NCBI GenBank assembly: GCA_026707585.1
Contig: JAPOWQ010000062.1
Location: 1-64,000, forward strand
DNA: 64,000 nucleotides
Direction: 5' to 3'
Source of the DNA: Chloroflexota bacterium
GTDB taxonomy: Bacteria > Chloroflexota > UBA11872
In this document: piece by piece, positions 1 through 64,000 of the stretch
How positions within the stretch are numbered: the first letter of the stretch is position 1
Layout: every line of letters begins with the position of its first letter
The notes under the pieces: generated by a model
Database searches by the model: none
Seen by the model: the letters and a program-made list of their open reading frames with translations, nothing else
Told to the model about the DNA's origin: nothing
Made by a program: the position numbers and the translations under genes

Positions 1-2
1 AC

Positions 3-1328
3 CTGATCACCCGGGGCCTGCTGGTGCACGAGGTGGGCCACGCCCGCTACACGACCCCCAGGGCCGAGGCCGCTCCGATCGTGCACCAGGTGGCCAACTG
101 CCTGGAGGACGAGCGGATCGAGCGGATCATGGGCGGGCAGTTCTGGTCGGTGCGCGGGGCGTTGACGGCGGTATGCCGGGCCTCGTATGCCGTCGTCGCC
201 CCGCTGGGCCAGCCGCGGGGCGACCTGCAGGACCCCGACGATCCCCGGTGGGTGGTCGTCGCCGCGTTGCATTGGCGCTGGGCGCAGCGGCTGGCCGAGC
301 CGTTGAAGGGCGAGCTATCGCCGCGGAATCGGCGGCTGTGGCGGAGGGTACGGCCGTTGGTGGAGCGCGCGTGGGCGGCCCCGGACACCGGGCGGGTATA
401 CGACCTGGCGGACGAGATCGTGCGGATCCTGGGTCTCGGGCAGGCGCTGCCCGAGCCCCCGTTGGTCCTGGTCGCGCCCAGCCGGGGGACTCGATCGGAT
501 GCCGCCGAACCGCGACCGGGCGGCGCCGCCGCGTGGCAGGGGCCGGGCGAGCCGCAGGCCGGCGAGGATGACCTACCGGCTGGTCTGGTGGGCGCCGGCG
601 ACTATGCCCAGTGGACGATGGCGCCGCCGGGACCGCTGCTGCGGGCGGCGGAGCCGCTGGCCGGCGAACTGGTGGCGCGGCTCAGGCTGCCGGAGGTGGC
701 GCGGACGCCGGACTGGTCGGATCGGTACGGCCGGCTGAGCGTGCGGGCAGCGATCCGCAGCCAGGACGCCACCCCGTTTGTGGTCGCGGCCGAGCCGGAG
801 CCGGATCCCACGGCGGTGGCGGTGGGGGTGTTGCTGGACCGGTCGGGCTCGATGCAGGGGGCGGCGATGGAGGCCGCGCGCCTGGCGACGGCCGCGCTGC
901 ATCTGGCCTGTGCCGAGCTGGGCATCTGGCATGCCGTGACGGCCTTCGAGGGCGCTATGCCGATGGTGCGCGAGGACGAGGTCTCGGAGCAGACGCTCGC
1001 CCGCCTGGCCGGGCTGCAGGCCACCTCGGGGACCCGGATCGGCCCGTCCTACGAGGCGCTGCTGGCCCAGCTGCGCCCGCGGCCGGAGGCCCTGAAGGTG
1101 CTGGTGCTGATCCATGACGGCGAGCCCGAGGATGGCAGCACGGTCCGCCAGCTGAATGCCCGTGCGGCCGACGCGCGGATCGAGGTGCTGGGGCTGGGCG
1201 TGGCGCTGGAGGCGAAGAACCGCGCGGCGATGCGCGAGCTGTTTGCCGGCCGCTTCATCGACTGCCCGACGCCGGCGGCGCTGGCGCCCTTGCTGGCCGG
1301 CGTAGTGAACACCTTCCGACGGACCTGA
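3..1328 (+). CDS. VWA-domain protein with HExxH metallopeptidase-like N-terminus (5' truncated)
   Basis: The reading frame is open from the first base of the window, so the true start lies upstream; the GTG at 24 is internal. The visible N-terminus reads LLVHEVGHARYT, an HExxH zinc-peptidase signature. The C-terminal half (about residues 270-430) is a von Willebrand A domain with MIDAS residues in DRSGSM (DxSxS) and HDGEPEDG. This pairing is known from CobT-like and DUF2201-type VWA proteins, which often ride on plasmids and integrative elements; the substrate is unknown. The RadC-like gene follows 160 bases downstream and a tyrosine recombinase gene after that, which fits a mobile-element setting. 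The fold assignment is solid; the role is inferred. Confidence 0.8.
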   Translation: MITRGLLVHEVGHARYTTPRAEAAPIVHQVANCLEDERIERIMGGQFWSVRGALTAVCRASYAVVAPLGQPRGDLQDPDDPRWVVVAALHWRWAQRLAEPLKGELSPRNRRLWRRVRPLVERAWAAPDTGRVYDLADEIVRILGLGQALPEPPLVLVAPSRGTRSDAAEPRPGGAAAWQGPGEPQAGEDDLPAGLVGAGDYAQWTMAPPGPLLRAAEPLAGELVARLRLPEVARTPDWSDRYGRLSVRAAIRSQDATPFVVAAEPEPDPTAVAVGVLLDRSGSMQGAAMEAARLATAALHLACAELGIWHAVTAFEGAMPMVREDEVSEQTLARLAGLQATSGTRIGPSYEALLAQLRPRPEALKVLVLIHDGEPEDGSTVRQLNARAADARIEVLGLGVALEAKNRAAMRELFAGRFIDCPTPAALAPLLAGVVNTFRRT

Positions 1329-1489
1329 GGGCACGTCGGTCCGCGGCCGCCGCGACGCACGGGCGCGGCGCCTGCGACCGACGGTACTCGATGCGCACCG
1401 GGGCGTTCCCGCGATGCCGCGGCGCCATGGCGACGCCCGGGATCAGGGCGGGCCCCGGACCTGCGCACCCAACACACACGGAGGCTGAC

Positions 1490-1999
1490 ATGACGGAATC
1501 GAGGACGACTTCCTGCGACGACGCCCTGCTCGACGCGCTGCGATGCAACCTGAGCCTGTTGCACGAATTGACGTTGCGCTACGGCGTCGAAACCCGCCCA
1601 GACCCAGCTGACGACCGACGGCCCGTCATCAACGGCCCCGATGACGTGCAGCGCCTGCTGGGGCCCGAGATGGCGGGCCTGGCCCAGGAGCAGGTGCGGG
1701 TGCTGCTCCTTGATACCGCGCACCGCGTTGTCGGGCAGCGGGTGATCTACCAGGGGAACGTGCGGGCCGTGCTGGTTCGTCCCGCCGAAGTGCTGCGGCC
1801 GGCGGTCGCGGCGGCCATTCCCCGGCTGATCGTCTGTCACAACCATCCCAGCGGTGACCCGATGCCGAGCGCCGAAGACACGGCGCTAACGCGGGCGCTG
1901 GTCGGCGCGGCCGATCTCCTCGGGATCCAGCTGCTCGACCACGTGATCATCGGCGGGGCGCGAGCGTTCAGCATGCAGGAGCATGGCCTGATGCCGTGA
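1490..1999 (+). CDS. radC: RadC/JAB (JAMM) domain protein
   Basis: This 169-residue protein belongs to the RadC/MPN family. The metal-binding JAMM motif is HNHPSGDPMPSAED (about residues 119-132), preceded by a typical RadC core (QVRVLLLDTAHRVV) and followed by LLDHVIIGG. The ATG at 1490 is chosen because GGAGG lies 5 bases upstream; the frame is open further upstream but lacks a ribosome site. It is shorter than the usual chromosomal RadC of about 225 residues and lacks the N-terminal helix-hairpin-helix region, which is typical of RadC copies on mobile elements. The biochemical role of RadC is not established; a DNA metabolism or element-maintenance function is inferred from context. Confidence 0.88.
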   Translation: MTESRTTSCDDALLDALRCNLSLLHELTLRYGVETRPDPADDRRPVINGPDDVQRLLGPEMAGLAQEQVRVLLLDTAHRVVGQRVIYQGNVRAVLVRPAEVLRPAVAAAIPRLIVCHNHPSGDPMPSAEDTALTRALVGAADLLGIQLLDHVIIGGARAFSMQEHGLMP

Positions 2000-2327
2000 C
2001 CGCTGGATTCGGTCCGGTTCTTGGCAGCGCGCCTGTCCGCACAGTCGAACCAACGCAGTTCCCCTAGGCCGCGACTGCCTGAGCGGATACCAACGCGCCG
2101 TCGACCGCGTCGATGCTGGCAGGTACCGGCAACCGAATGGTCAGCGAATCCTAGGCGCAATTCGCTCCCACGGCTGCATGCCGGCGGTGACATCGGTCAC
2201 GACCGAGCCACTCGAGCCGGTAGATCCAATCGAGCATCCAGAGACGCGAGCTAGCGGCTCTCCGACACCCAGTTCCAGTTGATGCGCACTCCGACATCCC
2301 GGACAGCAAACCAAAGGTGGTCACTTC
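2000..2327. other. Intergenic stretch upstream of the integrase, no gene seen
   Basis: No coding frame with a convincing start or recognisable product is visible. The only support for expression is a purine-rich AAAGGTGG 7 bases before the integrase ATG at 2328. No tRNA or clear attachment repeat was found here. Confidence 0.5.
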
Positions 2328-3575
2328 ATGGCTTCAATACAACGTGCACAACGTGGAGCGTGGCGCGTTCGCGTGTACGAGGGTCGCGACGACAGCGGAC
2401 GCAAGCGCTATCGATCGCGCACCGTCAGAGGCACGCGTCGGGACGCCCAGCGCGTGGCTTCGAATCTCCATCTGGAGGTTGAACTCGGCGTCGCAGCGAG
2501 CGGTGGCCGTGCATCGCTAGCCGAGTATCTGCGAAGTCGCTGGCTTCCGCACGTGCGCCTGCATCGGCGGCCCAGCACGTATGCGCGGTATTCGGGCATC
2601 GTGGCCCGCTGCATTGCAGCGGATCTTGGTCGCCTGCCGCTGCGTCGCGTGTCTGCCGTCGATGTCCAAGGGCTGTGCGATCGCGCACTGGCGCAGGGCT
2701 TCGCGCCGGCGAGGGTTCATCTGATTCACGCGGTCGTACAGAAGGCCTTGGCACAGGCGGTCACCTGGCAGTTAGTGCCGCGCAATGCGGCAACTCACGT
2801 CGAACTGGCACGCATTCCCCAGCGCGCGATTGCTGTGCTAGACCGCACAGCAGTCCGGCGGCTATTTCAGACGAACGAGTCGCAGCCCGTCTATCCGCTG
2901 CTGGTGCTTGCGGTGCTAGGCGGACTGCGACGCGGCGAACTCCTTGGCTTGCGCTGGGCGGATGTCGACTTCGATAGGGAATGCGTGATTGTTCGCCGTA
3001 GCCTAGCGCCCGTGCGTGGCCGAGGGCTCGTATTAGGACCGACAAAGACCCATCATGAGCGTCGCGTGGACTTAGGCGCGCTCGGTCTGGAAGCCCTGCG
3101 AGAACAGTGGACGCGGCAGGTCGCCCAGCAGCGTCGTGATGCGGACGCTGAGCCCGCAGGGTGCCTTGTATTCGCCAACGCTGCTGGTCGGCCGCTGCAG
3201 TTCAGCACGGTCCATCGGTGGGTCAAGGCAGCGTTCAAGAGAGCGGGTTTACCCCCAGAGACGCGGCTGCACGACCTGCGCCACACGCACGCCTCGCTGC
3301 TGCTGGCGCGCGGCCACGCGCTGCCGGTGGTCAGTGAGCGCCTGGGCCACCGCACCAAGTCGACGACCGCGAACCTCTACGCCCATGCTCTGCCAACTTC
3401 CCAGCGAGCGGCGACGCAGGACCTGGACGCCTATCTGGCGGGTCCCGAGATGACTCCTGGACGACATAGGAGTTGGTCAACTCCCATCCCACCGGTTGTG
3501 CGTCAGCCCGGTGGGATGGAAGGGGGCGTTCGGTTGCAGCCGGCAAGCGGCTCGTCGTCGTTGAGATGTCCCTGA
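2328..3575 (+). CDS. Tyrosine recombinase / phage-type integrase
   Basis: A 415-residue site-specific recombinase. Residues 1-55 resemble the arm-type DNA-binding domain, about 65-160 the SAM-like core-binding domain, and about 175-370 the catalytic domain. Catalytic residues visible are R in GLRRGELLGLRW, H and R in LHDLRHTHAS (HxxR), H in LGHRTKSTT, and nucleophile Y in NLYAHAL. It would integrate or excise an element by strand exchange at att sites. The start at 2328 has AAAGGTGG upstream. The last 40 or so residues, after DAYLAG, are proline/glycine-rich, carry no family similarity that I recognise and are encoded across two inverted repeats, so the natural C-terminus may be earlier or the tail may be attachment-site sequence. 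Confidence 0.93.
   Translation: MASIQRAQRGAWRVRVYEGRDDSGRKRYRSRTVRGTRRDAQRVASNLHLEVELGVAASGGRASLAEYLRSRWLPHVRLHRRPSTYARYSGIVARCIAADLGRLPLRRVSAVDVQGLCDRALAQGFAPARVHLIHAVVQKALAQAVTWQLVPRNAATHVELARIPQRAIAVLDRTAVRRLFQTNESQPVYPLLVLAVLGGLRRGELLGLRWADVDFDRECVIVRRSLAPVRGRGLVLGPTKTHHERRVDLGALGLEALREQWTRQVAQQRRDADAEPAGCLVFANAAGRPLQFSTVHRWVKAAFKRAGLPPETRLHDLRHTHASLLLARGHALPVVSERLGHRTKSTTANLYAHALPTSQRAATQDLDAYLAGPEMTPGRHRSWSTPIPPVVRQPGGMEGGVRLQPASGSSSLRCP
3469..3519. repeat. Two adjacent inverted repeats at the integrase 3' end
   Basis: GGAGTTG (3469-3475) pairs with CAACTCC (3478-3484) across 2 bases. Directly after, CCATCCCACCGG (3484-3495) pairs with CCGGTGGGATGG (3508-3519) around a 12-base loop. 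The second is a perfect 12-bp stem, but no T-run follows. It could be a bidirectional terminator lacking a U-tract, a recombinase or excisionase site, or part of an att site. The structure is seen directly; the function is inferred. Confidence 0.6.
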
Positions 3576-5439
3576 CCCGTTATCACGGAATTCGTAGCAC
3601 TTGGGACGAACTCGGCTGTCTACAACGCAGTCAGGCTCTAAGACCTTGCGATCGAAGTCACCCAAACTGACTTACACCTTCGGAGGGTCCGACTTCGTGC
3701 CTTCTATCCTAGTTCCCCCCAGGTCGTTGCAGGTATGCCGGGAGTAGTGTCCTGCACAGGCAACGCGCACCCAGCCCAAGTTCGTTTTTCGTGTGATTGG
3801 TGGCCCTTCGGCGTCGGATAATGCGCCTAATCGGGGTGGAGACTTGCCAGATCCGCCTGCAATGGGGGGCGCTTGTGTCTACCGGCAGCCCGAGCAGGAT
3901 GCGCGGCTAGGCCAAAGACGCCGCGCCCGGTCCCCCAATCGCCATTGATGCCAGAGCTTCGAAGCCGAGCCGCGGCATGCATCGGCCCGAGTCCGGCGCG
4001 ATGGGTGCCGCTACAGCGGAGCTGAAACTGCAAGTGTATTGCTGCGCTACCAATGTCGCGCTACCACAGGGGTGAACGGTTCGGAACCCCATTCGGCCCC
4101 TGTCTGTGGCGCCCGGATGGCACACGGTCGAGCCCCGGCGACTACCGAGCCGCTAGGTTGAGAGTCCCCACACCCGAACAGCAAGCCTTGTGAGCCCGCC
4201 AGGATCGCGAGGGTGAGCGCGAGCCGGCGACGTGGTCGGAGTGGTTCGCGGCCTGGGGCGCGCTGCCGGGAACCGTCCGGCATCCGTGGGACTTGCCGTC
4301 CTTCTTCGTGCGAAGACTCACACCAAGCGATCGGCGTGGTAGGCGTTTTCGGGCGGTCGATGCCGCCAACACCTTCACCGCCGTGCATGAGGTCGCTCGC
4401 TGGGTGATGCGGGCCATGGCCGGGTCGCCCGCCTGCCGGACAGTCGCGGCCGCGGCGAGATTCACGCGTGTCCGCTAAGGTCGGGGCAGATCGTGCATTA
4501 CGAGGTCCGGGCCGAAGACTCGGCGGCTCGACGCAGTCACAGAGTTTGTGTGCGTGCACGTGGCGCGCCCCAAAAGCGTTGATCGCAGCCCCTTGAGGGT
4601 CGACGTGCACGTTACCCCGCTTGTCCTGATCCAAGCTTGACGCTGGGTACGACAGAAATTCCGGTCGATTCAATTCTGTTGCCATTCTCGGCAGCTCGGC
4701 GCGATGGATCGGGGCTCCCGCTGCAGTTGGCGAGCCGTGTGAGCAACTCCGACCACCATCGGAACCAGCTGCATGCTTCGGCAGCCGTCGGGTCGGGCAA
4801 CTCGACAAGTCTAGGTCGCTTCCTTGGCTGAATTCACGGTCAATAGATTTGGAGGACGTTGCGTCCGAGTCGGCCTGATCCAGCGAACTGGTGAGGTAGT
4901 CGTGAAAGGATTCGCTGTCGTGCCGGCGGCTTGAAGGGTCCGGGCGCGATTGGCCGCTGCACGCGTGGCCACGCCGCCGAGGGTGCTCATTTGCTGACCG
5001 CCGCGGCGGACCGCGTGCGCCCACTCAGCCTCTACTTCGACACTCACACTGCCTGCTCCGACCGCCGACGTGCTAGGCGATTGTCGTCGTCGCGAAGCTG
5101 TGCCTGAGTTCTGCGCTTCCGGCAATGCAGATCTGTGCAGTCGCCTGCACGGCTCGCAATCCACCTGATTGCCACGGCCAATGTTCGTTCGAGACTTACT
5201 CGGAATGCCTACTCAGTCTTGGATTGATGGACAGATCGCCAACAGCCGTTGCGCAGCTACGGCAGCCCGCGAAACCTGACGAGGCTTCCGGCAACCTCTG
5301 CCGACCTCGGTCCGTCCGGAGTCAGCCCCATCGGCGACTTACGACTTTGGTGCCGTCCGCAGACGCCTTTCCGCGTGGGCGCGAACGCAAGAATACGTGC
5401 TCGAAACGTATCTATCGTGTGTTGCTGCTGAGACGCCAG
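3576..5439. other. 1.9-kb region without an intact gene; possible remnants
   Basis: Several overlapping frames are open but none has a good start and recognisable product. The most protein-like is a plus-strand frame at about 4191-4478, bounded by a TGA at about 4191 and a TAA at 4476, containing TWSEWFAAWGALPGTVRHPW. It has no ATG or ribosome site, and GTG is absent before the coherent part, so it looks like a gene fragment. A long minus-strand frame at 4047-5024 has no domain signature and is probably chance. The region lies between the integrase and the DISARM locus and is best read as eroded mobile DNA. Confidence 0.4.
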
Positions 5440-7374
5440 TCAGTCCCGCCGTTCAGTTCCTGCGAGCTTCTTCCGTCCAGTTACACAGTGTGCTTTGACG
5501 GGGCACTGAACACAGGCTGGCGATCGGGACTTGCAGACAAGTGCTCCGAGGTCGAGGAGAGCTTGATTCCACGGCACATTTGCTCCTTCGTCGCCGGCCA
5601 GTTCGTGCAGGTGGAGCCTGATTCGCCAAGGTGGCAGGTGTGCATCGTTGCCGTGGACTCGTCGGGCGATTCGGCGGGTGTTTGTGTCCACCAAGACGCT
5701 AGTTCGGTCAAATGCAAAGCACTGCATTGCCGAAGCGATGTAGTTCCCCACCCCGGGGACGGCCGTTAACTCCGGCCACCGATCCGGAACTCTCCCGTCG
5801 TGTTTGCTTTGGATGTACTCCGCGGCTGCGGCTAGGTTTGCGGATCTCCAACGGAGCCCTAGCGTCGCAATGTAGGGTTCTATCTTCGCCCTGTTCAACA
5901 GAAAGCTCTTTGGAGTCTTGCCTAAGGCCAGCACTTCTTGGATTACTCGTGCTACCTGATCAGCCTTGGTTCTATGCAGGCACATTTCCACGACTAAAAA
6001 CTGCCAAGGACTCAAGTCGTCACTTCTCCACGGAAACCGACGGCCGTGGCGATTGAACCACGAGATCAGTCCTCTCCGGAAAGCCGATCCATAGTCGGGT
6101 TGCCTCTCACGAACTCCTGCTATGGCGACCTCGCCGTCAAGTGATCGGCGTAGCTCAACCGCAATGGCCCTGGCCAGAAATGGAGGCACCGCGTTGCCGA
6201 TCTGTCGAAACCTGTTGGTCGGATACCCTGCGAAACGGAACCTGTCGGGAAATGTCTGTATTCGAGCGGCTTCGCGGATCGAGAGGGTACGATCCTGTGC
6301 CGGGTGAATGTACCAATACCCATCCTTTGCGATGTGAGCCGTAATGGTTCTAGATACATCCTCAAATGAGAGTCTGAAGTACTTATCGTTGAATATGTCG
6401 GACCGGTATCTGCGAAGTGAATTGGGCACATCTCTGTAGGTATCTCCGGGCATCATGCGGCGGTATATCGCCGCATCGTCTGGGCGTACTGCCCGAGTGA
6501 TATGATCCCTTATTGATTTAGTCTCGGCTCCGCGTAACCCCCTACGAAGATCCCTCGCGAGTTTTGTGGTTGGATGGCCCTCATATGGATGTACTTCCTG
6601 TCTCGTATCGGGCGGAACTTCCGGAAGATCTCCTATCGCCTGCCATACCGTTGGTCGTCGGCTGGCAGGCTTTGGCCAATGGAATTCCAGTCCTGATTCA
6701 ATCGCGATGACAAAGAGGCGTGAGCGGTGCTGGGGAACACCGTATTGCCAAGCCTTAAGCTCTTGGACGTGAACCCTGTATTCGCGATCTTTAAGCTCGT
6801 CCAGAAGCGAGATGAGCAATGCACCGCCTTGAGCCTGGGCAAAATCTGGGACATTCTCGAATAACATGGCCCTTGGCGTCAGACGGTCGAGAATCGAGAA
6901 GAAGCTCTGCCACAGGTCAGCCCGTTCATCGTGCGCCGGCCTGTTCCCTGACTTGACGAGATTGCCGATCTTTGCCGTGCCAGCCCTCGAGAATGGTTGG
7001 CACGGAGGACCGCCGGCCAACAGATCGACGTTCTCGATTCCCCAAGTGTCCAGCTGGTCAATAAAGCTGTCAGGATTGGATAGGTCGCCCACCCAAGCGA
7101 GGCTGGGGATGTTCGCTTTGTGGGTTTCCATGGCGACGGAATCGAAGTCTGCTGCTGCAACGATCGAGAAGCCTGCGTCTTGGAGGCCGAGGCTCAAGCC
7201 CCCGGCACCCGAGTAGAGGTCAACGGCCCACGGTCTGGGCAAGTCATCAAGCCAGTGCCGAATGGCCTCGGGACTGTCCTGGTCGGGCGATCCAGGATGG
7301 CCTTCGAGGACAATCCGTTCACCGCGGCGCACTGGTAGTCGATGTCGATCCTCTAGTTTGTCTGAATGCGTCAA
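5440..7374 (-). CDS. drmMII: Cytosine-C5 DNA methyltransferase fused to MIG-like thymine-DNA glycosylase (DrmMII-like)
   Basis: A 644-residue two-domain protein. Residues about 48-415 form a C5 cytosine methyltransferase: motif I DLYSGAGGLSLGL, catalytic Cys in GGPPCQPF (about 123), ENV in FENVPD (about 172), QHRSRLFVIA, and motif X GNAVPPFLARAIA. Residues about 430-640 form an HhH-GPD glycosylase: FPWR near its start, hairpin VPGVGNYIASA (about 541), catalytic Asp in VLVDTNTRRI, and a 4Fe-4S loop CKSRSPACVQCPVKAHC (C-x6-C-x2-C-x5-C). The Tyr after GVGN, where endonuclease III has Lys, and MQCFAF match the archaeal T/G-mismatch enzyme Mig. The domain likely repairs T:G left by 5mC deamination. 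TTG at 7374 is the apparent start. The gene lies 18 bases after drmB and is the last of the locus. Confidence 0.85.
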   Translation of the reverse strand: MTHSDKLEDRHRLPVRRGERIVLEGHPGSPDQDSPEAIRHWLDDLPRPWAVDLYSGAGGLSLGLQDAGFSIVAAADFDSVAMETHKANIPSLAWVGDLSNPDSFIDQLDTWGIENVDLLAGGPPCQPFSRAGTAKIGNLVKSGNRPAHDERADLWQSFFSILDRLTPRAMLFENVPDFAQAQGGALLISLLDELKDREYRVHVQELKAWQYGVPQHRSRLFVIAIESGLEFHWPKPASRRPTVWQAIGDLPEVPPDTRQEVHPYEGHPTTKLARDLRRGLRGAETKSIRDHITRAVRPDDAAIYRRMMPGDTYRDVPNSLRRYRSDIFNDKYFRLSFEDVSRTITAHIAKDGYWYIHPAQDRTLSIREAARIQTFPDRFRFAGYPTNRFRQIGNAVPPFLARAIAVELRRSLDGEVAIAGVRERQPDYGSAFRRGLISWFNRHGRRFPWRSDDLSPWQFLVVEMCLHRTKADQVARVIQEVLALGKTPKSFLLNRAKIEPYIATLGLRWRSANLAAAAEYIQSKHDGRVPDRWPELTAVPGVGNYIASAMQCFAFDRTSVLVDTNTRRIARRVHGNDAHLPPWRIRLHLHELAGDEGANVPWNQALLDLGALVCKSRSPACVQCPVKAHCVTGRKKLAGTERRD

Positions 7375-7392
7375 TTTGGTTTGGTCATCCGA

Positions 7393-9240
7393 CTACAAGT
7401 CAATGGGCTTAGTGTCCGGAAAGAATGCTATCTCAGGCAGATCAGTCGTGCCTATAAGGAGACCTCGATCAAGAAGGCGGTTTCCCGTCTCGCAGGAAGT
7501 CTCAGGCAGCAGAACGCATCCGTGGCATGCCGCCAAGTTGGCGTTATCCGTTCCCTGGCCGAGGCTCTCGATGCACACAGGATCGCTGGAGCACCACCGC
7601 AATCGATCGATAGCCCGCCCGAAAACGCCCGTGAGTCGGTCGGGCTCCCCCTGCCGAACGAGTCCTCCGAGAGTCCCCTCGGAGTCCCCGGACGCTGTAT
7701 AGATGAGCAAACCCTGCATTGGGTAATCGGAATCGTCGGCGTCGCAATACAGCCGCTCTCTCAGTGCTGCGCTCCCGTATCCGCAGTCAAAGCTCAATTG
7801 AGCGATCAGTGCGTGCGAAATCGTATGCAGAAGAACGTATTTTTCGGACATTATTGAATCACTCATGCCTCGGATTCGACGACGTCTATTGAAGCTCTCC
7901 GCGTGTGATGAGATTCGCGATTTGACATCCAATCGAGTGGACCAAGCGGCTATGGCAGCGTCGTTGAACTCGAGGAAGATTCCCTCGCCATAAACTTCAG
8001 TTGCCGGAAGCCAATCCAAGCTCTCACTCTGGGATATGGGAAGGAGATCGGGCGAAGCCGGATCCTCTACTGGCAGGATTCTGGAAAACCCGACCATTGC
8101 CCTCGTCTCACGTAGCTTCCTGACGAGACCGATTCCCTTCAATGCACTGGACAATTCCGAGCCATATTCGATAGCGTCCTTGGTTTCCACCACGAGATCG
8201 GAGGCCTCATCGCCCTGTCCACTCCTGAGGGCTTCGTATTCCTGCTGCCGAAAGCCGCTCTCGGAACTGTAGTCCTTGTCGGTGAGTTTCACAGTGCCGT
8301 CGAGCTTGCTCTGCGCAGCTTCAAGTAGGTCAGTGGTATCCACCTTGTGAGTGGCCGCTAGTACATCGCATCGAACCCGCTGGATGTATTTGCCGTCATC
8401 CAAGCCGGCGGTGAGGACATCCCAGTTCGCGGGATCGTCGAGAATTCTATTGATCGCTCGACTTGTGTCTTGTCCCCAAAGCGGGAGATGAATTGAGGAT
8501 GCCGTTACTGGAAAGTAGACATTCGATCCCCCACGCTGAACGACTCGCAGATGCTGACCGCAGTGTCCGCTTTCGTGGTCGTCTTCGCCGAGCCAGGGCA
8601 TGCTTCCTGAACAATCGTAGTCGATCTTGTGCAGCGAGTTGGCGTTGAATGTGCCGTTCATAGATGCTGACTTCTTGCAACTGCATTCAAGCTTGATGCC
8701 CGATAGACTGGCGGACGATCTTCCGGGTAGTAGGCGCAAGGAGTGTTGATCGTCACAATTTGATCCCCTATGGACCCACTCCATGAATGGAAAGTCCTCG
8801 ATGTGCCCTCTCGGGCAGGCGGCGATGAATCGGCTGGGGATCATCCACGGACGCCGAGACGGATGCAACGAGTAGCAGTCCAAGTCAGGTCTACACGGGC
8901 ATCTGAGGCGAGAACTGAAGAGGGGTAGTTTTTGCATCAAACCCCGCCTCGGGCAGTAGTGCCATCTTGGAAAGCGCACGAACGGTATGTGCTGATTTGC
9001 ATATTGAACCCCTGGACCAGGGTCTCTGAAGTCGGGAGGTTTTCTGAAGTGGGTAACGCCGAGTCGTGCTTGCAGGCGCTCCTCGCGGATCAGCCAATCT
9101 TGCGGACACTCCTCAATGGCAAGAGGCCATTCGTCCAAGCCCGCCGTCATTAGGGATTCGTCACCGCGAAAGTCCACCAATGCTCCGACGCCAAATGGAC
9201 TGATCAGCTGGCTTCTTCTAATCGGTCGAGATGACGGCAT
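7393..9240 (-). CDS. drmB: DISARM protein DrmB (DUF1998)
   Basis: A 615-residue protein with the DrmB/DUF1998 pattern: an N-terminal RRSQLISPFGVGALVDF segment, paired cysteines (CPCRPDLDC, CSCKKS) suggesting zinc sites, PSRFIAACPRGHIEDFP near residue 140, and the C-terminal DUF1998 block (LLHTISHALIAQLSFDCGY at about 480, then GLLIYTASGDSEGTLGGL) with more cysteines (LAACHGCVLLPETSC). In DISARM, DrmA and DrmB form the core complex that binds incoming DNA. ATG at 9240 is the only good start and lies 46 bases after the drmA stop; no strong ribosome site is visible, suggesting coupling to drmA. The gene order drmA-drmB-methyltransferase supports the call. Confidence 0.92.
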   Translation of the reverse strand: MPSSRPIRRSQLISPFGVGALVDFRGDESLMTAGLDEWPLAIEECPQDWLIREERLQARLGVTHFRKPPDFRDPGPGVQYANQHIPFVRFPRWHYCPRRGLMQKLPLFSSRLRCPCRPDLDCYSLHPSRRPWMIPSRFIAACPRGHIEDFPFMEWVHRGSNCDDQHSLRLLPGRSSASLSGIKLECSCKKSASMNGTFNANSLHKIDYDCSGSMPWLGEDDHESGHCGQHLRVVQRGGSNVYFPVTASSIHLPLWGQDTSRAINRILDDPANWDVLTAGLDDGKYIQRVRCDVLAATHKVDTTDLLEAAQSKLDGTVKLTDKDYSSESGFRQQEYEALRSGQGDEASDLVVETKDAIEYGSELSSALKGIGLVRKLRETRAMVGFSRILPVEDPASPDLLPISQSESLDWLPATEVYGEGIFLEFNDAAIAAWSTRLDVKSRISSHAESFNRRRRIRGMSDSIMSEKYVLLHTISHALIAQLSFDCGYGSAALRERLYCDADDSDYPMQGLLIYTASGDSEGTLGGLVRQGEPDRLTGVFGRAIDRLRWCSSDPVCIESLGQGTDNANLAACHGCVLLPETSCETGNRLLDRGLLIGTTDLPEIAFFPDTKPIDL

Positions 9241-9286
9241 TGTTCGTTCTAATGGCCTTTCCCAAAGTGCGAACTCACCGGATCTC

Positions 9287-12200
9287 TCAACTTCCGTAAC
9301 CGCTCGTTAGGTGACGCGCCGAGCAGCTTGCATCTACATTTCGCATTGAGCTTGGTGTAGGGTACGGGGCCTCGGGCCACTGCGGATGGAGTTGGTTACC
9401 AGCAGGGTGCATCATCGGCAGTTCCTCAGTGGGAGGTCCAAAGTCACCATATATCGATCTCGGGGCATCCGTCCATCTGCGAATGATCTCGTCAATGTGG
9501 GCTTCCGTTTTGGGCCACTCGTTGGGATCAGCCGACATGACTCGCTGCCGAATAGTGCGCTTTATGCGACGAATGAGCAGGTCATCCGGTGGGTTCGTGG
9601 GTCGATCTCGAAGAATGGACCCACCCCAGAAGCGACATAGAATGATCAGGAGGGCATGTAGTGCCCGCTCCCGAACCGAGACGGCAAAAGGTGTGACGCT
9701 CGTGGGTTCCACATGCTTGTATAGCGTTTGATGGTAGGTTCGGAAGTGCTCGTAGTGGGATCTATCCCTCGATCTTGACGGGTTGAAGTTTGTTACGACG
9801 ACTCCTGGGCTATCCACACGACGTCCTATGCGACTTGATGCTTGAATGTACTCAGCAGTCGTCTTGGGCTGGCCTACAATTGTCATGAGGCTAAGCCGAG
9901 GTACATCCAGGCCGACTTGGATCATGTTGGTCGCGAAGCAGACATCGATCGCCTCGGAATTGGAAGGTCCTGAATACTTCTCAAATAACTGCTGAAGTAT
10001 CGTTGGGATGTCACTGCTGCTGACCCGACTAGTTAGCTCAACGTCTCGGTTTATGAATCTGCGCAAATCTGTCCCAGATTGTCGAATCACGTCGAGACGC
10101 AATCCCAGTCGATCCCACATGGCATTGAGGTATTCCCGAATGTCGGCCCGGATTAGAGTCGCGGCGTGCCCGAGCTCTCTAAGGCTGTTGAAGTAGGCCA
10201 TCATAGTCCAGTAGGGATCGATAGAGGCGGGACTACTTGATCCGGCCAGCCTCGGTGCCTGTATGAGGGCGCTCATCGTGCGAATCTGGGATGTCACATG
10301 TGAGGGAAGTGCGCTAGCAAATACACCGACGTACGTCCGGCCGTCCGCGTCGCTATCTTCGGCTGCAAAGAATGAGTCGCCGATCCTGAGAGCCTGAGGC
10401 GGGAACAAGAATGAGGACCTACCGTAGAGTGCTTTGACTTGGCTCTCTGCCCTAGAGATGGTTGCGGTAGAGCCGATCACCTTGGGACGAGTCGGATGAC
10501 CACCATGATCACGTGTGCAAAGTGCGTCGACGACCGTTTCGTAGTGGCCTACCATTGATCCGAGCGGTCCTGAGATCAGGTGAAGCTCATCTTGGATGAT
10601 GAGATCTGGCGGAGAACCCTGCTTGCCGATGCCAAAGATACTTCTGGCCTCCGGGCGAAAAGCGAGCATCGCAAACTTGTCGACGGTACCAATTAGCAGC
10701 GTCGGTGGCGATTCATAGATGTGCTCATCGATGACGGCGACGGGAAGGCCGCCTTCTGAGCTGAAATCGCACTCCCGGTCTTCGCAGATGTGGCGGACGC
10801 GTTGGGGATGGGAGAGAAGTCGATATCCCTTTACTCTTGTATGCTGACTAAATCTCTGGGGCCCCATTGCCGCGCCACACCATGGACAGCTCACGAGGAC
10901 AAATTTGTTGGGTCCCTGGTCACGTTGAAGTTGCCTTAGTGCGTTGACTGCGTGGCTCTCACGATTTGGTGTGACTTCGCCACCCACCCATAGCCCGATT
11001 GTGAACGGACAACTACCCAGGTGTTGACTTCGCCGTCGTCGGATTATTTCACAGGCACAAATGAGGGACGCGGCTCGCTGAAACTGTTGCGTGCTGAGCA
11101 AGCGGAGTGTGTAGCGCATCAGAACTGTGGTGCCCACACTATCTGAGTCGCGCCGTCGTCGTAGAAAGATCGTAAAGGCTGAGAGCCCCAGATACGCCTC
11201 GGTCTTTCCGCCCCCGGTTGGAAACCAGATAACGTCCGCGATGTCGCGCTCATTGCACTGGGGATCAGCGAGCGCTTTGAGATTCATCAGCACGAAGGCA
11301 AGCTGGAAAGCTCGCCACTTGCGAGAAGAGTCATCGTAGTTCGGTTTCCGGTACCGCGAGCGAAGCGTCAATCGGCCGGATTTGGCTACCCAGCGTCGCA
11401 GCTGCTGTGATGAGAGCTCATAGTGAATCTGCTGCATCTGCATGGCTTCATTCATCAATCTGAAGGCCGACTCGATTTCAGGATCCTGGCTGATCAACTC
11501 GATTCCTCCGACAATTCGACTTAGACACGTTCTACAGTTTTCTAGGTGACGAAAGGCAGTTTTCTGTAGCTCCGGAGTCGAATCGAGTTCCTTCAATGCT
11601 TCGTCTTGGCGCTCGACTATCCAATCTCGATATGCATCCGCGAGTTTACGGCACCGACTGAGAATCTCGTCACGTTCGCCGTGAGCGAGCGTTGACATGC
11701 TGAGGTCGAGTTCCTTCACCTCGGTATGCAAGACCGGCTTGACTTCGTGAGTTGGGAGAACTTCGGTGCGAATGAGGGACGTCCGTCCATTGTCAGGATC
11801 GGCCCACTCAGCGGCGCAACCGTGACCAACTGCAAAGCTCTGCTTGTGAAGATGCAGAAGCTGGAGGGATAGTTCCTCGGCATCTCGGGAGTAGCTGGAT
11901 TGCTCGGGATAGCTGAGAAAGCAGCCGCGTGGGCCTGCTGAGGAGACGCTGAAAGCGCACTGGAAGAAGCATTCAGTATTGCGGGGTGTTGAACCCTCGC
12001 ACTGGAGTCGATTGACTAACGTGAATGTGACGAGCCGGCGCCTAGCTGTGCCCCCAAATGCGCGACTGACGATGTGGAGGACTAGAGCTGGTTGGCCATC
12101 CATCATCACGACGGGCTTCTCGAGCGATTTCCGAACTCCTTCGAGCAATTCACCGGATGTTACAGATAGGACTTCGTTGAAGGGCTGACGGAGCCAGGGC

Positions 12201-12661
12201 TTACGCCGCGATATTTGGCCCTTGATTTCGGGAGCGTCGCCCTGCCGGTATGTTGCACCGGAGATCTCGACTTCGATGCCGTCAGGAACGTCTACCAGAG
12301 CCGACAGTCCCATGGCGCTTGGGAGAAATTGATTAGCAAGATTGACGTCTTGGTCCGTCTCCGGAGTGCTGTCACCAGTTCGGCGCGAATCCGTGTCGAC
12401 TGTACTATCGAGAATCCCCGTCGGCTCCGGAGAGTTCGCCTCGGTTGGTTCGTCTTCGTCTGGTGCGGAAGCGTCGTGGCTGGGTACGTCGACTTTCGAG
12501 GGGAAGAGTACACCTGCACCATACCGCTGCCTTGGAGGATCCTGCGGTCTGAGGATCTCCTCTCCATTGGGTTGAACATCCGGAGACAGGGGTGAGGGAC
12601 CGACGAGTTCTCTACGAAGAAAATCAATGGTGAAGTCACGGACGACGAGGGTGTCACTCAC
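9287..12661 (-). CDS. drmA: DISARM helicase DrmA
   Basis: A 1124-residue superfamily-2-like helicase. Walker A is WFPTGGGKTEAY (about 480), Walker B IIQDELHLISG (about 690), motif III GSTATISR (about 730), and the helicase C-terminal half has YIQASSRIGRRVDSPG (about 945) with the NFNPSRSRDRSHYE block seen in DrmA. The roughly 450 residues before the helicase are family-specific and of unknown fold. DrmA with DrmB is the ATP-dependent DNA-engaging core of DISARM. The start is GTG at 12661, overlapping the TGA that ends the NERD-UvrD reading frame. No frameshift or internal stop was found, so the core of the system appears intact. Confidence 0.93.
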   Translation of the reverse strand: MSDTLVVRDFTIDFLRRELVGPSPLSPDVQPNGEEILRPQDPPRQRYGAGVLFPSKVDVPSHDASAPDEDEPTEANSPEPTGILDSTVDTDSRRTGDSTPETDQDVNLANQFLPSAMGLSALVDVPDGIEVEISGATYRQGDAPEIKGQISRRKPWLRQPFNEVLSVTSGELLEGVRKSLEKPVVMMDGQPALVLHIVSRAFGGTARRRLVTFTLVNRLQCEGSTPRNTECFFQCAFSVSSAGPRGCFLSYPEQSSYSRDAEELSLQLLHLHKQSFAVGHGCAAEWADPDNGRTSLIRTEVLPTHEVKPVLHTEVKELDLSMSTLAHGERDEILSRCRKLADAYRDWIVERQDEALKELDSTPELQKTAFRHLENCRTCLSRIVGGIELISQDPEIESAFRLMNEAMQMQQIHYELSSQQLRRWVAKSGRLTLRSRYRKPNYDDSSRKWRAFQLAFVLMNLKALADPQCNERDIADVIWFPTGGGKTEAYLGLSAFTIFLRRRRDSDSVGTTVLMRYTLRLLSTQQFQRAASLICACEIIRRRRSQHLGSCPFTIGLWVGGEVTPNRESHAVNALRQLQRDQGPNKFVLVSCPWCGAAMGPQRFSQHTRVKGYRLLSHPQRVRHICEDRECDFSSEGGLPVAVIDEHIYESPPTLLIGTVDKFAMLAFRPEARSIFGIGKQGSPPDLIIQDELHLISGPLGSMVGHYETVVDALCTRDHGGHPTRPKVIGSTATISRAESQVKALYGRSSFLFPPQALRIGDSFFAAEDSDADGRTYVGVFASALPSHVTSQIRTMSALIQAPRLAGSSSPASIDPYWTMMAYFNSLRELGHAATLIRADIREYLNAMWDRLGLRLDVIRQSGTDLRRFINRDVELTSRVSSSDIPTILQQLFEKYSGPSNSEAIDVCFATNMIQVGLDVPRLSLMTIVGQPKTTAEYIQASSRIGRRVDSPGVVVTNFNPSRSRDRSHYEHFRTYHQTLYKHVEPTSVTPFAVSVRERALHALLIILCRFWGGSILRDRPTNPPDDLLIRRIKRTIRQRVMSADPNEWPKTEAHIDEIIRRWTDAPRSIYGDFGPPTEELPMMHPAGNQLHPQWPEAPYPTPSSMRNVDASCSARHLTSGYGS

Positions 12662-14420
12662 GTCGAAAGTGACCTCTGCAATGATGATCTGATCCGTGTG
12701 TCAACAAGCTCGCGGACTTTCTCGTGGAGCATCAGAATCAAGAGGCTACGGGCCCTAGACATTCCCACATAGAGGAGAGACTGTGATCTATTGTCGTCGA
12801 CTTCATCGATGTCGCTGATGATTACAACCGGGCTTTCGAGCCCCTTGAAGGAGTGGATCGTCGAGAATCTGATTCACTCTTGAGGAGTGTGAAGTGACCG
12901 CGAACAGTCAACGAGCGGCATGCCACAGATACGGCCGACAGAGGCTAGGGCGGACTTCTCAAGGCGAATCGGTGAGAGGATCACCATGTCGTCTATTCGT
13001 ACGCCGTCGCGGGTCAATCGATCGACGGTGCGTTCTATAGACTTCAACATGCCGTCAGCCGTCTTCCAATACCTATGCTCCACCGGCATGCCCTGCTCGC
13101 GTCCAAGCCTGAATGGGGGCGCGTCAAATCCTCCGACAATTGCCGTCTCCTCCGCTATGCGCTTCGTGTTTCTGCAGTTAAGCGTAAGTCGAGCCCTTAC
13201 AAAATGCTCGCTGTGAAGCGATACCTGTGTGGAAGTTCTCGATCCATCGCCATAGAGAGCCTGCCGGGTGAAATCCCCAAAAAAAGCCCATGTTCCTTGC
13301 TCCAGTCCGCCACCAATGGCTTTGCTCAAGAGGCTAAGTGTGGTCTCGTCGAGGAGATCCTGCGCTTCGTCCATGACCAAGACATCGAAAGAACCCTGCA
13401 TCTCCTCTAGGGCGAGTTCTCCATAGAGTGGGTAAATATCGTCAAAAAGCGATGAAAGGTTGTCGCGGTCGATTGCTTGGTACTCCTGCAGGAGAAACTC
13501 ATCGCCGACGCTGCTGGACTCTATGATCTTTCTCAAAGTACGGTGCCAAGTTCCAGCTGTAATGCTTGTTCCCTCGGTCTGTTCACGAAGCCAGTCGCCG
13601 AGGAGGCGATTGAAGCAGACAAAGAGAACACTCGCTCCACTGCGGCTGGCCCTGCGCGCGTATTCAAGTGCGAGAAGTGTCTTACCAGTACCGGCAGCGC
13701 CCTCGAAGAGGCAACGAGGGTTGTCCTCAAGTTCATCAAGACGATCATACTGCTCTTCAGTCAATCTCACGAGCCTTGCTTCTGATCGGCCGAGCGAGAC
13801 TGACTTTGCCAGCACCCTGTCAAAATCCGGCCGCAGATAAGTTTGTATGGCCTTTAGATGAGATGGTTCTGCAAAGCGTCTATCGTTTCGATGGTGAAGT
13901 TCCTCCAGTCGAGTCCTAGCAGTCCTCTCGATGGACTCGGATATTGGCCTCTGAAGGTCCTTGGCGTCAATCACGTCTGCGCGCTCAAACTCTGGTGTCG
14001 GCGGCGGACAGTCCACGTCGGCGAAGACCACAGCACATCCAATTGGGCACCTGGACTCCGCGGACCACTGTCCGAAGTGATCGAGTACCTTGTGACGCAA
14101 TGCAAACATTGATTCCCGGGACTGCATGAATGGGCTCTTCTTCAGGGTCGCCATATTCCCTCGACGATCGGTGGTCGTCCAAGTCCCATCTTCACAAGAT
14201 ACGCGACCGCCCTTGACTTCCAAGCAAATAATTCCTCTGCTAGGAATGAAAATGACGAAATCGATTTCGCCGAAGGGACCCGTAGCTCTGCGCGAAAGAC
14301 AAGCGAATGTAAGGCGGTCCAATCGCTCGTGCCTGGGTCCGTCTGCAGTAGCCTGAAGACACGCCGTTCGGCCGAGCTCAGAACCGAATCGTCAATCCGA
14401 GCGGGGATCATTCTCGCCAT
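12658..14420 (-). pseudogene. NERD-domain UvrD-like helicase, frameshifted and with internal stop
   Basis: Joined frames give a NERD nuclease-related domain (start ATG 14420, DDPG-like DPGTSDWTALHSL, then GEIDFVIFIPSRG and CLEVKGGRVS) followed by a UvrD/Rep-type helicase (Walker A GAAGTGKTLLALEYA, Walker B VMDEAQDLLD, FFGDFTRQALYG). Two lesions are visible. A 1-base deletion near 14295-14302 separates the first 40 or so residues from the GEIDF part. An in-frame TGA at 12874-12876 follows SLHTPQE, after which the same frame resumes with helicase motifs V and VI (TIHSFKGLE and LLYVGMSRAR) and ends at the TGA overlapping the drmA GTG. The gene sits 13 bases after drmE. Either a decayed accessory subunit or two assembly errors. 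Confidence 0.85.
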
Positions 14421-14433
14421 GACTTATCGGCGT

Positions 14434-17004
14434 TCAGATGATTAAGTCGTCGGCCCATAGAAGTCGATTGACTTGGTCAGATGGGCAATCTTGCTGGCGG
14501 GAATCGATAGCCTGGACTTGGACGACCCAGGCCTGTCCGTAGTCCATTTCGAGCAATACAGGCTCCTCATCGAAGCGACTCAAAGAGCCTTGGACTTCGC
14601 CGAGGATGAGCTGAGTGAGACGGCTCCCGGCGGCAATGTGAGCGCCTCGAATCCTCGAGATGGCTTCGACTGTGTCGTTCATGTCCGCCGACAATTGAGA
14701 GTCACCAGTGGCCTTGGCAATGATCTTAAGATCACCGTCGTCGCCAGGTCCAATGAGATCAGGATTCCCCACCCAGCCCCGAACTGTCTGAACGGTCCTG
14801 TAAAGACCGTATTCCACGAGACGTCTCTGAACGACAGTTGGAGTTCCACCGAGTCGTCTGAGCGGAGGCTTCCAGCGTTCCGAAATGGCGCGGAGTCTGG
14901 CGTATTCCTCGATTCCGAGGTCGTCTTCAGCTAGCAGTCGGATGAATTCCTTGTCTCCACCAGCCCTGAAGAGCACAAAGTCGTCCTGTTGAAGGTCTGA
15001 AATGTTCACTGTGCGGAGGCGAGCGCCGTCTCTGGCCGAATCGTCCAGAAGCTCGTTGATGACATGCAGTTCGGACCAATGTGTCAGAAAGGCGTAGCAG
15101 CTTCCGTGGAATTCGACGAGCCGTGCCGGTCGAGCTTCATCGCCTGGGCCGACAGATATGAAGCGTGACGAGCGACTGCGCGACAGTCTGCGCTCAAGGT
15201 CAATCATTGGTGGTTCTGACGCCGTGGGCTGCTTTGACGCGGGCAGATCGGGAGGCTCCGATTCACGCAGAAGATCGGGGGCAAGCCCAAGGATCTCGGC
15301 TCGTGCTCTTGCCGACAGATGCTCGGACCGTAGGAAGTTTTGCTCGCGATTCTGATGGAGCGTCAACCATCGTCTTTCGAATGGATACGTGAGAATCACG
15401 ACTCTGTCTGCCGCGTCTAGGTTCGTCAGCTTCGTAAATCGTCGTCTGCCTGGCCACGCGGGCACGATTAGTCCATCCCACGAGGCTTCGCTACCCATCG
15501 ACTGTAAGGCGAAGACTGGGTACTCGAGTCCCAAGCCTTTCAGGTCGCCACTAATCTGACTGGCGGCTCTTGGCGTTCTTGCAGCTATGGCCCATCGCCC
15601 GTCGGATTCCACAAGCGTGCCAAGCAGGGCATCGGACTTCTCCGCGAGGGCAGAGGAATCGGAAGTGATTCGCCGAAACCCGTCCACGGCGAATTGAAAC
15701 TCTCCGAAGACGTCTTGAGGCATCCATTGTCTGTTACGCGTAAGTGTATCCTGGGCCCGTTCCATCTTTTGGATCGTCTCGTCGTCGGCTCCAAAGCAAC
15801 ACTCGCTGACGTCCAACAGGATTCCAAAGAGCATGGCCAAGAGATGCTGGGATTCCGAGTTCTCTTCCAGTTCGCCAGTGAGTGCTGCGGCGCGTTCAAG
15901 GGCGTCTGCAATCTCTTCGATCTCGGCACTTTGGCAGGGAACCGCAATTGCTACGCTTCGCTCACGAGTCTCAGCCATGCGAACGGTCCTACCTACGAGG
16001 CTGCGGCGAGACCGATTCGTGTGACTGGTTTCTCCGAGTGCTACCTCAGACGGTGACATGCGCCAGACCGGGCAGTCGCGGTCTCGTAGAAGCTTGACCT
16101 CGTCCGTCTCATCAGGTGACGCAAGTATGACCATCCGATGCTGATCGGCAATCTCGTCGAATGCTTGCAGGTCGCTGACGATTCCACGCGCACCGTCGAC
16201 CAGAACTACTCTGGAGGCCATCTCGACAGATCGTGAAGCGTCCGCCAAGTCTTGGGCCACTCGGGTGACGGCGATCAGCGGTTCCCCAATGACCTGGTAG
16301 CTGTCGCGCGGCTGAATCTCGCCGCGAAGTCCGATGGTTCCCCAAGGCATGAAACTCGACAATCTTGTGGGTCTGAGCTCGTTCACTCTCCCCAAGAAGA
16401 CGGATTCGGCGATTGCTGCAAAGCGCGCCTGCGCCATGTAGAGAAGCACCGAGTTTCGAAGCATGCTACTGTTTCCATAGGTCTTTATTCCAAGGATCCT
16501 GTCGAGTATGCTCGTCTGAAGTCCTCCCAAGTAGGACGTGAGCGTTCCCTTGGGCCGCTTGCGGGTGGTGGGTTCGAGCCGCAAAACCTCTGATATGGGA
16601 AAGCTTCGCCACTCCTCTCTATCTTGTACCTTGAGCCGGAACAAATCCGCCTCACCTTCCCAGATGCCCTCGTACTCATATACAAAATCACTAGGCTTCA
16701 CCTTTACATGCTGACCTTTGGCAAATGCTGATCTAGCATAGTCCGATGCAAGACTTGGGAATTCCTCCCGAAGTCTCTCAAGTACGAGAAGAATCGCAAC
16801 GAGAGCTGTCGTTCCTGGCGTCTTGTCGAGGACGAAGCAGCAGGCGCCAGGTTTACCCCTGATACAGGCACTCATTATCATTGCAAGGAACCATGGCAAT
16901 TGCTCTACTTTCTCACTCTGACCGAATCGCCCTACGACGTGAACGAGTGTTGGGAATCGCCTTTGCAGTTCTTGGATTAGCTCACGCTCGCTAGAGTCAG
17001 CCAT
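14434..17004 (-). CDS. drmE: DrmE-like DISARM class 2 protein
   Basis: An 856-residue protein placed first in the DISARM operon. I assign DrmE mainly from position (class 2 loci encode DrmE with DrmA, DrmB and a C5 methyltransferase) and size; the family has few motifs I can name. Visible features are an N-terminal alpha/beta segment with CCFVLDKTPGTTALVAILLVLE, a central VVLVDGARGIVSDLQAFDEIADQ resembling a helicase Walker B region, and a C-terminal LILGEVQGSLSRFDEE. The start at 17004 is preferred over longer forms because GGAGG lies 5 bases upstream of the ATG. An uncharacterised helicase-like protein is the alternative. The role in DISARM is not known in detail. Confidence 0.68.
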   Translation of the reverse strand: MADSSERELIQELQRRFPTLVHVVGRFGQSEKVEQLPWFLAMIMSACIRGKPGACCFVLDKTPGTTALVAILLVLERLREEFPSLASDYARSAFAKGQHVKVKPSDFVYEYEGIWEGEADLFRLKVQDREEWRSFPISEVLRLEPTTRKRPKGTLTSYLGGLQTSILDRILGIKTYGNSSMLRNSVLLYMAQARFAAIAESVFLGRVNELRPTRLSSFMPWGTIGLRGEIQPRDSYQVIGEPLIAVTRVAQDLADASRSVEMASRVVLVDGARGIVSDLQAFDEIADQHRMVILASPDETDEVKLLRDRDCPVWRMSPSEVALGETSHTNRSRRSLVGRTVRMAETRERSVAIAVPCQSAEIEEIADALERAAALTGELEENSESQHLLAMLFGILLDVSECCFGADDETIQKMERAQDTLTRNRQWMPQDVFGEFQFAVDGFRRITSDSSALAEKSDALLGTLVESDGRWAIAARTPRAASQISGDLKGLGLEYPVFALQSMGSEASWDGLIVPAWPGRRRFTKLTNLDAADRVVILTYPFERRWLTLHQNREQNFLRSEHLSARARAEILGLAPDLLRESEPPDLPASKQPTASEPPMIDLERRLSRSRSSRFISVGPGDEARPARLVEFHGSCYAFLTHWSELHVINELLDDSARDGARLRTVNISDLQQDDFVLFRAGGDKEFIRLLAEDDLGIEEYARLRAISERWKPPLRRLGGTPTVVQRRLVEYGLYRTVQTVRGWVGNPDLIGPGDDGDLKIIAKATGDSQLSADMNDTVEAISRIRGAHIAAGSRLTQLILGEVQGSLSRFDEEPVLLEMDYGQAWVVQVQAIDSRQQDCPSDQVNRLLWADDLII

Positions 17005-18055
17005 GCCATCCTCCAACGGCTGACGAATTGCCGGATGCTGGTCTTGTTCGAGGTCTGTGAGCATTGAAGGCCAAGTGTCGGGTGAGGAGGCCTGCATTGG
17101 CGGCACTAGACGCGACACGGGCTGGACGCCAACGGCGTCCGAAGCGAATCGTCGAAGAAGACGCGGTCGGCGAGGACATGGTGGATTGCTTGGAGTGCCG
17201 ATCGCTTAAGCGGCGTCCTCCTTGGTTACTCTGGGCCACTGCGTCGCTCTCGAGCACCTTCGCTGTCGAATGGAGGAGGCTTCCGCGCAAGTCTACTGAC
17301 ATCTGATTGCCCGTAGGCGGATCACGCTGCCGCGGCAGGTCCATGCCCGACGGGTAGCATTCCCAACGCCTCACAGTGCCGGCTGCCGTTGGTGGCACCT
17401 GATCCGGTGCGGTCGGGATCGTGACTTGTATAGCAGCAGGAGATGCGCGCGCGGCGAACGGCGGTGCGGCAGCCGGCTGCGCTGGCGACCACTGCACCAC
17501 TTGCGCCGCGTGCACGCCTGCCGGTTGATAGTGAACGCTTGGCTATTCGTTTCAGAACGACGATTGCACAAGCCTCTTGCCGATCCCCGGGAGCCTTCCA
17601 GCAGTCGGCGACACAGAGTCTGGACACACAGCTGTTCCAATGTGGATATGTCGATGAGATGACCGAGAGGTCTGCCGGCTCGAATGCCAGCAGGTTTGGC
17701 GAGTCCCGATGGAGCGGAATGGGGACTTCGATTGCATGAGACAAGCCGGACGATGCGTCCCGGGCGTTGCGGATGGGTGGTGCATACAACGTGGAGCGAA
17801 AGCCAGGTTCACCAAGATCCCGCCCTTGTGAGTCCGGGCCGCGCAAGGGTTAACTCAGCGGATGGTGGCTGGACTCCACCGGAGACGAAGCGAACGCTTG
17901 GTTGGGCGTAGTTGTTGCACACATTCGGAGGCATGCCCTCTAGGTTCTCTCCGCGTGGAGGACTCTAGCCAGTAGCACGCGCGCACCTTCGAGGCAGGTA
18001 GGCCGGAATGTTAATTCAGCATTATTCCCGTTGCCTCGGGACGCATGGACACTTG
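17005..18055. other. About 1-kb gap between DISARM and the MBL operon, no gene seen
   Basis: All open frames here lack start sites and recognisable products. The stretch lies upstream of drmE and downstream of the MBL gene (both minus strand), so it should hold the DISARM promoter and possibly a terminator for the neighbouring operon, but I could not place either with confidence. Confidence 0.5.
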
Positions 18056-19057
18056 CTACGTAGAGCCAGTCGTCGGCACCCGACTCCGCCTGCATAAAGC
18101 AGTGGGGGCGTTCAACCTAATGAAGTCGAGGTGTGCTTGCCGGGTAGGCCAGTAACCGTTCTCTGGTTCGAGCGTCACTTCCATGGTTCCAGCACAGCAG
18201 GCTCTTGCCTCGGCTCCTCTAGAAATGCCAGCGTGCAGACTCGACCGCTCTTGGGGTCGCTCGCTAGCGCAATGTCTCGATAGTTGCGTGCAAGCAATAT
18301 GAACATCTGGGACGGCGTCAAGGATGGCAGAGACGATATTTGGATCCGGTGTTCTGTATCTCGCCCGACCAATCGAAAACACCACCAAGTGAGCGCCGAC
18401 GAGCCTCATCAGCGATTCCGCAAAATCCCGAGGATCGGCTCGACGAGGCAGTCCGCCGTGGTGGGGAAACACGAGCACTTCTGCCCTGGCGTCTTCAGCA
18501 TGTGCCACGAGCTGGTCGAGACCGACTTTGTCTATATCACCTGCAATTAGAAGGCGTGGTGAGTCACCGGTCCAAACCCTCACTACCGCTGACATCGCAT
18601 TGGGCGTCAGTCGTTGTCCTCCCGGTGTTTGGCCACTAGTCGTTCTGACTGCGAACTGCTGCGACGGAGCCAGCACTTCCAGCCGACTAGCCCCAACCGA
18701 CAGCTGACCAGGATTTCCGCTGCTCAATTCGAGACTGAAGCGGGTTCCCCGCTGCTGCGCAGCCCGCATGACGGAGACAAAGTCGTCCCAAAGAACAGTT
18801 CGACGACTGTCTGGATTGAGATAAACATGACCCACTCGGTAGCGCGGGTCCGACAGCAGTAGAGAGATCCCGCCGAAGTGGTCAGCGTCGGCATGGGAAA
18901 CCAGAACAGAATCTATGCGCCTGATGCCTCGGTGAGAGAGGAAGTTAAGCAGTGTGTCTCCCGGCCCACCGTCGATCACCGACACCTCGCCGGAGTCCTC
19001 GATCACGGTCGAACTGCCGTGGCCCACATCGAGGATCCAGGCTCTACGAGGCAAGGT
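18056..19057 (-). CDS. ComEC/Rec2-like metallo-beta-lactamase-fold hydrolase
   Basis: A metallo-beta-lactamase-fold protein of about 333 residues, related to the soluble hydrolase domain of ComEC. Motifs are WILDVGHGSSTV at the N-terminus, the HxDxDH metal site in SHADADHFGG, LLIAGDID (third metal ligand) and VFPHHGG. A cysteine-bearing tail (CTQLSRHC, ACCAGT) follows. In ComEC-like enzymes this domain acts as a nuclease or phosphodiesterase. The frame is open to a GTG at 19171, but that would overlap the receiver gene by 128 bases; TTG at 19057 puts the start right before the domain and cuts the overlap to 14 bases. It is last in a four-gene overlapping operon and is the likely effector (inference). 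Confidence 0.8.
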   Translation of the reverse strand, partial: TLPRRAWILDVGHGSSTVIEDSGEVSVIDGGPGDTLLNFLSHRGIRRIDSVLVSHADADHFGGISLLLSDPRYRVGHVYLNPDSRRTVLWDDFVSVMRAAQQRGTRFSLELSSGNPGQLSVGASRLEVLAPSQQFAVRTTSGQTPGGQRLTPNAMSAVVRVWTGDSPRLLIAGDIDKVGLDQLVAHAEDARAEVLVFPHHGGLPRRADPRDFAESLMRLVGAHLVVFSIGRARYRTPDPNIVSAILDAVPDVHIACTQLSRHCASERPQERSSLHAGISRGAEARACCAGTMEVTLEPENGYWPTRQAHLDFIRLNAPTALCRRSRVPTTGST

Positions 19058-19757
19058 AATCCATACATGGTTCAGGTGCGGACTCAAAGTCCTGGAAATA
19101 GAGTTCACTTCCGTTATGGCACCCCACATTGACTCTTGCAAACAGCCGAACTGGCCAAGTGTCACGATCACACAGATTTTCTCTAATGGCCCGATCTTCT
19201 ATGAGCTCCAAAGGAAACCGGACTGCGCTGACTGGATTCCAAGTGTGAATTATTGCATCCGCAACAGCCGTTGAGCTCTCCTGCGATACTCCTTCAATCC
19301 TAACGAGTGTTCGCCACGATTTTCGGTCCGGCGCAATAATCCCAGATAGCTCGCTGTCGCATCTCTCCAATCCGCCAATGACGATCTCTGGGTCAAGGAA
19401 ACTCCTGTCGACTAAAGATGGTATATGGACCCGATGTAGTCTAATAGAGGTGTCGTCGTCAATCGATGAAAATGTTGAGAGCAAAACTGCCGGAATCCGC
19501 TCCTGATAGAGCGCCGAAACGAACTCTGCACCTGTGAATGATGCGAATCCTCGGTCAGAGAGACGGTGGTCACAGATCACAGCCGAAGAGCGTGTGGTTC
19601 GGATTTGCTCAAGCAGGTCGTTCGGGACAGAGAATGAGCCATGTGTCGGCTCTATGATCGTCGGAGTTAGACCGGCTTCTTCTGCGATACCAGCGGCGGT
19701 TTCCGCGTAGTCGGGAACATCGTCGACGACTGCGACACGGGTGCCGACGCCGATCAC
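19044..19757 (-). CDS. Receiver-domain protein with C-terminal extension
   Basis: A 237-residue protein beginning with a CheY-like receiver fold: acidic pair in VAVVDDVPDY, probable phospho-acceptor Asp in VICDHRLSD, and VLLSTF at the usual Thr/Ser position. After about residue 130 there is an extension without a DNA-binding helix-turn-helix that I can recognise, so it is unlikely to be an ordinary transcription regulator. The GTG start at 19757 overlaps the TGA of the kinase gene (GTGA). The overlaps imply it is made together with the double-GHKL kinase upstream and the MBL hydrolase downstream, and it plausibly passes a phosphate signal between them. Confidence 0.75.
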   Translation of the reverse strand: MIGVGTRVAVVDDVPDYAETAAGIAEEAGLTPTIIEPTHGSFSVPNDLLEQIRTTRSSAVICDHRLSDRGFASFTGAEFVSALYQERIPAVLLSTFSSIDDDTSIRLHRVHIPSLVDRSFLDPEIVIGGLERCDSELSGIIAPDRKSWRTLVRIEGVSQESSTAVADAIIHTWNPVSAVRFPLELIEDRAIRENLCDRDTWPVRLFARVNVGCHNGSELYFQDFESAPEPCMDYLAS

Positions 19758-21805
19758 GACCGTTCTCCCAGTCTTGGCAACTCAATGAGAAACTCGGCTC
19801 CTCCGAGTTCGCCGCTTTGTATTGCTTTTGCACGACCACCCAGGTCCGTCGCAGTGTCTCGTACTATCGTTAGTCCCATTCCTGTGCCATTCTCATCACT
19901 CGTGACGCCCGGAAGCCAAATGCTATCAGCTAGCTGAGGTGGAATGCCTGGTCCGTTGTCGAGAACGGAGATGAGGACGTTATCGTTCAACAGGATTGTG
20001 CGGACAACAATGCGTCGGCTAGATGGCTGAGGAAGTTGGCGCTTGAATGCCTTTACAGAATTGGTGATTAGATTAGAGATGATTGCCTCAATGGCGGCGA
20101 CGGATCCGCGAATCTGCGGCATTTCAAGTGTGAATTCGCAAGAAGTTGCGACCTGTGCATCGACCAAGTACGGCTCGAACAGGGTAACGGTTTCTTCGAT
20201 CACCTGGTTTACGTTGAGGATTGTCCTACGCCGTTTGCTTCTTCTAAGAAGGTTGAGTGGCAACGTTGCGAATCGAGCGACCTGTGTGGCAGAGCGCTTG
20301 ACAGCGTTCATCTGACGCGCCAGGCGACTTTCGTAGTCATGCTTGAGTGCATTCTGTGCGCGGCGTTCAACGGCCCTCACTGATGCAGTGAGGTCAGTTG
20401 CTGGACCTTCGATTTCATGGGCAAATACTGAGACAGCAGTCCCGACGCTCGCAAGAGTTTGGTAGAGACTCAATTCATCGCGAAGCTGGTCACGTTCGGT
20501 AGCTCGTGCTGACTCTAATTCGAGCGCCGCCTGGCGCACTGTGGCTCGTGCCGAGGGATCGAGCTTTTCGATAGCTCTGCGAAAATTGGTGTCTGCAGCC
20601 GCGGCTTCTCTGCGGCTCGCCCGCTTTCTTTGGGTCTCGCGCTCTCTTCGCTCAGCGAGACGCTCCTTATGCATCCACTCTAACGCGTCAATCGCAAATT
20701 TGCGGATTGCTCGAAATGCTTGGTTCTCGATGAATCCTGTGCGGTCGGTTTTCTGGAGGAGTAGTTCACGCTCGTCGCGAACTGTCACTCGACCGACGGA
20801 TGTGTTGGTGGATGGGCGCAACTCAGGGTCGCGCACGCGAGAGAGATTCATGCCGAGCCAATCGTGACCATCATCACCGTAGGGGCGCACACGAAGGCCG
20901 CGATGGTACAGGTGAACACCGCCTACTTGGTCGAGCCATCGTCGTACCTCCGCGATGGTCGCCGCACGTCCTTCGAAAGACTTTCTCTGCAGCAGGAAAG
21001 CCCAGAGCTCGAACGTCGCTGCAGGTCCTGAATAGCGACGGTCAAAGTCGCCCCGTCGACTTGACCATTTGACCGTTCCTGACCGGTCATAAACCTTGGC
21101 CGAGGCGCGTCCGTTATCGTTCAGCTGCGCGACCAACCGGAACTCACAATCGTCGAAGTAGGCGCTTCGTACGAGCTGCTCGATATCCTTGAACTCTGAG
21201 GCAATAAGCTCGGGTGTAAATCCCTCAGGGTCGCGAAATGGATCAGAGAGCAGAAGCAACTCCCGTGCAAGTCGGCGAACCTCCCCGGCAGTTGCCCTGG
21301 ATCTTAGTCTCTCGATAACAATTTGCGTTCCAGGCTTCGAGTCCGACGTTGAACGATGAATGTCAAGCGCTACATTGTCTACAACATCAGTGCCCGAGAA
21401 GTCGGCCCAGTTAATGGGGACTGAGTATTCGATCCCGGGCTCGTCAATCGGACGCGTGACAAGGAGGGCACGTTCGCCCAACCGAAGTGCTCCGAGGCGA
21501 CCGAGGCCCTTGCTCCCGGCAGGTAGACGGTTTCTGCGCGTCAGGCTTCCCGGGTCTTTGCGTGAACGTCCCAGAACCAGCCAGCCGTCCCGAATGTCGC
21601 TGGCCGACATTCCGTCGCCGTCATCGGTGATTACAACCCTTCCTCCAAGGTCCTCCGTGCCCGATAGTTCCACTGTGCACGTCAATGCGTCCGCGTCGTA
21701 AGAGTTCTTGACCAATTCGACGATTCCTTGGTCGAGTCCAGTAATGAGCTCCTCTCCAAGACGCTGGAGGATGTCCGTTGAGAATCGGAAAGTTGCGGAG
21801 GTCAT
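19754..21805 (-). CDS. Double GHKL protein: MORC/Hsp90-like ATPase plus histidine-kinase module
   Basis: A 683-residue protein with two GHKL ATP-binding modules. N-terminal (about 1-200): N-box VELVKNSYDAD, ITDDGDGMS, and GSKGLGRLGALRLGE, as in MORC/Hsp90/MutL-type ATPases. A middle region and a charged helix rich in Arg/Glu (about 390-450) lead to a DHp-like helix with FAHEIEGPATDL (candidate phospho-His) and a C-terminal kinase ATPase: N-box ISNLITNSVKAF, VLDNGPGI and GTGMGLTIVRD. No membrane segment is seen, so it is cytosolic. ATG at 21805 overlaps the methyltransferase stop (ATGA). It may sense DNA or a phage cue through the MORC-like part and signal to the receiver protein; this is inference. 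Confidence 0.85.
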   Translation of the reverse strand: MTSATFRFSTDILQRLGEELITGLDQGIVELVKNSYDADALTCTVELSGTEDLGGRVVITDDGDGMSASDIRDGWLVLGRSRKDPGSLTRRNRLPAGSKGLGRLGALRLGERALLVTRPIDEPGIEYSVPINWADFSGTDVVDNVALDIHRSTSDSKPGTQIVIERLRSRATAGEVRRLARELLLLSDPFRDPEGFTPELIASEFKDIEQLVRSAYFDDCEFRLVAQLNDNGRASAKVYDRSGTVKWSSRRGDFDRRYSGPAATFELWAFLLQRKSFEGRAATIAEVRRWLDQVGGVHLYHRGLRVRPYGDDGHDWLGMNLSRVRDPELRPSTNTSVGRVTVRDERELLLQKTDRTGFIENQAFRAIRKFAIDALEWMHKERLAERRERETQRKRASRREAAAADTNFRRAIEKLDPSARATVRQAALELESARATERDQLRDELSLYQTLASVGTAVSVFAHEIEGPATDLTASVRAVERRAQNALKHDYESRLARQMNAVKRSATQVARFATLPLNLLRRSKRRRTILNVNQVIEETVTLFEPYLVDAQVATSCEFTLEMPQIRGSVAAIEAIISNLITNSVKAFKRQLPQPSSRRIVVRTILLNDNVLISVLDNGPGIPPQLADSIWLPGVTSDENGTGMGLTIVRDTATDLGGRAKAIQSGELGGAEFLIELPRLGERS

Positions 21806-23106
21806 ACGTTGAACCACGGCATTTCGCGGAGAGCCTGAACTGTCAGATGCCTACATCGAATGCGCTCGTCAAGCCATAGTTTGGCCTCTGGGGAACTAAG
21901 CACCTGGACAACGCTGCGACAGGTCTCAATGGAGCCGTTTCTGGGGCTAAGCACGATCAGGTGATTCTCGACGAATACGCCGCTCTTTCCGCAAATGACG
22001 GTTCCGGTGCCCCTCGACTTATCGCCCGGCCGTGAAGTCCGCCGAACAACTACGAACGGCGGCTCAAATGACCGCTTCTGAAAACCCCGCGGCCTAGCGC
22101 CGGCTACGTCAAATTCTCCACCGAGCGGAATGGCGCGAGCATGCAGGTATGGAAGCAGAGGCCCAGACTCGGGATCCCTGTGAGGGACAACTGTACCTAC
22201 CCGGACGTCGAACACTTCGCCGAGGACTTTTCCGGCCGTTGAGTCCCACCAGCGTTGTGTCGACTCCCCAGATGTGCTGGGTGCGATGACACCTCTGAGA
22301 ATGAACACGTCGACATCCGTCCATTCATCAAACCTGCCATATTTTTCGGCGGCCGACACATGGAGGTGATTTCCAACGAGATTCCGAAGCCTCTGATATC
22401 GGGAGCCAGAACGAATCACGTCTGGAAGGATCGCGGTCAGGCTCGTTCCAGCCTGGGCGCCTTGGACTGCCGACGCCAGAAACAATCCGGCGACGCTCGT
22501 CCGGCCGGTTGTCCAGCAGATGTCCTTTGGCGCTCTGCTGTGGGTGAAGGGTGGATTCATGACGATGTGGCAACCAAGCCATCCACGACTGAGAAGTTTG
22601 AGTCCGTCGCCGACCTTGATTTCCGGCAAGACTACATCAACCAAATCATCGATTCGGGTGCCTGCGGCAGCTCCTCGCGCAACTGCTAGAAGGACCAGCC
22701 GCGCCTTTGCCAGCCTTACGAAGGACGGCTCCACGTCTCGTCCGTGAAGGAGCGATCCCCAGAGTCGAAGGGTCTGTTCGAGGTCCTTTTCGATAGGCAA
22801 GTGGCGAGCAATCTCCATTAGAAGATCTCCGGCACCCACTGCCGGATCCAGAACCGGTCCAAGCGACTGGTGCCAATTTGACCACTGCGCAAGCGCAGCA
22901 GCGCGCAGATTGGAGCCAGTGAAGAAAGCTCCGCGTTCCCGTCGAACTCTCAACGGAATGGCCTTACGAAGGGCTTCGCCCGCTTCGCCATCCAAAAGGC
23001 TTTGCGGCACTGACCCTCGATACCAGTCCAGGCCGGTGTTCAAGGCTGCCTCCGCAAGGCCCTCTACATATAGGACGTACGGCTCCAACTTCGATGTCTC
23101 ACCCAT
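21802..23106 (-). CDS. N6-adenine (amino) DNA methyltransferase
   Basis: A 434-residue enzyme of the Eco57I/HsdM-like amino-methyltransferase group. The SAM-binding motif I is LDPAVGAGDLLMEI and the catalytic motif IV is NPPF in VMNPPFTHSRAP; ILPDVIRSGSRYQRLR follows, as in these enzymes. The C-terminal part probably recognises target DNA. ATG at 23106 is preferred over a TTG 16 codons earlier. It heads an operon whose next gene overlaps its stop by ATGA, so it is translated together with the GHKL kinase. No cognate restriction endonuclease is seen nearby, so it may mark self DNA for the signalling module behind it. The target sequence is unknown. Confidence 0.85.
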   Translation of the reverse strand: MGETSKLEPYVLYVEGLAEAALNTGLDWYRGSVPQSLLDGEAGEALRKAIPLRVRRERGAFFTGSNLRAAALAQWSNWHQSLGPVLDPAVGAGDLLMEIARHLPIEKDLEQTLRLWGSLLHGRDVEPSFVRLAKARLVLLAVARGAAAGTRIDDLVDVVLPEIKVGDGLKLLSRGWLGCHIVMNPPFTHSRAPKDICWTTGRTSVAGLFLASAVQGAQAGTSLTAILPDVIRSGSRYQRLRNLVGNHLHVSAAEKYGRFDEWTDVDVFILRGVIAPSTSGESTQRWWDSTAGKVLGEVFDVRVGTVVPHRDPESGPLLPYLHARAIPLGGEFDVAGARPRGFQKRSFEPPFVVVRRTSRPGDKSRGTGTVICGKSGVFVENHLIVLSPRNGSIETCRSVVQVLSSPEAKLWLDERIRCRHLTVQALREMPWFNV

Positions 23107-24178
23107 GTTCGTCAGAGACCCGCTTCCTTCCGTGCTCGCAGTCTGTGAAGGCAACAGTCTAATCGGCTTTGGGGGCGAGTCTGGGCTCTAGGATTCGGGG
23201 AGTCGCGGCGATCGGCAGAGAAAAATGGCTCCTAACTACGGGCGGGCTGATTGGGAGCGTCGATCGATCCGCCGCGGCTGCGCGCTTGGGCTCGCTAATT
23301 CTGAGCGCGCTTCCGAAGCGGTCGGACGTCTTGCGACCCTCCCTAGGCAGTCTCGGCCTCTTGCGGTCACCAGCTTGCAAGATCTCGGCCATAAGGCGGT
23401 GAAGAAGGACGATGTCGCTCACTTGGTCGAGGGTCAGGTGTCCATACGCGGGACCGGGCCGGATCGAGTGTTCCGTTGCCCGCGACCTCGTGTTCGTCTT
23501 CCTCAGTGGATGTTGAAGTCCTAGAAGTGATCAGCCCTGAAGAGGGTCATATGGATTTAAGCGGCCTAGCGCCGCGTTCCAAGGGACAGATCTCGCACTC
23601 GTGGCCGTTCTTGCTGGCGACGTGGTTACCAATAGCTGCCACGAATGACAGCGCCGAGTGGCGTTGCGGCGTTGCTATTGGCACTAGGCGATTCCAGAGC
23701 GCTTGAGGTCCCCAAGGCGAGGTGGTGTGTGCCTGGCAGCTCTGCGCTTAGTCCGATGACGGAGTTTGAGCATCTTGGTCTCGACTAATAACTCGTAGGC
23801 TGCTCCGGCATTCCCGGTGGACGACTTTCCGGAAGGTGAAGGAATCGGAGTCGAGAGGATCGCGCTTGCCAGCCTCATCTGCTGCTACGTGGCCAGTTTA
23901 AGACTGCAGGAAGAGTCTTTGGAAACCGCCCCGCTCTACCTAGATGCACCTGGCGCTCTTGGCCGAAGCACTTGTGGGTCGAGCCTCCACTCAGAGACTT
24001 CGTGCTGCAAAGCGAGCGAAGTTTGCGTCATCACTCTGACTATGCAGTGAGGACGAGTGCGCACGGAGGCCGTCCGTGCGTGGGAGTTGATCCAAAACAA
24101 CTCTCAAGATTACTGACAAAGCAGCTGACGATCGTCCATTCTCAGAGCTGGATGTGGACTCCGGTTTATCAGACTTCG

Positions 24179-24202
24179 GGATGACGCTGGGATGACCTAG
24201 GC
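24179..24202 (+). repeat. Dispersed 24-bp repeat, copy 1
   Basis: It contains GGATGACGCYGGGATGACC followed by TAGGC. A second copy with one mismatch (C for T at the tenth base) lies at 41816-41839. Both copies are intergenic. The two GGATGAC units inside suggest an internal direct repeat (period 11-12). Likely an intergenic repeat family of the host genome. Confidence 0.75.
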
Positions 24203-24241
24203 GCCCTTCGATTCTCAGTCCAACGGGAATGGCAAGACCCA

Positions 24242-24270
24242 GTGGAACGGAAGCAGAGCTTCCGTTCCAC
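24242..24270. repeat. Perfect 12-bp inverted repeat with 5-base loop
   Basis: GTGGAACGGAAG (24242-24253) and CTTCCGTTCCAC (24259-24270) pair fully around CAGAG. There is no T-run on either side, so it is not a standard intrinsic terminator. It may be an operator, a structured RNA element or part of the dispersed repeat family 40 bases upstream. Confidence 0.7.
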
Positions 24271-24625
24271 CGGGGAATCGCGCTCGTGGCCAGATAACGC
24301 GGCCGAGGCGCGCCCGAATGCGCGCCACGTGGCCTAGTAGGTGACAGCGTGACAGATGATCTGTGTCTGGTGCAACTCAGTAAGCCTTGCTCGAACCCCA
24401 CCAAGGATCGGGCCAAATACATGAAGTGGGTTGACTGCTAACTGCCGGGATGACAGTGGGCTCGAGGCCTGCGAATCCCAGGGACAAAGCATAAGGTGTG
24501 CCGGCCAGACGCTCAGACGACCCTCGTCTCTTGAGTTCCGCATATGAGATAGCTTCTAGGGCGAGCAAATTCGAGCGACTTCCATTTATACATCCGGGAA
24601 ACCATGGTGACGCAACTAGAATCGC

Positions 24626-25003
24626 CTATTCGATTAGGTCGAATTCGCCGTAGACGGTGCGATTCAATGCTATGACCTTTGTGGCCTTGTCGAAGAGTTC
24701 CAGAATTCTGGGGTCTGAGTTAACCTTGTGCATGGTGTTCTTGTGGTGGGCCTGATTTTGGAATCCACTCAGACTCACTAGGACCTCCTCGTTCTCATCG
24801 ACATCCATTGCGTCTGAGAATGCCACACATCCATATTTTGCCGTCATATTCGAAGCTCTATAGGTTTCGTCAAGTATGGCTCCGTGGTCCAAATAAATCT
24901 TAGCTGCATCTTGTTGTATCGACAGGAACTCATCGACGTTTTTCTTCTTTACCCGAAAGATGTAAATGCACGTATACATCGGTGATACGTTTCGCTTTGG
25001 CAT
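24626..25003 (-). CDS. DUF1428-like small protein
   Basis: A 125-residue protein resembling the DUF1428 (YbaA) dimeric alpha-beta family: MYTCIYIFRVKKKNVDEFLSI at the N-terminus, a central GCVAFSDAMDV strand, VLVSLSGFQNQAHHKNT and a terminal KVNSDPRILELFD helix. Function in this family is unknown. The start at 25003 gives MPKRNVSP before the domain; an ATG at 24979 is also possible. Codon use (many AAA, ATT and TTT codons) is richer in A and T than the flanking genes, suggesting acquisition by transfer. It stands alone between non-coding stretches. Confidence 0.65.
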   Translation of the reverse strand: MPKRNVSPMYTCIYIFRVKKKNVDEFLSIQQDAAKIYLDHGAILDETYRASNMTAKYGCVAFSDAMDVDENEEVLVSLSGFQNQAHHKNTMHKVNSDPRILELFDKATKVIALNRTVYGEFDLIE

Positions 25004-25430
25004 CAGGAATTTACCGCCCTCTGGCAGTCGTGCTACGCCGAGTATACCTCAACCCCTTGCCTGGAAGCGTGAAAGGTCCTGTTGTTGACTGAGCTATTTG
25101 TCGCCCAGAGCGCCGGCGAGCAGGAAGACAGCGGCTCGTTTGCTCCCGAGACATGTCAGCCGATCGGAACAACCAGACTGATACCCTCAGAGGCAATACT
25201 TGATCCGAAACGTTACTTGGGATGAACCGGAAGGAGCAAGGGCGTTAATACAGGGGTCGCAAGTAATATTAGGTGTCGCTTGCGTGGTAGCAGACGCGCT
25301 TGCTCCGAACGATGCAAGCTCGGCCAACTCCACAAGGCAACGCAGTGTAGATTCCTGCAATTCTATCTAGCCGTGTTGTTGGAATAGCCCTTAGCAACCA
25401 CCGGGGCCGTGGCTTAATTTGGAGTCGACA
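25004..25430. other. Intergenic region downstream of metG, no gene seen
   Basis: No coding frame with a plausible start. GGAAGGAGCA near 25222 was considered as a signal-recognition-particle RNA tetraloop region but the surrounding sequence does not fold accordingly. Confidence 0.5.
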
Positions 25431-26954
25431 CTATTCGACCCTCGGAAAGAGTGGTGGCCTACGCGTTGCCGTGGATCCGGGTCGGAGAGTTCCCCATTTG
25501 AGTCCCTCCGTCAGCTCACCATCGGGACGCCATCCCAGACACTGCCATATCTCGCGAGTCTTATCCGGCATCACCGGATGGACGAGAATGGAGACGAGGC
25601 GCAGTGCCTCAGAGGCCGTGTAGACGACTTTTCTGACAGCTTCGAAGTCGCCTTGCTTATACAGGGTCCACGGTGCGTTTCGTTCAACGTACCGGTTCAG
25701 GTCACGAATCACTGCCTCGACCTCTCGGAGTGCTCGGTGGAGTGACAGCGCGTCTACGTTTTCAAAGACCGAGTCAACGAGCCTCATGCATCTGTCGCGA
25801 AGGTCAATCTCCTGTTCACTGACCGACCTGACTTCAGGCACGACTCCGGCACAGTACCGAATAATCATGCTTGTAAGCCGGTGCACGAGGTTACCGAGGC
25901 CGTTGGCCAGCGTCCCTGCGTAGCGTCTGTGGAAGAGCTCGTCGCTGAAATCGGCATCGTGACCCATCGCCATTTCACGCGCCAAGAAATATCGAAAGGC
26001 ATCGGATCCAAGTGCGGCTGCAAGGTCAAACGGCCTGACGACGTTGCCGGTGGATTTCGACACCTTCGCTCCGCCCACATTCCACCATCCATGAGCGAAG
26101 ATGGCCCGTGGGGGCGGAAGGCCAATCGCCCTCAGCATCGTTGGCCAATAGACTGCGTGAGTGATGAGTATGTCCTTGCCAATGAGATGGGTCGCGTTGG
26201 GCCATAGCCTGGCGAACATCTGGTCATCTGACTGGAAGCCTGCCGCTGTCAGATAGTTGATTAGAGCATCGAACCAGACGTAGGTCACATACCTCCTGTC
26301 GAATGGAAGCCTGATCCCCCAGTCCAAGCGCTCGACTGGTCTCGAAATGCAGAGATCGCCTAATGGCTGCCTTAGAAATCCTTGGACCTCGTTCTTGCGG
26401 GAGGCCGGACGTATGAACTCTGGGTGATCGCTGAGATAGCCAACCAACCAGTCTTGGTACTTTCCCATACGGAAGAAGTAGTTCTTCTCGACAAGCCGCT
26501 CTGCCGGCCTTAGACAGTCTGGGCACGTGCCATTAATGAGATCCTTCTCAGTCCAGTACCGCTCATCAGGCACACAGTACCAGCCCTCGTATTCTCCGAA
26601 GTAGATCTCGCCTTTGGCCCACAGCCTTTGAAGCACGGATTCCACAAGTCGTACGTGTCGTGCCTCCGTGGTACGGATGAAGTCGTCGTGCGAGATGTTT
26701 AAGGTCTTCCAAGTGCTCAGATACCGCACGACCATCCGGTCGGCCTGTGTCTTTGGGTCTAACCCATTCTCTAGGGCGGCGTCCCGGACCTTCTGTCCGT
26801 GCTCGTCCGTGCCAGTCAAGAAAAATGCTTCACTGCCTTGGAGGCGTCGGTATCTAGCCACAATGTCCGCAAGAACAGTCGTGTAGGCGTGTCCGATGTG
26901 AGGCTCATCGTTGACGTAGTAGATCGGCGTGGTGATGTAGCAGTCGCCGGTCAT
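25431..26954 (-). CDS. metG: Methionyl-tRNA synthetase
   Basis: A 507-residue class I aminoacyl-tRNA synthetase that charges tRNA-Met. The HIGH motif is in PHIGHAYTT (about 19), the catalytic KMSKS loop reads KVSKST, and the zinc region has WYC and CPDCLRP but only three of the four usual cysteines (VPD where VPC is common). The anticodon-binding helices follow; no C-terminal Trbp111-type domain is present. The ATG at 26954 has GAGGAG 7 bases upstream. A strong stem-loop followed by a T-rich run lies just before the ribosome site, suggesting attenuation. Its location in a sparse accessory-looking region raises the possibility that it is an extra, acquired MetRS. Confidence 0.95.
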   Translation of the reverse strand: MTGDCYITTPIYYVNDEPHIGHAYTTVLADIVARYRRLQGSEAFFLTGTDEHGQKVRDAALENGLDPKTQADRMVVRYLSTWKTLNISHDDFIRTTEARHVRLVESVLQRLWAKGEIYFGEYEGWYCVPDERYWTEKDLINGTCPDCLRPAERLVEKNYFFRMGKYQDWLVGYLSDHPEFIRPASRKNEVQGFLRQPLGDLCISRPVERLDWGIRLPFDRRYVTYVWFDALINYLTAAGFQSDDQMFARLWPNATHLIGKDILITHAVYWPTMLRAIGLPPPRAIFAHGWWNVGGAKVSKSTGNVVRPFDLAAALGSDAFRYFLAREMAMGHDADFSDELFHRRYAGTLANGLGNLVHRLTSMIIRYCAGVVPEVRSVSEQEIDLRDRCMRLVDSVFENVDALSLHRALREVEAVIRDLNRYVERNAPWTLYKQGDFEAVRKVVYTASEALRLVSILVHPVMPDKTREIWQCLGWRPDGELTEGLKWGTLRPGSTATRRPPLFPRVE

Positions 26955-26978
26955 GAGAGAGCTCCTCGGTGAGTTGGG

Positions 26979-27010
26979 GAGAAGAAGAAAGAGCCTCCCG
27001 TTGGGGAGGC
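26979..27010 (-). promoter_or_regulatory. Terminator-like hairpin in the metG leader (putative attenuator)
   Basis: On the minus strand GCCTCCC (27010-27004), loop CAAC, GGGAGGC (26999-26993) is followed by TCTTTCTTCTTCT, then the metG ribosome site GAGGAG. No gene lies close upstream on this strand, so an intrinsic terminator here would act on the metG leader itself. A second stem, CCGTGGC/GCCACGG (27070-27088) with loop containing ATG, lies upstream. I could not find a canonical T-box sequence. Confidence 0.5.
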
Positions 27011-27337
27011 CCTCGTGTTTAGCTTTACCTTGGTCCCTGGATTACAGTGTTCTCCCCAACATCAATCCACCGTGGCGCATAGCCACGGCGTTCACCATCG
27101 CCATCATTGGAGTGCTCTCGCGGGACATTCGGACAAGGTCTGACTACAGTAGTTCGCAAAGGGTAGCAGACCTGCGAAAGTGGCGTAGGTGCTTCTAGCG
27201 GCGAGCCGCATGGCAGCAGAATCAAATATAGCTAGGTTTGCCCGGGCTTCACGGCGAAACCTGTGCCGAAAGAGCACCTAGACAGTCTGGGTCGCTTCTA
27301 GTGTGTGAGGGGACCGAATTGGGGTTTCCACCTCGAG

Positions 27338-27385
27338 TGGTGCCGAAGGCGGGGCTCGAACACGCGAAGCCCTACATCCGCTAGT
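27338..27385 (-). pseudogene. tRNA-Leu-like 3' fragment (possible attachment-site remnant)
   Basis: Read on the minus strand, the sequence ends GTTCGAGCCCCGC, CTTCGGC, A, CCA: a T-arm, the acceptor 3' strand of a tRNA-Leu, discriminator A and encoded CCA. A variable-arm-like GATGTAGGGCTTCGC precedes. The 5' half of a tRNA (matching GCCGAAG acceptor strand and D-arm) is absent. tRNA 3' halves of this kind are typical of the distal att site of integrated elements. One T-stem pair is mismatched. No intact tRNA-Leu was seen in the window. Confidence 0.5.
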
Positions 27386-27842
27386 TTCCAAGAGTGAGTT
27401 TGCCTGCGTGGGGCGAAGAGCGAATCGAAATTCGGTGATAGTGCGGATATGTTCTGGCGGAGGACGGTACTCTGTTTGGCTACCACGCTGGGAAGACAGC
27501 CACTAGCTCGAACGCCCGTGCTCTGGCGACCCCGCGGCTCGAAGTCTGCACGCGTGACTATCCGAGCGCCGGAGGAATCCTCGTGGCACCCGCAAGCGAT
27601 CCGAGCCGCGCTTTAGGCGGGAGTTCCCAGCATCCTGACCGTAGCCAGGCCCGGTCGCTGCTGCGCCGGTGACGCTCATCAATCTGCGTGAAGCCAACGA
27701 GGCGCCGACGCAGCGCAGACGAGCCAGCGCCAATCACCGAAGTCGACTCACGGCCGGCCGCGATCGTGAGCAACGACACGAGAAGCTCCCGCGCCCCTCT
27801 AGGCTAGGCTGCGATCCAGTCACCGAGGCTGCTCGAGCGCTA

Positions 27843-28283
27843 ATGATTTGCAAGCGAAATTTCGAGATTCGAGCATGCACCGAGAGCGACGTTGAAGCCG
27901 TGCTTGCTCTGTGGCGACACTCCTCGTCGCCGGGGTCTACGGACACGGCAGCGGCCATCAACGCGAGACTCGCACGCGATGACGGCCTGTTTCTGCTCGC
28001 CTCCATTGAGGGCACGGTGATCGGCTCCCTGATCGCTGGCTGGGACGGGTGGCGCGGCTACTTCTATCGATTGGTCGTTGACCAGGCCTATCGGCGTCGA
28101 GGGATCGCTGCTGCCCTCGTTCGTGAGGGCGAACGTCGACTCTCTGAGCTCGGCGCGCGGCGAATTTACGCGGCAGTCCTGGCTTACGAGGAACCCGCGG
28201 TTGAGTTCTGGCGTGCTGCTGGGTATGAGCTGACCTCCCACGTCAGACCCTTTGCGAAAGACCTATCCGTTGGGAGCCGTTGA
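27843..28283 (+). CDS. GNAT family N-acetyltransferase
   Basis: A 146-residue acetyl-CoA-dependent acyltransferase. The acetyl-CoA pyrophosphate loop is visible as RLVVDQAYRRRGIAAALV (the Q/RxxGxG/A pattern, RRRGIA), after the beta-4 strand GTVIGSLIAGWDG, and the C-terminal EFWRAAGYE motif is typical of RimI-like members. The substrate cannot be told; protein N-termini, amines or antibiotics are possible. ATG at 27843 starts the domain directly (MICKRNFEIRACTESDVEAV); the longer open frame upstream is not protein-like. It stands alone, with no obvious operon partner. Confidence 0.88.
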   Translation: MICKRNFEIRACTESDVEAVLALWRHSSSPGSTDTAAAINARLARDDGLFLLASIEGTVIGSLIAGWDGWRGYFYRLVVDQAYRRRGIAAALVREGERRLSELGARRIYAAVLAYEEPAVEFWRAAGYELTSHVRPFAKDLSVGSR

Positions 28284-28627
28284 GATTGATGAGGCGGTCT
28301 TCATCGCGCTAGACGCTGCGGACTTGCATCGGGTTGTGTGGGCTTGGTCGCGGGGACCGGGCAGAGTCTAAGCCGCTGTCTTGTTCGTCTGAGCCGGCGG
28401 CTCGCTCTAGTCGCGGACACGACCAGCGTGAACGTCTTGTCGGCGGCCAGGGTTTCGACCCATGTGGGTTAGGACGGCAGGCGGATGCGCTATTCGTGAC
28501 CCCTGGCTCCCACAGTTCCGCGGCCATGGACAGAGCGTTGGGATCGAAACGGACGAAACGGGCGAGAATTCGGAACGTGGACTCCGCCGCAGCGTCCAGG
28601 CGCGTAGCACACGTATTGGATCAGAGA
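28284..28627. other. Intergenic stretch between convergent acetyltransferase and ABC-2 permease genes
   Basis: Both flanking genes end here. I see no gene and no clear T-run terminator. Confidence 0.5.
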
Positions 28628-29458
28628 TTATGCGTGGAGTCCGACGAGGCCGCGATTGATCGCGATGCGCTCGCATCTAGCGTAGGCATAGGCTCCAGCT
28701 ATCACACTCGTGAACGCGATGGCGGCGACGACCAGGAATTCAACTTCGATTGGGAAGAGCGACGGCGTTCCGATGGTCGTGGAGCGGAGCAGGTCGACGA
28801 TGTAGGTGTAGGGGTTGACGTAGGCAATCCAGCGCACACTCCAGGGCAGGATGGCGATTGGGTAGGTGGCGCCGGCCATAACCATGGCGAGCGCGCTGAG
28901 GGCACTGGGAAATCGTGCGCCCCGGGCGACCAGCCCGAGCCCGGCGAAGCCAAGTCCCATGCCGAAGAACGCGACCAGCGTTATGAGCACGGCGGCGAGA
29001 GCCGGAAGGGAGATTGCGAAGCCCTGACCCTGAAACAGCGCGATCGCAATCAGCAGCACGAGCAGCGCCTGGAACAGCGCGAAGCCAATGTTGACGATCG
29101 TGGCACCGGCCAGCGCCGTCCACCGTGGAGCTTCAGCCACCCAGACGTGCGCGAGCGTGCCAGTGACGTTTGACCGCCCGAGGAACTCGACACCGCGCCA
29201 GAGAGCGGCCACGGCTACGTGGAGCGCGACGTACCCGGTGACGGCGTAGGCCAGGAAGCTCCGGCCGCCTCCGCTGGCCTCGAAGCCCGAGTCTCCGAAG
29301 GCCGTGCCGGTGAGAGCCAAGGGTACGAAGAAGAGGAAGGACCAACCGATCTGGTATAGCCACATGGCCTTGAAGCGCGCGGACTCCAACCATTCGGCGC
29401 GCGCGTGGGTGAGCGTGGCCCTGAAGAGCGCGGCTGCTTCAGCCCCGAGGCCAGCCAA
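28628..29458 (-). CDS. ABC-2 type transporter permease
   Basis: A 276-residue integral membrane protein with about six hydrophobic segments, for example WSFLFFVPLALTGTAF, GFALFQALLVLLIAIALF and PALAAVLITLVAFFGMGLG, and the ABC-2 signature region YPIAILPWSVRWIAYVNPYTY. It is the third gene of an ATPase-permease-permease operon and starts with a TTG immediately after the TAG of the preceding permease, so translation is probably coupled. The transporter likely exports a small molecule or lipid-like compound; the substrate is unknown. Confidence 0.85.
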   Translation of the reverse strand: MAGLGAEAAALFRATLTHARAEWLESARFKAMWLYQIGWSFLFFVPLALTGTAFGDSGFEASGGGRSFLAYAVTGYVALHVAVAALWRGVEFLGRSNVTGTLAHVWVAEAPRWTALAGATIVNIGFALFQALLVLLIAIALFQGQGFAISLPALAAVLITLVAFFGMGLGFAGLGLVARGARFPSALSALAMVMAGATYPIAILPWSVRWIAYVNPYTYIVDLLRSTTIGTPSLFPIEVEFLVVAAIAFTSVIAGAYAYARCERIAINRGLVGLHA

Positions 29459-30289
29459 CTAAATCCACTCCAATTCACCCTTGGCTCGGGCGGCCCTGTC
29501 CATGGCCCTCAGCAGAACAAGCCCGATCGCGCCATAGACCAGGGCGATCCCCAGAAGCGCGCCGCACGAGAGCATGGCGTGCTGCAGGTCGCCGAAAATG
29601 AGTGCGTCGCGCAGACCGCGGATGGTCCAGGTTGGTGGCAGAAGTGCTGAGAGCGATTGGGCCCAAACCGGAAGTACCTCGACCGGGTAGGCAATGCCGG
29701 CCAGGATTCCGGCCACCATCGCGAATAAGCCGACGAAGAGATAGCCCTCGCGGTACCGGAGCAAGATGGCCGCCCACGGCAACGCTATGGCGATGGTCGC
29801 CAGGCCGCCGCAGATCAGCACGGCAAGGGCCGGGCCGACGTTCAGCACCAGAGGAAACCTGAACAGCGCCCAGGCAAGGCCAAACGACCCGAGCGCCATG
29901 ACTGACGGCGTAAACGTGCGTCCGATCGCTCCGCCGCAGATAAGGACAACGCGCGTCGTCGCTGTTGCCCAAATGGTGGGCAGTGTTCCCAGGCTCCGGT
30001 CAAAGCGCAGGTTGTTTGCCAGTTCGGCCATCGTCCAACCGGCCCAAAGGAACGTGGTAGCGCCGATGACCGAGTAGGCAAGATAGTTTTCTGTCCCGGC
30101 CTGCCGTGCGAAGTTCTCAAGGCCTGAGTTCGCAGGCCCTGCGAGCGCGATGGTGGCGAGCACAATCGGTAGCACCCACTGCAGCATTCCAATGAGGCTT
30201 GCCGTCATGAAGAAGGGGTGGCGGCGGTCGATTCGCCAGCCCTTGCGAATGAGCGCAAGCAGTGCCCGAATCTCTCCGTGGACCTGCAT
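29459..30289 (-). CDS. ABC-2 type transporter permease
   Basis: A 276-residue membrane protein with segments such as ASLIGMLQWVLPIVLATIAL, YSVIGATTFLWAGWTM and LFVGLFAMVAGILAGIAYPV, and the ABC-2 hallmark YPVEVLPVWAQSLSALLPPTW. The ATG at 30289 lies 4 bases after the ATPase stop; an earlier in-frame start at 30406 would overlap the ATPase gene deeply and reads like shadow sequence. It pairs with the following permease to form the membrane part of an exporter. Confidence 0.87.
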   Translation of the reverse strand: MQVHGEIRALLALIRKGWRIDRRHPFFMTASLIGMLQWVLPIVLATIALAGPANSGLENFARQAGTENYLAYSVIGATTFLWAGWTMAELANNLRFDRSLGTLPTIWATATTRVVLICGGAIGRTFTPSVMALGSFGLAWALFRFPLVLNVGPALAVLICGGLATIAIALPWAAILLRYREGYLFVGLFAMVAGILAGIAYPVEVLPVWAQSLSALLPPTWTIRGLRDALIFGDLQHAMLSCGALLGIALVYGAIGLVLLRAMDRAARAKGELEWI

Positions 30290-30293
30290 CGAG

Positions 30294-31340
30294 CTAGCGT
30301 TCAATGAAGGGCCGCTCGATGCGTGAGCCGGTGATGGCGATGTAGGCGTCTTCCAGGTCGGGTTCGCGGAGGCGGGCCTCTTCGACCACGATGCCCTGGC
30401 TGACAAGTGCGCTGGTGAGGGCGTCGCTGCTGCGCCAGCCCTCCTGAGCGCGAACGGCTACCGCAAACTCGCCGTCCGGGTTGACGTCGCCCCACCACAG
30501 GCCGTCGGATCCGATGACCTCTTTGGCCGTGGTCAGGTCGCCGCGCAGCAGGAGGTCGAGGCGCGGCATTTCGCCGGCCTGGCGGATGAGATCGGCGGGG
30601 CGGCCTTCGGCGACCAACGAGCCGCTCTGGATGATTCCGACGCGGTCGCAGATCTGTTCGGCCTCGTAGAGGTTGTGGGTGGTGAGCAGGATGGCGGTGC
30701 CCGACTCGGCGATCTGTCGAATGAGGTGGCGGGCCTCCCGGGCAGCGACGGGGTCAAGAGCCGCCGTGGGTTCATCGAGCAGCAGCACCGGCGGGTCGTG
30801 GAGCGTGGCGCGCGCGAGGTTGAGGCGCTGCTTCATGCCCGTGCTGTAGGTCTCGACGAGTTCGTCCATTCGATCCTCAAGGCCGAATTGCTGGGCGGCC
30901 GCCTGGATGCGCTCTGCGAGACGCTCCCTGGGCATGAATGACAGCGTGCCGAAGAGTTCGAGGTTTTCACGGCCGGACAGCCGCCAATACATGCCGCGCT
31001 CACCGGCGAAGAGGACGCCGATATTGCGGCGGACCTGACGCGGCGAGCGGGTAACGTCGAAACCAGCCACGGAGGCGCTGCCTGAGGTAGGTTCCAGCAG
31101 GGTGGCGAGCATCTTGACGGTGGTGGTTTTGCCCGCGCCGTTGGGACCCAGCAGGCCGAAGCAGTGGCCTGGCGAGATGTCCAGATCCAGGTCGTTGACG
31201 GCGACGATGCGCTTGGGTTCAGCGGGCTCGGCCCGGAAGCGCGGCAGGCGTCCGCGCAGGCCGCGACGCACCCGTGGCTCGAAGACACGGCTCAGCGACC
31301 GTACCGATACGGCGGCCGGGTCTGCGTTCACGTTAGGCAC
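30294..31340 (-). CDS. ABC transporter ATP-binding protein (ABC-2 exporter)
   Basis: A 348-residue nucleotide-binding subunit. Walker A GLLGPNGAGKTTTVKML, signature YSTGMKQRLNLARA, Walker B VLLLDEPTAALD and the H-loop LLTTHNLYEA are all canonical; Q-loop is in IGVLFAGERGMYWRL. The C-terminal 80 residues form a DrrA-like extension. The start is GTG at 31340. It is the first gene of a three-gene exporter operon with two ABC-2 permeases; the drug/lipid exporter class (DrrAB-like) is the closest match, but the substrate is not predictable. Confidence 0.93.
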   Translation of the reverse strand: MPNVNADPAAVSVRSLSRVFEPRVRRGLRGRLPRFRAEPAEPKRIVAVNDLDLDISPGHCFGLLGPNGAGKTTTVKMLATLLEPTSGSASVAGFDVTRSPRQVRRNIGVLFAGERGMYWRLSGRENLELFGTLSFMPRERLAERIQAAAQQFGLEDRMDELVETYSTGMKQRLNLARATLHDPPVLLLDEPTAALDPVAAREARHLIRQIAESGTAILLTTHNLYEAEQICDRVGIIQSGSLVAEGRPADLIRQAGEMPRLDLLLRGDLTTAKEVIGSDGLWWGDVNPDGEFAVAVRAQEGWRSSDALTSALVSQGIVVEEARLREPDLEDAYIAITGSRIERPFIER

Positions 31341-32186
31341 TTCTCATTCCGAGGGGCCCTGCGCGGTTCGCTAGCTGTGATCAACTCAGGCCTGGCTGGC
31401 GAGGATTCGCTCAAGGGTCAAGCCAATAATCGCAGTGTAAGGTCACTCCTAATGCGGGGTAGCAAGCCAAGCTGGCATCGTTTGCTTTATTGCGCGTCGC
31501 TGGGACCTCTGCGGACGTGGACCTGCCTCTCGTGCGAGGCCTTGGTGAAACCCTAGTCTTCGCTGCTCACATACAAGGGCAGGGTCGGATGACGAAGTGG
31601 CGATCAGTGAGCGCCGTTTGAACCGCACCTAAGGGTGGCCCCTCCACTGAGGAAGCGCGTGGCGATAGCGCAAAGGCAAGCGATTGGATACCGCATCCTC
31701 GCGTTTCGGGCCTAAGTCGCGCACAACCTCTGGGCGGAAGTTCGGCGAGTCCGAAACACACGGGTCGCACGGGTCGCAACGGCGAGAGCCGGCGTCAAAC
31801 GCGCCGCTTGGTCCTGACACCGTGCACGCCGCGACCAAGGGAAAGCCTCGGCGTTATCAGATGGCAGCTAGGGTCTTCGACGGGATGCTGCCGCTGTGGC
31901 ACGAAGCCGGGCGGATCCAACCCTTGGCAGGCTGACAGTGGACGGCACGCCACGTCGGACTAGGGTTGCACGACTGACTTGGCGTCGTTTGGCTCGCTTA
32001 CTGGCTGCTACTCGTCATCCCAAGCGGCCTCGCTGCACGATCACTGTCCAGATCGTGGCAGCGTGAGATTCAAAACAAGCTCCGATGGAGTCCAGGGTGC
32101 AGTCGGACTTAGTTTTCCATTCGGCTATGCAATGTCGACTTGCAGCCCGTGAGTTCATGAACTGGGAGCCGAACGCTCTCTACGGT
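31341..32186. other. 0.85-kb gap, no gene seen
   Basis: The open frames lack recognisable products. A short plus-strand frame at 31684-31935 ends with RRYQMAARVFDGMLPLW and could be a remnant, but nothing supports it beyond being open. The stretch should contain the promoter of the minus-strand ABC operon. Confidence 0.45.
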
Positions 32187-33095
32187 CTAGCCGGAGGCGT
32201 GAGCGGGAATGTGGTCGATCATCTCACGCAGCAGACGCGTGGTATGCGCTGTGCTCCCGCAGCACGAGCCGATGATCGACGCGCCAGAGTGGATCCACTG
32301 CTCGGCGAAGTCCACCATCCTCTCCGGCGGATAGAGGTAGCACACCTTTCCGGCCACCAGTTCGGGAACGCCAGCATTCGACTGCGCCATCAGTGGTCGC
32401 TTGGGTCCGGCGGCCAGCATTTGATCGAGTATCTGGGACATTTCGTCCGGTCCATTGCCACAATTGCAGCCAACGACATCGGCCCCGGCGTCCTCGCAGG
32501 CGCGCATGCCGTCAGCAGGTGCCACACCCATCATCGTGTGGAGATTGATTTCGTAGCTCATGGTGGCGAAGACCGGCAATCCGGTTGACCGCGCCGCTTG
32601 TATGGCGATCTGCACCTCCCGCGTGTCGCTGAAGGTCTCGCAGAGCAGCAGGTCGGCACCACCGTCAGCGAGGGCCTCCGCTTGCACGCGGAAGGCCTCG
32701 CTCATTTCTGCCTCGGTCACGGTGCCGAGCGGCTCAAGGAAGTCACCGCTCTGCCCGATGTCGCCGGCAACCCACGCGTCGTCACCCGCAGCCGCACGAG
32801 CCTGCTCCGCAGCGCTGCGACTAATTGCTTCAGCCTGGCCGACGAGCCCCGCTCGCTTCAGGCGGATCAAGTTGCCGCCAAAGGTGTTCGTACTGATTAC
32901 ATCGGCGCCGGCGTCGACGTAGGATCGGTAAACGGACTCCATGCGGTCGGGGAACCGCAACGTCACCTCTTCGGGGGCTTCCCAGTCGCGATCCTCGAAG
33001 TCGTTTAGCAAGCTACCCATTGCGCCGTCAAACAGGATTGGACGCTCCGCGATGGCCTGCAGAACGGCGTCTGGAACTGAACGATCGATGGACAT
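32187..33095 (-). CDS. Homocysteine S-methyltransferase family protein
   Basis: A 302-residue TIM-barrel enzyme of the Pfam S-methyl_trans family, related to the N-terminal domain of MetH and to BhmT/MmuM. Start motif ILFDGAMGSLL, then STNTFGGN, and zinc ligands in GCNCGNGP and IGSCCGST. It likely transfers a methyl group to homocysteine from a donor such as a betaine or S-methylmethionine; the donor cannot be told. ATG at 33095 is chosen over a TTG four codons earlier. It stands alone on the minus strand; an MtbA/MtgA-like corrinoid system was not found next to it. Confidence 0.9.
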   Translation of the reverse strand: MSIDRSVPDAVLQAIAERPILFDGAMGSLLNDFEDRDWEAPEEVTLRFPDRMESVYRSYVDAGADVISTNTFGGNLIRLKRAGLVGQAEAISRSAAEQARAAAGDDAWVAGDIGQSGDFLEPLGTVTEAEMSEAFRVQAEALADGGADLLLCETFSDTREVQIAIQAARSTGLPVFATMSYEINLHTMMGVAPADGMRACEDAGADVVGCNCGNGPDEMSQILDQMLAAGPKRPLMAQSNAGVPELVAGKVCYLYPPERMVDFAEQWIHSGASIIGSCCGSTAHTTRLLREMIDHIPAHASG

Positions 33096-33352
33096 GGTGT
33101 AGCGCAACTCGTTCGGTCGGATCGATCAATCGCGACGGTCGAGTATAGGGCGGCATTCAGCGGCAAAAAAGACGAGTCGGCGTAACCAACGGCCATAGGC
33201 GAGGCCGCAGGATATCGATGCTTCGGCGGAAGGAGATTCGGACTCTAGTGGGATAATTCCTTCAGGGCACTAGCATCGTTTTGGCATTTCCAGTGGGAGC
33301 GTTCCGCGATCGAGTACTGGCCAAGCACTTGGCGAGGGGAGGGTCGCCGACC

Positions 33353-33709
33353 ATGCAGAAGCAGCCTCGGAAGCGACGGAGTTTGGTATCGCTGGTTGCC
33401 GCGCTCGACGGAGCGACGACAAAGAGCGCGAAGGCTCGTGCGCACTATGATCTTGCTCTATTCCATGACAACAACGGGCGGGAAGCGCAGGCGATCCCCC
33501 ACTACCGAAAGGCCCTCGCGCTGGGTATTGGTCCTGAAGTCAGAGCCGAGGCGTACGCATGGCTCGCAAGCAGCTTGTACAAGACTGGCTGTCCCGTGGA
33601 AGCGTCTTCGAGCGCGCGCCAAGCCCTGTGTCTCACCGATGACTCGTCACTCCGGCAGTTCCTAATCCGGCTGCTGAGACGTATCGACCGAGCAAAAAAC
33701 CAGTCCTAA
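33353..33709 (+). CDS. Tetratricopeptide-repeat protein
   Basis: A 118-residue soluble protein with two to three TPR units: ARAHYDLALFHDNNGREAQAIPHYRKAL and AEAYAWLASSLY followed by EASSSARQALCL show the W/L-G-Y-A-F-A-P spacing. The basic N-terminus is MQKQPRKRRSL. The ATG at 33353 is preferred because GGGAGGG lies about 9 bases upstream; the frame is open to 33281. Small TPR proteins of this kind act as protein-protein adaptors; the partner is not known. Its neighbours offer no functional hint. Confidence 0.7.
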   Translation: MQKQPRKRRSLVSLVAALDGATTKSAKARAHYDLALFHDNNGREAQAIPHYRKALALGIGPEVRAEAYAWLASSLYKTGCPVEASSSARQALCLTDDSSLRQFLIRLLRRIDRAKNQS

Positions 33710-33947
33710 TCCAGGGATGTGTGCGTCGACTTAACCGTTGGCCGTGCATCGATGCTCGGGCAAGAGCCGGGGGCGGGAGCACTGTCCAACACCCGACATG
33801 AAAGCAACCTCTTTGGCGGTTTCGGCATGCCGAACCGGTTCGTTCGCGCTTGCCAAGTCAGCGTCCACGGATCGTGCGTCGGCCGAGCGACTGCGCCAAT
33901 GCAACATGACTCTCTGGCACGGAGCTTGGTCGAATCGCGGCTGTTGG

Positions 33948-34760
33948 TCACGCGGCTGGCTTGTACCCGATGTAGACAATGTGGCGGGACAAAGCCACCA
34001 TGCATTGATCGGCGCTGACGTCGAATAGAAGGTCCAACCAGAGATCTCGCTGGCTGCCTTCAAGACGGTTGAAGCTCTCGTCGTCGGCGGATATCGCAGG
34101 CTCAACACCCGCAATCTGGGCCGTGTGGAATCCCACAGCCTCATGCATGGGAGCAATCTCGTCGAGGCGAGCGAAATAGCCGCAGAAACCACCTGGCGGG
34201 GCATCAGGTGAGCGGTGCCCGTTTCGAATGTGTGACCAGACCGACTTCCGACTCTCGATCCACAACGGGTTGTCCCTCGTGAGGTACCCGAGGATTCCGA
34301 GTCTAGAGACCAGAGCGGAAAAGATGACTCTGCCAGATTTCAGGCACGCGTAGGCTGAGCGTAGGGCTACCAATCGATCGGTCTTTAAGACCAGGTGGTA
34401 CAGAGGACCCATCGGGAGCACCGCGTCGAACGCCTTGCGCGGAATTCCGCGAAGGGTACGTGCATCACCGACATGAAAGTCAATCTGATCGAAAAGATCG
34501 AGATCGTTTGCCGTTGCCTTGCATTGGGCCACGTATTCGTTGGCTAGGTCGATGGCCGTAATCTAATGGCCGCTCCGGACAAGGGAAAAGGTATAGAAGC
34601 CCGTGCCGAACCCCACTTCGAGAATCCTGCCGTGTGATGGCAGATATCGATTCAGGTAGCGCCACGTGACTTCGGCTTCCAGTTGGTGGCGCTGCCATCG
34701 CGCCGCCTCGGCGTCCCAGCCCGCGTTGTACATCTGGCGAATGTCGCTCAGGTCATCCAT
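33948..34760 (-). pseudogene. SAM-dependent methyltransferase with internal stop
   Basis: One reading frame of 271 codons encodes a class I methyltransferase: motif I ILEVGFGTGFYTFSLV, then after the stop ITAIDLANEYV (the acidic ribose-binding strand), FHVGDARTL and FDAVLPMGPLYHL (motif IV region). A TAG at 34563-34565 interrupts it just after SGH; homologues commonly have Gln there, so CAG-to-TAG is likely. The frame is otherwise intact on both sides. Start ATG at 34760. Either a recent nonsense mutation or a base-calling error; both halves alone would lack a complete SAM fold. Confidence 0.8.
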
Positions 34761-35057
34761 TGGCGTTCCAACTGATCGGTAGCTAGGCGGCCTCTGGACC
34801 ACACCTGCCAATGGCACCCGCTGCCTGAGCGAATCGCGGACGGCTCCATCGGCCACGTGTGGATTCTAAGGCTGAATGCTCGGCACGGGATGGTGGCCTT
34901 GGTCGTGATGGCGTCGGTCCGGATCAAGCGTGCTTGCTCCATGGTGGGAGGTGCGACTGCACAGGATCTGGCCCAGAACTGCGACATGAGATTGTGCGAA
35001 GGCTGCAGGAAGCGGCAGCCGTGCGTGAGGAGTCATCCCTGAAGAATTACCTGCGAC

Positions 35058-36818
35058 TCAGTTGACCCCGACGGTCTGGCGTTCGTAGAGGTGGCGGTAG
35101 GGCCCGTTGTTCTCGAGCAGATCCGCGTGCATGCCCGCCTCAACGATCTGGCCGTCCTGGAGCACGAAGATGCGGTCGGCGTTGCGGACGGTAGCCAGGC
35201 GATGCGCAATGACGAGGATGGTTCGATCCGTGGACTCGGCGAGGACGGCTTCGTAGACCCGGCGCTCGGTCACCGAGTCCAGGGCCGAGGTCGCCTCGCC
35301 CAGGATCAGGACATCGGGATCCCGCAGCAGCGTCCGGGCGATCGACAGCCGCTGGCGTTCGCCGCCGGACAGGTGGGACCCGCGCTCGCCGATGCCGGTC
35401 TCGTAGCCGTCGGGCAGGGACAGGATGAAATCGTGGATCTGAGCGACCCGGCAGGCGCGCTCAAGGGCCGCTGAATCAACGTCGCCGAGCCCAAAGGTGA
35501 GGTTTGACCGAACACTGGCGTTGAAGAAGAAGGGATCCTGCGCGGCCAGACCGACCGTTCGTCGCAAGTCAAGCAGTCGCAACTCCATGAGCCGGCGGTC
35601 ATCCAGACGCATGTCGCCCGCGTCGGCCTGGAACAAGCGGGTGAGCAGCTCGGCCGTGGTCGACTTGCCGCAGCCGCTGGCCCCCACCAGCGCCACGACT
35701 TTGCCCGGCTCGACGAGCATGCTGAGGCCCCGCAGAACGGGCGCATGCATGGTGCGGTGGGTGAACTCCACGTCGTCAAACTCAACGCTCGGTGGGCGGG
35801 CCACGGCCAGCGCCTCGGTGATCGGATCGTCCTCGACCGGCATGGCCAGGGTGTCCTTGAGGCGACGTGCTGCGGCGAAGATGGCGCCGGCATCGAACCA
35901 GCGCATCTCCGAGGCCTGGGCGACTCGCAGGCCCGACAGCACCAAGCTCATGAGGGCGCCGATGTCACCGGTCGACAAGCGCCCCTGTGTAAATTCGAAG
36001 CTGCCGTAGCCGAACACGATCAAGGGACCGACGCCCCAGCTCAGCGCGATCCCGAAGTCAGCCGCGACTCGTCCTGCCATGAACTCACGCAGTCGGTCTG
36101 TCCGGACGCGAGCCGACAGCGCATCAAAACGTCCTTGCGAGAGCGGCTCATGCCGATGTTGCTGAAAGAGGCGGATTCCGCTGAGGTGCTCGTGCAGGAA
36201 GGCGCTGACGTCGGCGCCGCTGGCCAACCGCCGCTCGGCGGCCAGACGACGCAGCCCGTAGTCAAAGCGGGAAGTAAAGAAGTAGTAGGCAGGTATCACG
36301 GCCAGCGCCAAGAGCGTGAGGCGCCAGTTGAGCGCAAACCCCACTGCAAAGGCCGCAATGGCGGTGGCGATCGTCATACCCAGTCGGCCCATGCCCCAGC
36401 CGATGAAGTACGCGAGTTCCTCGGGTCCGTCGAGCACGCGGGCGGCACGCTCGCCGGTGGACATGGGGTCGATGTCGACCATCCGCACGTGCTGCAGATG
36501 GCGAAAGGTCGTTTCGGTCATGCGGGCGGCGCTGCGCAGCGTGGCTCGCTGGGCACGGATCTCCATCACCGTCATCAGGGCGGTGGCCGCGAGGGGGGCG
36601 AAGGCCGCCATGAGGAGCGGCGTCCAGGCGGCGGGGAAGCCTTCGTGCACGCTTCTATCGATGAGTTCGCGCACCCCCAGCGAACCGGCAATCGTCAGGG
36701 CGATGACCAGCCCGCCGATTGCCGTCGTTTCCGCGAGGGTGCGCGCCGATGGCCGGCCCAGGCGCATGGCGGCCACCAGATCGGCCACGACCGCACGTTC
36801 GCTGGCCAGCCGACTCAT
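35058..36818 (-). CDS. ABC exporter half-transporter (subunit B), atypical Walker B
   Basis: A 586-residue TMD-NBD fusion of the MsbA/MDR type. Six membrane helices occupy about 30-310, for example AIGGLVIALTIAGSL and LTLLALAVIPAYYFF. The nucleotide domain has Walker A VGASGCGKSTTAELL, Q-loop GLAAQDPFFFN, signature HLSGGERQRLSIARTLL and H-loop VIAHRLA. Walker B reads LILGEATSALD where LILDEATSALD is the norm: the magnesium-coordinating Asp is Gly, the catalytic Glu is kept. Its ATG overlaps the stop of subunit A (ATGA), implying a heterodimer. Exporters such as TM287/288 also have one degenerate site, usually by loss of the Glu. The substrate is unknown. Confidence 0.92.
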   Translation of the reverse strand: MSRLASERAVVADLVAAMRLGRPSARTLAETTAIGGLVIALTIAGSLGVRELIDRSVHEGFPAAWTPLLMAAFAPLAATALMTVMEIRAQRATLRSAARMTETTFRHLQHVRMVDIDPMSTGERAARVLDGPEELAYFIGWGMGRLGMTIATAIAAFAVGFALNWRLTLLALAVIPAYYFFTSRFDYGLRRLAAERRLASGADVSAFLHEHLSGIRLFQQHRHEPLSQGRFDALSARVRTDRLREFMAGRVAADFGIALSWGVGPLIVFGYGSFEFTQGRLSTGDIGALMSLVLSGLRVAQASEMRWFDAGAIFAAARRLKDTLAMPVEDDPITEALAVARPPSVEFDDVEFTHRTMHAPVLRGLSMLVEPGKVVALVGASGCGKSTTAELLTRLFQADAGDMRLDDRRLMELRLLDLRRTVGLAAQDPFFFNASVRSNLTFGLGDVDSAALERACRVAQIHDFILSLPDGYETGIGERGSHLSGGERQRLSIARTLLRDPDVLILGEATSALDSVTERRVYEAVLAESTDRTILVIAHRLATVRNADRIFVLQDGQIVEAGMHADLLENNGPYRHLYERQTVGVN

Positions 36819-38563
36819 GCGGTCTGCGCTCCCGCGCCGAACTGGGTGGCATGCAGCTGCCAATACAGGCCGCGCCGTTCGAGGAGCTGGTGCGGCGCTC
36901 CCGATTCCACCACCCGGCCGTCGTCGATGACGACGATGCGGTCGGCGTCGCGCAGGGTGGCGAGCCGGTGGGCGATGGCGATCACCGTGCGCGACGCCCG
37001 CACGCGGGCCAGCGCCGTCTGAATGTGTTCCTCGGTAATCGCGTCTAGGGAGGCGGTGGCTTCGTCCAGCAGCAGGATCGGCGGGTCTTGCAGGAAGACC
37101 CGGGCGATCGCAACGCGCTGCCGCTGTCCACCGCTCAGACGCACGCCCCGGTCGCCGACGACGGTGTCGTAGCCGTCGGGGAGCGACGCCACATAGTCGT
37201 GAAGATCGGCATGGCGCATCGCCGCGATGAGGTCGGCATCCCTGGCTTCCGGCCTGGCGACCTGGAGGTTCTCGCGAATGGAGGCGTTGAGCAGGACGGC
37301 ATCCTGGGGGACGATCCCGACATCGCGCCGCAGGTCGCTGAAGAGCAGGCTGCGAATGTCGTGACCGGCGATGTGAATCCCGCCGGCGTCGGCGTCGTAG
37401 TGCCGCAGGACCAGATCGGCCAGGGTGGTTTTGCCGGAGCCGGTTGGCCCGACGATGCCGACGAATTCGCCGGGCTGCACATCCAGGGAGACGTTGCGGA
37501 TGGGCTCCAGACGGTCGTCGGCATAGCGGAACGAGACGTTAGCGAATTGGACCGAGGCATCGGCCGCCGACAGCCGCACGCGCTCCCTGCCTTCGGCGAC
37601 CCTGGGCTGCTCGTCCAGGAGCGGCGCAATCCGCCGCCAGGGGGCGGCCACACGCTCGTAGTCGGCCAGGTAGTCCGAGGAGTAGCCGAGCCCGCCAAAG
37701 TAGGTCAGCGCGATCTGGACGAAGGCCGCGACCATGCCCGGCGTTGCGCGCCCGGCCTGCACTTCAACCACGGCGATGGCGAAGACGGCCAGGATGCCGA
37801 AGGCGCGCACGAAGCTCCAGAGATTCCGCGCGGCAGCGGCGGTGAACGCGACGCGGAAGGAGCCCTCCTCAAGGCGACGGTGGTTGAGATCGCGCAGCCG
37901 GGCGAGGGCCGGATCCTGGGCCTGGATGGAGCGGATCATGCGGGCGCCTTCCAAGGCCTCGTGAACGTACTCGCGCGTCCGCGCGGCGTGGGCGCGGTCG
38001 GCGGCGTTGGCGGCATGCATGGTCGGGGCCACGAGCCGCTTCATGATGTAGAGCGTGGGCGCGAAGGCCAACAGCACGAGCGCCAGGCGCCAGTTGAGCA
38101 CGAAGGCCGCGACCAGGGGCGCGATGATTTCAAAGGTCGAGAGGAAGCCCTTGAGCACCAGCAACTGAACGGCGAAGGTCACCTGGCGCAGGTCGCCGGT
38201 CAGGCGCTCAACCAGGTCGCCGGTCACGTTGCGATCGAAGAAGTAGCCGTCCTGGCTGAGCAGCCGGGCGAAGAGGTCGCGCCGGATGTCGTGGGCCATG
38301 GAGACATCGGCGATCTCGCGAAAGATGCGGTTGACGATGACGAGGCCGCGATGCAGGAACTGGGCGGCGGCGATGCCAAGCACGGTGAGGACGATGGGCA
38401 GCCACAGGCCGGCGGGCAGGGCCTCGTCGAGGAGGTGGCGGATGCCCAGCGGGATCAGGGCCAGGAAGGTGACGCCAACCAGCGAGGCCGCGAACCCCGG
38501 CAGATAGATCAGCGGACGCCGGCGGATATAGCCGAGCAGCAGCAGCAGTTGTCGGTGAGTCAC
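36815..38563 (-). CDS. ABC exporter half-transporter (subunit A)
   Basis: A 582-residue TMD-NBD half-transporter. Six transmembrane helices lie in about 15-300, such as LIYLPGFAASLVGVTFLAL and LWLPIVLTVLGIAAAQF. The NBD is canonical: Walker A GIVGPTGSGKTTLADL, Q-loop VGIVPQDAVLLNASI, signature RLSGGQRQRVAIAR, Walker B ILLLDEATASLD, H-loop AIAHRLA. It is transcribed first, and its TGA overlaps the ATG of subunit B by 1-base offset (ATGA), so equal amounts of both are made. Together they would form a heterodimeric multidrug or lipid exporter in the cytoplasmic membrane. Confidence 0.94.
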   Translation of the reverse strand: MTHRQLLLLLGYIRRRPLIYLPGFAASLVGVTFLALIPLGIRHLLDEALPAGLWLPIVLTVLGIAAAQFLHRGLVIVNRIFREIADVSMAHDIRRDLFARLLSQDGYFFDRNVTGDLVERLTGDLRQVTFAVQLLVLKGFLSTFEIIAPLVAAFVLNWRLALVLLAFAPTLYIMKRLVAPTMHAANAADRAHAARTREYVHEALEGARMIRSIQAQDPALARLRDLNHRRLEEGSFRVAFTAAAARNLWSFVRAFGILAVFAIAVVEVQAGRATPGMVAAFVQIALTYFGGLGYSSDYLADYERVAAPWRRIAPLLDEQPRVAEGRERVRLSAADASVQFANVSFRYADDRLEPIRNVSLDVQPGEFVGIVGPTGSGKTTLADLVLRHYDADAGGIHIAGHDIRSLLFSDLRRDVGIVPQDAVLLNASIRENLQVARPEARDADLIAAMRHADLHDYVASLPDGYDTVVGDRGVRLSGGQRQRVAIARVFLQDPPILLLDEATASLDAITEEHIQTALARVRASRTVIAIAHRLATLRDADRIVVIDDGRVVESGAPHQLLERRGLYWQLHATQFGAGAQTA

Positions 38564-38695
38564 TGAAACGTCAACCTGAGAGGGAAACGCGGAGGGTACC
38601 TATCGAACGGGCTCGCAGCAAATGGTCAAGCACCGGGCACTGCGGCCCAAGACTCGCGGCTGCTTCTCATTGCGACTCACGGGCACTGAAGATGC

Positions 38696-39490
38696 CTACA
38701 CGTCTACCGATCCGACGGACTGGTACTTGCGGAGCGCCAGGCGAAGGATGACGAACCCCACGGCGGCGGTGAGCACGCCGACGGGAAGGGAAAGCGCGCC
38801 GGGCATCCAGTGGTCGGCGGGCCGGAGGGCGAACGCCACCGGATAGAACCCGGTGAACGCAAACGGCAGCGCGGTCATAAAGATCTGGAGCGGGACTGGG
38901 AGGGCGTCGAGCGGATACTTGGTGTGCTCGTTGAGCGCCGAGATCCCATGCGCGACAGACCGCGCGCGGGAGAACCAGGCCACGGAGCAGTACGTCACCA
39001 GTGTCATGCCGGTGCGAACAAGAATCGAGGCCACCAGTGCCACGAGGATGAGCAGGACGGCCAGCGGGCTCGCGAACACGCCCGTGTTGACCATCGCCAG
39101 GACCGTTACGGCGGCGTAGAAGGAAATCGTCAGCAGGTGGTCCGGCTGCGCGAGTTCGACCGACGCCCACAGCAGCAGCGGCGCCGGTCGCACCTTGGCG
39201 TAGTCGAGGCCACCGTAATAGAAGTAGTCGTCGGCATGCAGGGCGAACGCGAAAAGGAGATGGCTGAGGTCCTGGCCGAGGAATGAGATGCCCCACATCA
39301 GCGCGACTTCCCAGGCACTCCAGCCCCCGAGTTGGGCGACGAAGCTGAAGATCACGGCGATGAACGCAAGGCGAAAGACGCGCCAGGCGAGGTTGCTGCC
39401 CAGGCCCAGCCAGGTGTCGAACCGGTACTGCGCCATGGCCTTGAGGCGAATCGTGAAACTCTCGGCATACAGGCGCGACCAGCGGCGCAT
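38696..39490 (-). CDS. ABC-2 family permease (DUF990-like)
   Basis: A 264-residue membrane protein with about six helices, e.g. FRLAFIAVIFSFVAQL and PLAVLLILVALVASILV, and the late segment ALPFAFTGFYPVAFALRP near residue 205 that marks the ABC2_membrane_6/DUF990 group. The ATG at 39490 lies 3 bases after the stop of the preceding permease. It is the last gene of a three-gene operon (ATPase, permease, permease) whose members are exporters of unknown substrate. Confidence 0.85.
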   Translation of the reverse strand: MRRWSRLYAESFTIRLKAMAQYRFDTWLGLGSNLAWRVFRLAFIAVIFSFVAQLGGWSAWEVALMWGISFLGQDLSHLLFAFALHADDYFYYGGLDYAKVRPAPLLLWASVELAQPDHLLTISFYAAVTVLAMVNTGVFASPLAVLLILVALVASILVRTGMTLVTYCSVAWFSRARSVAHGISALNEHTKYPLDALPVPLQIFMTALPFAFTGFYPVAFALRPADHWMPGALSLPVGVLTAAVGFVILRLALRKYQSVGSVDV

Positions 39491-39493
39491 CGA

Positions 39494-40333
39494 TTAGCCG
39501 CCCTGAATCTGTACGCGCCGGACCAGCAGACGCCAGACCACCATGCCGATCGCGAAGAGGGCGATGGCCCAGATCACCTGCACGCCGAAGGCGCGGACCA
39601 GTTCTGGGCCCTCGAGACGGTCCATGTAGACGAGCGTGGGCGTTGAAGTGATGGCCTGAAACGGCAGCAGGTCGGCGACGACGCGCAGGGCGCCCGGCAT
39701 CAGCGCCAGCGGAATGAGCGCTCCGCCGAAGAACTCCTGGATCGCAACGCGGGCCATGGTGACGCCGGACCCGCTGATGCTCATCAAAGTTATGGCATTG
39801 ACGATGAAGTGCAGCCCCGCCAACACCAACCACGCCAGCCCGATGCTGAGCGCGAAAAGCGCGACCGACATGCCTGACGAGGGATCGTCAACCACGCCGG
39901 CGAGTCGAAAGATCAGCCAGGTGGGCACGGCCACCAGCAGCGCGTCCACCAGGAAGACTCCCAGCCACTCGGCATAGCGCAGGAGCTGCATGTTGACCGG
40001 GCGCACGAGCTCAACGGCAATCTGGCCGGTGGAGACTTGGCGCAGGGAGCGGTAAATGACGCGGCGACTCGCGTGGCCCATGCGCGCGAAGTTCACGACC
40101 CCCGCCACCACCATGTAGGTCGCCATATCGGGGGCGTCGAAGGCCGCCTGCACGTCGCTCGAGCCCGATCGAATCACCGACCAGATGCTGACGAGAATCC
40201 AGGTGTTGAGCAGCGTGGCCCCCAGACCGACCAGGAATTCGAAGCGAAGTGCCAAGCCCACGCGCACATAGGCGCGCGAGACCGCCGAGTAGCGGCCGAC
40301 GCTCTGCCGCCAGCTAGCTGCCGCGAACGCCAT
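39494..40333 (-). CDS. ABC-2 family permease (DUF990-like)
   Basis: A 279-residue membrane protein. Hydrophobic segments include FLVGLGATLLNTWILVSIW, VALFALSIGLAWLVLAGL and VIWAIALFAIGMVVWRLL; the LIPLALMPGALRVVADLLPF loop is typical of the group. The ATG at 40333 overlaps the ATPase 3' end by 20 bases. With its neighbour it builds the membrane channel of an ATPase-driven exporter. Confidence 0.86.
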   Translation of the reverse strand: MAFAAASWRQSVGRYSAVSRAYVRVGLALRFEFLVGLGATLLNTWILVSIWSVIRSGSSDVQAAFDAPDMATYMVVAGVVNFARMGHASRRVIYRSLRQVSTGQIAVELVRPVNMQLLRYAEWLGVFLVDALLVAVPTWLIFRLAGVVDDPSSGMSVALFALSIGLAWLVLAGLHFIVNAITLMSISGSGVTMARVAIQEFFGGALIPLALMPGALRVVADLLPFQAITSTPTLVYMDRLEGPELVRAFGVQVIWAIALFAIGMVVWRLLVRRVQIQGG

Positions 40334-41327
40334 GTTGATACACGCTCAAAATGACGTCTTCGATCGGCGGTTCCACAACTGAGATACTGCGGACCCCGAC
40401 ATGCGCCATGATCAGTCGCGTGGCGTCGACGATGGCACCTTGATCACCGATTCCGGATGCGCGCACTCGAGACCCGTCGCGAGTGACCAGCGCCTCCGGC
40501 CACCTCCGTGACACGTCCTGGACGATCATCTCAATGACGTCGCCCGGGGCGTCGACCTCGACGGCCCGCGACGAGGCATGCAAGTCGATCAAGTCGCCCA
40601 GCAGGCCATCGAACACGGCGCTGCCCTGGTTCAGGACGACAACGCGCTCGCATAGTTCCTGAACGTCGTTCAGGTCGTGCGTCGTCAGCAGGACCGTTGT
40701 GCCCAGCGAGCGGCTGACGGACAGGATGAATTCACGAATCCGGCGCTTCGCCTCGATGTCGAGCCCGATGGTGGGCTCGTCGAGGTAGACAATCCTGGGC
40801 TGATGCAGAAATGTCGCGGCCACCTCGCAGCGCATGCGCTGGCCCAGGCTTAGCGTGCGCACCGGCTGATTCAGTAGCGGCTCAAGCTGGGGCAGGTCGG
40901 TGAGTTCCGTCAGCCGCGCGTCGTAATCGGATTGCGAAGTGCCGTAGAGATGCCGGAGCAGCCCGAACGAGTCGACGGCCGGTAGGTCGTGGAGCAGGTG
41001 TGATCGCTGGCCAAACAGCACGCCGATGTCCTGGGCGTTGGCAATCCGGTCATGAAACGGATCACGGCCAAGCACGCGGACGCGCCCCTCGGTTGGGAAC
41101 AGGACCCCGGTCAGCAGCTTGACGGCCGTGGACTTGCCGGCGCCGTTGGGGCCAAGCAGCCCGAGGACTTCACCGTGGTCGATCGCCAGCGACAGACGGT
41201 CGACTCCGCGGATCTCCTCATACATGGGAGCCACTAGCGACCGAACCCAGCTCAATCGGCCGGGTCGCCGTCGCTCCACGCGGTAGGTTTTAGTCAGGTT
41301 CTCCACCTGGATTGCTGCGTCGCCCAC
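40314..41327 (-). CDS. ABC transporter ATP-binding protein (DUF990-type exporter)
   Basis: A 337-residue ATPase with Walker A GLLGPNGAGKSTAVKLL, signature LSLGQRMRCEVAA, Walker B IVYLDEPTIGLDIEAK and H-loop LLTTHDLNDV. The Q-loop is in IGVLFGQRSHLLHDLP. A C-terminal regulatory part of about 90 residues follows. GTG at 41327 is the start. This ATPase plus two DUF990-like permeases matches the three-gene arrangement of known ABC-2 exporters of this class; it is a different paralogue from the operon at 28628-31340. Confidence 0.93.
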   Translation of the reverse strand: MGDAAIQVENLTKTYRVERRRPGRLSWVRSLVAPMYEEIRGVDRLSLAIDHGEVLGLLGPNGAGKSTAVKLLTGVLFPTEGRVRVLGRDPFHDRIANAQDIGVLFGQRSHLLHDLPAVDSFGLLRHLYGTSQSDYDARLTELTDLPQLEPLLNQPVRTLSLGQRMRCEVAATFLHQPRIVYLDEPTIGLDIEAKRRIREFILSVSRSLGTTVLLTTHDLNDVQELCERVVVLNQGSAVFDGLLGDLIDLHASSRAVEVDAPGDVIEMIVQDVSRRWPEALVTRDGSRVRASGIGDQGAIVDATRLIMAHVGVRSISVVEPPIEDVILSVYQHGVRGS

Positions 41328-42044
41328 CGATCCCTATGCCTCGCGAGAAAAGAGAAGCAAGGTATCACAGATATAAGCCAAACGGCGCACAGTAGATGAC
41401 CACTCCGCCGCGCAGACTTTCAGGTCAATGCCAGCTTGGGCTTTCAGCTGGAACATTCACGGAGGGTGCTGGCCCGCCCGCCTCCGGCTACAGGTACAGA
41501 GTGGCGTCACTCAGGAGTCGCCTAGCGGGCGGTGCTGTGGGGGCGGCGTCTCAGTCTTGAGTGATCAGGAGCGATAGCCTCGTCGGCGGAACGGGTCTCT
41601 GGCTGAAACTCGTGTGGCATTCTTCGGATGTTCTAGGGGGGCTACCACCAGCATTGCTCGCTCGCGTCGGTGCTGCCGGAAAGCGGGCATGCACCGGCAA
41701 CGGTGAGTGTGCGCCTGAGCGGTCACGCAGTGAAATCGACAGCACGCGGTTTCGCCTATGCCTTCTGCTCCCCAACGGGCGACGGCAAAGATTCCTAGGT
41801 CCGGACAGCTCCTTTGGATGACGCCGGGATGACCTAGGCATCTGTCGGCTTCCGCTCGACCTGATTTATCGGAGTTGAACGGAATGGAAGCCGCGCTTCG
41901 GTTGCAGTCGCCACTATCCGGTGACGGTCTCTGAACCTTGATGGGTGTGATTGGCCCCCGCAGGGAACCGTCCCCACGCCATTCTGCGCGGCGAGCAGCC
42001 GCGTCAGGCCAGCGACCGGCGATCAGCCGGGCCGTGACGACCTT
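41328..42044. other. Gap between ABC operon and S9 peptidase, holding a dispersed repeat
   Basis: No gene is visible. The second copy of the 24-bp dispersed repeat lies at 41816-41839. The promoter of the minus-strand ABC operon should lie near 41330-41430. Confidence 0.5.
41816..41839 (+). repeat. Dispersed 24-bp repeat, copy 2
   Basis: It matches the copy at 24179-24202 at 23 of 24 positions (GGATGACGCYGGGATGACC followed by TAGGC). The sequence after it shares a loosely similar AACGGAA...GCTTC arrangement with copy 1, suggesting the repeat unit may be longer and partly palindromic. Confidence 0.75.
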
Positions 42045-44270
42045 CTAAGCCTTCAGATGTTCGTCGAACCAGGCAATGGTCCGGTGGAGCACATCGCGCA
42101 GATTCGGTTCCGACCAACTGCCGGGCCAGTGGCCTTCGCCCTTGTAGTTTCGGAGTTCAACACGCTGGCCGAGGCGACGCAAAGCGCTGAAAGTCTCGCT
42201 CGCCTGCGCGAAGGCGCCCGGGTCATCGTCACCACTGAACAGGAGCAGGGGCGTCGTGACGCGATCCAGATAGAAGAGCGACGAGTTCTCGATGTATGCG
42301 TCGCGACTCTCCCAGAGGCTTCCCCCCAGTCGTGCCTGACCACTTTCGCACCAACCAAGTCTCATTGAATCTCCAGCGTCGTTTATATCCCCATAGGAGC
42401 TTGTGAGGTTGACGTCTGCCGCGGAACAGACGGCGGCCGCAAACATCTTGGACTGGGTGATGAGCGCCAATACGCTGTAGCCACCGTAGCTCTGGCCCAG
42501 AACACCGATTCGTGCCGAATCGACGATCCCCAACTCGACGACCTTATTGACGGCGGGTAGGACGCTGCGCGCAATGCCGCGACGCGGATCGCTCGGTCCG
42601 AGGGGAATGTCCGGTTGCAGCACGGCAAATCCGCACGATGCAAAGAGATAAGCGTCGGCCCGGCACAGGGAGGGAAACAGTCCGAAGCCGTGGACCCGTT
42701 CCGAGCCGATATCACCTCCGTAGACGACCGTGACCATTGGCACCGGCCGACCCTCGACGTAGTCGGGCGGCAACAGTAGCGACGCTCGTCGCCGTGCACC
42801 ATCCGAGTCTAGGTACTCCATCAAACGCTTCGTGCCAAGCTGGCGGTAATTGCCTCGTGGACTGAGCGAGCCATGGCGTGTGGCTTCGCCGGTCGTCAGG
42901 TCGAGTTGCCAAACCTCAGCCGGATGCTGGGCCGCCTCCAGCTGCAGATAGGCCATCTGCCTATCCCAATCAACCTCCATCCCGAGAGTTCCGCCCCCTG
43001 CCACGTAGCGCTTTCGCAGCACGGAGTGTGTCGTGACACCTCCGTCGTTGAGATTGAGGGAGACCGACTCGAGCGACTGGGAGACCGAATCGCGCACAAG
43101 CAGCGGTAAGGCACCTTCGGCTGTTGTGAGCAGGACCTGGTGGTCGGGCGGCTGAATCCAGCTCGTTAGCACTTTGCCGCTGGCTATCGGAATCTTCTGA
43201 GCGGCTGACCCGTCGGTTGGAACGCACCACATCCCATCCGCCACCAGGCAGAAGACCTCATCGCCTGTGGCGCTCCATCGCGGTTGCTCGTAGGACTGGC
43301 GCAGGTCGTCGGAGATGCCAACCGACAGGTCCAGCGGCTGCTTCTGGCCGTTGGCTTCGGCGATGAACAGACGGCCGGGCGGGCGTGTTCCTGTGGCACT
43401 TGGCTGGTCCGAGGTCGTAAACGCGATCCGTGAGCTATCGGGCGACCAACTGAAGCTCTGGCCCAGGTCGAAGACCACGCGGCGCGCGACCGCTCGAGGT
43501 TCGGCACCGTTCAGCGGAACGACCATCAAGTCGCTGATGGACTGCTGAAGAGTCTGCTCCCGCTCGACGATCACCGGAACGGCAACAGCGGAGCCGTCCG
43601 GCGCCAACCGCCCGGTGCCAGCAATGATCCAGTTCTCGGCGAGTCTACGGACCTCAGTCGTCTCTACATTGACCATTCCGAAGTCACAGCCGAAGCGATT
43701 GGTGACGAATTGGAGCTGAGCCTGGTCGGCGGCCTGGGAATCGGGACGGTGTGAGAACACCACGATGTGTGAGGAGCTCCTGTCGGTGGCGTCGGCGCCA
43801 ACAGGCATTGCCTCGCTGGCCGATTGAAGCTTGAGGACGACCGAACGACTGTCGAGTGTCCAAACCGGCAGTTCAAAGCCTAGGTACGGCCGGACCGCCG
43901 CAGCGTCTACTAGCTGCACGCGGCGATCAGCGAGATGCAAGATGCCCAGGCAGGCAGGGCCGCCCATGGCGACATAAGCCGCCAGCATTGAACCGTCGGG
44001 CGACCACTGCCCGCCCCAAGAAATCTCAGCGTCAGGAAACGGCAGCCACTGCGAGCCGCTGGGGATATCGATGACTGTTAACTGGCTACCAATGACGGTC
44101 ACCGGAACGTTGCGGGCGTCGAAATCCCCTGAAGTCCCGAGTTGATGGTCTGTAACGGCTGGCGTGACCGTCAGTGCTAACGACCAAGCGTCGGGCGAGA
44201 GTCGAGGTGGAACGCTCTCGGTCGGGTACCGAATCCGAAGCAGGGCGTCGATCGAGAGGCGCCGTGACAC
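42045..44270 (-). CDS. S9 family peptidase (prolyl-oligopeptidase-like), copy 1
   Basis: A 741-residue serine peptidase. The N-terminal two-thirds is a beta-propeller with WSPDGS/WSPDSS-type repeats (GGQWSPDGSMLAAY, FSWSPDSSRIAFT). The C-terminal alpha/beta-hydrolase has nucleophile Ser in VLGQSYGGYSVLAL, Asp in LLFSGDDDPGAF and His in YKGEGHWPG. It resembles acylaminoacyl peptidase/DPP-like enzymes that trim oligopeptides. No signal peptide is seen, so it is probably cytosolic. The GTG start at 44270 aligns with the paralogue. It is a tandem copy of the gene at 44606-46855. Confidence 0.93.
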   Translation of the reverse strand: MSRRLSIDALLRIRYPTESVPPRLSPDAWSLALTVTPAVTDHQLGTSGDFDARNVPVTVIGSQLTVIDIPSGSQWLPFPDAEISWGGQWSPDGSMLAAYVAMGGPACLGILHLADRRVQLVDAAAVRPYLGFELPVWTLDSRSVVLKLQSASEAMPVGADATDRSSSHIVVFSHRPDSQAADQAQLQFVTNRFGCDFGMVNVETTEVRRLAENWIIAGTGRLAPDGSAVAVPVIVEREQTLQQSISDLMVVPLNGAEPRAVARRVVFDLGQSFSWSPDSSRIAFTTSDQPSATGTRPPGRLFIAEANGQKQPLDLSVGISDDLRQSYEQPRWSATGDEVFCLVADGMWCVPTDGSAAQKIPIASGKVLTSWIQPPDHQVLLTTAEGALPLLVRDSVSQSLESVSLNLNDGGVTTHSVLRKRYVAGGGTLGMEVDWDRQMAYLQLEAAQHPAEVWQLDLTTGEATRHGSLSPRGNYRQLGTKRLMEYLDSDGARRRASLLLPPDYVEGRPVPMVTVVYGGDIGSERVHGFGLFPSLCRADAYLFASCGFAVLQPDIPLGPSDPRRGIARSVLPAVNKVVELGIVDSARIGVLGQSYGGYSVLALITQSKMFAAAVCSAADVNLTSSYGDINDAGDSMRLGWCESGQARLGGSLWESRDAYIENSSLFYLDRVTTPLLLFSGDDDPGAFAQASETFSALRRLGQRVELRNYKGEGHWPGSWSEPNLRDVLHRTIAWFDEHLKA

Positions 44271-44605
44271 GTCCGTTACTCCCAGATCCGAGCATCTCGG
44301 CAGCTTAGTGGAGCATTACCGGCTCTCGGTAAAGACCGCCGACTGATAGGCGGCATGATCGCGTGTGGAGCACGGCCGCGCTGTCCAACCCAGATAACGC
44401 GGCGATGACATGTGCGTCCATCAGCTTGCATCTCACCGGGTGTCGGGAAGTCTCGTGGACCGGAAAAGGGTGCCTTCATTGCAGTCGTGCGGCTCCCAAT
44501 ACGATGTTTGGAACTGGATGCGAGTGATTAGTTCCCGAGTAAGCAATCCTCCCGCCGATCCTCTCGACGGTGAGCAACCACCTCAGGCCGACGGCCAGCG
44601 ATCTT
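44271..44605. other. Intergenic between the S9 copies with shared upstream element
   Basis: It contains the upstream element of copy 1 (44291-44316) and, near 44391, CAGATAACGCGGC, which also occurs at 24294. No gene is visible. Confidence 0.5.
44291..44316 (-). promoter_or_regulatory. Conserved element upstream of S9 peptidase copy 1
   Basis: This 26-base block matches the block at 46876-46901 at 23 of 26 positions, in each case about 20 bases before the start codon of an S9 gene. It includes CTCGGCA on the plus strand. It may be the core promoter or an operator retained after duplication; the function is inferred from conservation and position only. Confidence 0.5.
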
Positions 44606-46855
44606 CTAAGCGGTGACGGCCGCTTCGGGCCTCATGTGCTCGTCGAACCAGGCGACGGTTCGGTCAAGCACATCGCGCAGATTTGGTTCGGACCACCCAG
44701 GGGGCGCGTGGCCTTCGCCCTTGTAGTTCCGGAGTTCAACCCGCTGGCCGAGCCGGCGAAGGGCGCTGAAAGTCTCGCTCGCTTGCGTGAATGCACCGGG
44801 GTCGTCGTCGCCACTGAGGAGCAGCAGCGGCGTTGAGACGCGGTCCAAGTAGAAGAGCGACGAATTCTCGATATAGGCGTCGCGGTTTTCCCAAAGGCTT
44901 CCCCCTAGTCGCGCCTGGCCGCCTTCGCTCCAGCCGAGCCACTTGGTATCACCCGTGGTGGTCAAGGCCCCGCAAAAGCTCGTGAGATTGACGGCGCCCG
45001 CGGAACAGACGGCAGCTGCAAACATGTCGGTCTGGGTGATAAGCGCCAGGACGCTATACCCGCCGTAGCTCTGGCCCATGACTCCGATTCGGGCCGGATC
45101 GGCGATTCCCAACTCGACAACCCGATTGACGGCGGGTAGGACACTGCGCGGAATGCCGCGACGCGCATCACGGGGCCCAAGGGGAATGTCGGGCAGCAAC
45201 ACGGCATACCCATGCGATGCATAGAGGTAGGCGTCGTTCGAAGCCAGGCAGTCTCGCATTCCAAACTTGTGGAGGCGCAGCGAGCCCATGGCCCCGCCGT
45301 AGACAATCACGATCATGGGCACCTGGTCATCCGAAACGTAGTCGTTTGGCAGCAACAAGGACGCATGCCGGCGGACGCCGTCGGCGTCGAGGAACTCGAC
45401 CAGACGCTTCGAACCGAACTGGTGGTCTTGCAGGCTGGGGTTGAGCGAGGCCAGACGACTGGCGTCAGCCGTCGTCAGGTCAAGGCGCCACATTTCCGGC
45501 GGGTGGTCGGCTGCCTCCAGCTGCATATATGCCATCTGTCGGCTCCAGTCCACCTCGATCGCCAGTGTTGCCTCACCAGTGACGTAATGCTCGCGCAGCA
45601 TCGAGCTCGGAGTGCTGCTGTGGCTTGTGCCGTCGACGAGTGCCAGTTCGAGCGCTTGCGAGGTCGCACTTCGAAGCAGCAGCGGCAGAGTGCCGTCGGT
45701 TGCCCGGTGCATCACTTGGTCATTCGGCGGCTGAATCCAACTCGTCAGCAGCTTGCCGCTAGCTATCGGAATCTTCCGAGCGGCTGACCCGTCGGTTCGA
45801 ACGCACCACACCCCATCCGCCACGAGGCAGAAGACCTGATCGCCCGTGGCGCTCCATCGCGGGTGCTCGTAGGCCTGGCGCAGGTCGTCAGCGATGTCAG
45901 TTGACAGGTCCCGCGGCTGCCGTCGGCCGTCGGCATCGGTGACGAAAAGACGGCCGGGAGGACGCTCGCCTTCGGCAAATGGTTGGTCGGAGGTCGTGAA
46001 CGCGATCCGCGCACCGTCGGGCGACCAACTGAAGCTCTGACCGTAGTGGAAGATCACACCGCGCGCGACGCAGCGAGGTTCAGTGCCATCCAGCGGCACA
46101 ACCATCAGATCGCTGATGAACTGTTGATTTGCCGCGTCGGCTTCGACGATTACTGGGACGGCAACCGCCGTGCCGTCGGGCGATATGCGCCAGCCGCCCA
46201 TGACTTGCCAGTCTTCGGCGAGTCGGTGCACATCATTTGTAATGACATCAACGGCCCCAAAGTCACAGCGAAGGGGATCGGTTGCGTGCCGAGCATTTGC
46301 CCGGTTGTCGGTCCGTACATCGGGATCGTGCGAGAACACCACGATGTTGGGGCTGCTGACCTCGGTGTCGGTGTCGTGTCCGTCGTCCCGAACTGTCTCA
46401 TTGACTGGCCAGAGCTTCACGACCGCCAGTCGACTGTCCGGTGTCCAGACGGGAAGTTCGAATCCGTAAAAAAGTCGGACCAATGCGTTCCGGATAAGCT
46501 GCACTCGACGATCGGCAAGATGCAGAATGCCCAGGCAAGCAAGGTCGCCCATCGCGACATAGGCCGCCAGCATTGAACCGTCGGGCGACCACTGCCCGCC
46601 CCATGAAACCTCGGCGTCAGGAAACGGCTGCCACTGCGAGCCAGTTGCAGTGTCGATCACCGTCATCCGGCTCTCGGCTAGGTGAGCGGGAACGTTTTGG
46701 GCGTCGAAGTCCCCTGAACTGACGCGCTTCTGGGTGGCAGCAGCTGGCGTGACCGTCAGCGCCAACGACCGGCCGTCTGGAGAGAGGCGAGGCGGCACGG
46801 CATCGGTGGGGTAGCGAATCTGAAGTAGATCGTCGATCGAAAGGCGCTTCGACAT
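44606..46855 (-). CDS. S9 family peptidase (prolyl-oligopeptidase-like), copy 2
   Basis: A 749-residue paralogue of copy 1 with the same beta-propeller repeats and hydrolase triad: Ser in VMGQSYGGYSVLAL, Asp in LLLSGDDDPGAF, His in YKGEGHAPP. The two share long identical stretches such as ENSSLFYLDRV and SETFSALRRLGQRVELRN. ATG at 46855 (MSKRLSIDDLLQIRYPT) is chosen because it aligns with copy 1 and has GGGA 6 bases upstream; the frame is open 11 codons further. A second copy suggests either dosage gain or divergence towards a new substrate, most likely in the propeller. Confidence 0.93.
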   Translation of the reverse strand: MSKRLSIDDLLQIRYPTDAVPPRLSPDGRSLALTVTPAAATQKRVSSGDFDAQNVPAHLAESRMTVIDTATGSQWQPFPDAEVSWGGQWSPDGSMLAAYVAMGDLACLGILHLADRRVQLIRNALVRLFYGFELPVWTPDSRLAVVKLWPVNETVRDDGHDTDTEVSSPNIVVFSHDPDVRTDNRANARHATDPLRCDFGAVDVITNDVHRLAEDWQVMGGWRISPDGTAVAVPVIVEADAANQQFISDLMVVPLDGTEPRCVARGVIFHYGQSFSWSPDGARIAFTTSDQPFAEGERPPGRLFVTDADGRRQPRDLSTDIADDLRQAYEHPRWSATGDQVFCLVADGVWCVRTDGSAARKIPIASGKLLTSWIQPPNDQVMHRATDGTLPLLLRSATSQALELALVDGTSHSSTPSSMLREHYVTGEATLAIEVDWSRQMAYMQLEAADHPPEMWRLDLTTADASRLASLNPSLQDHQFGSKRLVEFLDADGVRRHASLLLPNDYVSDDQVPMIVIVYGGAMGSLRLHKFGMRDCLASNDAYLYASHGYAVLLPDIPLGPRDARRGIPRSVLPAVNRVVELGIADPARIGVMGQSYGGYSVLALITQTDMFAAAVCSAGAVNLTSFCGALTTTGDTKWLGWSEGGQARLGGSLWENRDAYIENSSLFYLDRVSTPLLLLSGDDDPGAFTQASETFSALRRLGQRVELRNYKGEGHAPPGWSEPNLRDVLDRTVAWFDEHMRPEAAVTA

Positions 46856-47215
46856 GTCCGTCCCTCTCACACGTGAGCGTCTCGGCATCTTAGCGGAGCA
46901 TCACTGACTCGAGGCCAAGACCTCCGATTGCTCCGCTGAATGAGACCGTGCATCTCGCAGGGCCGCGCTGTCCGATCCAAATGATGTCGGCGAGATGTCG
47001 TCAATGTCAGGCCGCTTCCAGTCCATCGCGAGTGTAGAAGCTCTTTGGAACCGACGGCGCACTTCGGTTGCGATACAGACTCCCGTCGTGTGCTGCATAA
47101 GGTCTACCTGAGCTAGCACAGGTGACGTTGATTGAGGATGGTCGGTTGGTGTTGGATAGCTAGCCCACTCTTCTGAGGGTCTACCGATGACTTCACGCGC
47201 TCTTAGATGGTTGCG
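46856..47215. other. Intergenic upstream of S9 copy 2
   Basis: It holds the conserved element at 46876-46901. No gene is visible in the rest. Confidence 0.5.
46876..46901 (-). promoter_or_regulatory. Conserved element upstream of S9 peptidase copy 2
   Basis: The partner of the block at 44291-44316 (23 of 26 identical), 21 bases before the ATG at 46855. See that entry for the interpretation. Confidence 0.5.
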
Positions 47216-48082
47216 TCAGATTGCGGCAGGCGGCTCGAGGTCGAGTTCCTCGGTGGCCCAAGAAAGAGCTACCCGAAGCTGTGCGAGCTGGAAATGGCTC
47301 CATCGAGACGCTCCTTGAGCACGTGACCGGACCGCCCGATCGGCAAAGTGCCCGGCCGCTCTTGCGGCGAGGGCCGGCTGGTCTGGCATGACGTCGCGCG
47401 GATGCGGACCGCCCTCTACATGAAGGCTAGGTAGCCAAAGCGCAATGTCGACGTGGGCATTCCCGATACACGCCCAGTTCCAGTCAATAAGCAGAGCGTG
47501 GTTACCGCGGAAGCACAGGTTGTCGCTCCGAACGTCGAAGTGCAGGAAGGCATCACCTTGGACCTTTGCCGCTGCGTCGGCGGCCAAAAGCACCGGTAGA
47601 TTCTTCTCGAACCATTTTGGCGCGACGACGCCGAGTCGGAGAAAAGGATTCGGGTCCTCCGCGATTTCCTTCCATCCTCGACCGAGGCCCTCCTTGCATC
47701 GAAGGCGCCGGAGGCAGCGTGGCGGAGGCGTTACGGCCAGTTTTCTAAGAATGCGGAGAACCTCCGCTACCTTCGACTCGTTCCAGGGCGGCGGCCAGGC
47801 ACACTCACTGAGATCCTCGATGATGAGAATTGGGTGCTTGTCATCGTCCCAGCTAAGGAGAGACGGAACAAACGGTGCGCAAACGTTCGAGTAAATCTGA
47901 TGCTCAGCACGGAGCGCAGCTGCAGTTCCATCATCGACGGCCTGCTTCACGAATGCGGAGCGGCCGTCGGATAGCTCAACTACATGCTTCTTCGTGGCCG
48001 AGTACCCTCTGCCAATCGCTCGCCACGCCACTGGCTCGGCCTGCAAGCAGAGCGCAACCCTGCGGATGAAGATGGCGTCCAT
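47216..48082 (-). CDS. APH-type phosphotransferase (aminoglycoside/choline kinase-like)
   Basis: A 288-residue kinase of the APH fold. The Brenner catalytic loop is FLHFDVRSDNLCF (catalytic Asp in HFD), and the metal site is LLIDWNWACIGNAHVDIA (DxW/D variant). The N-lobe has a candidate Lys in GRSAFVKQAVDDG. Members phosphorylate aminoglycosides, macrolides, choline or homoserine; the sequence does not say which. No signal peptide. The gene stands alone, with no resistance cassette or IS next to it, so calling it a resistance gene would be unsupported. Confidence 0.88.
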   Translation of the reverse strand: MDAIFIRRVALCLQAEPVAWRAIGRGYSATKKHVVELSDGRSAFVKQAVDDGTAAALRAEHQIYSNVCAPFVPSLLSWDDDKHPILIIEDLSECAWPPPWNESKVAEVLRILRKLAVTPPPRCLRRLRCKEGLGRGWKEIAEDPNPFLRLGVVAPKWFEKNLPVLLAADAAAKVQGDAFLHFDVRSDNLCFRGNHALLIDWNWACIGNAHVDIALWLPSLHVEGGPHPRDVMPDQPALAARAAGHFADRAVRSRAQGASRWSHFQLAQLRVALSWATEELDLEPPAAI

Positions 48083-49140
48083 CTGTCGTCCGTTACCGTG
48101 ACCACGGAAATTTCGGAAGAGCCTGTAAATACTTGTCAGTCCCTCGACTACAAATCAACTCAATGGCACCAATCCTATTGTTCTCTGCGCTTGCAGCTTG
48201 GAGATACGAATCACTCGCAATCTTACTGCTCCTTCTTTCCCTGGTCCAGACAGTTCGATGCGTAGGAGAGTCAGGCGTACTTGCGGCCTTCGCGCTAGTC
48301 GCTCTGGCTTGAGCCTGTGGCGGCTGCCCTGACTGGAAACTTAGGGCACTTCCAGGCCCATCATGGAAGTCGCGTGGACCGAAAGCGGACCATACGCAAG
48401 CAGCTGCGAAACTCGTCAAAACTCTGAGCGTCGATGATCGTATCGGCAGCAGTGTATATGTCGGGCGGCTTGCCGTGAATGGGGCAGAGTAGCTACGTGA
48501 TATTCGAGTGGACTTAATGAAAAGGCGGACAACGTCTTTTTTGGACGCGGCGCTTGTGGACCACTCTAGGTCGTGGCCATCGCGAGCGCGTGGAGGAGGC
48601 AGTCGCTCGCAAGTTGGTCTCCGCCGTCGAAGATGGCCCCTTGGCGACGAGTTTGTGGGTAGCAGTGCTGGAAACTGAGTAGAGGTCCGGGCAACCGGTC
48701 TGGCACCCTTCGGTGGAGCGGAAGGCGCATGCCAGCTTCATTCCCAATAGTGGTGCCGTGTTCTAGGCGATCCCCGCGAGCGAGTGCGGACAGGCGTTGA
48801 GGTGCAGGAAGTGGTCATTCGCGAGGCGCCTGCGACAGGCAAGCCGCTGGGCGCCTGATGGAACCCACCTGCCGGTCTGGGTACGGCCTCTTCTTCTGAT
48901 GGGGCCCGATTAAGCCGATGCCCGACGCACTCATTGCAGAAGAACTCAGGACGGCACGCGGACCCGCCGCAAGCCCATTTCGAGCGCGCCAGTCGGTCGC
49001 GACGGGCGTCAAGCAGAGAACTTACGGAATTCTGTATTCCGCCGACAGGCTGTCCCTGTGAGCCTGGCAGCGAACCATCCGGAGTAGCGGCTCGCACGAC
49101 CTCAAGTTTGCCGGCGAGCTTGAAACGATCTGGGAGAGCT
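48083..49140. other. 1-kb gap, no gene seen
   Basis: All frames lack coherent products and starts. The last bases before 49141 carry GGGAGAG, the ribosome site of the small protein that follows. Confidence 0.5.
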
Positions 49141-49428
49141 ATGACGGCAGCCAGCAGCCCCGCTGACCGAAGTGATCCGAACGACATGGTATTGCGCGGT
49201 CACATTGGCGCGTATCGCTTGCATGCGACGCATGATCCGCGCACGACCACGGCTCGTGAGCGGGCAGCCTTACTTTCTCGATTTGAAGCTGAGGTCGATC
49301 CCGACGGCGTGCTGGAGCCGGCGGAGCGCCGGCGACGGGCCATGGCCGCGAGACGTCACACTTCTCCCGACTGGCGATGCGGTCGGCTCAAGCGAGGCGT
49401 CGGTCACCTGGGGCCCGCGTGGCAGTAA
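49141..49428 (+). pseudogene. Mobile-element-associated small protein, copy 1 (C-terminal frameshift)
   Basis: The frame encodes 95 residues with the conserved core LRGHIGAYRLHATHDPR, EVDPDGVLEP and ERRRRAMAARR. Up to MAARR it matches the protein at 52599 closely. A 1-base deletion near 49351-49357 then shifts the frame; in the other frame the expected C-terminus is found (HFSRLAMRSAQARRR, against YFARLALKSARARRR in copy 2), running on to a TGA near 49451. Such small basic proteins are common next to serine recombinases in Actinobacteria and Chloroflexota elements; the function is unknown, though the Arg-rich tail suggests nucleic-acid binding. ATG 49141 has GGGAGAG upstream. Confidence 0.75.
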
Positions 49429-49451
49429 TGTCGGATGACGGGCTCAGGTGA

Positions 49452-50005
49452 GACAGGTGGGGCAGGCCGCATCAAGAGTGTTCGTGATCAGCAGGAGCAT
49501 CTTGGTTCCTAGGATGGCGGGAGTGACGTCGCAATATGGTGGCAAGTCCAGCTCGGCCGCTGCTGAGTCGGTTTTCTTCGCCGGCCATGCCGCAAACTCA
49601 ACAGCGGTTGATGGATGACGAATCACTCCCTTGTCTTCTCGACCGCGAACACCTCTGTGCTCCGGGGGCAGGAAGCGAGCACTGCACGTCCGCGCGCCGA
49701 CGCGGAACAGAGTGCCGTCGCTTCTGCTGGCGAACCGGCCGCTTCTGTCCCTTCAACCCGAGTAGACCCTGCCCAGGCAAGGCGAGCCGTCAGACCGCTG
49801 CGACGAGTTCTACTCCCGGCTATGCCGACTCCTTGCGCCTTGGCGTCACAGTCACGCATCGTTGGCTGGACATGATCGAACACTTGCCGGGACAGCCGGG
49901 CGGGCCACGTTCCCGCAACCCTGTCCCATCGAGGCTCAATCTCAGCGGTTGGCTCTTACGGCGAGGAATTGAATGCAGAGCCATCGCAAGAGGTGCTACG
50001 GAGTA
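49452..50005. other. Gap before the nucleotidyltransferase gene, no gene seen
   Basis: Two overlapping plus-strand frames are open (49536-50006, 49615-49875) but neither has a ribosome site or recognisable fold. No recombinase remnant was found behind small-protein copy 1. Confidence 0.45.
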
Positions 50006-50779
50006 GTGGGGGCAAATTACATCAGGTCAATTAGACAGATGGTCCAGGCTCTTTCCGACAGCCCACTTGTGCTGAGGTTAATTGAGTACGGAAGCTCCTC
50101 GGCTACAGATGCCGAAGTAATCGGTGATTATGATCTCATTGTAGTCTTGAATCATGAGTATCCCAACGTCGAGAGCTTGCACTTTTACGTCGACGGAAAT
50201 CCTGTAGATCTTAACCTAAGGTCCTTGGACGAGATTCGCAATATGAATCGCGCCGCTGGTTTCGAGACCGTCTTGCTGGATGGAAGAGTCATCTACGATC
50301 CAAGCGGTAGTGTTGCACAAGAGATTCACCACTTGAGCAAGAGGCATCGACAGACGCCAGTTGCGACTTCGTCTGATGAGAGTATTGCCTTTACGAGACA
50401 CGGGACAAAGCATATATTCGACAAAGTGGAGCGCCGGATCCATTCCAATCCAACGCTTTGCGCGTTCTTACTTCACCAGAATGTCTTTTGGCTGATACAC
50501 AACTACTTCGCGCTGCGCGGCATAGAGTACAAAGGGGAACCGGTTACTTTGGAGTTCCTCAGAAAAAACGAGCCTGAGACGTACGGGCTAGTCGAGCGGT
50601 TCTATGCCTCCCGGAGTCTTCAAGAACAGCTGAATCTGGCGATCTCAATTGCACACCTGACACTGGAGCCTGTCGGCGGGATGTGGCGGGATGATGAGAT
50701 ACTGATCTTTGGGGACGCAGAGGCTGGTCAAGAGATGTTCGTTCGTCTGTTCGGCCCGTTAATCCGAGGAGCGAAGTAG
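50006..50779 (+). CDS. Nucleotidyltransferase-like protein
   Basis: A 257-residue protein. The N-terminal 100 residues carry the polymerase-beta-like nucleotidyltransferase motif: LIEYGSSSATDAEVIGDYDL (the G-S...DxD pattern with DYD as the metal-binding pair) and a third acidic strand PVDLNLRSLDE. The remaining two-thirds is helical (HIFDKVERRIHS, LHQNVFWLIHNYFALRG), reminiscent of HEPN-type helical domains. It could be an antibiotic nucleotidyltransferase or a MNT/HEPN-like toxin-antitoxin part; I cannot decide. The GTG at 50006 has ACGGAG upstream; ATG at 50039 is an alternative. AT-richer than its neighbours, suggesting transfer. Confidence 0.7.
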   Translation: MGANYIRSIRQMVQALSDSPLVLRLIEYGSSSATDAEVIGDYDLIVVLNHEYPNVESLHFYVDGNPVDLNLRSLDEIRNMNRAAGFETVLLDGRVIYDPSGSVAQEIHHLSKRHRQTPVATSSDESIAFTRHGTKHIFDKVERRIHSNPTLCAFLLHQNVFWLIHNYFALRGIEYKGEPVTLEFLRKNEPETYGLVERFYASRSLQEQLNLAISIAHLTLEPVGGMWRDDEILIFGDAEAGQEMFVRLFGPLIRGAK

Positions 50780-50962
50780 TCAAGAAGTGCGTGATTGTCT
50801 TTGCTGGCTACGACCACTGCCATGCGTGAACGGCACTGAAGTCTGGGGGAAGGAGTCAGAGCCTTGCCCCGAGTGGACTCCAAAACGAACTGTGGGGACA
50901 CTCATAAGCCGCGCGTCACCCCAGTGCGCGAACGCAGGTGCGACGTTGTCGTGGCGTCCGCT

Positions 50963-51769
50963 CTATGCGAGGGAGGCAAGTACGTCTTCGTGCAAGAGTC
51001 CGTTGCTCGAAATGCCATTGCCTCCAAAGATGTGAGGCTCGTTTCTCAAACTGGAGAAGCGCCCGCCCGCCTCCGCGACTATTGGCAGTAGGGCGGCGCA
51101 GTCCCACGCACCTAGGTACGGATCGATCATGATGTCGGTGCGGCCCGTCGCGACGAGGTAGTGGCCGTAGCAGTCCGACCAACCTCTCGCATGCTTGACA
51201 GCCGACAACAACCTCGCGAATCCCTCGGCCTTTCCGATTGCGGCGAAGTTCTGCAACCCGGTCGTGCACAAGGTGGCCTCGGCAAGTTCTGCGACCGGCG
51301 ATACGCGGGCACGCATTGGTCGCAGCGGCTTGGCGAGACTGCTGGCACCGACACCCCGGGCCCACCAGGCTCCGGAGCCGATTGCCGCGTAGGCAAGCTC
51401 ACGCAGGGCAGGAAAATTCACGGCACCGGCGACGACTTCTCCGGCCCGCTCAATCCCGGCGAGGACGCCGAAGAGCGGTACACCGCGGACGAAGGACTCC
51501 GTACCATCGATCGGGTCGATATACCAGCGATAGCCGGACGAGCCAGCTTTTTCGCCAAACTCCTCACCAGAAACGGCGTCGGCCGAGTACTCAGCGTCAA
51601 GAGCACGCCGGATGAGTTCCTCGCTCTCCCTGTCGGCTCGCGTCACGGGCGTTCGATCAGCTTTGAACTCGAGGCCCATGCTGCCGCTCATGTAGTAGGT
51701 CAGTGCATGTTCTCCGGCCTCACACACGAGACGCACCGCGAGGTCGAGGCGGTCGGTAAGTTCGCTCAT
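50963..51769 (-). CDS. Inositol-monophosphatase family phosphatase (HisN-like)
   Basis: A 268-residue Mg-dependent, Li-sensitive type phosphatase. Metal sites are GEEFGEKAG, WYIDPIDGTESFVRG and the C-terminal GAWDCAALLPIVAEAGG, all canonical. The pattern fits histidinol-phosphatase HisN or myo-inositol monophosphatase; the short length and VPLFGVLAGIERAG favour the HisN-like branch. ATG at 51769 directly precedes the first helix; a longer frame to 51862 is not protein-like. It stands alone, with no his genes nearby. Confidence 0.9.
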   Translation of the reverse strand: MSELTDRLDLAVRLVCEAGEHALTYYMSGSMGLEFKADRTPVTRADRESEELIRRALDAEYSADAVSGEEFGEKAGSSGYRWYIDPIDGTESFVRGVPLFGVLAGIERAGEVVAGAVNFPALRELAYAAIGSGAWWARGVGASSLAKPLRPMRARVSPVAELAEATLCTTGLQNFAAIGKAEGFARLLSAVKHARGWSDCYGHYLVATGRTDIMIDPYLGAWDCAALLPIVAEAGGRFSSLRNEPHIFGGNGISSNGLLHEDVLASLA

Positions 51770-52598
51770 GGCGGGAAGCCTATCAGCAGTGCCCGAAGCA
51801 GGAGCCTCACGCGTGCCGGTGCCACTCCGATCTGAGAGCCATATCGCCCGATCGATATACACGCGTCGGGAAGCACCCAGCCGGCCTGAGTTTCAAGAGG
51901 AGAAGACGACCGGTCAGGTCGCCTTCAATTCGCTAACGCATCGACTCAATCGCAGGCTGCAGACGGGCGGACACCCGGGCCTGCCTTTGCAGTCGACGGT
52001 TGGCGGGGAAAGGTAACTTGGGGCAGTGCCCCAAAACATAGGATACGGGCGGACTCGAACCTGGCTTGGTAGCGTTCTGGCGCGCCGTCGGCAGGTCCTC
52101 GAGTGGCCCGCCAGCGGTGCCGAGATGGCGACTAACACTCGAAATCGAGACCCAGAAAACCCCACCACACCACAATCTGATGCGTTTCGCTCGGGGTCTT
52201 CTGGTTACTGCCTCAGCGCTGAGAGAAAGACTTTGAAGGGGATGGAGTCTTCAAGCGCTATTGCAGAAGATGGTCGATCGCGGTTGGCGACCAAGGTGTG
52301 GTTCGAACCCAGATTCCTGAGTTGGAACCCACATGCGGACCTGAACGTTGCACCTCACCGTCACCCGAAGCATCCAGCATCGACTGCAGCGCTCGCGTCG
52401 CGTTGGGTGCTGATTCAGCAGGCGACAGCCATTGATCGCGCAGCGAGTTGAGACTCGTGCTGTGTGACTAGAGAAGTTGCAGATACATTCCTTCCGCAGA
52501 TTCGCGGCACCAATCAGCGCTAGATCGAACCGAGTGAGAAGGACTCTGGTACATCAGGTCGGAACCTGGTAGGGCATGCAGCAACCAAGGAGAACACC
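51770..52598. other. Gap upstream of HisN and small protein copy 2
   Basis: No gene is seen. Two short TTCGAACC-containing stretches (near 52052 and 52303) resemble tRNA T-arms but lack the rest of a cloverleaf. AAGGAGA precedes the GTG at 52599. Confidence 0.45.
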
Positions 52599-52883
52599 GT
52601 GACCGATTCCGAAAACCACTCGCAGCGCTTCGATCCGAACGAAATGGCATTACGTGGTCGGATTGGCGCGTATCGATTGCACGCGACACACGATCCCCGC
52701 GCGACTACGGCCAAGGCGCGCGCGGCCTTTCTATCGCGATTTGAGACGGAGGTGGATCCGGACGGCGTGTTGGAGCCTAGTGAACGCTGCAGACGGGCGC
52801 TTGCGGCTCGGAGCGCCTACTTTGCCCGACTGGCGCTAAAGTCGGCGCGCGCCAGGCGTCGCCGGCCTCGGCCTCACGATTAG
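52599..52883 (+). CDS. Mobile-element-associated small protein, copy 2
   Basis: A 94-residue basic protein with the core MALRGRIGAYRLHATHDPR, LSRFETEVDPDGVLEP and a C-terminal FARLALKSARARRRRPR tail. Start GTG 52599 has AAGGAG 7 bases upstream. It belongs to a small-protein family I recognise from recombinase-associated regions of high-GC Gram-positive and Chloroflexota genomes; the molecular function is unknown. The Arg-rich C-terminus could bind DNA or RNA. It is the intact version of the frameshifted copy at 49141 and lies 1.4 kb upstream of the serine recombinase gene, possibly on the same element. Confidence 0.8.
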   Translation: MTDSENHSQRFDPNEMALRGRIGAYRLHATHDPRATTAKARAAFLSRFETEVDPDGVLEPSERCRRALAARSAYFARLALKSARARRRRPRPHD

Positions 52884-54251
52884 TCTGCGTAGTCGTCGGA
52901 AGCAAGCCTGCCCACGCCCGGCAGCAGCAGGTGCAGCTGTGAGCCGCTGGATTTCCGTCGGCTTCAAGCGGTTCCCCGAGCCGACGCCGCCAGGTGGTCG
53001 ACTGTGACGGCGATCCAGCGGATGGCCGGGTTCCGGCGTTAGCCACGGGCTGTTGGGCGCACCACCTTAGCGAACGGGAGCCTTCGGTTACTAAGGCGTA
53101 ACTGGTTGCACGTGAGTGAGCCGCGAGACGGGTATTCGATTCACCGAGACCGCTCGAATTCGTGACTCTGCGGGTCTGAAGCGCTTCGAGTTTTCGCGCT
53201 CGGGTTAAGTCAGTCGGTGCTCATTGAGTCGGTCAACAACCTTGACGACCGAGCCGGAACGCGGGCTCGCGGGCTTGACCTCGGAATCAGGCTGGATTGT
53301 CGACTGAGAGACCGCCAGAGTCCCGCGAGTCTTCCTCCATGAGTCTGGGGAGTACGGAAACCTTGCTTGGCAACGGGGCCTCCCCTCGGTTCAATTTGGC
53401 TGATGGGCGTGCAACCGGTCGCATACAGCCGACTTAGCCTTCCAGACGCGTCCGCGTCGCGGTGCCGCACGACGACGGGTCCGGGTCGTCGTCCGCAGGC
53501 GGACTGGGAGCGACACGTCGAACACGTCATCCGTCATTACCGGGCCTGCTGTCTTCATAGCATCCCGGTTCGCACACGCTCGTCCAGCCTCATCTTCCGC
53601 AGCGCTTCGACTTGCCGGATGAGGCGCCGGCAGTGCCGGGGGCGGTCGAATGACTGCCGTAAGCCGGCGGACAGTCTTCGCACGTTGCAGCGTGCCGAAC
53701 ATCGTGCAGTGCGGAGCACAGCGGCCTCCGAACTTACGGAATCCTGCAAGGCCAAACGCCTCAGTGAAGCGGATCATTGACGCACGATGCTTCGACACGA
53801 CGCAGTCGCTGTTCCAATGGCGACGACGCGGCCAGTGGGACCGATAGCTCTAATGAGTGGCGACGGCATCACGGGCTGTGGATTGTGTGTACTACCGGGT
53901 CATTTGCACCGTTCCTCAACTGTCGGAGCCCGAGATGCTAGATGGGGCATCACTCGCCTGATAATGGGAGATCGAGACTGGCCGAGTCCCCGGAACGTGC
54001 CGAGGCGCCCCGGCTTCGCTCCGTGCTGAGCCCGCGCTTCGACGAAAGGAAGGGTCGAAACGGTCCCGATGTAGCGCCAAACGCCAACCCGATCGGACCT
54101 GAGTCAGCCTCGTCGAGTTTCGAGTGGGCTTGCGACGATCAACTGATCGGGCTACTGCACGAAATGGTCGAGAGCGCACTCTCTTGGGAGGCGCGCCGAG
54201 GACTGCGTAGCATGGGAACGGATGCTCTGGCGCCTGAGTGTAGTTTTCTCG
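52884..54251. other. 1.4-kb gap before the serine recombinase, mostly without support
   Basis: Open frames on both strands lack recognisable products. One low-confidence plus-strand frame at 53942-54265 is listed separately. This stretch might hold a recombination directionality factor gene or a decayed cargo gene. Confidence 0.4.

Positions 54252-54265
<14 letters not shown>
53942..54265 (+). CDS. Hypothetical protein overlapping the recombinase start
   Basis: A 107-codon frame whose second half looks protein-like: FEWACDDQLIGLLHEMVESA followed by LSWEARRGL would form an amphipathic helix. Its TGA at 54263 overlaps the recombinase ATG at 54252, which would fit translational coupling of a recombination accessory factor. 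The first half is low in complexity and there is no clear ribosome site, so the start is uncertain and the gene may not be real. Confidence 0.25.
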
Positions 54266-55809
<1,544 letters not shown>

Positions 55810-56011
55810 AGGAAGACCAGAGTATAGGCGACCAGGGTCACGCCCCACCGGCCTCTTCCGCCCGAGCGGTACCGTTCAAGAGTCCCGCCGGAGTCCGGCG
55901 AATCTCGCGCCCGCCGTCCCGCCCGGCGCCCTCACCCGGCCCGCAAGGTCGCTCCAGGCCGCCGGCGCTATGCTGCGGCATGCACTCGGCGCCAAGCATG
56001 GAGCGCACCTG

Positions 56012-57151
56012 ATGTACACCGCCGTCGTTATCGGAGCAACGGGCGCGGGGAACTATGGGCACGACCTGGACCTCTCCTGGCAACTGGTTCCTGAGGTCAA
56101 CGTGGTAGCTGTGGCGGACGTCGACGAAGAGTCGGCTCGGGCCAAGGCCGACCAATTGGGGGCGCCGCAGGCGTATGGGGACTATCGCCACGCCCTGTCC
56201 AGCGTGCAACCGGACTTTGTCAACATCTGCAATCGCCAGCCCGACGTGCATGCGGAGATGATTCACGCGGCCATCGAGGCCGGGGCCAGGGGTATCTACT
56301 GCGAGAAGCCGCTGGTCCGGACGCCAGCGGAAGCGGACGCGGTGATTGCGGCGGCCAGTCGCAGCCACACCAAGATCCAGGTGGCTCACACCTGGCGGAT
56401 CGATCCGGCCGTGATCCTGATGCGCGAGATGATCCGCGAGGGCGAAATCGGCCGCGTTGTGGCGGTCCACGCCACCGGCAAAAACGACGACCGCCGCGGC
56501 GGCGCCGAGGACCTGTGGGTCCTGGGCGTCCACCTGATGGACCTGATGCGCCAGGTCGCCGGCGACCCGCGCCAGATGAGCGGCGCCGTGTTTCGGTCGG
56601 GGCGCCCGGTGGGCCTGCCGGACGTGCACGAGGGTAACGAGCGCATCGGCCTGATCGCCGGCGATCAACTGTTCGCCACGTACATCTTTGAACACGGCGT
56701 GGTCGGCACCATTTCGTCGGTGCGCACCGGCCCCGGCATGCACCGGGCGTTCGGGATCGAGGTTGTTGGCACCGAGGGCCTGGTTTCCATGCGCAGCCAC
56801 GGGCAGCGAGGCCGGGAACTGCTGATCAATCGGAGTCCCGGCGATAGTCCCGGTGTCGACAGCACCTGGGACGCCGTGCCGGTTCCCGACCTGGACGCCG
56901 CCGCCATCGGCGACAAAGAAGGCACGGTGCACGAACTCCAACTGCTGCAGACCAGTATGACCCTGGATCTGCTCCGTGCCGTGGAGGAAAACCGACGTCC
57001 GGTGTGCGACGCGATCGACGGGCGCTGGACGGTCGAGATGGTGCTGGCGGTTCACGAAGCCGGGCTGACGCAGGAGACGGTGCGGTTTCCGCTGCAGGTG
57101 CGAGACAACCCGTACGCGGCGCGGCGGCAGCTGGCGCTGGCGGACGTCTGA
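56012..57151 (+). CDS. Gfo/Idh/MocA family oxidoreductase, tandem copy 1
   Basis: A 379-residue NAD(P)-dependent dehydrogenase. The Rossmann motif is VVIGATGAGNYG, followed by VVAVADVDEE; the catalytic EKP is in GIYCEKPLVRTPAEAD, and the active-site His lies in GVHLMDLMRQV. These enzymes oxidise or reduce sugars, inositols and related polyols; the substrate cannot be inferred. ATG at 56012 is the only one aligned with its paralogue; the frame is open back into the tRNA region. The next gene is a close tandem copy. It is the first gene to the right of the tRNA-Pro and its recombinase. Confidence 0.93.
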   Translation: MYTAVVIGATGAGNYGHDLDLSWQLVPEVNVVAVADVDEESARAKADQLGAPQAYGDYRHALSSVQPDFVNICNRQPDVHAEMIHAAIEAGARGIYCEKPLVRTPAEADAVIAAASRSHTKIQVAHTWRIDPAVILMREMIREGEIGRVVAVHATGKNDDRRGGAEDLWVLGVHLMDLMRQVAGDPRQMSGAVFRSGRPVGLPDVHEGNERIGLIAGDQLFATYIFEHGVVGTISSVRTGPGMHRAFGIEVVGTEGLVSMRSHGQRGRELLINRSPGDSPGVDSTWDAVPVPDLDAAAIGDKEGTVHELQLLQTSMTLDLLRAVEENRRPVCDAIDGRWTVEMVLAVHEAGLTQETVRFPLQVRDNPYAARRQLALADV

Positions 57152-57296
57152 GGGTCCCGAACGAAAGCCGGCTAACACCAATGCCGCCGAATCGACCGGT
57201 CGAAACCCGGGACAGCAGCAACTCCAAGCCGCCGCCTTGGTGTAACGCGACCAGGCCCAGGCCCTGGCTCGTTGAGTCGAATACGGAGCAGACCTG

Positions 57297-58436
57297 ATGT
57301 ACACCGCCGTTGTGATCGGAGCCACCGGCGCGGGCAACTACGGGCATGACCTGGATCTCGCCTGGCAATTGATCCCCACGGTCGAGGTCGTGGCGGTGGC
57401 GGATCTGGACGAAGAACCGGCCCGGGCAAAGGCCGACCAGCTGGGAGCGCGGCAGGCGTTTGGCGACTTTCGCGAGATGCTGCGCCAAGTGCAGGCGGAC
57501 TTCGTGACCGTTTGCGTCCGGCGGCTGCACGAGCGTTCCGAGATGATGCTTGCGGCCATCGAGGCCGGGGCCAGGGGGATCTACTGCGAGAAGCCCTTTG
57601 TGCGCACGCCGGCGGAGGCCGACGCCATTGTGGACGCGGCCGAGCGCGGCGGAACGAAGATCCAGGTAGCCCATAACTGGCGCGTGGATCCCAAGGTGCG
57701 GCGCATGCGGGAGGTGGTTCGCGCGGGCGACATCGGGCGCCTGGTGGCGATGCACGCCACCGGCAAGAACGACAGCCGCCGGGGCGGCGCCGAGGATCTG
57801 GCGGTCCTGGGTGTCCACCAATTGGACGTAATGCGGCAGTTCGCGGGCGACCCGCGCCAGCTGAGCGCCAACGTGATGCAGGCCGGGCGACCCGTGGGCA
57901 TCCAGGACGCACGTGAAGGAAACGAGAATCTGGGGCTGATGGCCGGCGACCAGGTCTTCGCCTCGCTGCTCTTCGACCACGGGGTTACGGGCACCTTTTC
58001 CTCTGTCCGCACGGGCCGCGGCATGCACCGCCAGATGGGCATCGAGCTGGTTGGCACCTCCGGAGTGCTCTCCCTGCGGGGCGGGCCCACCACCGACCAA
58101 CCGTTGTTGATCAACCGGCGGCCGGAGCTGGATCCGGGCGTGGAAAGCAACTGGGAGGCGATCGCAGTGCCTCCGCTGGATGCCCAGGCTCTTGGCGACA
58201 CCGAGGGCACGGCTGACGTCCGGCAGTTGCTGCACACCACCATGACGCGGGACCTGATCCAGGCCGTGGAGCAGGATCGGCGCCCGATCTGCGATGCGAT
58301 TGACGGCCGCTGGATTGCCGAGATGGTGATGGCGGTGCACGAGGCGGGGCTCTCACAACAGACGGTGCGGTTTCCGCTACAGGTGCGGGAGAACCCGTAT
58401 GCGGCGCGCAGACAGATGGCGTTGGCGCACGACTAG
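57297..58436 (+). CDS. Gfo/Idh/MocA family oxidoreductase, tandem copy 2
   Basis: A 379-residue enzyme of the same length as its tandem neighbour: VVIGATGAGNYGHDLDLAW, CEKPFVRTPAEAD, GVHQLDVMRQFAGDPRQ and RDNPYAARRQ-like tail (RENPYAARRQM). Identity with copy 1 is high over the full length, so a recent duplication is likely. ATG 57297 has GGAG 8 bases upstream. The gap between the copies (146 bases) has no hairpin; they may be cotranscribed. Confidence 0.93.
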   Translation: MYTAVVIGATGAGNYGHDLDLAWQLIPTVEVVAVADLDEEPARAKADQLGARQAFGDFREMLRQVQADFVTVCVRRLHERSEMMLAAIEAGARGIYCEKPFVRTPAEADAIVDAAERGGTKIQVAHNWRVDPKVRRMREVVRAGDIGRLVAMHATGKNDSRRGGAEDLAVLGVHQLDVMRQFAGDPRQLSANVMQAGRPVGIQDAREGNENLGLMAGDQVFASLLFDHGVTGTFSSVRTGRGMHRQMGIELVGTSGVLSLRGGPTTDQPLLINRRPELDPGVESNWEAIAVPPLDAQALGDTEGTADVRQLLHTTMTRDLIQAVEQDRRPICDAIDGRWIAEMVMAVHEAGLSQQTVRFPLQVRENPYAARRQMALAHD

Positions 58437-58483
58437 GGCCGCTCCGCGCTCCGCTACCGATTAAGGGACGGGGACATCCAATG

Positions 58484-58511
58484 TTGATGTTCGCTATTTG
58501 TTCGGTATACT
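58484..58511 (+). promoter_or_regulatory. Sigma-70-type promoter upstream of the radical SAM gene
   Basis: TTGATG (58484-58489) and TATACT (58506-58511) are separated by 16 bases, 34 bases before the GTG at 58545. The -10 box matches TATAAT at 5 of 6. The intervening bases carry GTTCG twice in direct orientation (GTTCGCTATTTGTTCG), which could be a regulator site, but the spacing does not match the palindromic Gram-positive LexA box. Confidence 0.55.
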
Positions 58512-58544
58512 GTTGGCGGGCAGGGGCCGTGGAAGGCTGCTGCC

Positions 58545-59450
58545 GTGCGACTGGATATCCGCGAGATCACCTGCGGCAACGCGCTCAATCGCGTCCGCGG
58601 CATGCCCTTCAAGTGGAGCCTCAATCCCTACCGCGGCTGTAGCCACGCCTGCTGGTATTGCTACGCGCGGGAGACGCACACCTATTTTGACCTGAACGGC
58701 GGCCGCGACTTCGAGCGGGTGATCTTTGCCAAGGTCAACGTGGCCGAACGGCTGCGGGCCCAGATCCAATCGCCGCGTTGGAAGCGCGAGACCGTCGCCG
58801 TCGGGGCGGCCACCGATCCCTACCAGCCGGTCGAGGGCCACCTGCGCCTTACGCTGGCGTGCCTGCGTGAGTTCCTGGCCGCTCGATCCCCCATCGGCCT
58901 GATCACCAAGTCCACTCTCATCCGCCGAGACCGGCACCTGCTGCAGGACCTGGCGCGAGCGGCGGGGGTGAACGTGACGGTCTCGATTCCCATCGCCGAT
59001 CCGCACCTGGCACGCCGGATCGAGCCGAATGTACCGCCGCCCGCCGAACGCTTTCGAGTGGTGCGGGAACTGGCGAACCTGAACCTGGACGTGGGGGTGA
59101 ACATGGCCCCGGTGCTGCCAGGCCTGACCGACTCCGACGCCGCCATCGCCGAACTGATGCGGCTGGCCCGCGAGCACGGGGCGCGGCGGGTGGGCACGCG
59201 CATGTTGCACCTGAAGCCTGAGCCGAAGCGCTGGTTCCTGCACAACCTGCGGCGCTATTTTCCGCACCTGGAACCGCTCTACGCCGACTTGTATCCCGTC
59301 GGCGTCACATATGTCGACAACTCGGTCGACGACGACCTGGAAGCGCGCGCCGACGCCCTGCGCGAATTCATCGCTCCCACTCAAACGGACACCCCACCGC
59401 TGGCTCCGCCGCCACCGCCGATCCAATTGCCGCTGGCCAGCGGCTTCTAG
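58545..59450 (+). CDS. Radical SAM protein, Rv2578c/SplB-like family
   Basis: A 301-residue radical SAM enzyme. The 4Fe-4S cluster ligands are Cys32, Cys36 and Cys39 in YRGCSHACWYCYAR (CxxxCxxC), and the SAM-binding part follows with TDPYQPVEGHLRLT. The set resembles the Rv2578c family, which is distantly related to spore photoproduct lyase; its substrate is not established. GTG 58545 has GGAAGG about 11 bases upstream. The C-terminal 25 residues are Pro-rich and likely disordered. A sigma-70-like promoter lies just upstream, so it is probably transcribed on its own. Confidence 0.9.
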   Translation: MRLDIREITCGNALNRVRGMPFKWSLNPYRGCSHACWYCYARETHTYFDLNGGRDFERVIFAKVNVAERLRAQIQSPRWKRETVAVGAATDPYQPVEGHLRLTLACLREFLAARSPIGLITKSTLIRRDRHLLQDLARAAGVNVTVSIPIADPHLARRIEPNVPPPAERFRVVRELANLNLDVGVNMAPVLPGLTDSDAAIAELMRLAREHGARRVGTRMLHLKPEPKRWFLHNLRRYFPHLEPLYADLYPVGVTYVDNSVDDDLEARADALREFIAPTQTDTPPLAPPPPPIQLPLASGF

Positions 59451-59473
59451 CCTGGGGTCGGCAGCGGGCCGGG

Positions 59474-60580
59474 TCAGCCCAGGTCGGCGCGAATCTCGTC
59501 GATGGTCATCGGCCGGCGGGTCGTCAGGCTCCGGGAGATGGCCTCAAGCGCCAGCAGGTTCTCGTAGCCGTCCCACAGCGTGGGCTTGCAGGGATCGCCG
59601 CCGCGGACGGCGGCGGCGAAGGCCGCCAGCTGGTCCACGTAGCCGAAGGCTTTCTCGGCCGGATACTGGCGGGGCACCTGCCAGGTCTGCGCGGGCATGA
59701 CCTCGTAGAAGATCCCAAACTCCGGTTCGGCGGGTTCCACGCGCCGGTGGCCGGTGTCCTCGGGGCGTTGGAGGTACGAGACCCGGTCCAGGTCAACGAC
59801 GTCCACGCTGGTTCCGGCGCTGCCCGTGATGGTCGTGCGCATCTGGAAGTAGGGCGTGACCGTGTTCTGATCCAGCACCGCCAGCGTGCCGTTCACAAAC
59901 TCCAGCATCACGATGATCGGGCCCCCGCCGGGAACGCTGCCGCTCTGAACCTGGTAGGCCGTCGCCGTCTCAATCTCGCCCAGGATGCTGCGCGACGTGT
60001 CGACCGGATGCACCGCCTGGTAGTAGAGCAGCCCGCGAACCAGCGGCTCCAGGCCCCAGAACGGCTCGGTCGGTATCTCGCCGCAGTACTTCGTAAACAC
60101 CGTCGTCGGTTCGCCGAACTCCGGCGATGCGGCCATGCGCCGTGCCGTGCGCATGGCCGGCGAGTGCCGCTGGTTGTGACCGATCTGTCCGACCAGGCCC
60201 GCGGCGTCCGCCGCTTCGGCCAGGCGGCGGGCGTCGGCCGGACACAGCCCCGGCGGCTTGTCGATGAGGAGGTGGCAGCCGTGCGCCAGGCACTCCAGGC
60301 CAACCGGGTTCTGCATGGCCGGCGGACCGATCACAACGACGGCCTCGGGCTGCTGCTCCGCCAGCATCCGCGCGGTCTGCGTGTAGACGGCCGGGACATT
60401 CAGGCGTCCGGCCGTGGATCTCGCTCGCGATTCGTCCAGGTCGCAGACCGCGACGACCTCAATCTGGGGCAGGTACGGCAGGCTGGGGTGAATGCAGAAA
60501 CTGGCGTGTCGGCCGCAGCCGATCAATCCCACGCGCACCGGCGGGAGCTCGGATTCAGCCACGAAGTCGTCGGTCTGCAT
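59474..60580 (-). CDS. Gfo/Idh/MocA family oxidoreductase
   Basis: A 368-residue dehydrogenase on the opposite strand to its neighbours. The Rossmann motif is VGLIGCGRHASF, with EVVAVCDLDE; the usual EKP reads DKP in LLIDKPPGLCPADARR, a common variant; the active-site region is YYQAVHPVDTSRSI. It is less similar to the tandem pair than they are to each other. ATG at 60580. It is divergent from the isomerase gene at 60678, so the two likely share the 97-base intergenic promoter region. Confidence 0.92.
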   Translation of the reverse strand: MQTDDFVAESELPPVRVGLIGCGRHASFCIHPSLPYLPQIEVVAVCDLDESRARSTAGRLNVPAVYTQTARMLAEQQPEAVVVIGPPAMQNPVGLECLAHGCHLLIDKPPGLCPADARRLAEAADAAGLVGQIGHNQRHSPAMRTARRMAASPEFGEPTTVFTKYCGEIPTEPFWGLEPLVRGLLYYQAVHPVDTSRSILGEIETATAYQVQSGSVPGGGPIIVMLEFVNGTLAVLDQNTVTPYFQMRTTITGSAGTSVDVVDLDRVSYLQRPEDTGHRRVEPAEPEFGIFYEVMPAQTWQVPRQYPAEKAFGYVDQLAAFAAAVRGGDPCKPTLWDGYENLLALEAISRSLTTRRPMTIDEIRADLG

Positions 60581-60677
60581 TTACGCGCGCCATCGCCTGC
60601 GGCTGGTTTGGTGGTGGGATATCGTAGGTCACCGCGACTCGATTCGCCGTGGCACGGTCGACTAAGGACCAGCTGAA

Positions 60678-61634
60678 ATGAGACTCGGCGGTATCTACCC
60701 AGTCTTCGAGCCAAATGTCGCCCTGCGTCGCGATCCCTCCTATAAGCCTGAGACGCCGCCCAACCTGCGCTTCGTGCGGCCGGACTCGATCGACGACTTC
60801 GACGACATCGTCCCGCAACTCGACCGTTACGGGCTCTCCGCCATCGGCGCACCCGGCGCTATTTGGACCCGGAGCCGCGACGAGTGCGCGGCCTTCGGCG
60901 AGCGTGCGCGAGCACTCGGAATCATGGTCGGCGAGGCCAACTTCAACGACAACCTGATGGTTGCCGACCGCGAACTGGCGGACCAGCGGATCAGCGAAAT
61001 CTGCCGCGGGCTCCTGAACGCCGACGCCATGCAGTGCCGCACCCTCCACATCTTGCCCGGCACCAAGGATCCCGTCGGCGGCCTGCTCACCGCTCATCCC
61101 GATATGTTCACCGACGCCTACAAGGCCGAACTGCGCGAGGTCGTACTCCGCGTCTTGGACGGCCTGGACCTGCAACACACCCGATTCCTGATCGAGCCCT
61201 TCAACCACAGCTTCTTCTACCAGCCGGAGGACATTCGGGAGTTCTACGACGCCGTCGATCATCCCCGCTTCGGATTCCACATGGACGTCGTCAACATGAT
61301 CGCGATGGACACGTACTTCGATACCACCTCCCTCATCCACCGCACCTTCGATCTGCTGGGCGACTTCGTCTACTCCGCCCACGTCAAGGACCTGCTCTGG
61401 GACCACGGGCACCTCACGCTCAAGTGGGACGAGGTGCTCATCGGCGAAGGCACCCTGGACCTGGCCGCCTACCTGCAACGCATGGACGAACTAGACCCTG
61501 ACACCCCCTGCTACTGCGAGCACCTGCCCGACGAGGCGTCCTACGCCCACAACTTTGCGAAAGTGCACGAGACGGCGGAGCGTATCGGGGTCGATGTAAA
61601 GCAGCGGGTGGAACAGTTGGAACTGGGAGGCTGA
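60678..61634 (+). CDS. Sugar-phosphate isomerase/epimerase (xylose-isomerase-like TIM barrel)
   Basis: A 318-residue AP-endonuclease-2/xylose-isomerase-type TIM barrel. Metal-site segments are RFLIEPFNHSFFYQPEDI (Glu), GFHMDVVNMI (His/Asp) and VYSAHVKDLLWDHGHL, with the last Glu in IGEGTLDLAAYL. Such enzymes interconvert keto- and aldo-sugars or epimerise inositol derivatives; the exact substrate is unknown. ATG 60678 lies after AAGGACC. The NIPSNAP gene starts 4 bases after the stop, so at least these two form an operon with the downstream dehydrogenase. Confidence 0.92.
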   Translation: MRLGGIYPVFEPNVALRRDPSYKPETPPNLRFVRPDSIDDFDDIVPQLDRYGLSAIGAPGAIWTRSRDECAAFGERARALGIMVGEANFNDNLMVADRELADQRISEICRGLLNADAMQCRTLHILPGTKDPVGGLLTAHPDMFTDAYKAELREVVLRVLDGLDLQHTRFLIEPFNHSFFYQPEDIREFYDAVDHPRFGFHMDVVNMIAMDTYFDTTSLIHRTFDLLGDFVYSAHVKDLLWDHGHLTLKWDEVLIGEGTLDLAAYLQRMDELDPDTPCYCEHLPDEASYAHNFAKVHETAERIGVDVKQRVEQLELGG

Positions 61635-61638
61635 GGCG

Positions 61639-61959
61639 ATGGTCTACGAACTGCGCGTTTACGAAATCCTGCCGGGCCGAATGCCCGCCATGCTGGCGCG
61701 TCTTGAGCGGGCGTCAGAGGTCTTCCGCCAGCACGGCTTCGACATCGCCGGGGTCTGGACCGAAGTCGTGGACGGCAACCCGCGGCTGATCTACATCAAC
61801 GTCTACGAGAGCCTCGAGGCCCAGCAGCGCCAGTGGGAAGCCTTCGCCCAGGACCCGGCCTGGGCGGCCATCGAGGCCGATTCCGAACAGGACGGACCCA
61901 TCGTGGCCGGGGTCACCAGCACCTTCATGGACCCCGCGTACTTCTCCCCGCTGAAGTAG
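61639..61959 (+). CDS. NIPSNAP family protein
   Basis: A 106-residue protein with the ferredoxin-like NIPSNAP fold: YELRVYEILPGRMPAMLARL at the start, GVWTEVVDGNPRLIYINVYE and a WEAFAQDPAWAA block. Bacterial members sit in catabolic operons and may have monooxygenase-like or chaperone roles; none is firmly assigned. GGAGG lies 8 bases before the ATG at 61639. Its 4-base spacing from the isomerase indicates a shared transcript. Short for the family, which often has two such domains. Confidence 0.9.
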   Translation: MVYELRVYEILPGRMPAMLARLERASEVFRQHGFDIAGVWTEVVDGNPRLIYINVYESLEAQQRQWEAFAQDPAWAAIEADSEQDGPIVAGVTSTFMDPAYFSPLK

Positions 61960-62018
61960 GCAGATTTCGAGGTGCAGGGTCCGGTGGCGAGCGGCACCGA
62001 CCTCATGCCGAGGCGCCC

Positions 62019-63110
62019 GTGAGTAGCCGGAAGCTTGGCATCGGCATCATCGGCGCCGGCCAGATCGCCCGGCTGGCCCACATCGGCGGCTACCAGGCGA
62101 TTCCCGACCAGTGCGAGATCGTCGCCGCGGCCGACGTTTCGCAGGACGCCCTGGCAGCCGTGCAGCGTGACTATGGAATCCCCCAGGTCTTTCGCGACTA
62201 CCACGAGCTACTCAGCCTGGACACCGTGGATGCGGTCAGCGTCTGCGCCTCCAACCCAATCCATCACCCCGCCACCCTGGCCGCGCTGGCGGCAGGCAAG
62301 CACGTCTTTTGCGAGAAGCCGCTGGCGCTGAACGCGGCCGACGCGCGCGAGATGGTGGAGGCCGCCGAAGCCGCCAACCGCATCCTGGCCATCGACTTTC
62401 AAACCCGCTTCGTTCCCCAGGCCGTCGCCCTCAAGCGAATCATCCAGCGCGGCGACCTGGGCGAGATCTACTTCGTCCGCGCCGCCTGGAACCGCCGCCG
62501 GGGAATCGCGCCCCGCACCAAGGGTTCCTTCCACTCCAAGGCCCTTAACGGCGGCGGCGCGCTCATCGACGTGGGCGTGCACGTCATCGACACCGCCCTC
62601 TGGCTCATGGGCGGCCCGCAACCCGTCTCGGTGTCGGGCGCCACCTACCTCAAGATCGGCAACCAGGCCGACGGCGGCTACAACCCCTGGGGCCCCTGGA
62701 ACCACGAGGAAATCGACGTCGACGACTTCGCCCTCGCCCTGATCCGCTGCGACAGCGGCGCCACGCTCTCGCTGGAATGTAGCTGGGCCCTGAACATCGT
62801 CGACGACGAATACCACCGTATCTGGGTCGCCGGCGATCGAGCCGGAGCGGAGGTCATCCTGGGACGCAGCGAAGCGTCAGCGACTCCGCTGCGAATCCTG
62901 ACCGCCGAATCCGACTCCTGGGTCGACCGCGTTCACCAGAACTTCCCGCCCGTTCCCTGGCCCCACCACGCCGCCATCGCGGACTTCGTCCGCGCCGTGC
63001 GTGAAGGCGGCCAGCCCAGATCCACCGGCCACGACGGACTCCGCGTTCAGCAAGTCGTCGACGCCATCTACGCCTCAGCCGACTCTGGTCGAGAGGTCAG
63101 GCTGGATTAG
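62019..63110 (+). CDS. Gfo/Idh/MocA family oxidoreductase
   Basis: A 363-residue dehydrogenase: GIGIIGAGQIARLAHIGGY (Rossmann), EIVAAADVSQ, catalytic VFCEKPLALNAADAR, and the substrate-site block GGGALIDVGVHVIDTALWLMGG. The start is GTG 62019; the frame is open upstream through the NIPSNAP gene but that part is shadow sequence. It lies 59 bases after the NIPSNAP stop on the same strand and likely belongs to the same catabolic operon as the isomerase, a common arrangement for degradation of inositol- or sugar-type compounds. Confidence 0.93.
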   Translation: MSSRKLGIGIIGAGQIARLAHIGGYQAIPDQCEIVAAADVSQDALAAVQRDYGIPQVFRDYHELLSLDTVDAVSVCASNPIHHPATLAALAAGKHVFCEKPLALNAADAREMVEAAEAANRILAIDFQTRFVPQAVALKRIIQRGDLGEIYFVRAAWNRRRGIAPRTKGSFHSKALNGGGALIDVGVHVIDTALWLMGGPQPVSVSGATYLKIGNQADGGYNPWGPWNHEEIDVDDFALALIRCDSGATLSLECSWALNIVDDEYHRIWVAGDRAGAEVILGRSEASATPLRILTAESDSWVDRVHQNFPPVPWPHHAAIADFVRAVREGGQPRSTGHDGLRVQQVVDAIYASADSGREVRLD

Positions 63111-63188
63111 GCGGCGCTCGCAAAGACAGGCCGGCGGCTGCCTAGAATGGCCGGGGCGGCAGGGCGCAGAGATTGGGTGGGAGAGAGT

Positions 63189-64000
63189 ATGCCCGTCTAT
63201 CTGACCGAAGCGGACGTGGACGCGCTGGCGGATATGGAGCTGGCGCTGGCGGCGGTTGAGGGGGCGTTTGACCGGCAGGGTCGGGGCGTGGCGGGAAATG
63301 TGGGGCGACGGCGGGCGACCGTTCCGGCCGGGTCGCTGAACGTGATGGGCGGTGCCGACCAGGAGTTGGGCGCGGCGGGGGCGAAGATCTATGGGACGTT
63401 CGGCGGCGGAGCGCGGTTTGTGGTGGTGCTGTTTGACGTGGCGACGGGATTGCTGCGGGCAGTGATCGAGGCCGGCCGGCTGGGTGAATTGCGGACAGGG
63501 GCGGCGAGCGGGATTTCGAGCAAGTACCTGGCGCGATCGGACAGCCGGGTAGTTGGCTTGATCGGCAGCGGGCGTCAGGCGCGAGCGCAGCTGGAGGCAT
63601 TGAACGGCGTGCATGAGCTGGCGGAAGTGCGAGTGTATTCGCGGAATCCGGCGAATGTAGAGAATTATGTCAAGACGATGCGCGAGCGGGTTGACGCGGA
63701 CCTGATCGCCTGTACGGCGGCGTCGGAGGCGGTGCAGGGGGCGGACATCGCGGTGACGGCGACCACAGCCTCGAGTCCCGTATTGATGGCGGATGACCTT
63801 GAGCCGGGGATGCACGTGGTGGCGATGGGGAGCAATAACCCGGTGCACGGCGAAGTGGACGCGGCCGCGGTGGCGCGGGCGGACCGGGTGTTCGTGGACG
63901 ACCTGGACGGGGCGCACGTGGAGGGTGGAGATCTGATGGCGGCGGAGCGGGCCGGCGTGCTGCAATGGGGCCAGGTGATCGAGCTGGGCCAGGTGGTGGC
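63189..64000 (+). CDS. Ornithine cyclodeaminase / mu-crystallin family protein (3' truncated)
   Basis: The frame starts at ATG 63189 (GGGAGAGAG upstream) and runs past the window end; 270 residues are visible. The N-terminus YLTEADVDALADMELALAAVEGAF, the GAAGAKIYG segment, GRLGELRTGAASGISSKYL and the NAD(H)-binding VVGLIGSGRQARAQLEAL identify the OCD/mu-crystallin family. Later VMAMGSNNP-like VVAMGSNNPVHGEVD is also typical. Members include ornithine cyclodeaminase, alanine dehydrogenase and ketimine reductases; the substrate is open. It follows the dehydrogenase by 78 bases. Confidence 0.92.
   Translation, partial: MPVYLTEADVDALADMELALAAVEGAFDRQGRGVAGNVGRRRATVPAGSLNVMGGADQELGAAGAKIYGTFGGGARFVVVLFDVATGLLRAVIEAGRLGELRTGAASGISSKYLARSDSRVVGLIGSGRQARAQLEALNGVHELAEVRVYSRNPANVENYVKTMRERVDADLIACTAASEAVQGADIAVTATTASSPVLMADDLEPGMHVVAMGSNNPVHGEVDAAAVARADRVFVDDLDGAHVEGGDLMAAERAGVLQWGQVIELGQVV

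What the first reader, a model, noticed from the sequence alone, without database searches (positions are those of the whole stretch)
5440..7374. C5 methyltransferase fused to a MIG-type thymine-DNA glycosylase in a DISARM locus
Seen: one frame holds a complete C5 methyltransferase (PCQ, ENV, motif X) and then an HhH-GPD glycosylase with a 4Fe-4S loop, GVGNY at the site where endonuclease III has Lys, and a catalytic Asp. Known: 5mC deaminates to T, and Vsr or Mth-Mig proteins encoded next to C5 methyltransferases repair the T:G. Inference: the fusion puts self-marking and repair of its mutagenic by-product into one protein. I do not know of this fusion being described for DISARM.
Basis: partly seen in the sequence, partly recalled or inferred. 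Interest (0 to 1): 0.85.

Follow-up and report, generated by a model that had tools for sequence, protein, structure and literature searches.

The report
DNA methyltransferase fused to repair glycosylase
A bacterial anti-phage (DISARM) locus encodes a single protein that both methylates cytosine and carries a base-excision repair domain probably suited to fixing the thymine mismatches that such methylation causes, and the same pairing recurs, fused or as adjacent genes, across bacteria and archaea.

Summary
One 644-aa frame (5440-7374, minus strand) holds a complete C5 cytosine methyltransferase and a complete HhH-GPD/4Fe-4S glycosylase, directly after DrmB, DrmA and DrmE. It is not an assembly artefact: the fusion occurs intact in five other Chloroflexota genomes. 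A GTDB-wide scan for the glycosylase gave 34 loci in bacteria and archaea. In 33 a C5 methyltransferase is fused (6) or within 144 nt on the same strand (27); the last is cut by the contig end. About a third also carry DrmA/DrmB. In a separate survey of 44 Chloroflexota DISARM loci, a glycosylase or Vsr accompanied 8 of 10 with a C5 methyltransferase and 1 of 34 without. An independent, reverse-order fusion (EndoIII-like glycosylase, then methyltransferase) also sits in a DISARM locus. Best explanation: self-methylation coupled to T:G repair, with the glycosylase in the slot Vsr fills elsewhere. "MIG-type" is partly right: seven compared active-site residues match Mth-Mig, but the Tyr is not diagnostic, the whole fused clade has MutY's Gln where Mig has Leu, and the domain forms its own clade. 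Activity is untested. New variant of a known kind.

The parts
5440..7374 (-). Fusion CDS: C5 cytosine methyltransferase + HhH-GPD/4Fe-4S DNA glycosylase, 644 aa
6151..7224 (-). C5 methyltransferase domain (aa 51-408), catalytic PCQ, ENV, QxRxR and GNAVPP motifs intact; the only C5 methyltransferase found in this genome
5464..6093 (-). Glycosylase domain (about aa 428-637): Glu463, Arg468, Ala471, Tyr545, Asp563, Gln604
5485..5535 (-). 4Fe-4S cluster loop CKSRSPACVQCPVKAHC (aa 614-630)
7393..9240 (-). DrmB (NF038324, above cut-off)
9287..12661 (-). DrmA helicase (NF038325, 948 of 950 bits needed)
12874..14322 (-). NERD nuclease domain + helicase between DrmE and DrmA; no DrmC found in the locus
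14434..17118 (-). DrmE family protein (NF038316, above cut-off)

Best explanation
The protein is the self-marking methyltransferase (DrmMII) of a DrmE-type (class 2-like) DISARM system, with a mismatch-repair glycosylase built in. The N-terminal domain methylates a C5 cytosine in an unknown target site, so that host DNA is spared. 5-methylcytosine deaminates to thymine, leaving T:G mispairs that ordinary uracil glycosylases do not repair. The C-terminal domain flips out and excises the mispaired thymine (and probably uracil) as Mth-Mig does, with the Asp/Glu catalytic pair, Tyr545 contacting the base, and a 4Fe-4S loop for DNA binding; general AP endonuclease, polymerase and ligase finish repair. 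It thereby does for this methyltransferase what Vsr does for Dcm. Shown here: the fusion, intact motifs, its conservation, co-occurrence with C5 methyltransferases rather than with DISARM as such, and alternation with Vsr. Inferred: T:G specificity, methyltransferase activity, any benefit from physical linkage.
For: (a) 33 of 34 glycosylase loci from a GTDB-wide scan have a C5 methyltransferase fused or within 144 nt on the same strand, often with 4-nt or longer overlaps, in Chloroflexota, Cyanobacteria, Pseudomonadota, Myxococcota, Bacteroidota, Gemmatimonadota, Thaumarchaeota, Bathyarchaeota, Heimdallarchaeota and Methanosarcina; the remaining locus is cut by the contig end. (b) Survey of 44 Chloroflexota DrmB loci: a glycosylase or Vsr is present in 8 of 10 with a C5 methyltransferase and 1 of 34 without, Fisher p=2e-6, uncorrected for relatedness. 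(c) Vsr instead of glycosylase in close DISARM relatives: L100 beside L019/L036/L037/L099, and L101 beside L018/L020 in the DrmB tree; no Vsr in any of the 34 glycosylase loci nor anywhere in the window's genome. (d) That genome has separate EndoIII and MutY-like genes and only one C5 methyltransferase, this fusion. (e) Active-site residues match Mth-Mig at F27, R30, E42, R47, A50, Y126 and D144. (f) Glycosylase domain under purifying selection: dN/dS about 0.16 for L026 vs L027. (g) A second, independently built fusion of an EndoIII-like glycosylase with a C5 methyltransferase, in three genomes, in one of them beside DrmB/DrmA.
Against: Position 187 (Mig Leu) is Gln in all fused proteins, as in MutY; L187Q together with A50V turns Mth-Mig towards A:G (PMC2714593). 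Fold and sequence scores favour MutY slightly. In cyanobacteria (L015, L035) the corresponding fused domain has lost the catalytic residues, so a fused domain can persist without catalysis. No activity is known for any member of this clade. Two of ten C5-type DISARM loci have neither repair gene (L105, L107).
Confidence: 0.7

Rival explanations
1. The domain is a MutY-like adenine glycosylase that happened to be fused, removing A opposite G or 8-oxoG.
For: Gln604 equals MutY Gln182; best sequence and fold matches are B. stearothermophilus MutY; best NCBIfam model is mutY, though Mth-Mig itself also scores best there.
Against: Only 121 bits against a cut-off of 286; no C-terminal 8-oxoG-reading domain (frame ends 14 aa after the last Cys); Ala471 and Arg468 instead of MutY Val45 and Gln42; outside the MutY clade; no reason for an adenine glycosylase to follow C5 methyltransferases; the genome already has a MutY-like gene.
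Confidence: 0.1
2. The glycosylase is an effector: it excises bases in phage DNA (modified or unmethylated sites), as R.PabI-type restriction glycosylases do, with DrmA/DrmB.
For: It sits in a defence operon; base-excising restriction enzymes exist (PMC10273834); the locus lacks the usual DrmC nuclease.
Against: It is absent from DISARM loci that lack a C5 methyltransferase, occurs with C5 methyltransferases outside DISARM, and trades places with Vsr. Many glycosylase-bearing DISARM loci keep DrmC.
Confidence: 0.08
3. The glycosylase domain is catalytically idle in vivo and serves as a DNA-binding or scaffolding module for the methyltransferase or DrmA/DrmB.
For: Degenerate fused domains persist in Synechococcus and Stenomitos, keeping cluster Cys but losing the catalytic Tyr and Asp.
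Against: In the Dehalococcoidia clade every catalytic residue is conserved in all seven sequences under purifying selection.
Confidence: 0.08
4. Writer-eraser: the domain removes 5-methylcytosine itself, as plant ROS1/DEMETER do.
For: HhH-GPD 4Fe-4S fold; fused directly to a writer; the independent reverse-order fusion has an EndoIII-like domain with Lys and Asp.
Against: The window domain lacks the Lys of bifunctional EndoIII/DEMETER enzymes and has Tyr there; excising 5mC would undo self-protection and break DNA.
Confidence: 0.04

Closest known systems
Mth-Mig (Mig.MthI), thymine/uracil glycosylase of plasmid pFV1, encoded near a C5 methyltransferase and an NgoPII-family restriction enzyme
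   Same: HhH-GPD with 4Fe-4S, no 8-oxoG domain, F27, R30, E42, R47, A50, Y126, D144 conserved; encoded close to a C5 methyltransferase
   Different: Here fused, in DISARM; Gln for Leu187; different clade
Vsr endonuclease beside Dcm-type methyltransferases
   Same: Same genomic slot and proposed task, repair of T:G after 5mC deamination
   Different: Nickase of unrelated fold; not a glycosylase
DISARM class 2 (drmE, drmA, drmB, drmC, drmMII)
   Same: DrmE, DrmA, DrmB and C5 methyltransferase present
   Different: No DrmC found; NERD-helicase added; methyltransferase carries a glycosylase domain
MutY adenine glycosylase
   Same: Highest sequence and fold similarity; Gln182
   Different: No C-terminal domain, V45 and Q42 replaced, separate clade
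MORC/paraMORC and HEF_HK-Response_reg_2 neighbourhoods with C5 methyltransferase and Vsr (PMC2292703, PMC8011034)
   Same: GHKL ATPases and C5 methyltransferases sit beside the same fused protein in L025-L028, and a similar GHKL/HK pair is in the window
   Different: Those papers report Vsr; the word glycosylase does not occur in either

Membership tests
Mth-Mig T:G glycosylase | Tyr at EndoIII Lys position, catalytic Asp, 4Fe-4S, E42, R47, A50 | tested here: met
   window Tyr545, Asp563, Glu463, Arg468, Ala471
Mth-Mig T:G glycosylase | Hydrophobic residue at position 187 (Leu) | tested here: not met
   Gln604 in window and all fused homologues; Leu, Tyr or Phe (once His) in the unfused ones
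Mth-Mig T:G glycosylase | Groups with Mth-Mig in a tree | tested here: not met
   own MTase-linked clade 98/94; Mth-Mig with Caldicellulosiruptor 91/85
Mth-Mig T:G glycosylase | Excises T from T:G | not testable with these tools
   needs enzyme assay
MutY | V45 and Q42 (adenine pocket) | tested here: not met
   Ala471, Arg468
MutY | Q182 | tested here: met
   Gln604
MutY | C-terminal 8-oxoG-recognising domain; TIGR01084 score above 286.5 bits | tested here: not met
   frame ends 14 aa after last Cys; 121 bits
Endonuclease III | Catalytic Lys in HhH | tested here: not met
   Tyr545; nth model 59 of 212 bits
C5 cytosine methyltransferase | Motifs I, IV (PCQ), VI (ENV), VIII, X | tested here: met
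DISARM class 2 | DrmA, DrmB, DrmE and C5 methyltransferase together | tested here: met
DISARM class 2 | DrmC (PLD nuclease) | tested here: not met
   no DrmC-like match in the window, no PLD match on its contig; none by the DrmC search in L023 either
DISARM class 2 | Methylation-dependent phage restriction | not testable with these tools
   needs experiment

The most novel reading that the evidence does not exclude
The fused glycosylase is part of the defence reaction rather than genome upkeep: it makes abasic sites in phage DNA (for example at bases the phage has modified, or at mispairs), and the methyltransferase domain guides or restrains it, giving DISARM a base-excision effector in place of DrmC.
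Probability: 0.07. Interest if true: 0.85.

Novelty: new variant of a known kind. Interest (0 to 1): 0.6.

Why it matters
Cytosine-methylating immune systems pay a mutational price at every marked site. This shows that DISARM systems with C5 methyltransferases repeatedly carry their own repair enzyme, either a glycosylase or Vsr, and that writing and repair have been joined in one polypeptide at least twice, in opposite order and from different glycosylase families. That makes it testable whether the cost of self-marking shapes which defence systems are kept, and offers a compact enzyme in which methylation and repair may be coupled at the same site. It also matters for annotation: the one annotated relative examined (Synechococcus) is labelled only 'DNA cytosine methyltransferase', and several unlinked-looking gene partners are labelled hypothetical protein.

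Tried and rejected
Assembly or frame artefact: rejected, fusion intact in five other genomes. Tyr as proof of a Mig enzyme: rejected, B. stearothermophilus MutY has it. Viral origin: one scan of viral contigs gave no relative; phage records gave only matches below 60% identity, where annotated named mutY. Glycosylase as a general DISARM component: rejected, absent from C5-less DISARM; the one extra HhH hit there (L126) is an EndoIII with Lys among housekeeping genes. Local promoter/terminator scan was uninformative. A survey centred on archaeal DISARM could not be started. Literature: nine full-text searches found no paper joining DISARM, or a C5 methyltransferase fusion, with this glycosylase; subscription papers and most preprints were not searchable.

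Full report
Observation. The minus-strand frame 5440-7374 encodes 644 aa without a break. Residues 51-408 match the C5 cytosine methylase family (E=4.9e-57) and residues 462-581 the HhH-GPD family; the complete glycosylase domain, to the end of its 4Fe-4S loop, aligns with MutY and Mth-Mig structures at E=2e-25 to 7e-21. Motifs IV, VI, VIII and X of the methyltransferase, and Glu463, Tyr545, Asp563 and four cluster cysteines of the glycosylase, are intact. An AlphaFold2 model of the whole protein has mean pLDDT 91.5 and pTM 0.90.

Setting. Upstream on the same strand lie DrmB, DrmA, a NERD-helicase and DrmE; DrmB and DrmE pass NCBIfam cut-offs and DrmA misses by 2 bits. No DrmC/PLD gene was found in the locus. 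A GHKL/histidine-kinase-like protein, a small protein in the response-regulator position, an MBL-fold protein and an N6-methylase-like protein follow further upstream. The genome (3.9 Mb draft, 96% complete) has one C5 methyltransferase, this fusion, separate EndoIII and MutY-like genes, and no Vsr.

Distribution. A scan of one genome per GTDB species with the glycosylase alignment gave 34 loci. Six are the same fusion, one of them (L024) with a disrupted methyltransferase part; 27 have the glycosylase and C5 methyltransferase genes next to each other on the same strand, at most 144 nt apart, 24 with the methyltransferase first and many with overlaps; one is cut by the contig end. Thirteen of the 34 have DrmA and/or DrmB, including Thaumarchaeota, Bathyarchaeota and Methanosarcina, several as methyltransferase-glycosylase-DrmA-DrmB-DrmC. 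Others sit with GHKL ATPases. The fused protein itself occurs with DISARM (window, L023, L024), with a HEF_HK-like GHKL/histidine-kinase and response regulator pair (L025, L028), and with a GHKL-Z1-AIPR-HNH set (L027, checked by Pfam; L026 by the same gene layout). In the literature on these last two neighbourhoods the partner is Vsr, and glycosylases are not mentioned (PMC2292703, PMC8011034).

Is it tied to DISARM or to cytosine methylation? Of 44 DrmB loci from 400 Chloroflexota genomes (those with a full enough DrmB to place in the tree), ten have a C5 methyltransferase nearby: five have this type of glycosylase, one the reverse-order fusion, two Vsr and two neither. Of 34 without a C5 methyltransferase, one has Vsr and none a linked glycosylase (Fisher p=2e-6; loci are related, so the p-value is optimistic). 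In the FastTree DrmB tree the Vsr-bearing L100 and L101 each sit next to glycosylase-bearing loci. No glycosylase locus among the 34 contains Vsr. So the glycosylase follows cytosine methylation and alternates with Vsr.

A second fusion. In L141, next to DrmB/DrmA, a 685-aa frame has an EndoIII-like glycosylase (with Lys, Asp and 4Fe-4S) first and the C5 methyltransferase second; two further genomes have the same protein at 52-54% identity, without DrmA/DrmB matches in the stretch held. Order and glycosylase family differ, so this is an independent event.

What kind of glycosylase? At the positions that distinguish Mig from E. coli MutY (PMC2714593) the window has Mig-type Phe, Arg, Arg, Ala and Tyr, but MutY-type Gln at position 187; the Gln is constant in the fused clade, whereas unfused relatives have Leu, Tyr or Phe (one His). 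Tyr alone proves little because B. stearothermophilus MutY has it. The tree gives a clade of MTase-linked glycosylases (98/94) containing the fused ones (100/99), separate from MutY (99/99) and from Mth-Mig; which of the latter is nearer is not settled (80/95). Foldseek on the domain model ranks MutY first and 1kea fifteenth with nearly equal scores. I therefore call it Mig-like by pocket and by context, not a proven Mig orthologue.

Origin and upkeep. The methyltransferase tree joins the fused clade, L043 and the two cyanobacterial proteins (98/90), so the C-terminal fusion may have arisen once, with the domain later degenerating in cyanobacteria (Stenomitos L035 has a degenerate fused domain plus an intact separate glycosylase gene) and the two parts being separate genes in L043. 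In the Dehalococcoidia clade the glycosylase domain is under purifying selection (L026 vs L027: dN 0.13, dS 0.79).

Mechanism. Most likely the protein marks host DNA for DISARM and removes thymine from the T:G mispairs that arise when its own product deaminates. Conservation, context and residues are shown; specificity, target motif and any advantage of tethering are inferred. The Gln at 187 is the main doubt.

Novelty. Mig near a C5 methyltransferase is known from pFV1. A conserved glycosylase partner in DISARM, its fusion, the reverse-order second fusion and the alternation with Vsr in DISARM were not found in the open-access papers searched, including a 2025 survey of DrmA-type helicases that does not contain the word glycosylase (PMC12458937). 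I rate it a new variant of a known kind.

Noticed in passing
18056-23154 (minus): GHKL/HATPase_c_3 + HATPase_c protein resembling HEF_HK, an overlapping small protein in the response-regulator position, an MBL-fold ComEC-like protein and an N6-methylase-like protein, directly upstream of the DISARM genes; similar GHKL/response regulator pairs flank the same fused methyltransferase in L025 and L028.
   Followed up: partly
12874-14322 (minus): NERD nuclease-helicase protein inserted between DrmE and DrmA (also in L024, not seen in L023); may stand in for the missing DrmC nuclease.
   Followed up: partly
L141:7574-9631, L147:1792-3636, L148:8886-10841: Independent reverse-order fusion of an EndoIII-like glycosylase (Lys and Asp present) to a C5 methyltransferase; L141 lies next to DrmB/DrmA.
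   Followed up: partly
L015:3895-5820 and L035:8000-9901: Cyanobacterial methyltransferases with a degenerate glycosylase-like C-terminus that keeps cluster cysteines but not the catalytic residues; L035 also has a separate intact glycosylase gene, and both have a DUF6339 gene set beside them.
   Followed up: partly
L002/L003 (own genome contig C28): The genome's MutY-like protein lacks a recognisable C-terminal domain and has Ala where MutY has Val45 (EILLQQTQA), unusual for MutY.
   Followed up: no
1391-1999 (+), 2328-3575 (+) and 54222-55754 (+): A RadC-like frame and a tyrosine integrase beyond the fusion gene, and a serine recombinase-like frame further on: the locus looks like part of an integrated island; ends not mapped.
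   Followed up: no
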